DNA of 27,161 bases from a virus, in the IMG/VR virus record IMGVR_UViG_3300037213_000019, positions 1-27,161 of that record; one strand, given 5' to 3'. The notes beneath the pieces are model-generated. The model ran no database searches. It saw nothing but the letters and a program-made list of their open reading frames with translations, and was not told the DNA's origin. A program made the translations under genes and the position numbers. Shown here piece after piece: positions 1 through 27,161 of the stretch. Each line of letters begins with the position of its first letter. Within the stretch, counting starts at the first letter, position 1.

Positions 1-1353
1 AAGCTGCTTCTCGGGGTCCAGATCTTGGCCCGTAAATCTGTGGCACCAGAAGATGGAGAAGTTACCTGTACCAAAGTACCCACCAAATGAAATATGTGTG
101 AAGCTGGACTCGGTGCCCCCGCCCCAATCTATACCCGCGTAGATGGACATACCTTGTGCTAGTCGTCGGAAGGATTCAATATCACCTAGTACAATCTCAG
201 GTTTACACACAGATTGTAGTTGGGCCCTGGTGATAGGTCGTACGCCGGAATCATAAGACCTGCCCAACTTCTCGTTCATGAACTGGGAACGAGAGTACTG
301 CTCTTGCGCTATCAGTATCTCTTTCCAGTCTACCCAAGGAACCATGATCTGAGGAACTCTATACCCCTCAAAAGTAACCTTGTCCCTGTTGTCTTCCCGC
401 ATCGGGTTCATAGCAGCCCACTGTGCCTTGGGATGCTGTGCAGAAATAGTCTCGCCGCACTTGTCACAGATTAAACCGGTAGACCCTATGTTTTTCTCCG
501 TCAGTACATTCCAATGCCAAGTACTTGAATCGCTAGGTAAACCATGCCTCTCACACGGTACTACCCACTCGTTCTGTGTGGAGAATTCTGACCAATAGAA
601 TTCAATAGTGTTATCTACGGACTTAGGCGTACCCGAATACAAGAACATCTTGTACTTAGAGTGAAATGCGCACTGCTCAATGACGGGAATGTTATCGATC
701 AAGATATCTTGAATTTCATCAATCAGAATTTGATCCGAGGCAATGCCACGCACTCGATCTGCAGTTAGATATGCATATCGAAGTCTGATTTGAGAATAGT
801 TGATGAACTTTTTGAAGAAGACAGCTTGATTGATGGACGACGAGGTATATGCACGAAGTAGAGGAGATGCATCTATCGCATCTTTAATACGATCATTAGA
901 AAACACTTTTGCCTGCTCGGCAGATGGAGCTACGTACAAAGATCTAAAGTTGCTAACTAGTGCAGAATAGCAAAGCATTCTATTGCCAAGCGTAGTGGTT
1001 TTTTCCGTCTGACGGCCAAAAACTAACAGCACTTTGTTAGCTGGGGTATCGTAAACCTTACGTAGGTACTCACGACCCTTAAATGAGAAGTCCGCAATAC
1101 GGCCAGCCTCAGGTATACGAATAGCTGTCTCTGCAAACTCGGATGGGGAGACACCAAGCAACCCTGTTGATGCCAAAGAACCAGACAATACTAAATCTTC
1201 AGGCTCTTCATCTATACCGAAGTCAACAGCCTCGCCATCTTCATCATAATCGAAGATGGGTTCCACTATCCCATGATCATCAAAGCAGTATGAAAGGGGG
1301 ATAGTGTGCGCAGATCTAAGTAGTTCAGCCTCTGATAATGTGATAGTTGCCAT
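1..1353 (-). CDS. terL: Phage terminase large subunit (3' end beyond left edge)
   Basis: ATP-driven DNA-packaging motor and nuclease that docks on the portal. 451 codons are visible from ATG at 1353, preceded by GGAGAGG. The ATPase shows a Walker A-like FGRQTEKTT (residues 112-120), Walker B QILIDE (208-213, Asp212/Glu213) and a coupling motif SGTPKS (240-245). A zinc-finger-like pair follows, Cys267-x2-His270 and Cys296-x2-Cys299, then a stretch ending NEKLGRSYDSG (360-370). That order resembles the GpA-type terminase family more than T4 gp17. The nuclease domain begins at YAGIDWGGG, with Asp409 as the likely first metal ligand; the remaining nuclease residues lie outside the window. It is the last leftward gene seen and is separated from the gene before it by a 203-bp gap with hairpins. 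No intein is present in the visible part. Identity is secure; the family assignment is inference. Confidence 0.93.
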   Translation of the reverse strand, partial: MATITLSEAELLRSAHTIPLSYCFDDHGIVEPIFDYDEDGEAVDFGIDEEPEDLVLSGSLASTGLLGVSPSEFAETAIRIPEAGRIADFSFKGREYLRKVYDTPANKVLLVFGRQTEKTTTLGNRMLCYSALVSNFRSLYVAPSAEQAKVFSNDRIKDAIDASPLLRAYTSSSINQAVFFKKFINYSQIRLRYAYLTADRVRGIASDQILIDEIQDILIDNIPVIEQCAFHSKYKMFLYSGTPKSVDNTIEFYWSEFSTQNEWVVPCERHGLPSDSSTWHWNVLTEKNIGSTGLICDKCGETISAQHPKAQWAAMNPMREDNRDKVTFEGYRVPQIMVPWVDWKEILIAQEQYSRSQFMNEKLGRSYDSGVRPITRAQLQSVCKPEIVLGDIESFRRLAQGMSIYAGIDWGGGTESSFTHISFGGYFGTGNFSIFWCHRFTGQDLDPEKQL

Positions 1354-1390
1354 GCCTCTCCAGTAAAAATGAACGGCTTGATCTGGTATA

Positions 1391-1419
1391 AGTATACTGA
1401 CAGGAATAGAGGATAGCCA
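1391..1419 (-). promoter_or_regulatory. Weak candidate promoter for the terminase gene
   Basis: On the leftward strand TATACT (1391-1396) lies 17 bp after TGGCTA (1414-1419), about 40 bp before the terminase ATG. The -10 matches sigma70 in 5 of 6 positions but the -35 in only 3. The -10 is part of a small inverted repeat, GTATA-AG-TATAC. It could instead be a phage-specific promoter for the fused polymerase. Confidence 0.3.
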
Positions 1420-1454
1420 TCACACTATTCCTACAATTCCCACTCGATAAAAGC

Positions 1455-1533
1455 AAAAAAACAGAGCCGACGAGTGCTGGACCAAGTTCATATACTTGAT
1501 ATATGAACTTTGTCGTGGTGGCCTTTACTCGTC
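1455..1533 (-). terminator. Compound hairpin terminator upstream of terL
   Basis: Leftward transcripts pass GACGAGT (1527-1533), then an inner 11-bp perfect hairpin (arms 1500-1510 and 1484-1494), then the complement ACTCGTC (1469-1475), and 7 nt later a run of seven T (1455-1461). This nested stem plus T-tract looks like a factor-independent terminator after the 176-aa gene. The 7-nt gap before the T run is longer than usual, so its efficiency is uncertain. Confidence 0.5.
1484..1510. repeat. Perfect 11-bp inverted repeat, 5-nt centre
   Basis: Arms AAGTTCATATA (1484-1494) and TATATGAACTT (1500-1510) are exact reverse complements around CTTGA. It can act as an RNA hairpin in the compound terminator or as a DNA site for a dimeric protein. 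It is AT-rich and lies in the only intergenic gap between the 176-aa gene and terL. Confidence 0.6.
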
Positions 1534-1541
1534 AAACATAG

Positions 1542-1557
1542 GCCGGCGTAAGCCGGC
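1542..1557 (-). terminator. GC-rich hairpin at the stop codon of the 176-aa gene
   Basis: GCCGGC (1542-1547) and GCCGGC (1552-1557) pair around GTAA, and the stem overlaps the TAG stop at 1557-1559. It is followed on the leftward strand by CTATGTTTGA, which is not a real T-tract. It is therefore either a weak terminator or an mRNA 3'-end stabiliser, possibly working with the larger hairpin downstream. Confidence 0.4.
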
Positions 1558-2087
1558 TAAACCTTACCCACCGCATCTTTAACTATCTCTGCCTGCCCTA
1601 GTCTGTGTGCCACATTGAAAACAAATGCAGCTATGTGCTCTGGGCTCTGCACCCCTAGAGGCATAGACACCATAGGCAACACCACTGACCAGCTATCCAC
1701 CTCCAGTATGTACTTTACGTTAGCTGGAGTGTCCCTAAAATGATCTGCTATCGCAGACATGATACACGCCTGCATGTTAGACCACCAAGGTGCCAATTCT
1801 AGAGCATCGTTTGTCATCTCTGCTATAGATTGCCTAACTTCAACAGAACGTGTCTCATCCATTCTCTTAGTAGCCAGATCAAAAAGAAACTTTCGATCTG
1901 TGTGGTAGAAGTGATAGATCAAAATTCCATCTTTAACCCCGAACTCTGTGAACAGTTTACCGATAGTCCATTCCTTGAACTTTGGTACTGCAGAAGCAAG
2001 AGCCTCTGCAGTTACAGTCCTGGTAGGTAAGTTATCTACTGCTTGTTGTTCACTATCATCTACTTGGTTTATCTGTTTCTCAGCCAT
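1557..2087 (-). CDS. Hypothetical protein, 176 aa
   Basis: I do not recognise this protein. The start is set at ATG 2087 because GGAGG lies seven bases upstream (GGAGGAAGCTGATGG) and it overlaps the stop of the previous gene by eight bases, which implies translational coupling. A longer reading from 2138 would run through that gene and has no such site. The protein has an acidic, Gln-rich N-terminus (MAEKQINQVDDSEQQ) followed by a mixed helical region with many aromatic residues, such as ILIYHFYHTDRKFLF and LAPWWSNM. No signal peptide, Cys cluster or clear membrane segment is seen. Its place between unknown virion-cluster genes and terL makes a head, tail or packaging role likely, but this is inferred from position alone. 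Confidence 0.75.
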   Translation of the reverse strand: MAEKQINQVDDSEQQAVDNLPTRTVTAEALASAVPKFKEWTIGKLFTEFGVKDGILIYHFYHTDRKFLFDLATKRMDETRSVEVRQSIAEMTNDALELAPWWSNMQACIMSAIADHFRDTPANVKYILEVDSWSVVLPMVSMPLGVQSPEHIAAFVFNVAHRLGQAEIVKDAVGKV

Positions 2088-2988
2088 CAGCTTCCTCCAA
2101 TAATCGGTCGGCCTCAGACATCGCATCAGTACCGCCACCGGACTGGCTATAATTTACACCAGCCACCTCTTCGATAGCAGGAATCTTGTGATCGTCCTTC
2201 TTCATGCGGAACTTTTCGAAGGCATTCAGAACTTCACGTAGAGCCACATCACTCTGGCGCATCTCATCCTCAGCAGCCTTGATGATAGACATGTAATCCT
2301 TCATCATACGTGCATGATCTAAGGATGCTGGGTCTCTCTCAATCTCCAGTACCTTCAGGAATGCTACGTCACGCATACGACGTGCTACAGCTCCAGTATT
2401 GATACTGGAAGGAGGACCCGACATACCCGCTAACCAAGGCACAACCATGTCTGCTATATCTGGCGATGCCCGCAGAGTGGTAACACGAGAATAGGCAGCA
2501 GGCTTATCATCCATGAACGCAACCCACTCCCCCATAGAGAGCAGCTTGCGATTCCAGAAGTAGTGACCAAATGCCTCTACCCCTTCTACCGTCAGCTTGA
2601 CTTTGTGATACTCGTTCAATCTCCTGACTGTCTCCTCCACACGGAGAGGAGACAGCAGGAGTTGCTCTGTACTCTCTCTTAGCCTTGGATTACCAAGAAT
2701 CTGGAAAGCTTCCTGAGCAGCAGCACTGGGATACCACAGGTCGTGAATACCATGAGATCGTAGATATTCACGAGTAACTAAATGCTCATCCTCAGTTCCC
2801 AGATTGGGTGTTGGTGCCCAAGGTTCTGGAAACGGGAGCATCTTTTCTTGCAACCTCTCTATGTATCTACGATTGACGGCATAGAGATTATGATCTTCCA
2901 GAATGTGAACGATAGTGTCGACCGAGTGCTTCTGCAACGACAGAAGATAACGAATGAACACCTCTGCTGGGGATCTGTTTACATCCAC
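2080..2988 (-). CDS. Hypothetical protein, 302 aa, two genes before terL
   Basis: Start is GTG at 2988, with GGGG six bases upstream and 14 bp after the previous stop; the overlapping ATG is out of frame and stops at once. The protein is soluble-looking and mostly helical. An N-terminal segment (about 8-50) is rich in short helices, and a charged helix occupies about 220-265 (MMKDYMSIIKAAEDEMRQSD). The C-terminus is Gly-rich then acidic (SGGGTDAMSEADRLLEEADG). Its last codons contain the ribosome binding site of the 176-aa gene. A small-terminase role is possible from its position near terL, but I see no convincing helix-turn-helix and leave it unnamed. Confidence 0.8.
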   Translation of the reverse strand: MDVNRSPAEVFIRYLLSLQKHSVDTIVHILEDHNLYAVNRRYIERLQEKMLPFPEPWAPTPNLGTEDEHLVTREYLRSHGIHDLWYPSAAAQEAFQILGNPRLRESTEQLLLSPLRVEETVRRLNEYHKVKLTVEGVEAFGHYFWNRKLLSMGEWVAFMDDKPAAYSRVTTLRASPDIADMVVPWLAGMSGPPSSINTGAVARRMRDVAFLKVLEIERDPASLDHARMMKDYMSIIKAAEDEMRQSDVALREVLNAFEKFRMKKDDHKIPAIEEVAGVNYSQSGGGTDAMSEADRLLEEADG

Positions 2989-3002
2989 GACAGTCCCCAG
3001 AG

Positions 3003-5018
3003 CTATGCTTGTGGCAGACTAACCAACGTCTTCAAACCAGCAACTACTTTATCCAAGTGCACCATGGACCGTTGTAATGCACCTTCATCCACAGAATTAA
3101 GGCCCATACGTGTAGCCACCAGTAACTCTGCTAATTTCCGTATAACTGCTTCGAACTCTGGTACGTAGCTAGCAAAAATGGTGACGTTCTCCGAATTGAT
3201 GAACCCTACTGACAGTATCTTGTCTACCGCTGTCGGGTCCTCGAGCATGGCCGCTTCCTTGAGCAGGTAGGCCCGAAGGTTGGGTAGGCTCTTCAGGTAA
3301 TCAGCAGCTGCTGACTTAGCCTTCTGAAAGCAATCCTTGAATAGAGTTACCGGTCTAGCTGGGAACCACAGCTCTTGGCTTGCTTGTTTCCGCATGCCTA
3401 CCAAGTCTTTCTCAAACTGTGCTGGGTCTTGCCCTAGTACAGTACCCAGGAAGACGGCATCATCCTTGCTCAAGCACACAGACTCCATGACCCCGGCCAA
3501 CTTGTCTATGGTCTCACCCTGAAAGGTGAAGTTCTTTCCACTATCTGTGATCACACGGATAGCAGTTGGTAGAGCACGAGCTTCTGCCACCTTGGTGTAC
3601 TCATCTGGAGATGAGGCCAAGTCAACCACTTCGTTGAAGGACAAGAAGCCACACTCTTCAGGAATTCCGTAATGTCCTTCCTCTATCATGGATACTTCTT
3701 TGAGTCCTGGCAGCTTAGTTATGATCAACTGCTCACCAGTAACGGTGTCACACTTGTACCCAGTACCTTCCGGCATTTCGATAGTTGCATGAATGTTGAT
3801 GGGCACAAACGCGATAGCACCTTCAGGGGTAGCATAGTAGAAGGAGCCGAAGCCCTCTGGGTCTGTGTCTAGCAGGTCTGTATGCCTACCAAGCGGTACA
3901 CCGGCGATGTTCTCCTGCATCGCTGACTCACTGCCGTTCGTGAACAAGGCCATTGGTAATAGAGTACCGCTGAAGTCCATCACCTTCGGAAAGACCCAAC
4001 CTACCAGCTCTCGGTTCTCATCCTGTGTCTTCACCTTGTAGAGACCGAACTGGTTGACCACTTCAATCTGAAGGTCCAGCAGTGTCTCCTTGACCACCGG
4101 TTGAGTAGTGATAGTCGTGGTGCCATCAGCCTCTACCCTGGATACCATGTCCCCACCTAGCGCACCTACTGCTGCCGGACGAGGAATGTCTTGAGAGTCT
4201 GGAATCAGAGCTTCAGTATTTGCTGTCTTGATCCGGAATCCACCTTCGATCTTTTGAATTTGGATGACGTTGGGTTTGATGGCCCCAGCTACCTTCTTCA
4301 GGTAGTCCGAGCCCCTAGCCTCCTGTAGAGAGGCATGGCCTAGCTTGTACAAAAATTCACCAACTACTGGATTCTTTGTCACTTGTGCGAACGTGACGGA
4401 GTTATCAGCACCCATCTTCTCTATAGCATCAGCAGCCTGTTCCTCTGTGATGGTCGGAAGAATGGCATCGATTAGGAGTTGTGTTTGAGCACTACTCTCT
4501 TTACCCATTCCCGCAGCTCCGATGTCTGCCATGATGGGACCACGAGCACCACCGTACTGCCTGTGTGGTGGATATAGCTGTTCGATCAAAGAAATATCAC
4601 CGGGACGTTCACGGATTGCTTCGAACAGGTTGGGCCTGAACAGGGCCTTCTTCAGACGCTCATCCGTCAGAGGCTCTACCTTCCCGTCGTACATCAGAAT
4701 ATCAAGAGGCTTCAGCTTACCATCCTGGATGATGACTGGGATCAAAGCCTTCTGTCTACCTTTTAGCACCTCAGGGGTGTCGTCATCTCGAGGATTGATG
4801 GCCATCCTATTGAGGAGTTCAATCTGCCCCAGACCATATCTCCGGTCAGCATCGATAGTACGAAGCACGACCTTCGGAGAGTAGTCACTGGAGTAGGGTA
4901 CTTGACGATACAGTTCGTCTAAGATTTGCTGAGGCCAGTCGTTAGCATCCTCGCTTAGACCTGCCTCCATGCCTGTCTTTTCGATCTGTATAGGTGCGTT
5001 GTCTAGAAACAGGTCCAT
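3003..5018 (-). CDS. Large hypothetical virion-cluster protein, 671 aa
   Basis: ATG at 5018 follows GAGGAG with six bases between, ten bases after the 94-aa gene, so the start is well supported. I do not recognise the family. The N-terminal third is rich in Pro and charged residues (VEPLTDERLKKALFRPNLFEAIRERPGD, roughly 113-140, is a charged helix). The middle third (about 250-480) looks beta-rich with many Gly and Thr, and the last 170 residues are helical. There is no signal peptide, membrane segment or catalytic motif. Size, mixed fold and position between the spike and terminase genes favour a structural protein, for example in the baseplate, neck or capsid interior. That is inference. 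Confidence 0.8.
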   Translation of the reverse strand: MDLFLDNAPIQIEKTGMEAGLSEDANDWPQQILDELYRQVPYSSDYSPKVVLRTIDADRRYGLGQIELLNRMAINPRDDDTPEVLKGRQKALIPVIIQDGKLKPLDILMYDGKVEPLTDERLKKALFRPNLFEAIRERPGDISLIEQLYPPHRQYGGARGPIMADIGAAGMGKESSAQTQLLIDAILPTITEEQAADAIEKMGADNSVTFAQVTKNPVVGEFLYKLGHASLQEARGSDYLKKVAGAIKPNVIQIQKIEGGFRIKTANTEALIPDSQDIPRPAAVGALGGDMVSRVEADGTTTITTQPVVKETLLDLQIEVVNQFGLYKVKTQDENRELVGWVFPKVMDFSGTLLPMALFTNGSESAMQENIAGVPLGRHTDLLDTDPEGFGSFYYATPEGAIAFVPINIHATIEMPEGTGYKCDTVTGEQLIITKLPGLKEVSMIEEGHYGIPEECGFLSFNEVVDLASSPDEYTKVAEARALPTAIRVITDSGKNFTFQGETIDKLAGVMESVCLSKDDAVFLGTVLGQDPAQFEKDLVGMRKQASQELWFPARPVTLFKDCFQKAKSAAADYLKSLPNLRAYLLKEAAMLEDPTAVDKILSVGFINSENVTIFASYVPEFEAVIRKLAELLVATRMGLNSVDEGALQRSMVHLDKVVAGLKTLVSLPQA

Positions 5019-5028
5019 GATAAACTCC

Positions 5029-5313
5029 TCACGTAATTTTTGCAGTGACCGGCCCGCCAGTAGCTGATGAACCTATAACCACTGCTGCTGAAGTAAGCTG
5101 TGCACAGACACCGGTAGCTACAGCATCCGCTATAGCACGTGCCAAAGTTTGATCCAATGTTACTGGAATCTGCCCGGTAACGGATGTCTTCACATCCACA
5201 GTACCATCCGCATTTGGTGTCTTTACCAAAGACATCGCAGGGGCTGAACCGATAGGTTTTGCTATCAGCAAAGCATAAATGGCATCAGACATGACGGAAG
5301 GTACAAGAGGCAT
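5029..5313 (-). CDS. Small hypothetical protein, 94 aa
   Basis: The ATG at 5313 lies five bases after the spike stop codon, so it is probably translated by coupling; no clear Shine-Dalgarno is visible. A second in-frame ATG at 5292 (MSDAIYALL) is an alternative start. The chain is Ala/Thr/Val-rich with few charges and ends in a predicted beta-rich tail (AAVVIGSSATGGPVTAKIT). The composition resembles small virion proteins, and its position directly after the spike suggests a tail or baseplate accessory role. No family is recognised. Confidence 0.65.
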   Translation of the reverse strand: MPLVPSVMSDAIYALLIAKPIGSAPAMSLVKTPNADGTVDVKTSVTGQIPVTLDQTLARAIADAVATGVCAQLTSAAVVIGSSATGGPVTAKIT

Positions 5314-5318
5314 TTGAT

Positions 5319-6557
5319 CTATTTAACCACAACTTTCTTGGCCAGAATAGCTTGCAACGTACCTACCTGTGTAGGTGGAGCGTACGGCAAATGTGTATGA
5401 GTAGCAAGCCACTGCACTAACTGTAACCCAAGAGGGGGCGGCTCGGAAGCGTCAGGACCACCTATTTTTGTAAGGGGGGCGTCGATTGTCTTGATCTTAG
5501 CCCAAGTCTCGGTGCTTGAGTCTGCACCAGTGATGGTATGTTCACCTGTGATGGTCTCAGTAACCTTACCGTTCACAGTTACTGAACGGTCTCCAGTTAC
5601 CTGAATGGTCTGGTCACCTCCGACCGTCAAGGAATCATCCTGCTTCACCTCCACCGTACGAGAGCCAGCTTGCATGGAGTAGGAATAGCCATCCTTAGAT
5701 ATCCTAAGTACATAGGCCGGGTCTCCAGAGACTTGGCCACTCATAGGATCTATATTCCCCGGTGCAACCACAACCTCTATGTACGACTTGGCTGCTTTAG
5801 GGTCAGCAGTAGGTTCTGAATCTAATGAACCCACACTCACCTTGATTGAAGCGTTCTTATCCTGAGCAAACTCCCTGGTCAGAAGGGTAAACTCAGTAGG
5901 TGCATTGCCAGAGGGATCTTTCTCGACCGGGTGAACTAACCAAGACAATGAACCAGCAGCTGTGTTGAGTTCGTAGTTCTCACAAAAGTCGCGGATGAAA
6001 TTGGATATGGGAACATAGGCACGTTGGCAAATATTCGTAGACCCTATTTGCAGGACCCCACCCCTCTTTAAGATCAAAAAGTTCTCATCCCTACCCTGTA
6101 TCCATATATCCCCCGGATTCATCACAGGACGTCCAGCACGATAGCTAGCATCAGTGGTCTTCGGTGTAGTCGTGCCACCTGAGTTGGTGGTCTGAGCTGG
6201 AGGCATGTCATCAGGACTCTCTACATCTGGGTCTTGCGCCTCCTGTTTAACGTCCCCAGAGACAGCCCCTGTCACCTCTGGGGCTGTGATGAAACCCATA
6301 ACGAATGGAGACTCCTCATCTGAAGGCCAACATAGAACACAGATTGCCCCTACCTCCGGGCAACATGAGAATCCTTCTCCATTGTTGTAGTGCAAGTACG
6401 GAGACATTACCTGCACACCAGCCATCTGCTTCCCGCTATGCTGTGCAGTCCAATCCACAGTCATGTTTTGCACATTCACGCTTGCGACTACACCTGTCTC
6501 GAACCTGGCAGTCCTGTTACCAGTTCTAGCAGCAGAGTTTCTGAAGGAGGCAGCCAT
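5319..6557 (-). CDS. Baseplate/tail spike protein, gpV/gp5-like OB fold plus beta-helix
   Basis: 412 aa. The start is ATG at 6557, which shares a base with the polymerase stop (TGATG) and has GGAG eight bases upstream; a GTG at 6566 is in frame but less well placed. The N-terminus (about 20-92) fits the OB-fold domain of phage baseplate assembly protein V/T4 gp5: TGVVASVNVQNMTVDW, then PEVGAICVLCWPSDEESPFV. The C-terminal part has short beta-strand repeats (VEVKQDDSLTVGGDQTIQV and TVNGKVTETITGEHTI), typical of the triple beta-helix of membrane-piercing spikes. Near the tip is His387-Thr-His389, matching the HxH iron-binding motif known at the apex of spikes such as P2 gpV. It implies a tail with a puncturing tip, probably contractile. 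Confidence 0.82.
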   Translation of the reverse strand: MAASFRNSAARTGNRTARFETGVVASVNVQNMTVDWTAQHSGKQMAGVQVMSPYLHYNNGEGFSCCPEVGAICVLCWPSDEESPFVMGFITAPEVTGAVSGDVKQEAQDPDVESPDDMPPAQTTNSGGTTTPKTTDASYRAGRPVMNPGDIWIQGRDENFLILKRGGVLQIGSTNICQRAYVPISNFIRDFCENYELNTAAGSLSWLVHPVEKDPSGNAPTEFTLLTREFAQDKNASIKVSVGSLDSEPTADPKAAKSYIEVVVAPGNIDPMSGQVSGDPAYVLRISKDGYSYSMQAGSRTVEVKQDDSLTVGGDQTIQVTGDRSVTVNGKVTETITGEHTITGADSSTETWAKIKTIDAPLTKIGGPDASEPPPLGLQLVQWLATHTHLPYAPPTQVGTLQAILAKKVVVK

Positions 6558-9500
6558 CAGTACCACTCCGGGTGTTCTTTAGGGGGCTTGCCTAACTCGG
6601 CGGCATATACGATCGCCGGGATAGGATGGAGGCTGTGTATGTGACTCTGCCAGCCTTGTTGAGCTGCCTGGATAACAGTCTTTGCCAAATCTTCATGGTT
6701 GAGCTTCGCCATCCAGTCCTCTTGCATATCCATGGGTAGTACGTTTACACCCTTCAGTATGGGCTCGTGAACTATTGGCCGCTCTCCCTTAGCCATATGC
6801 CTATTCAGCGATGATACATATGTAGTCGGAGCAAAGTCACCACGGATAAAGTGTGTAGAAGACCCTGGGTCTTTGATCTTAGTAAGATTGGTAAGAGCCT
6901 TGATCACAATCTCATGGTTGCGTCTGCGAATTCCTTGCCCTTTATACATATTATCTAGATCACTCGCTAGCAAAGCTTGCACTGGCTCCAGCCCGGTCAA
7001 GGGGAGCATCTCATGCGGATTCACACGGCCTTCTGATATAGGCAGCCCTTTTTTGACTTCCGTACCTACTACCAGTGGTTTCTTATCATAGACAGGCAGT
7101 CCTCTAGACTGCGGGATGTAGTGTCGCTCGCCCTCTATGATCACATTGTGACCACCGGCTGTATCCTTTTCAATCTTAGTCACCTTCCCATTCACAGTAC
7201 TCAAAGTAGCAGAACCAGGAAGGTTCTTCGGGAACATGAGTAAGTCTTGTACCTGCTCAAACTGATCAACAAGGGATGATTTAGACGCTGCAGTGCCTCC
7301 GCCATGAAACGCCTTCATGGCGAGCTGTGTTGCACGTTCTCCCAAAGCCTGGCCAGCAAGTACACCTACATTCAAGCCTATCTCTGGAAGGGTACCATTC
7401 TCGGTTAGGCCATGGCACATTGCACATAGCCCTGGGCCATGCAGACAACGAAGCGGAGACCTTACTACCACCTTACCTACATTGTTGTTCCGGAAAGCAC
7501 TCCTGAGTTCTGGTGTGATGAGAGTTCCTGTCTTTACGACCTTACTGCCTAGCTTGATATCTGCGGCCGTATATCGATCTAAGATGTCCTTCTCATCTAT
7601 AGACAGAGCAATACCTTTGTCTGTGCCACAGTCATGATCTAAGATGAGATTGTTCATCGTAGAGTTTATGACCTGCTTAGTGATGTGCCCAGGCTCTTGT
7701 ACTGCTTGTACCTTCTGGATGACCCCCTTACGTCCACCACTAGTAGCTGTCCAATAGCCGGCAATATCAAGACCTTCAGCATAGGACCTACGTACAGGGT
7801 TAGGTAGTATCTCCCCCTTGTGATTGGCCATAAGCATAGGTGCTGTACGTATCTGCCTGATGGTATCTATGCCTCCCTTCATACCCATGTTATGCAGCAA
7901 CATGAGATTGTTGCCCTCTTCAGGTATGGCTTTTAGATGGGCATTCAATTCCTCTGTCGCCTTTGTATAGGCTTCGATAGCTTTAGCATCTCTAGATGGG
8001 CCCGACATTTTAGAAACCAGGGCATCGGCTTTGGCCAAAATTCTATCTCTGGCTTCCCGTTCGGGAGCCAAATCCTTTAGGCCGACAGAGAAGGCAGTCT
8101 GGGTAGCCCACATGTTTCCCAAGTCTTTAAGCTTGTTGATGGACTGCCCATACTCGTTCTTATGCTCCTTCGCAATGCGTGTCATCAGCTCTTCCTGAGC
8201 TGATGAGTTCAATGGATCTTTTGTCTCCAAATACCCCCGACGCATAGCCTCAGGTAGGGCACCAGCCACCATGAACCTGCCTACTGTAGAGTGTATGCCG
8301 CCAACCTTTACTTGATCTGTAAGTTTGACTTCTCCTTTTCTTACCGCAGCTTCTACATCCTGAATCGTAGAGAACTCATGGTTGGTGACAGCTCCTACAC
8401 GTGTAAGACCATACAGACCCAATTTACTTTCGCCAGATGGGCTATACATAATCCGGCCACTGGCGGGGCTGAATAAGTTGTTGGATGGAAACATCTTGTA
8501 GGCTTCAGCAACAGCATCTGAGCCGATAGGTACAAAAGCCCCCATGCAGTCCCAAACTGCAGCACCATTAGCCATAGTAAATGTCCAAGGGCCGGGGACC
8601 TTGAGATCGTACATGGTTTTGATCTCGCCAGTCGCCTTGGATAATACTACTCTATCCCAACCTACGTTTTCATTGAGAGCTAAATTGAACCATTTAGAAA
8701 GATACTCAGAACGTACAGACGTTGCAATCATTCGATCTAAGTTCTGTGTCGTGATTCGTGTTACACCACCACGAGACTGCTTGAGTACGGTATAGCTAGA
8801 AAAAGCTGCTGCATTATGACCGTGCCCATTACGTTTGGCCGCACCCGAATTACGTAAATGTTCCAGCAACTCCTCTTTAACTGCCTCGGGAAGTGGTACT
8901 TTATCTGCCCTGCCATGTGCTATTTTGCTGGAATTTCGCAACTTGGCAAGTGCCACTCTCTTTTCCGTGTGTTCTAGTTTGATCCAGTCAGCATCCTGCA
9001 CAGTACGAATAGAAAATGTAATAACCCAAGATGGTTTGCCGGCGGGAGTATGGGTAGGTGTACAACTTGCCACCAGCCCCAGTGATAGACCAAGAAGTTG
9101 TATACTCTCCATCAAATCTGGGCTAATGGTGCTGTAAGACATAGTAAACTGAGGAGCCCTATTTACACCATTGCTCCAGTTTACAGTACCATCTGTATCA
9201 ATCAAACCACAGAAAAGCCCCTGGCGAAACTCTACAGGGAAATGTAGAAAGCCATCAGGTAGGTGTTTGTTAGCAGCACCCTTTCCGATCAAAGGCTCTA
9301 GCCACAGACCTAATGCTGTAGAATGTACAGAAGACTTGAAAGACTGACACTTGTAATCGCCAAACTTGTGCGGAGCTGAGATATCTCCAGTATGTGCATT
9401 CTGTGCTATGTACTTACCAATGGCATCCCACTTGTCTGCAACATCTCTACCTTCCGCACCATAGGCCAAGTATACTGCTCTGCATTCCGAAGTGGATTCG

Positions 9501-12500
9501 TCTTTCAGCTTTCCTGTAAAACCATAACTAATCCCAGCAGACACCCACCCATCGCCAACAGTCGCACCCAAAAACCAACCTACATCAAATGTAGCTGGTA
9601 CATCCGCCAACATGGCGGTGGCTCTATTACTCTTTGCTGTGGCGCCGGGTAAAGAGGGTATAGGTGCTGGTCCTGAATTCAAGTATCGCAAAGTTGGTAA
9701 CCACATACCTTCAGCACTTGCCGGCACAGCATCATAAACTTCTAAAGTGGCCGGGTTAAGAAGAGCCAGGCTATGATCTTCGGAAACGAACATCTCCCGA
9801 CCACGCTCAGTCTCTATCCTCCATTCTTCGCACGCAGGATGCACAGAGTATTCAGTCACTTCTGACATCTCAAATGCACCATCACTATACGCGGGTACGA
9901 ATGTACCAGGTGGTACCTCGTATACGCTAACACCAGCTCCTGTTGTCCGAATCGGATCAGGCAAGTGCGGGAAGTTTGCAAGGTCTACGATCTTATATGA
10001 GAAGAGTTTTCCAGTGTGTGGCATGCCATCAGCATACTTCTCATCAAGTACCGATGCAAGTAGAATCTCGCCTATGACGCTATCGCCGTCGAAGTCAGCA
10101 TTGTATGAACTTGTAATCAGCGGCTGTACCTGTATTGCCTTACCACTCACAATTCTAGGTTGTAAGCCTTGAATACCGTACTTGTGGAGTACGGGGTCTC
10201 GCTTCAACAAAATGGGCCGGTGAAGAATAACTCTATCCAACGCTCTATCTACTATCTCCCCACCCTCCGCTAACTTCTTTTGTGCCGCCAAAGGTGAAAC
10301 CCCTAATAGGTTTCTTAACTCACGGATTATGAAAGGCTTGTACAACTCTAGTGCCGCAGCTTTAGGTATACCCACCTCATCCAAACTAAGAGATGGTTCC
10401 GGGATGATGGTTCCACGCATAGTCATATCTTGCTTACGTGTAACCAACTGCTCCTGGAAAAAGCCTTCCTTAGGTTGCCCTACCTTAGAGTCGGTACTTG
10501 GATCTATGTGCTTACCTGAGATATAGTCCAATATGCCTCTACGAATTCCGTGAGGGTATCCGCCAAGACCAGACAGAGCACGAAGGCCGTCATACACCTC
10601 TTGTCTCAGTTCTACTTTTGATTGATCGTCTTCCGGTATTAGAGGAGACATCTTTGCGTAACGTGAGGCGGTCAGGTGCAGACCTTTGTACAATCCGTTC
10701 AAATCTTCTTCGCTGATAGTACCATCAGGCAAAACAGATAATGGGCGCATGGATGGTGGCAGCACTGGCACATTCTTCAACATGTATGCATCACGGGCAC
10801 TCAATCCTGCCCTATCCAAGGCACTGAGAAACTTGACCTTCTTATTGGCCGCATCCAGATAACTATCTTTGAGCTTGGGTTTTTGGAGAGCCACAAGAGC
10901 TGCAGCCAAGTCTTTCTTCACATCTATCTTACCGAGCATGGCATCGAACGCTTTGCCACCCAGCAGACATCCCTTCATCTTCTGTGGATTTCCAATATGT
11001 CCTGTGGCAGGGTCATACCCCATAGTTCCTGTAACTAGGCCGTCGAACTGATTTGATTTGAGCCCGGTTAGTTTGGTTATTGCTCCTTCGAACACCGGGT
11101 TAGGGAATGCTTCAGGTAGAACAAAATGCGCCCACTGATTTCCTTCCATTCCGCCTGTGATCTTAGGATCAAATAATCCACCAACCTCCGGGCGCATGGT
11201 CTTAGCAACAGTTAGCTTGGCTGGGTCCTTGAGTTCACCATTGCTCATCTCTTTGACTTGCTTGTCCGTCATGGGTACGAGAGTTAGACTGTTACCAACC
11301 TTCTCTACGTTTACATTCAGACCCTTGATCAAACTAATAAACTTGTTGTACGCGAACGTAGGCTTTGGAGTAGGTAGCATTTCGCCAGCTTGAAGAGCGG
11401 CCCAGAACTGATCTCCTTGACCTGAGTCACTTTTTAGGGTCTGCATCTCTCGTAAATTGGATAGACTTCCATGGGCCAACATAGAGTACAAACCCAACAC
11501 ACCTAGAGATTGGGCACCATGGGGCCCGCCTCCTTTAGGTATCTTATTCTTATCGTAGGCATACCCATACCCCAAAGCTCGAGCACTAAGCTTCTTTTCC
11601 ACCTGGTGGTGAAGCTTTAGGATATGCATAGGGCCTACTAAGACATCCCCCATAGGCCGCCCATTTGCAGGGTCGTAGACTGTCTCCTTATCAGTCAGGC
11701 CGTTCTTCTCAAGGTCTTGTGTTACCTGAGCATGTAAATCTGCCCCCGGCTTGAAGTTCTTAATGAAGTAGGTCTTACCTGTTTTCTCCGCGACCTTAGC
11801 CGCAGCTACCTCTAGCACCTGACCCAGATTGGTTCTACCTGTTACACCTAGCGGATTTAAGATCACATCTAGTGGTCTACCATCCTTGGTGTGTGGAGAT
11901 TCATGATCAGGTATGATCCTAGTTATGATCCCTTTATTGCCATGACGCGCTGTGATCTTATCTCCGATCTCTAGAGGTTCCTCAGTCTTTACGTGAACAG
12001 CAACATTGGTCCCAGTCTTCACTACCTCCTTCACTACTCCTGGATAGTCTTTGTCCCACGTGATACTCGCATCTTTGAATGGACGCACGATTGATTTGTG
12101 TAGCTTGGATAGTTGCACATCCTCGCGCTTCTCCGATTCATTTGAAGCGCGGAGAGCAGCTATGAGAGTATCCCCAGGCATAACCACTGTACCTGGCTTG
12201 ATCACGCCTTCGTCATCCAGCTTCTCAGCCTGAGCTCTGTTCATTCCTGTCGGTATATATGCTTGAAACTTACGCTTATCTAGAACGTGCGCTACATCGC
12301 GTTCTATAGAATGCCTATGAAGATGTTCGGAAGTGAGCTGCTTAGCTGCGCTCTCTGTTACTACAATCCCGTCCTCGTAATTCATGCCTTTGTAGGGCAT
12401 GAATCCAACGCGAAGGTTGGTGCCCATAGCCAAGACTCCCCCACGGGTAAAATTCGAGTCGGCTATTGTCTGCCCAGCCGTAACCTTGTCTCCTACCTTT

Positions 12501-14269
12501 ACTATAGGAGTAGAATGTAGAAATGCTTTGTCCTCGTTCAACGGGAAATTATCGTAAATCTGAACCTCGTGTTTCTTACCATATGTGTCTTTGATTACTA
12601 CTGCATCCGGTTTGATCTGAGTAACAGTACCATCAACACGGCTATGGTGACTGGCAAAGCCACCAATCATATGATCGAAGCTATGTGCACCAGCCAGACT
12701 TTGTACTAGAGGTACTTCTCTGTGCAGTAGAGAGACAGCCTGCTCCATTTGTCTTCCGGCCATAGTACTTCTGTTCGGGTGGTCAGCCGGCATAAACGGA
12801 ATCATGTTTGATGCAAACGAGAACATCTGCATCGGGTCTCTCATCACATAATCGGCACCTTTCATAGAGCCGTCATAAATTTCATTCTCCAAGCCACTGA
12901 TTTTGATTGAGGGCCCTATGGGTACAGGTTTACCATCCACCCACCTCACTTGATCTGGAAGAACAACGTGAGACTTGTAAGCAACGGTAGGATTTACATC
13001 CTCGTTTTTGCCAGTGTGTAGGTTGTACATCTTTATGGAGACGTCATGACCTTTCTTTTGTACACCCACAGGCAAACGCAACACTATACCCGTGCTCGAA
13101 CCTTCCGGGGTTTCTATTGGGTCCAAGAAACCCAAGTGAGACGGATCAATTAGTTTTGCCTCATCCGACACAATATGTTCATCTCTAATACCGCCCTTAC
13201 CCATGATGGTGGTCTTGAACTGGGCTGAGATCATTTCGAGGGGGTTAATCTGACTAGGTACCGAAGCTAATGAGTTCTTGGAGAACATCTGGCGTATGTG
13301 CCGATTGAATGTATCGGGGGCTATGATGTCTCTAACCTTATCTCTCTTATCTACCGTGTTGCCAATCTTGCGTAAGATATCACGAGAGCCCTGCGTGATA
13401 CGTTCTGCTGCAAAATCCTCCATTGAATGGAGGTCTTTGAACATTAGGGCGTCCCTAGGATCTGACTTGGCCTCTCCACGAGATATCTTGAGTAGCTTGT
13501 CTGAAGCATCCAATAGCGTGGCGCCAGTTACATTGGGGTGTGCCTTGCCTAACGTAAGCATGTTGACATCAGGACTCAGCTTGGTGTCGTCCATGACTTG
13601 CCAAAAATGCGCACGCATATCTTCCGGAGTCATGGTGGCTGCAGGCTTGAGACCTGTATCAGCCTTGTAAAACTTGGACAATGCCTTCGGCATATCTGAG
13701 TGATTGGCTACTGCTATGTCCTTACCCCACCGCTTCTCTACCTCTTCTTCCGGCACTCCCATAGCATGCAGTAGGGGTTTCAAAGGTATGTTAGAGTTGC
13801 CATACCCCATAGAGAACTCACGAGTGGCCGGGTCAAAGTGAATCTTGAACCCTCCACCAAGAGCATTGAAGTGAGACTCCAATGCACCGTCAGCCTTGAT
13901 CATATTGTATACGCCAGGCTTCAACCGCCACTGGTTATCTACTTGGTACTCCTGTCCATCCACAATGTGGCTATAGCGATTAGTAAGTTTAGGCAGGTTC
14001 ATCAACCTGATCTTTTGCCTGTCGAGCACTTTACCAGTAGCATTGTCCTTTAAGGATATCGTGGCTTCTACTGGTACTGTCCATGATTTACCTTCAAGCT
14101 TAGCCACTTTCTGTGACCTGATATCGGGACTGTCCAGGTCATCCCTAACAGCTATATCATGGAGCTCTAGCGTGTTCTTCTTCCCTGCTACCGGGAAGAG
14201 ACCACTGACTGCCTTTTGTACTCGGTCTTTGAGGAGATCAAACCCCTCTTCCGGGTCAAGACGTGCCAA
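6557..14269 (-). CDS. Single-chain fused beta/beta-prime DNA-directed RNA polymerase, interrupted by an intein
   Basis: 2570 aa; about 2059 aa after removal of a 511-aa intein. The start is TTG at 14269, six bases after AGGAG. Beta landmarks: LPKLTNRYSHIVDG (92-105), FLDPIETPEG (381-390), MPYKGMNYEDG (624-634), IGDKITARHGNKG (768-780), LNPLGVTGRTNLGQVLE (804-820). Beta-prime landmarks: GLFDPKITGG (1031-1040), VPVLPPSMRPL (1167-1177) with clamp-helix-like residues after it, VQPLITSSYNADFDGD (1381-1396, catalytic aspartates 1392, 1394, 1396), a bridge-helix stretch beginning GMKGGIDTIRQIR, a Cys set (HDCGT, RCLHG, GLCAMC), trigger loop GERATQLAMKAFHGGG, and a C-terminal RNHEIVIKALTNL. This is a full two-barrel polymerase. 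The N-terminal beta-prime zinc ribbon appears deleted. Its stop overlaps the spike start. It may be a late or virion enzyme. Confidence 0.96.
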   Translation of the reverse strand: MARLDPEEGFDLLKDRVQKAVSGLFPVAGKKNTLELHDIAVRDDLDSPDIRSQKVAKLEGKSWTVPVEATISLKDNATGKVLDRQKIRLMNLPKLTNRYSHIVDGQEYQVDNQWRLKPGVYNMIKADGALESHFNALGGGFKIHFDPATREFSMGYGNSNIPLKPLLHAMGVPEEEVEKRWGKDIAVANHSDMPKALSKFYKADTGLKPAATMTPEDMRAHFWQVMDDTKLSPDVNMLTLGKAHPNVTGATLLDASDKLLKISRGEAKSDPRDALMFKDLHSMEDFAAERITQGSRDILRKIGNTVDKRDKVRDIIAPDTFNRHIRQMFSKNSLASVPSQINPLEMISAQFKTTIMGKGGIRDEHIVSDEAKLIDPSHLGFLDPIETPEGSSTGIVLRLPVGVQKKGHDVSIKMYNLHTGKNEDVNPTVAYKSHVVLPDQVRWVDGKPVPIGPSIKISGLENEIYDGSMKGADYVMRDPMQMFSFASNMIPFMPADHPNRSTMAGRQMEQAVSLLHREVPLVQSLAGAHSFDHMIGGFASHHSRVDGTVTQIKPDAVVIKDTYGKKHEVQIYDNFPLNEDKAFLHSTPIVKVGDKVTAGQTIADSNFTRGGVLAMGTNLRVGFMPYKGMNYEDGIVVTESAAKQLTSEHLHRHSIERDVAHVLDKRKFQAYIPTGMNRAQAEKLDDEGVIKPGTVVMPGDTLIAALRASNESEKREDVQLSKLHKSIVRPFKDASITWDKDYPGVVKEVVKTGTNVAVHVKTEEPLEIGDKITARHGNKGIITRIIPDHESPHTKDGRPLDVILNPLGVTGRTNLGQVLEVAAAKVAEKTGKTYFIKNFKPGADLHAQVTQDLEKNGLTDKETVYDPANGRPMGDVLVGPMHILKLHHQVEKKLSARALGYGYAYDKNKIPKGGGPHGAQSLGVLGLYSMLAHGSLSNLREMQTLKSDSGQGDQFWAALQAGEMLPTPKPTFAYNKFISLIKGLNVNVEKVGNSLTLVPMTDKQVKEMSNGELKDPAKLTVAKTMRPEVGGLFDPKITGGMEGNQWAHFVLPEAFPNPVFEGAITKLTGLKSNQFDGLVTGTMGYDPATGHIGNPQKMKGCLLGGKAFDAMLGKIDVKKDLAAALVALQKPKLKDSYLDAANKKVKFLSALDRAGLSARDAYMLKNVPVLPPSMRPLSVLPDGTISEEDLNGLYKGLHLTASRYAKMSPLIPEDDQSKVELRQEVYDGLRALSGLGGYPHGIRRGILDYISGKHIDPSTDSKVGQPKEGFFQEQLVTRKQDMTMRGTIIPEPSLSLDEVGIPKAAALELYKPFIIRELRNLLGVSPLAAQKKLAEGGEIVDRALDRVILHRPILLKRDPVLHKYGIQGLQPRIVSGKAIQVQPLITSSYNADFDGDSVIGEILLASVLDEKYADGMPHTGKLFSYKIVDLANFPHLPDPIRTTGAGVSVYEVPPGTFVPAYSDGAFEMSEVTEYSVHPACEEWRIETERGREMFVSEDHSLALLNPATLEVYDAVPASAEGMWLPTLRYLNSGPAPIPSLPGATAKSNRATAMLADVPATFDVGWFLGATVGDGWVSAGISYGFTGKLKDESTSECRAVYLAYGAEGRDVADKWDAIGKYIAQNAHTGDISAPHKFGDYKCQSFKSSVHSTALGLWLEPLIGKGAANKHLPDGFLHFPVEFRQGLFCGLIDTDGTVNWSNGVNRAPQFTMSYSTISPDLMESIQLLGLSLGLVASCTPTHTPAGKPSWVITFSIRTVQDADWIKLEHTEKRVALAKLRNSSKIAHGRADKVPLPEAVKEELLEHLRNSGAAKRNGHGHNAAAFSSYTVLKQSRGGVTRITTQNLDRMIATSVRSEYLSKWFNLALNENVGWDRVVLSKATGEIKTMYDLKVPGPWTFTMANGAAVWDCMGAFVPIGSDAVAEAYKMFPSNNLFSPASGRIMYSPSGESKLGLYGLTRVGAVTNHEFSTIQDVEAAVRKGEVKLTDQVKVGGIHSTVGRFMVAGALPEAMRRGYLETKDPLNSSAQEELMTRIAKEHKNEYGQSINKLKDLGNMWATQTAFSVGLKDLAPEREARDRILAKADALVSKMSGPSRDAKAIEAYTKATEELNAHLKAIPEEGNNLMLLHNMGMKGGIDTIRQIRTAPMLMANHKGEILPNPVRRSYAEGLDIAGYWTATSGGRKGVIQKVQAVQEPGHITKQVINSTMNNLILDHDCGTDKGIALSIDEKDILDRYTAADIKLGSKVVKTGTLITPELRSAFRNNNVGKVVVRSPLRCLHGPGLCAMCHGLTENGTLPEIGLNVGVLAGQALGERATQLAMKAFHGGGTAASKSSLVDQFEQVQDLLMFPKNLPGSATLSTVNGKVTKIEKDTAGGHNVIIEGERHYIPQSRGLPVYDKKPLVVGTEVKKGLPISEGRVNPHEMLPLTGLEPVQALLASDLDNMYKGQGIRRRNHEIVIKALTNLTKIKDPGSSTHFIRGDFAPTTYVSSLNRHMAKGERPIVHEPILKGVNVLPMDMQEDWMAKLNHEDLAKTVIQAAQQGWQSHIHSLHPIPAIVYAAELGKPPKEHPEWY
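8549..10081 (-). mobile_element. Intein with LAGLIDADG endonuclease in the RNAP catalytic motif
   Basis: Residues 1397-1907 (511 aa) of the polymerase. Alignment with beta-prime sequence knowledge (NADFDGD followed by a hydrophobic VPI/VPL strand) fixes the exteins as NADFDGD and CMGAFVPIG, so the intein starts at Ser1397 and ends at Asp1907, before Cys1908. Block B is VSEDHSLAL (1495-1503). Endonuclease motifs are GWFLGATVGDGW (1564-1575, Asp1573) and GLFCGLIDTDG (1684-1694, Asp1693), both with intact acidic residues. The C-terminal block is YDLKVPGPWTFTMANG, then AAVWD. The usual His-Asn end is replaced by Trp-Asp, and the first residue is Ser rather than Cys. Asp-ending inteins are known and can splice. 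The host gene is inactive unless it splices. Confidence 0.92.
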
Positions 14270-14335
14270 GAGTATCTCCTATGCGTGTGTTGATGCTTAC
14301 TAGACTACCAGAACATGTGCTTATTGAGCATGAAA

Positions 14336-14365
14336 TTGTAAGTCAAAAAGCGACATAAGGATAGT
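14336..14365 (+). promoter_or_regulatory. Weak candidate promoter for the rightward small-gene island
   Basis: TTGTAA (14336-14341) and GATAGT (14360-14365) are separated by 18 bp, the same spacing as the two better promoters in this window. Each hexamer matches sigma70 in only 4 of 6 positions. On the opposite strand the 170 bp before the polymerase TTG contain a TTGACT but no convincing partner -10, so no promoter can be assigned to the polymerase itself. Confidence 0.25.
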
Positions 14366-14443
14366 GCAGAGGGAATGAACTTCGCCTCTGTCCTGTGCCA
14401 TAGCTTGGTACAGTTTACAACCCCTAAGTACAGGCGGTTTGAA

Positions 14444-14587
14444 ATGCCCGAGGCCGACACCCACCAAGAAGATAAAGACAAGAATGCTATGGGAGATTTC
14501 GAGGATGCCGTCATGTCTGAGATCGAAAGTCATAAAGATCAAGATGAGGAAGTAACGAAACTGGATTCAAAGCAGGATAAAAGCTGA
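14444..14587 (+). CDS. Small highly charged protein, 47 aa
   Basis: Read from ATG 14444, with AGGCGG six bases upstream, it encodes MPEADTHQEDKDKN and a further acidic, lysine-containing helix up to TGA at 14587. An in-frame ATG at 14375 would add 23 residues, but its purine-rich sequence touches the start codon. The protein is almost devoid of hydrophobic residues and is probably a flexible or helical peptide. Short charged proteins next to a polymerase could be regulators or inhibitors, but nothing in the sequence proves this. It is the first gene of a rightward island between two leftward genes, so it faces away from the polymerase promoter region. Confidence 0.5.
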   Translation: MPEADTHQEDKDKNAMGDFEDAVMSEIESHKDQDEEVTKLDSKQDKS

Positions 14588-14614
14588 ATGATCTGGCACT
14601 TTGTTTTCAGCTTT
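14580..14614 (+). terminator. 9-bp inverted repeat at the end of the 47-aa gene
   Basis: AAAGCTGAA (14580-14588) and TTCAGCTTT (14606-14614) are exact complements across a 17-nt loop, and the left arm includes the TGA stop. The right arm ends in CTTT rather than a T-run, so termination would be weak; an mRNA 3'-end structure is equally possible. Confidence 0.35.
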
Positions 14615-14657
14615 CTGGTAGCATACATGACAACACTAATGATCCCTAGCAGACAAC

Positions 14658-15161
14658 ATGCACGCACCACTAATCGTCAGACCGAGCTTTGTATGTAGCC
14701 TTTGCTCGGCTCCTATGGAAAGTGATGATCCAGAAGAGCCTACTGAACCAGGGGGGACAGAGCTAGTAGTGATTGAAAACGGTAAGATATTACCTATGCA
14801 CAAAGATCCGAATTTCTTTGTGTTCCACTCTTGGGTAGATGTACCTCCAGGCGAATTACCAGAAGGTATAAACGTAGAGGTATCAATCTGGCATCGAGAA
14901 TGTTTCGATAACGTCTACAACGAAGTAGATGACAGTGAACATGCTATTAGCACAAGACATTGTGCTATGTGTGATCAAGACTTCGATGATAATCCATATG
15001 GCAACCAGATCACATTGGGCAGAATTGATCTAGAAGAGGAAGTGTTCATGGAGGATGGATCTGCTACGCCAATGAAATTATGCAGGCTCTGTCTGCATAA
15101 AGTATTAGGAGAAGGAGACTCCGAAGAAGGAGCTGCCTTACTTCAAAACAGCCTGTTGTAA
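14658..15161 (+). CDS. Cys-rich acidic protein, putative zinc-binding, 167 aa
   Basis: I do not recognise the family. Metal-ligand candidates are Cys13-x2-Cys16 near the N-terminus (FVCSLCSAP), His-x3-Cys in IWHRECF, CAMC in the middle (HCAMCDQDF) and CRLC near the C-terminus (KLCRLCLHKVL). This pattern would suit two zinc sites in a small treble-clef or zinc-ribbon protein. The rest is acidic. ATG at 14658 has only a poor AGCAGA upstream; the N-terminal CxxC supports this start. It lies in a rightward island between the portal and polymerase genes and is followed at 15176 by a strong hairpin. A role in nucleic-acid or protein binding is plausible but unproven. Confidence 0.7.
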   Translation: MHAPLIVRPSFVCSLCSAPMESDDPEEPTEPGGTELVVIENGKILPMHKDPNFFVFHSWVDVPPGELPEGINVEVSIWHRECFDNVYNEVDDSEHAISTRHCAMCDQDFDDNPYGNQITLGRIDLEEEVFMEDGSATPMKLCRLCLHKVLGEGDSEEGAALLQNSLL

Positions 15162-15175
15162 TCAGTATGAAGACG

Positions 15176-15202
15176 AGGCAGCCCACAGAAGGTGGGCTGC
15201 CT
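15176..15202 (+). terminator. Strong 11-bp hairpin between two rightward genes
   Basis: Arms AGGCAGCCCAC (15176-15186) and GTGGGCTGCCT (15192-15202) pair perfectly around AGAAG. It sits 14 bp after the stop at 15161 and about 23 bp before the AGGAGG of the next gene. No T-run follows, so either a terminator not relying on U-tracts, a transcript-processing site, or an mRNA structure setting expression of the next gene. Confidence 0.5.
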
Positions 15203-15236
15203 ATCGCTCCTACTCAAACTAGAAAGGAGGAACAAA

Positions 15237-15653
15237 TTGCCAAAGTACCATGGAATCATTGATCCCACAGTGCCAGAAGTCACATGGGAGAATTTCCAGC
15301 AAATATGCCTGTTGGTTGTAGATGAACCAATAAACTTCTACCTGGAGCTACAGAAAGGAAAATATGGTATGCGGCCAATCTATGAGCCCCAGGGGCATAC
15401 AAATCACCCACCCAAGCTAGTCTGGTGGTTCCCAAAGTTCATAGCTGCAGGATTCGTAGAGAGATACAAAGCAAATACTCCCTCCGTTGATCCTAACTGG
15501 CCAGATGAGTTGGCAGCCGAAATCTACGCGGAATGCAAGCCTTTCCAAGATCATAGAGAACGGCAAGAAGTTGCACTACACGCGCAGCAAACTGCCAGAT
15601 GGGAGTTCCTGGTGGCGAATGGGCTGGTAATGAAAGCACCAACTAAACCATAG
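15237..15653 (+). CDS. Hypothetical protein, 138 aa, TTG start
   Basis: The start is TTG at 15237, exactly six bases after AGGAGG; an upstream in-frame GTG at 15192 lies in the hairpin and lacks a ribosome site. The protein (MPKYHGIIDPTVPEVTWENF onward) contains many aromatic and Pro residues in its first half, a Trp-rich segment KLVWWFPKFIAAGFVERYK, and a charged helical C-terminus. No Cys cluster, membrane segment or known motif is seen. Its TAG stop overlaps the portal stop by 11 bp tail-to-tail, so transcripts from the two strands collide here. Function unknown. Confidence 0.72.
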   Translation: MPKYHGIIDPTVPEVTWENFQQICLLVVDEPINFYLELQKGKYGMRPIYEPQGHTNHPPKLVWWFPKFIAAGFVERYKANTPSVDPNWPDELAAEIYAECKPFQDHRERQEVALHAQQTARWEFLVANGLVMKAPTKP

Positions 15654-18600
15654 CTGCCTCAGGTCCGCGCTGTGGAGGTCTCTGCTTTGGCAGAGCTCTC
15701 GCAGAAGCGGCTGAGGCAGCTGTGGGTCCGTTTGCTCCACTCATCATTAGACCAACAACTGTATCGTGAAGCTCTGGACTACGTTCTTGGAGCCGTCTGA
15801 GTGTTACTGGTTTCTCCGCAGGAGTGAGTCTTGAAATCCTGTCCGCCAACTGTCTTGCTACGTACAACAAATCCACATTCATTCCACCCGCGATATCTGA
15901 ATTGGTGGCTGAAGCTGGATGCTGTTGGATGCTACTCATAGTAAGTGGAGATGAAATCTCTTTTGGAGGTGAGATCAAAGCTGGATTTCTTGGAGTAGGT
16001 GTTAGGTCTGGGGACTTCTGTGGAGCCGGCTGTCCCGTCTGTGCAGCTGCCTGGTCTTGCATCATCCCGTTCTGCATCTCTGACTGGAAAGCCATCTGCT
16101 CTTTGGCTGCTTCCGTCTGTATTGCAGCTTGCTCTACCATGGCTTTGGCCTGAGCCTTGTTCTGCCACTTTGCTGTGACAAGCATGGCCTCCCCCTCCAT
16201 CTCCGCCTGTAGCAATCTCTGCTTCTTCATCGCAGCTACACGGCGAGAAGCCTCCATCTCCATGATCTTATCTTCTTTAGCCGAGTCGTAGTCAGCATCA
16301 GCCATAAGAGACTCGTCAGACATCTTGCCAGCTTGGTTGAGCTGGAAGAGATATGCCTTCCTCTGTAAATCATCCGCCATCTTGAATGGCTTGAACCTTG
16401 CCCCTACCTTGGGCCAACTCAGGTAAGAGGCTGTCCTATCAATCACCCATCGCAAGAGGGACAACTGATCTGACAGGTAACCCAGGAACATGTTCTCTAA
16501 CATTCTCAATGACACATTGCTTCCACTATAACTCAAGCCGCCAAAAATGAGCTCATTGGGTACTCCCATGCCAGCAACAATGTGCTCAGACCATACCCTG
16601 ATTTCTTGGCTCAAGAGTAGAGCCCTACCATCACCACCTATGGTCTCTTGGCCAATAGGCAGTGGAAGAATAGGTATGTAGTTGTTATCGCTATTGTGGG
16701 TTGCAACACCCCAAGTACAGAAGGTACTGTCACCGTCCATCTGGAAAGCCACGACAGTATCGGCCTCTACTTTTGCTACCTCTTCAATTCGGAACCAGGC
16801 AAAGCCCTCTCTAAATAGACCTATCCTACTGAATGTTGATCCAGAGTATGTTTCACCCGCCAGTATGGCAGACAATTGTTTATGTGAGTCTCCAGACACC
16901 TGTACTAAGTAGCAACCATGACCCTTAGTCTTTTTACCGCAAATCGTAACGTCCTGTCCCTCTACAAAAGAGATGCCCGGCATTACCTGCCAAGAAAGCA
17001 TCAGTTGCCGGGTATCTTCTGCCAGCTGCCTGCTAGAGACGCCAAGCACTGTCTTGTCTTCGTAGTAAGACCCATCTCCATCCAGCACTCCATTCACCGC
17101 AGCCACAGCTATGTCATCTGTGGCATGTCTGATCACATCCGGTAAACGCTTGTTTATGGCAGTGCCTGGTATCAGTGAATGGAAAAATTGAGCAGCCACT
17201 ATGCTAGGATAAGCAATTTGAATCCCATTTTCAGATTTCTCTCCACCAGTTTTAGAAGCACCAAAACGAGAGGCAAAAAATCTATCCAGCTTATCCACAA
17301 ACGCTGTTTCATCTTTGTGGAGAGAGAAAAACACACCCTTAACTGTAGTATTACCCTCAGCGGCATATAGACCAAGGACCCACGCCAATTCTTGATCTAG
17401 GTTCAAGTATCTAGGCACTCTTCTGAGAGTGCGCCCTTCTCTTATTGCAGCTTGTGCACACTTGTAGGAATTCAGACCCCACCCATGCTCCTCAAGCAAC
17501 TCGTTACGAGAAGAGACCTCCCCATGCGCAGACAAGTACTCAAAAATAGCCGGTACGTCTATATCAGTATGGTCTATATAAACCCACTCCTCTGTGACAG
17601 CTCTGTCTACATACTCCGCTAGATCAAGTTTTTCTACCTCGTTGATCAACCGAACTGTTGGATAACCTACGTAATCTCCAGGAGTTAGCTCTGAGACTGG
17701 AATGAAATCTGCAGAGCCAAGCTTGTGCCCATTCCCATTATTTATCTTTTTGGCAGCCCATATAGGGTGCTCTTCAGAATAGACAGTGTCTATGGCATGC
17801 TGACCGCGTACCTTGAGTCTGTACGCAGACTCACCATCATCCATTTGACGCTCATGACGCTTAGTCACTGTCTCAAATATACCGTACCTGTTCTTCAGTT
17901 GATCTCCAACACCAACATCACCAGCTCTTTGTAGACCATTTATAGTCTCCACGAAGGAGTCAGGAGTCACACAACGCCACCTACGTAGCTCACCTGCAAT
18001 CTGATCATGCCAGTCTTGTAGGTTCACGGTTGTATACGGATCACTGGTCGCTGATCCGGCTTGTGGGAACAGCATTCTGAGTGGGACGATGTGCTCGAGC
18101 GCTATTGCCTCTTGCGCTTTGCGTAAAACTTGCAAATAAAAAGTGTCCTTCAGGACCGGCAAGATCAAGGGGGTGCCCCAACCTCTATCTTTGCCGGCAA
18201 GGGTAGGCCGCTTGAAGTGGTAGATGTTGTCCCTGCTGAACACGACAGCCTTTCTCAAGCGAAGGGCATCGATGAACAGTTGGGGCACACTCTCTACCGC
18301 TGATTTTTTGCCTATTATGATATCGTTCTTCAACTGCACTGGGATCGAATAGTAGTACTCATACTCCCCACAGATATCGTTGTATCGAATGTCAATGTCT
18401 TCAGGGTTCCATCTCAAGAGCCTGATACCCTTAGGCGCCTTGATGTAATGGTCCCTGACCTTGGCTATGCCCGCATGATCGCACTGCTCGCACTGCCAGT
18501 GGAACTCGAAATTCATGAACCGGTAGATGGCATCTGATGCCTGCTTCTCAAAACCACATCGAGTGCAACGAAGCATCTTTACAAACGGATAGAAGATGCT

Positions 18601-19920
18601 GACAAGGCTGTTACCGTAGCAATTACCCGTCAGTACACCATCTTCTATTGCAAAAGTGTGCGTTTCTGGTTCTACACAACAAAACACTTCTTCCACCCTG
18701 TTTGTAGATACGACCTTCTTTACCTTTACGCACTTACCATATTCTGTAGGTACAAAACAGCTTAGGAATCTTTGTTTTTGATCCGGTCTGATAAAATCCT
18801 GTTCCCTCATAAATTGTGTAAAGAGGGACAAATAATTCATAGGCTCTTGCTGTTTGGTGAAACTGTTCCAAGCCCAGTGCTCCCGTACCTGACCACCACA
18901 TAGCCCCAACCAAGGTAACCTCTCCGAGATGGCACAAAGAACATTGGGATCTTTTTGAGTCAGTATGACTTGCCCACGATTATCCACAGAGCCATCTGTA
19001 GACAGCAAGCCACATGTAAATCCATACCAGTAAGAGGCTGAAGAAGACTCTGGCAACTGCTTATAGGCGGGAGATTGCCCATACACACCAAGGTATTTAT
19101 CCTCGTGATGTGGAGTGATCGTAGCATACCCCTCAAAGTACCTGGCTAAGTACCTCTTCTCCGCTGTGTAGAGTATGACATGTGCTTGTTTCCCCTCGTT
19201 TGACAGCGTTCCATCGCCAAACACTATGCCGTGTCTAACACCTTCCCAGAATAGATCATTTTGAGGTGGTCTGTCTGCAACCACTCTAGGTACAGACTTA
19301 CCTGCCAACCTGTCCGTCGTTCTCTTTACAATGGATGAGGAGGTAACTCCGGAAGGCTGCTTGCTCCAAGTTTTAACCGGCCACTCGTGCTCTTTAGTAG
19401 CGTATATAGTGCCTTGCCCAGTGTGTACCTCCCACAGCTGCTGAAAACCGTGAGATTTGAAAGTAGCAGGTCTGTATACCCCACCCTGTGACAAGACATC
19501 TACAGTTTTCCCCGCCAAATTCTTGATGGGGAATACCCCATCTCTGGTGATGACACGTGTAGTACCAGCAAGACAGAAATAATCAAGACCAATTTCGATC
19601 TGAAAAGGACGATACCTTAGCTGCTCATTGAGGAAACTGCTCCAGCTCTCCTTTAAGTCTTGCTTTTCAGTATCGAGAATGATGTCTGTGATGGGGTAAT
19701 CTGCCATCTTGGAGACCACTGCATTGATCAATGGATTCACCAAGAAGTAGTACCGGCACCACCGGAACATCTGCTTGACCGTTGCCGGCAAATAGGTCTG
19801 TCCGATATCGAAGAAGGGGCTAGGGTATTGCAGACCGTAATCTGCAGAGCTACCAGTACGCCCTCTAGTTCTAGCGAAGCGGAGGGCAGAGGAGTCCCCA
19901 TCACCACCTAAGCCACTCAT
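15643..19920 (-). CDS. Portal protein precursor with two inteins
   Basis: 1425 aa; about 680 aa after two inteins (116-433, 650-1076) are removed. The portal dodecamer forms the DNA gate at the head vertex and docks the terminase. Start ATG 19920 follows GGGGAG by six bases and overlaps the previous stop (ATGA). Extein features: FRWCRYYFLVNPLINAVVS (52-70), a zinc-ribbon-like pair Cys452-x2-Cys455 and Cys477-x2-Cys480, YHFKRPTLAGKDRGWGTP (567-584), ALEHIVPLRMLFPQ (607-620), and after the second intein a conserved-looking GMGVPNELIFGGLSYSGSN. Then comes a Gln/Ala/Met-rich coiled-coil region and a Pro-rich tail. The stop overlaps the 138-aa gene. The call rests on these features and on the neighbourhood; it resembles large myophage portals. 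Confidence 0.85.
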   Translation of the reverse strand: MSGLGGDGDSSALRFARTRGRTGSSADYGLQYPSPFFDIGQTYLPATVKQMFRWCRYYFLVNPLINAVVSKMADYPITDIILDTEKQDLKESWSSFLNEQLRYRPFQIEIGLDYFCLAGTTRVITRDGVFPIKNLAGKTVDVLSQGGVYRPATFKSHGFQQLWEVHTGQGTIYATKEHEWPVKTWSKQPSGVTSSSIVKRTTDRLAGKSVPRVVADRPPQNDLFWEGVRHGIVFGDGTLSNEGKQAHVILYTAEKRYLARYFEGYATITPHHEDKYLGVYGQSPAYKQLPESSSASYWYGFTCGLLSTDGSVDNRGQVILTQKDPNVLCAISERLPWLGLCGGQVREHWAWNSFTKQQEPMNYLSLFTQFMREQDFIRPDQKQRFLSCFVPTEYGKCVKVKKVVSTNRVEEVFCCVEPETHTFAIEDGVLTGNCYGNSLVSIFYPFVKMLRCTRCGFEKQASDAIYRFMNFEFHWQCEQCDHAGIAKVRDHYIKAPKGIRLLRWNPEDIDIRYNDICGEYEYYYSIPVQLKNDIIIGKKSAVESVPQLFIDALRLRKAVVFSRDNIYHFKRPTLAGKDRGWGTPLILPVLKDTFYLQVLRKAQEAIALEHIVPLRMLFPQAGSATSDPYTTVNLQDWHDQIAGELRRWRCVTPDSFVETINGLQRAGDVGVGDQLKNRYGIFETVTKRHERQMDDGESAYRLKVRGQHAIDTVYSEEHPIWAAKKINNGNGHKLGSADFIPVSELTPGDYVGYPTVRLINEVEKLDLAEYVDRAVTEEWVYIDHTDIDVPAIFEYLSAHGEVSSRNELLEEHGWGLNSYKCAQAAIREGRTLRRVPRYLNLDQELAWVLGLYAAEGNTTVKGVFFSLHKDETAFVDKLDRFFASRFGASKTGGEKSENGIQIAYPSIVAAQFFHSLIPGTAINKRLPDVIRHATDDIAVAAVNGVLDGDGSYYEDKTVLGVSSRQLAEDTRQLMLSWQVMPGISFVEGQDVTICGKKTKGHGCYLVQVSGDSHKQLSAILAGETYSGSTFSRIGLFREGFAWFRIEEVAKVEADTVVAFQMDGDSTFCTWGVATHNSDNNYIPILPLPIGQETIGGDGRALLLSQEIRVWSEHIVAGMGVPNELIFGGLSYSGSNVSLRMLENMFLGYLSDQLSLLRWVIDRTASYLSWPKVGARFKPFKMADDLQRKAYLFQLNQAGKMSDESLMADADYDSAKEDKIMEMEASRRVAAMKKQRLLQAEMEGEAMLVTAKWQNKAQAKAMVEQAAIQTEAAKEQMAFQSEMQNGMMQDQAAAQTGQPAPQKSPDLTPTPRNPALISPPKEISSPLTMSSIQQHPASATNSDIAGGMNVDLLYVARQLADRISRLTPAEKPVTLRRLQERSPELHDTVVGLMMSGANGPTAASAASARALPKQRPPQRGPEAAMV
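16693..17973 (-). mobile_element. Portal intein 2 (427 aa, LAGLIDADG)
   Basis: Residues 650-1076. It begins at Cys650 after RRW-R, in block A CVTPDSFVETINGLQRAGDV. Block B is VYSEEHPIWA (713-722). Endonuclease motifs are LGLYAAEG (849-856, Glu855 in the acidic position) and NGVLDGDGS (943-951, Asp949). It ends TWGVATHN, with canonical His1075-Asn1076, followed by Ser1077. Removing it joins GELRRWR to SDNNYIPILP in the portal. All standard residues for splicing and homing are present, so it looks functional. Confidence 0.93.
18622..19575 (-). mobile_element. Portal intein 1 (318 aa, LAGLIDADG)
   Basis: Residues 116-433. It starts CLAGTTRVITRDGVFPIKNL (Cys116), with block B YATKEHEWPV (173-182). 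Endonuclease motifs are HGIVFGDGTL (230-239, Asp236) and CGLLSTDGS (303-311, Asp309). It ends ETHTFAIEDGVLTGN, then Cys434. The penultimate residue is Gly432 rather than His, an atypical block G found in some inteins. Splicing joins GLDYF to CYGNSLVSIF. It is short for an intein carrying an endonuclease. Confidence 0.92.
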
Positions 19921-20759
19921 TGAATACTCCCCGGCATCAGAGTTTCTGGCATAGCTTGGGCACTAGAGTTAGGCACTAGATTACCTATAGTTCTTCCTAC
20001 TCCGGCCCCTGCTTTACCGGCCCAATGACCGAGCAGTGCACTAGGTAAAAGACCAGCTGGGCCCACTGTATAGCCAAGTGTTCCTGCAGCATCGCCCAGG
20101 GTACGTTCTAGCCTACCAGGTCCACCAGGTTCATTTGGCTTCATAGCATCCAATCCTATACCCACACCAGCAGCACCAGTTAGACCCTTCGTAAGTGTAT
20201 CCATCCTATTCCAGGAGTTGTGGAGCATTTGTCCTGGGTGTGTGACCATACCATGCACAGTACCAGGCACTGTCATCCAACCCTGCTCGAAAGCTTTCTG
20301 ATTAGCTACATCTCTAATCTGTTGACCTGCATTTGGTTTCGCTGCCAGCTCAGGCACAACACCCAGTTCTCTAGCTTTAGTCAAACGTTCAGCAGCTGTT
20401 CCCTCTATACCATGCCCTGTGAACTGGTACTTAGATCTATCCCAAAACTTCTTGGTTGCCTTACCGGCTGCTTCTCTACCACCCTTGGTAGCCAGTAAAC
20501 CAGCACCAGTCAAACCTCCACCAACCAACGCACCTTTGGAAGCGCCCCTAAGTCTATCCCCAGGTTCAGCTGTACCAGCCCCTACCAATGCCCCTGCGCC
20601 TGCTCCTACCGCAAGCTTTCCACCATACGTACCCATCCTGCTACTAAGACCCTCTCGCACAGCTGGGATAAGCCTACGAATGCTTGCTAGAGGAAAAGCA
20701 GCCTCCTTATAAAGCTGATCTAACAATGCACTCATGTGGGTCTGTGTGATGTGTCTCAT
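19917..20759 (-). CDS. Gly/Ala-rich, possibly membrane-active virion protein, 280 aa
   Basis: The start is ATG 20759, which overlaps the previous stop as ATGA; longer readings would lie inside the previous gene. The stop also overlaps the portal ATG. After a short N-terminal helix (MSALLDQLYKEAAFPLASIRR) come two glycine-zipper-like segments, GGKLAVGAGAGALVGAGTA (46-64) and GASKGALVGGGLTGAGLLAT (72-91). A third Gly/Ala stretch near the C-terminus includes LLGHWAGKAGAGVGRTIGN. Such patterns are common in phage internal or ejection proteins and in membrane-inserting peptides. Its place immediately upstream of the portal fits a head-core or DNA-ejection protein. This is inference; no family is recognised. 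Confidence 0.75.
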   Translation of the reverse strand: MRHITQTHMSALLDQLYKEAAFPLASIRRLIPAVREGLSSRMGTYGGKLAVGAGAGALVGAGTAEPGDRLRGASKGALVGGGLTGAGLLATKGGREAAGKATKKFWDRSKYQFTGHGIEGTAAERLTKARELGVVPELAAKPNAGQQIRDVANQKAFEQGWMTVPGTVHGMVTHPGQMLHNSWNRMDTLTKGLTGAAGVGIGLDAMKPNEPGGPGRLERTLGDAAGTLGYTVGPAGLLPSALLGHWAGKAGAGVGRTIGNLVPNSSAQAMPETLMPGSIQ

Positions 20760-21622
20760 GTTAGTAACAACAGCTGTTCCTTGAGCTGCTTGTTCCTTAG
20801 AGCTTGATAATCCCACGCGACCTTCAATTTGGCTACCTGTATATCAACAGGGTTCTCCTCCAAGGTCAAGCCTTCTGGAGTACGTATGATTTCCCTATAC
20901 TTTTGTTGCACTGCCGTGATCAAATCTGCTGACTCTATTCCCCGGTCTTTCAAGTATCTGTCAATCTCACTTTGACAAAATGCTATGGGATGTGGTGCAT
21001 ATAGAACATTCTCATCCAGTACACTGGCAGCTACGAAACTCTGTACCTCAAGAGTAAATACCTCCCCCGACCTAACCATCTCCGCTGCATCTACACTATT
21101 GAAAAGCTGTGCGATGGACGGCTTCTGAAGTACTTGCCAATCTGGAATGTTGTTGTTCAGTGCCTGTGTGATCCAACAGAACACTTCCCAGCTTGACCAA
21201 TACATCTGCCCTATATGAAGAGTCTTGACTGCTTGAATCTTAGCCTTCGCATGATCTGAAATAGATGGTACGTGGAAGTCCTCTTTGATCTCTTTCCACA
21301 ACGTCTCTGACTCCCACTCGAACCAGTCTGTTCCATACTTCCGCAACAGTGCTACATCGAACACTACTGGATGAGAATCGTGGTGTACGAATAAATTTTT
21401 GATCGTTACTGGTGTGGATTTTCTGTTCTGAATGTCTCCCACCATTACAGGTGGGAGACCAGTCATGTCATTGAGTGTTAGGTCAGGTTTAGTCTTATCA
21501 ACAGTAACAAATGCCAAATCTCCGTCGAGTACAGTGGGCTCATTAACATCGACGGAGATAAGGGGATTCTGCTGGCCGACTTTTTCAAGTACGGCCAGCA
21601 GATCTGACTCGTGATCAAACAT
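20756..21622 (-). CDS. Hypothetical protein, 288 aa
   Basis: ATG at 21622, 18 bp after the collagen-like gene; no clear ribosome site, so translation is probably coupled. The protein starts acidic (MFDHESDLLAVLEKV), has a beta-like middle (LDGDLAFVTVDKTKPDLTL, TPVTIKNLFVHHDSHPVVFD) and ends in a charged helix with LKEQLLLLT. No known motif is seen. T4-like scaffold or protease genes sit near the portal in related phages, but I find no Ser-His-Asp arrangement that I could defend here. It is probably a head-assembly or virion gene, inferred from position. Confidence 0.75.
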   Translation of the reverse strand: MFDHESDLLAVLEKVGQQNPLISVDVNEPTVLDGDLAFVTVDKTKPDLTLNDMTGLPPVMVGDIQNRKSTPVTIKNLFVHHDSHPVVFDVALLRKYGTDWFEWESETLWKEIKEDFHVPSISDHAKAKIQAVKTLHIGQMYWSSWEVFCWITQALNNNIPDWQVLQKPSIAQLFNSVDAAEMVRSGEVFTLEVQSFVAASVLDENVLYAPHPIAFCQSEIDRYLKDRGIESADLITAVQQKYREIIRTPEGLTLEENPVDIQVAKLKVAWDYQALRNKQLKEQLLLLT

Positions 21623-21640
21623 CTTGTGCGTTTTTGACTG

Positions 21641-22921
21641 TTAGCCAACAGTCCTAGAAGGTCCTGATGGTCCAGAGACTCCCGATGGGCCAGATGGACC
21701 AGATGGTCCTGAGACTCCTGATGGCCCAGAGACTCCCGAAGGACCAGAAACTCCTGATGGACCAGATGGACCGGAAGGACCTGTGGCACCACCCAACTCT
21801 GCGCTCAACGACCCTGTCCGCACGCCATTAGACACGACACTAATGGCAACCACATCTCCAGTAACACGTGGTGCCGTAGCCGGTATGTTCACTTTTATTT
21901 CTGTGTCAGTCCACGCTGCCGCACCTGCTGTACCAGTTGTGTTGAAAGGCACAGATGCAACACCAGCTACAGTCACCAGATTCTTCTCGTAAACTCCTAC
22001 ACCACCAGTAAACGGAGTAGTTGGTACCGCAGTGGTGAGTGCGCCAGTACCTGGGCTAGATGCTGTTGCTCTGATGATACCTGTCCACGTATGCGAGTTA
22101 GCATTGATCGATGTAGCTACTTCATTAGCAGTACTTCCACCCGTGACCGCAACATCAGCCGTACCACCCAACTGGATAGTCAGAAGCTTCGTCTCTACGA
22201 AGGACGTTGCTTCTACTGGCTGCCACACCACATCAAGACCGGCGGGATCAATACCAACACCAGTGCCAATGGCAGCAGCAATGATTCCGTAGCAAGAAGA
22301 TGTAGGGTCGATGTATGCTGCATTGATAGCAGCAACAAGATCTGCAACAGTACTGCCACCGTCAGCATAACGAATACCAAGACGATTGGCAACAGTATCA
22401 AATGTGATCTTGAGGGAACCACCAATTACCGAAGCTTTGATCTGCGCCTCAAGACCCACATTTGCTGGGTTTGCAGCTGTTAGTACAAGCTTTGATGCAC
22501 CCACTGTAAAAGTGAGTGTTCTTGTATCTGTATACGTAGCTGTAGGTGTTGCGGAACCGGCTGCAGGTGTACCTGGAGATGGGCCCGACAGTGGCGGCGG
22601 CAATACACACACATTGAGCTTGCTAACTCCTGGAGTCAAAGCAGTCAATGTCAGTGTGTCAGCAGTAAAGATCAATGCCGCACTATCAAACTTCTGCCCC
22701 TGTAGCAGATTTCTTCCAAACAGAGTCAACAAACCACCAGCGGGAAGGGGGTCATTACCCAACATAGCATCAAGCTCAGGGAATCCAACTCGTCCTTCCA
22801 AGTTTTCGAACCCCAGTTCTACATCACCCCGAAGGTCTGCAATTTCTCCCGGCAAACCTGTCTTACCCTTAGCTACCGAGTGCGGAATCTTTGCTCTTGC
22901 GAAACCGAATGATTGCGACAT
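21641..22921 (-). CDS. Virion protein with C-terminal collagen-like Gly-X-Y tail, 426 aa
   Basis: ATG at 22921 follows AAGGAGAACAAC, a strong site. After an N-terminal region of about 60 residues comes a Thr/Val/Gly-rich, beta-strand-like body with few charges. A segment near 340-375 (WTDTEIKVNIPATAPRVTGD, then AISVVSNGVRTGS) resembles an IPT/TIG-type Ig-like domain end. The last 49 residues begin with 15 Gly-X-Y triplets (378-422), mostly GPS with some GVS, then RTVG. Collagen-like stretches in phages form trimeric triple helices in fibres or on the head. Here the triplets are at the very end, with no trimerisation domain after them. A fibre, decoration or surface-exposed role is likely but unproven. 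Confidence 0.83.
   Translation of the reverse strand: MSQSFGFARAKIPHSVAKGKTGLPGEIADLRGDVELGFENLEGRVGFPELDAMLGNDPLPAGGLLTLFGRNLLQGQKFDSAALIFTADTLTLTALTPGVSKLNVCVLPPPLSGPSPGTPAAGSATPTATYTDTRTLTFTVGASKLVLTAANPANVGLEAQIKASVIGGSLKITFDTVANRLGIRYADGGSTVADLVAAINAAYIDPTSSCYGIIAAAIGTGVGIDPAGLDVVWQPVEATSFVETKLLTIQLGGTADVAVTGGSTANEVATSINANSHTWTGIIRATASSPGTGALTTAVPTTPFTGGVGVYEKNLVTVAGVASVPFNTTGTAGAAAWTDTEIKVNIPATAPRVTGDVVAISVVSNGVRTGSLSAELGGATGPSGPSGPSGVSGPSGVSGPSGVSGPSGPSGPSGVSGPSGPSRTVG
21656..21790 (-). repeat. Gly-X-Y collagen-like tandem repeat
   Basis: Fifteen consecutive triplets (GAT, then GPS and GVS) encoded by degenerate 9-bp and 18-bp units, for example TCCAGATGG-like words on the plus strand. 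Such arrays expand and contract easily, so repeat number may differ between isolates. Confidence 0.9.
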
Positions 22922-22933
22922 GTTGTTCTCCTT

Positions 22934-24874
22934 CTACGGCTGTGTATCGTTGAGAATCCTGGCGATGATCCTCTTGGAATCCAATGGCAGAGAATCGAAC
23001 ACTTCGCTCGGCTTCTCTACAAGTTCACTCGCCAGTTCTGTACCAAACTTTGCCTTGATTGCATGTATCTTCTGACTATCGTTTACCCCCACGTGCAGCA
23101 GATCTTCTGTCAGTCTATCAGCTCCCTGCTCCCATAGCCACTCTGCTGTTTTCTCCATCCCGAACACACAAGCTACTGGGTCGACAATGAAATCATCCCA
23201 GTACTGATCTAAGCCAGTCTTAACATCGAATGCTGTGAGTTCCTGGCAGAACTGATCTGGAGAAGCACTGGCATACTTGTCCAGCATACCACTCAGTGTA
23301 TCCCTCTCCGGCGCATCATCTGCCCAGAATTGCATACGGGTACAAACAGAAGCTCGTACATCATCAGCCGGGGCAAAGTTCTTGCCAGCATACTTCCTGA
23401 TGTTGTCGGTCACGGAGATATGAAGTTCACCAGCTCTGGCTGCTAGCTTGGTGCAGTATTCTCTACGGTCCTGTGGGTGTAGGCTCTTCCCATTCTCTTC
23501 GAACCACTTGTTGGCTTCCAGCACCTCACCATAGCTGTCGATGGGGAAACGCCCTTGGCCTAGCTTCTCTAGACAGTATCGGGAGTGGGCCCTCTTCTCA
23601 AACTGTGGGGGTGGTGACTTACCAGTGATGTCTACGTACAAATTAGATCCCTCTTTTGTCTTTCCGCTCTTAATCTTGGCCTTTGCTTTGCCCTTGACAT
23701 CTGCCAGCTCTTTCCAGCTAAGGTTGTTCATATCTTTGCCGGCAGCTTCCATCCTCTCTAGCTCTTTAGCAAAGGCATCACCCTTAGTGAGGGTGTCTTT
23801 TGGACTGTTCCAAAATGCTCTCTTCTCAAGGCTAGCACTCTTCAAAGAGAACCATCCAGACGGCGGAGGTGGAGGAAACTTACCCGAGGTATCCACATGC
23901 AGTCTCTTAGCTAGCTGTGGCTGTACACTCTTCTCAAAGTCTTTCAAAGCATTGAGCTTACCAGGGGCACCCTTCATCATTGTTATTCGATCTAACAATC
24001 CGGCCCTCTTCTCATCTGTAGCCTTGAGCTGGCTATCTTCATCCGCCTCTTTGTTGGGGTTGGATTGGAGAGGCATGATAGCTGATCCAGTTAGATCTGC
24101 TGACTTCTTCTTGCCGGCCCCGAGATTGGCTTTTGCCTTACCCTTTACATCAGACAGCTCTTTCCAGCTAAGATTGTTCATATCCTTGCCAGCAGCTTCC
24201 ATCTTCTCCAGCTCTTTGGCAAAGGCATCACCCTTGCTGAGAGTATCTTTGGGGCTATTCCAAAATGCTGACTGCTTCGTCTTGCCGGGCTTTGGAAACA
24301 CTTTCTCAGCTTGGGTACGCTTGAACTTGCCATAACCCACATCCTTGGTTAATCGACTTACTCCCGCCTCGTGACCACCAGCACTACTAGCTTCTCTAGC
24401 AACTGCTGATGCCATCTGTCCGGTTTTGTGTGCTATAGATCTTCGTAGAAGATCTATTCCCTTCCTGCTGCTAGGAAGACCGGCATTACTACTAAGTATC
24501 TTTGCAAATGACTCTGCCTTAGTAGCTACCTTCTGGAGTTGCCAAGGTGGTTCTATCTGAAAAGCCTGGCAGTACTCCACTAGATTAGCTGCAGCTACCT
24601 TCTGTGCCTCTTCCGGTAGCTTGTCCTTGTTCTCCAGAAAGTATAGGGCAGAGAGGGCAGTGTTACCCTTGTCTACACAGGCAAACTTTCTTATCTTCTG
24701 ACCCTGGTCTACCATAACCAGGGCAAAGGCATCATCAGGAAGTGCAGCCAGCTTCTCCTCCGACTGATAGTCAGCTTGCCGGATATAGTCCGGAAGCTGA
24801 GCATACGCAAGTTTGGTTTTCAGGACTGTGCCTGAGGGATCGTCATAGAAGTCGATGACCGAGCCTGTTTGCAT
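22934..24874 (-). CDS. Virion-cluster protein with two internal duplications, 646 aa
   Basis: ATG 24874 follows GGGAG by six bases and lies 13 bp after the likely start of a sigma70-type transcript, so it leads the leftward head operon. A near-identical 47-aa block (AFWNSPKDTLSKGDAFAKEL onward) occurs at 203-249 and 353-399. A shorter proline-rich unit (L-x-V-D-x-S/T-GK-x-PPP) occurs at 325-336 and 412-423. Regions 63-107 and 442-488 also resemble each other (KFACVDKGNTALSALYFLEN versus RFPIDSYGEVLEANKWFEEN, each followed by an LP- or HP-containing helix), suggesting an older duplicated helical module. Cysteines are scattered. No enzyme motif is seen. A head or scaffold-linked structural role is likely from position. 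Confidence 0.8.
   Translation of the reverse strand: MQTGSVIDFYDDPSGTVLKTKLAYAQLPDYIRQADYQSEEKLAALPDDAFALVMVDQGQKIRKFACVDKGNTALSALYFLENKDKLPEEAQKVAAANLVEYCQAFQIEPPWQLQKVATKAESFAKILSSNAGLPSSRKGIDLLRRSIAHKTGQMASAVAREASSAGGHEAGVSRLTKDVGYGKFKRTQAEKVFPKPGKTKQSAFWNSPKDTLSKGDAFAKELEKMEAAGKDMNNLSWKELSDVKGKAKANLGAGKKKSADLTGSAIMPLQSNPNKEADEDSQLKATDEKRAGLLDRITMMKGAPGKLNALKDFEKSVQPQLAKRLHVDTSGKFPPPPPSGWFSLKSASLEKRAFWNSPKDTLTKGDAFAKELERMEAAGKDMNNLSWKELADVKGKAKAKIKSGKTKEGSNLYVDITGKSPPPQFEKRAHSRYCLEKLGQGRFPIDSYGEVLEANKWFEENGKSLHPQDRREYCTKLAARAGELHISVTDNIRKYAGKNFAPADDVRASVCTRMQFWADDAPERDTLSGMLDKYASASPDQFCQELTAFDVKTGLDQYWDDFIVDPVACVFGMEKTAEWLWEQGADRLTEDLLHVGVNDSQKIHAIKAKFGTELASELVEKPSEVFDSLPLDSKRIIARILNDTQP
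23678..23818 (-). repeat. 47-codon duplicated block, copy 2
   Basis: Codes for residues 353-399 of the 646-aa protein and matches the copy at 24128-24268 in nearly every amino acid (changes such as S to T, K to R, S to A) but differs at many third codon positions. The copies are 450 bp apart, exactly 150 codons. Confidence 0.92.
24128..24268 (-). repeat. 47-codon duplicated block, copy 1
   Basis: Codes for residues 203-249 of the 646-aa protein. Protein identity with the copy at 23678-23818 is much higher than DNA identity, so purifying selection has kept both copies since the duplication. Confidence 0.92.
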
Positions 24875-24893
24875 GGGTATCTCCCAGCTCTAG

Positions 24894-24923
24894 ATGATAC
24901 GGGGCACGTAGAGGGTGTGTCAA
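24894..24923 (-). promoter_or_regulatory. Sigma70-type promoter of the leftward head operon
   Basis: On the leftward strand TTGACA (24918-24923, perfect) is followed by an 18-bp spacer and TATCAT (24894-24899, 5 of 6). Predicted transcripts start near 24887, leaving a leader of only about 13 nt holding the GGGAG of the 646-aa gene. Host RNA polymerase should read it. Confidence 0.7.
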
Positions 24924-25037
24924 CCATAAGCTACCGCAGCAAAAGTACCAAAAACGCTGGGATAAGCAAAATAGTTCATACCCCTGCTAATGCCTACAGA
25001 CAAGGCTTTTGTAACCACACAACAAAAGGAGATCAAA

Positions 25038-25442
25038 TTGGGATACGCCGAGAGATTTAACCTGAACGAAACCCCAAGATGTTTCGGACATAGCGAATGC
25101 TATGACGATGATGACACCGACTGCAAAGCATGCAAGCACATGCACACCTGTAGACAAGAGGTGACTAGACTATCAGCAGCAGCCATGCCAAGAGTGGCAT
25201 CTGCTTACACTCCCTACCGGCCCTCTGTTTCTACTCCTATCCGGCCAACCTATACACCAAGCTACAGCTCGAACTATCGACATGGTAGCTATCCAGGTAC
25301 TGATGTACCCACATGGGAACCTGGTCCTATGCATGACAAAGATCCTGCGGTCACTCGCTTCTTCAAAGATGGTGCTGCTGGTGCAGCTCGAGGTCTGTTC
25401 TTTGAATTCTGGAGATTCTGGACTGTCTTCCGCCTCAAGTAA
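25038..25442 (+). CDS. Small Cys/His cluster protein, 134 aa, TTG start
   Basis: The start is TTG at 25038, six bases after AAAGGAG. The in-frame ATG at 24990 has no such site. The N-terminal 38 residues hold a Cys/His cluster: Cys15, Cys21, Cys29-x2-Cys32 and Cys38, interleaved with DDDD and His18/34/36, which suggests a zinc or Fe-S site. A Pro/Ser/Tyr-rich linker follows (PYRPSVSTPIRPTY), and the C-terminus is hydrophobic and aromatic (RGLFFEFWRFWTVFRLK), possibly membrane- or partner-binding. No family is identified. It faces divergently away from the head operon. Confidence 0.72.
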   Translation: MGYAERFNLNETPRCFGHSECYDDDDTDCKACKHMHTCRQEVTRLSAAAMPRVASAYTPYRPSVSTPIRPTYTPSYSSNYRHGSYPGTDVPTWEPGPMHDKDPAVTRFFKDGAAGAARGLFFEFWRFWTVFRLK

Positions 25443-25451
25443 TAGATCAAC

Positions 25452-25481
25452 TTGACACAGTGCAATTAGACTGAGTCTAAT
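25452..25481 (+). promoter_or_regulatory. Sigma70-type promoter overlapped by a palindrome
   Basis: TTGACA (25452-25457) and TCTAAT (25476-25481, 5 of 6) are 18 bp apart. The transcript would start near 25488, about 20 nt before the ATG at 25509, whose TTAGGAG site is in the leader. It should serve the 145-aa gene and the helicase. Confidence 0.65.
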
Positions 25482-25485
25482 TGCA
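25461..25485. promoter_or_regulatory. Perfect 25-bp palindrome, candidate operator
   Basis: Arms TGCAATTAGACT (25461-25472) and AGTCTAATTGCA (25474-25485) are exact complements around a single G. The palindrome covers most of the spacer and all of the -10 of the promoter at 25452-25481, where a dimeric repressor would block polymerase. It could also fold into a 10-bp RNA hairpin with a 5-nt loop if read from upstream. Confidence 0.65.
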
Positions 25486-25508
25486 ACGCATCAAAACTTA
25501 GGAGAAAC

Positions 25509-25946
25509 ATGCACACCAAAAAGAAGACCCTAAAAAATAGAAACGACATCACGTGGACTCCTGTACTGCGAGGTGAAACATACTGTTCCCCAGCGTGCGG
25601 TAGTGGCTGCACTAAAAGTAACTATGATCATGCCGTAAAGAAGGGTGGGGAGTTGAAGAAGCGACTTATGGGACGCAACTGGAAGATACACATCGTGGAA
25701 AATATGTGTTGGTTCTTCTATGCAACTTCTGGCCCACTACAAGTGTATGAGACAGACGGCAAGTTCTACTGTATGTGCAGTGATGAACCCAACGGGCAAA
25801 ATGGATCTTTGGTGTGGACCAGCTGCATAACACACACATTCAAAGATCCAAATGCTGCTGTGAAAGACACGCTAAATGCAGTACATAAAGCAATAGACAA
25901 ACTGATTCATGTAGAGAACCTGGCTAAACGAGCCGCCGGATTATAA
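25509..25946 (+). CDS. Small protein with CxxxCxxxC N-terminal motif, 145 aa
   Basis: ATG 25509 follows TTAGGAGAAAC, a strong site. Residues 25-35 (YCSPACGSGCT) carry three evenly spaced Cys (26, 30, 34). Two more Cys occur in YCMCSDEPN, and single ones in ENMCWFF and TSCITH. The pattern suggests a metal or disulphide-stabilised small domain followed by a helical C-terminus (KDTLNAVHKAIDKLIHVENLAKRAAGL). Similar short proteins with this start pattern occur in other phages, but I assign no function. It is likely the first gene from the palindrome-controlled promoter and is 8 bp from the helicase gene. Confidence 0.78.
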   Translation: MHTKKKTLKNRNDITWTPVLRGETYCSPACGSGCTKSNYDHAVKKGGELKKRLMGRNWKIHIVENMCWFFYATSGPLQVYETDGKFYCMCSDEPNGQNGSLVWTSCITHTFKDPNAAVKDTLNAVHKAIDKLIHVENLAKRAAGL

Positions 25947-25954
25947 GGGCACAA

Positions 25955-27161
25955 ATGACCAACCTGCATTTGATCAAGAGAGACCCTGACAAGGGTTACT
26001 TTGGTAGGCAACTGTGGATACCGAAGAAACATGTGAACGTGAGATCGATCAAGGCAGGGTTGGAATACCCTGTGATGGGGGATGAGGGTATTGCTTATCT
26101 ACAGCTCTGGGAAGAGAACGAAACTCATATCATTGTTCCCCGCGAGTTCATTCCCAGAGACCAATACCCCATCCTCTCCTTTCCTATTATTCAAACTGGC
26201 CCTACTACCTTTCCCGCAGTCAGATTCAAGAGCTGCATCCAGCTAGACAAGAAGAAACCACATCAAACAGTTCAAAGAGATGCCTTCAAGGCAATGTGTG
26301 CATCTCGTAGTGGCATACTAAATCTGAGTTGTGGTACCGGCAAGACCTGCATAGCTCTCCACCACATAGCCACAAGGAAAGTGCCAGCCCTTGTGATAGT
26401 GAACAACACCACCCTCATTGACCAATGGACCAATCAGATAAATAAGTTCCTGGAAGTGGAGGGTGGTGTGGGGTTAGCACAAGGACCACCAGATACCTGG
26501 GATTGGGAAGGTAGAGGTATAGTGCTGGCTATGATCCATTCGCTGTCCATGCGCTATGAAGAGTTGCCAGCTGGCTTTGATAGATACTTCGGGGGGATAT
26601 ACTATGATGAAACGCATCATTTGTCTGCTCCCCTATTTGTACATTCCGCACCCATGTTCTACGGAGCACGGTATGGACTGACAGCAACAGTCAACAGAGA
26701 GGATGGTCTTGAGTCCATCTATCAGTACCACATTGGGCCTGTCTTCTTCCGATATCTTATGCAAGATCTAAAGCCTCGCATCTACATCCAAGAAATACCA
26801 GTCCACGTCAACTTCCAAGATCCAGATGTCAAGAAGGAGATATCAGACTGTAGAGGTATGCCCAGCATACCCAAGCTCCGTGGGTATGTGTGCACACGAC
26901 CTGAGACAAATGAGTTCATAGCGAACAAGCTACAAGTACCCCTGCAAAAAGGACGTAAGGTACTGGCTCTCAGTCACTGTGTGGAGCAGCTGTGTGCGTT
27001 GAACGCTATGTTTCCAGACTCCGGCTTGTGCATTGGTGATGTAGCACCACATGAAAGAATCGAAACTTTGAGGCATAAGCAAATCACCTTTGGAACTCTG
27101 CAGTTAGTCAAGGAAGCCTTGGATGAAGAGACCCTAGACACCATCTTCTTCTTGACCCCGT
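25955..27161 (+). CDS. Superfamily 2 DEAH-like helicase, partial
   Basis: Starts at ATG 25955 after AAGGGCACAA and runs off the window after 402 codons. Motif I is SCGTGKT (125-131), motif II YDETH (217-221), and motif III GLTATVNREDG (241-251), where XPB-like helicases usually have TATP. A Q-motif-like PHQTVQRDAF (102-111) precedes motif I. The second RecA domain has begun near 320 (VLALSHCVEQL). The family resembles UvsW/XPB-type helicases that remodel branched DNA in phage replication and recombination. The C-terminal motifs V and VI are not in view. An N-terminal region of about 100 residues is unassigned. Confidence 0.9.
   Translation, partial: MTNLHLIKRDPDKGYFGRQLWIPKKHVNVRSIKAGLEYPVMGDEGIAYLQLWEENETHIIVPREFIPRDQYPILSFPIIQTGPTTFPAVRFKSCIQLDKKKPHQTVQRDAFKAMCASRSGILNLSCGTGKTCIALHHIATRKVPALVIVNNTTLIDQWTNQINKFLEVEGGVGLAQGPPDTWDWEGRGIVLAMIHSLSMRYEELPAGFDRYFGGIYYDETHHLSAPLFVHSAPMFYGARYGLTATVNREDGLESIYQYHIGPVFFRYLMQDLKPRIYIQEIPVHVNFQDPDVKKEISDCRGMPSIPKLRGYVCTRPETNEFIANKLQVPLQKGRKVLALSHCVEQLCALNAMFPDSGLCIGDVAPHERIETLRHKQITFGTLQLVKEALDEETLDTIFFLTP

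Follow-up and report, generated by a model that had tools for sequence, protein, structure and literature searches.

The portal gene of a bacterial virus very probably carries two unrelated and complete inteins, which would both splice themselves out of the protein precursor and spread by homing. It lies in a virus contig of 27,161 bases (the window). Judged by comparison with related records, its portal family is an intein hotspot that has been invaded repeatedly and holds up to three inteins at once.

The interrupted portal gene

The gene is a minus-strand open reading frame that remains open throughout its 1425 codons (Table 1). The original prediction had placed it at the correct coordinates and had left the strand unstated. 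Its count of 745 intein residues (318 and 427) in a 1425-residue precursor is exact and leaves 680 extein residues, and the two inteins do occupy different extein sites, with boundaries that could be set at the sites termed a and d. A chance or misread reading frame was ruled out by the precision of the junctions, which are found again in other records.

Table 1. Features of the portal and polymerase genes in the window, followed by the insertion sites of the portal family. Site positions are residues of the spliced window portal; ^ marks a junction.
Feature	Position	Strand	Ends or junction	Evidence or remark
Portal protein precursor, 1425 aa (680 aa spliced)	15643..19920	-		ORF, relatives, fold of intein-free homologue, Arash synteny
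N-extein, portal residues 1-115	19576..19920	-		extein alignment with relatives
Intein 1 (site a), 318 aa, aa 116-433	18622..19575	-	CLAGTTRV...VLTGN^C	LAGLIDADG motifs GIVFGDG and GLLSTDG
Middle extein, spliced portal residues 116-331	17974..18621	-		extein alignment with relatives
Intein 2 (site d), 427 aa, aa 650-1076	16693..17973	-	CVTPDSFV...VATHN^S	LAGLIDADG motifs GLYAAEG and GVLDGDG
C-extein, spliced portal residues 332-680, stop codon included	15643..16692	-		extein alignment with relatives
Empty site e	16527..16528	-	GLSY^SGSNV	509-aa intein there in contig 3300014494_000182
Fused beta-beta' RNA polymerase, 2570-aa precursor (2059 aa after intein removal), single ORF	6557..14269	-
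RNA polymerase intein, 511 aa, aa 1397-1907	8549..10081	-	NADFDGD^...D^CMGAF	LAGLIDADG match; relatives
Site f	~54		FRW^C
Site a	115			intein 1 in window
Site b	286		KAQE^S
Site c	311		SDPY^T/S
Site d	331		RRWR^S	intein 2 in window
Site d'	333		RWRAD^S
Site e	386		GLSY^S

A tblastn search with the joined extein returned one continuous segment in intein-free relatives and three segments in the window. Uninterrupted homologues of the joined 680-residue portal are present in IMG/VR at 95% (L002, L003) and 93% identity (L004), with many more at 70-85%, and in L002-L004 the extein alignment has no gap at either junction. Altogether 79 uninterrupted portals were recovered, none with a portal reading frame longer than 900 residues. 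The comparison of relatives that the original prediction had proposed is thereby decided for both sites: neither segment occurs in the 79 portals and the junctions close without gaps, which rules out that homologous portals carry them as structural domains. The segments are in-frame insertions missing from homologous host proteins, as is typical of class 1 inteins.

The residues of this class (Cys or Ser at position 1, T/SxxH in block B, a terminal Asn or Gln, and Cys, Ser or Thr at position +1) are found in both. Intein 1 has Cys1, T60 and H63 invariant in its family, a terminal Asn and a +1 Cys; intein 2 has Cys1, the invariant pair S66 and H69 with Ser replacing Thr, a terminal His-Asn and a +1 Ser. 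The family alignments of both inteins conserve Cys1, the T/S..H of block B, block F and an Asn or Gln at the end. The splicing blocks are complete, as had been predicted, with the qualification that intein 1 ends in Gly-Asn instead of the canonical His-Asn. This absence of His weighs against splicing of intein 1 and is family-wide (G, S or K in 22/22 site-a portal inteins); in known inteins a penultimate His is not a strict requirement.

Members of the intein families match Pfam Intein_splicing, Hint_2 and LAGLIDADG_3 (PF14528). The Hint splicing fold is indicated for intein 1 by the match of its family profile to DnaE inteins (E 4e-7) and for intein 2 by its predicted structure (pLDDT 92.4, 16 sequences in the alignment), whose best Foldseek match is the TliVMA intein 7qsu (E 1.5e-19), with PI-SceI matched as well. 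The family profile of intein 2 matches PI-PkoII, archaeal V-ATPase inteins and PI-SceI at E 8e-14 and weaker. The solved inteins TliVMA, PI-PkoII and PI-SceI share with intein 2 a splicing domain and a LAGLIDADG endonuclease fold, but are 10-15% identical to it in sequence and reside in other host proteins at other sites. Two LAGLIDADG motifs, each with its catalytic acidic residue, are present in both window inteins, as in homing endonucleases of this type. The two inteins are unrelated and complete, and each apparently joins a splicing domain to an intact LAGLIDADG homing endonuclease. For intein 2 the comparison with record L095 (dN 0.095, dS 1.65, dN/dS about 0.06, approximate as dS is near saturation) points to strong purifying selection and to nothing finer.

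The best PHROGs portal match of the precursor is weak (phrog_2833, E 0.0084), which means that intein-bearing portals escape profile searches. L003, a homologue free of inteins, was modeled with AlphaFold from an alignment of 59 sequences (pLDDT 69 overall and about 90 over residues 90-250), and the model has the portal fold, which is made up of wing, stem, clip and tunnel helix. The 310 residues that it matches in the lambda portal (VIA) give Z 18.8, and all structure matches listed for it are portal or neck/connector structures. The window also holds a partial terL (1-1353, minus strand) and a baseplate-like gene (5319-6566) as head gene context. In Salmonella phage Arash an annotated portal of 579 residues, 32% identical, is followed by one small gene and then by an RNA polymerase (RNAP) gene; in the window, too, the portal is followed downstream by the RNAP gene, which has the same orientation. 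Arash and the Vibrio phages D69, D181 and D148 all have a portal homologue (32-33%) adjoining an RNAP gene of the multi-subunit type. Unlike that of the window, the Arash portal has no intein, and the D181 portal frame is apparently uninterrupted too. The predicted fold and the synteny with Arash support the original assignment of the product as a phage portal protein.

Two observations concern other proteins or parts of proteins. Four cysteines in a CxxC...CxxC arrangement are invariant in the 59 aligned portals (L003 residues 132, 135, 157 and 160) and also occur in the window extein, suggesting a metal-binding ribbon inside the portal family. The minus-strand gene at 21641-22921 of the window encodes a 426-residue protein with C-terminal collagen-like GPSGVSGPSG repeats, whose Pfam Collagen match (E 1.9e-5) falls below the cut-off.

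Insertion sites and intein lineages in the portal family

Scans with intein alignments, together with an intein-neutral query from the C-terminal part of the portal, gave about seven insertion positions between residues 54 and 386, all within the first 57% of the protein. In the modeled fold, sites b to e would flank the clip and stem helices. Single-intein portals occur in many records, and 22 distinct portal inteins were found at site a. Two inteins are combined as a+d in the window, as c+e in L104-106 and L176/177, and as f+a in L138. Three at once are found as a+d+e in L094/L099, as b+c+d in L095 and L096, and as b+c+e in L173/L175, where the reading frame reaches 2064 residues. With the intein-neutral query, and with records resembling the same phage joined, portal inteins were present in 6/14 phages, a small sample. 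In one record (L110:3927-5331) a portal with a site-b intein is broken into two reading frames within the intein, by a frameshift, a stop or a sequencing error.

The inteins of sites b, c, d and d' form one family. In its tree, which has an outgroup of two rows only, the alleles of each site are one group, and the four site changes are the minimum, a value as low as this being reached in 0/200 shuffles. With the site-e intein this family shares no more than a partial LAGLIDADG similarity. Site-a inteins belong to a separate family, which they have in common with ribonucleotide reductase (RNR) inteins. The RNR inteins of L085, L087, L091, L097 and Thermobifida phage P318 share the family of intein 1, Cys1, the block F motif EEVFCC and Cys+1; the one of P318 is its nearest named relative (37%). 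They differ in their host protein, many of them end in Gln, and the 22 site-a portal alleles group apart from them (support 93/87). A scan of genome contigs with intein 1 returned one RNR intein and one fragment. A further reading frame of 1936 residues (L122:453), which is not a portal, contains three intein-like segments with junction contexts resembling ribonucleotide reductases.

In the site-a alleles of L086, L088, L139 and L142 the endonuclease residues are degenerate or lost and the splice ends are intact, and the d' intein of L115 is a mini-intein of 280 residues. Such alleles are what a homing cycle would be expected to leave as its inteins decay.

Proposed homing between alleles and alternative explanations

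The residue that follows the insertion fits the chemistry of a splice site. A +1 Cys is present at 22/22 occupied a sites and at 23/77 empty ones (p 7e-10), a +1 Ser at 8/8 occupied b sites compared with Ser or Thr at 14/79 empty ones (p 5e-6), and a +1 Ser at 3/3 occupied d sites compared with Ser or Thr at 11/79 empty ones (p 0.004); as related sequences are not independent, all three p values are optimistic. The residue at empty sites is often Ala, Tyr, Met, Leu or Val, and at occupied sites it is always a nucleophile. An incoming intein must therefore bring the +1 codon along or land on a permissive allele. In several pairs of records the site-a inteins are also more similar to each other than their exteins (62 vs 47%, 41 vs 25%).

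Three contigs serve as an example. Over about 7 kb, beginning 3.8 kb upstream of the portal and including all of intein d, contig 3300014494_000182 (L099) has 2 mismatches to the window. Eleven bp after intein d the near-identity drops abruptly to 78-93% DNA identity; a start of this divergence at site e was ruled out by the base-level comparison. A record from the same sample, L111, carries no intein at site d, and its +1 codon there is GCA (Ala). Past intein d on the right, L099 continues with AGCGATAACAA like the window (11 bp, including the Ser codon AGC) and is then identical to L111 for 106 bp, where L111 ends. This looks like homing into an allele of the L111 type, with a short right-hand conversion tract that changed the +1 Ala to Ser; on the left, either a long tract or a crossover would be needed. 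The evidence consists of metagenome contigs and of 106 bp of recipient-type sequence right of the junction. A chimeric assembly of this one contig would equally give a near-exact match to the window over about 7 kb followed by divergence. We consider a chimera unlikely, though to be reckoned with, because only 11 bp past the intein are shared at the mosaic junction and the contig with the empty site has no intein d, so that joining through common k-mers is improbable. A further trace of homing may lie between the window and L095, where the longest identical extein run (29 nt) begins exactly at the site-d boundary. This is suggestive only; the synonymous distance between the two d inteins is near saturation, and a transfer, if there was one, would be old.

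We infer that the precursor splices itself twice. Cys1 would form a thioester, the chain would be transferred to the +1 nucleophile (Cys at site a, Ser at site d), and Asn cyclization and extein ligation would then leave a 680-residue portal able to assemble. During co-infection each intein endonuclease would cut intein-free portal alleles, and repair would copy the intein and, along with it, a short flank that includes the required +1 nucleophile codon.

Splicing inteins could also be kept as a timing switch, with portal assembly awaiting a cue such as a shift in redox state sensed by the catalytic cysteines. Conditional splicing is described for other inteins, as for M. smegmatis DnaB (PMC6195587), the dodecamer would probably not form from unspliced portals, and the splicing and endonuclease regions are both conserved. 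Neither intein, however, is found in very close relatives, sites and combinations vary, and most inteins have kept their endonuclease motifs, which is the pattern of a mobile element and not of a conserved switch; we regard this explanation as improbable. It is still harder to believe that the segments are structural or enzymatic domains retained in a portal of 1425 residues that does not splice. The reading frame is indeed open from end to end, but the 79 homologous portals do without the segments, which break up the conserved core of the portal, begin and end exactly as canonical inteins do and are followed by a +1 nucleophile at every occupied site. That the whole intein-bearing frame is an assembly artefact can practically be dismissed: all sequences are metagenome contigs, but two independent records, L095 and L096, have site-d inteins with identical boundaries, and many records have an intein at site a.

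The DNA around the sites offers a lead. In the close group formed by the window, L111, L003, L033 and L004, divergence at sites a-e exceeds the background of the gene, even in pairs of sequences that both lack the intein (2/379 in a circular-shift test on all substitutions, 0/379 on synonymous codons). The same shift test did not replicate this in the other groups (89/379, 43/379 and 261/379). This site-centered and mostly synonymous divergence, seen in the group of five sequences only, is a lead and not a claim. Pooled flank divergence of occupied versus empty sites gave a weak signal that carries no claim: values this low came up in 63, 43, 459 and 196 out of 1000 shuffles at sites a, b, c and d, respectively. 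We offer tentatively, with somewhat more doubt than conviction, the picture of an ongoing intein battleground in the portal gene of RNAP-carrying phages: one lineage would have radiated within the gene to the neighboring sites b, c, d and d', inteins would reside together, homing would have been captured among strains that live in the same community, and earlier invasions would have left short stretches of raised synonymous divergence around sites that are now empty.

The polymerase intein and comparison with known systems

As the original prediction had stated, a third intein lies in the polymerase gene, giving three within 12 kb in two genes (8549-19575, a span of 11 kb), and the visible part of terL is free of inteins, its phrog_675 match being contiguous over residues 69-440. 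At the polymerase site 46/47 relatives are continuous (ADFDGD[TAQ]M). The ends of this intein are atypical: Ser stands at its N-terminus and Asp, before Cys+1, at its C-terminus. In relatives, reading frames of the RNAP region contain additional LAGLIDADG segments (L033:6077, 2911 aa; L006:13473, 2853 aa; L173:8115). From these frames the polymerase gene looks like an intein hotspot as well.

Inteins in portal proteins have been reported before, in six cases from one cluster, the C1 mycobacteriophages (Kelley et al. 2016, PMC5050341). These resemble the window family in having an intein within a phage portal protein, and differ from it in that the accessible text of that paper contains no double or triple portal inteins; the same text describes TerL as a multi-site hotspot of splicing-competent, endonuclease-active inteins. 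In our search of 'phages' with intein 1 and intein 2, no mycobacteriophage was among the matches listed. One crAss-like phage has two TerL inteins (PMC7886860). For multi-intein portals the literature search, whose coverage excluded most subscription journals, found no earlier paper; as far as it shows, portal inteins were known before and a multi-site, triple-intein portal is unreported.

The haloarchaeal MCM helicase has inteins at four neighboring sites (Turgeman-Grott et al. 2023, PMC10643990). Its gene, too, is essential and has several sites close to one another, at which inteins co-occur and are often gained and lost, and the +1 residue is important; with a wrong residue there, splicing is reported to be blocked while the endonuclease still recognizes the site (PMC10643990). 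MCM is encoded on an archaeal chromosome and is not a phage structural gene, and homing was measured in MCM, whereas for the portal it is inferred. The portal family is a phage counterpart of the multi-intein MCM: one essential structural gene with about seven sites, many natural empty and occupied alleles, and up to three inteins combined. It makes directly testable the mutual interference of neighboring inteins in homing, how inteins supply their own +1 nucleophile, and whether their endonucleases attack co-infecting phages.
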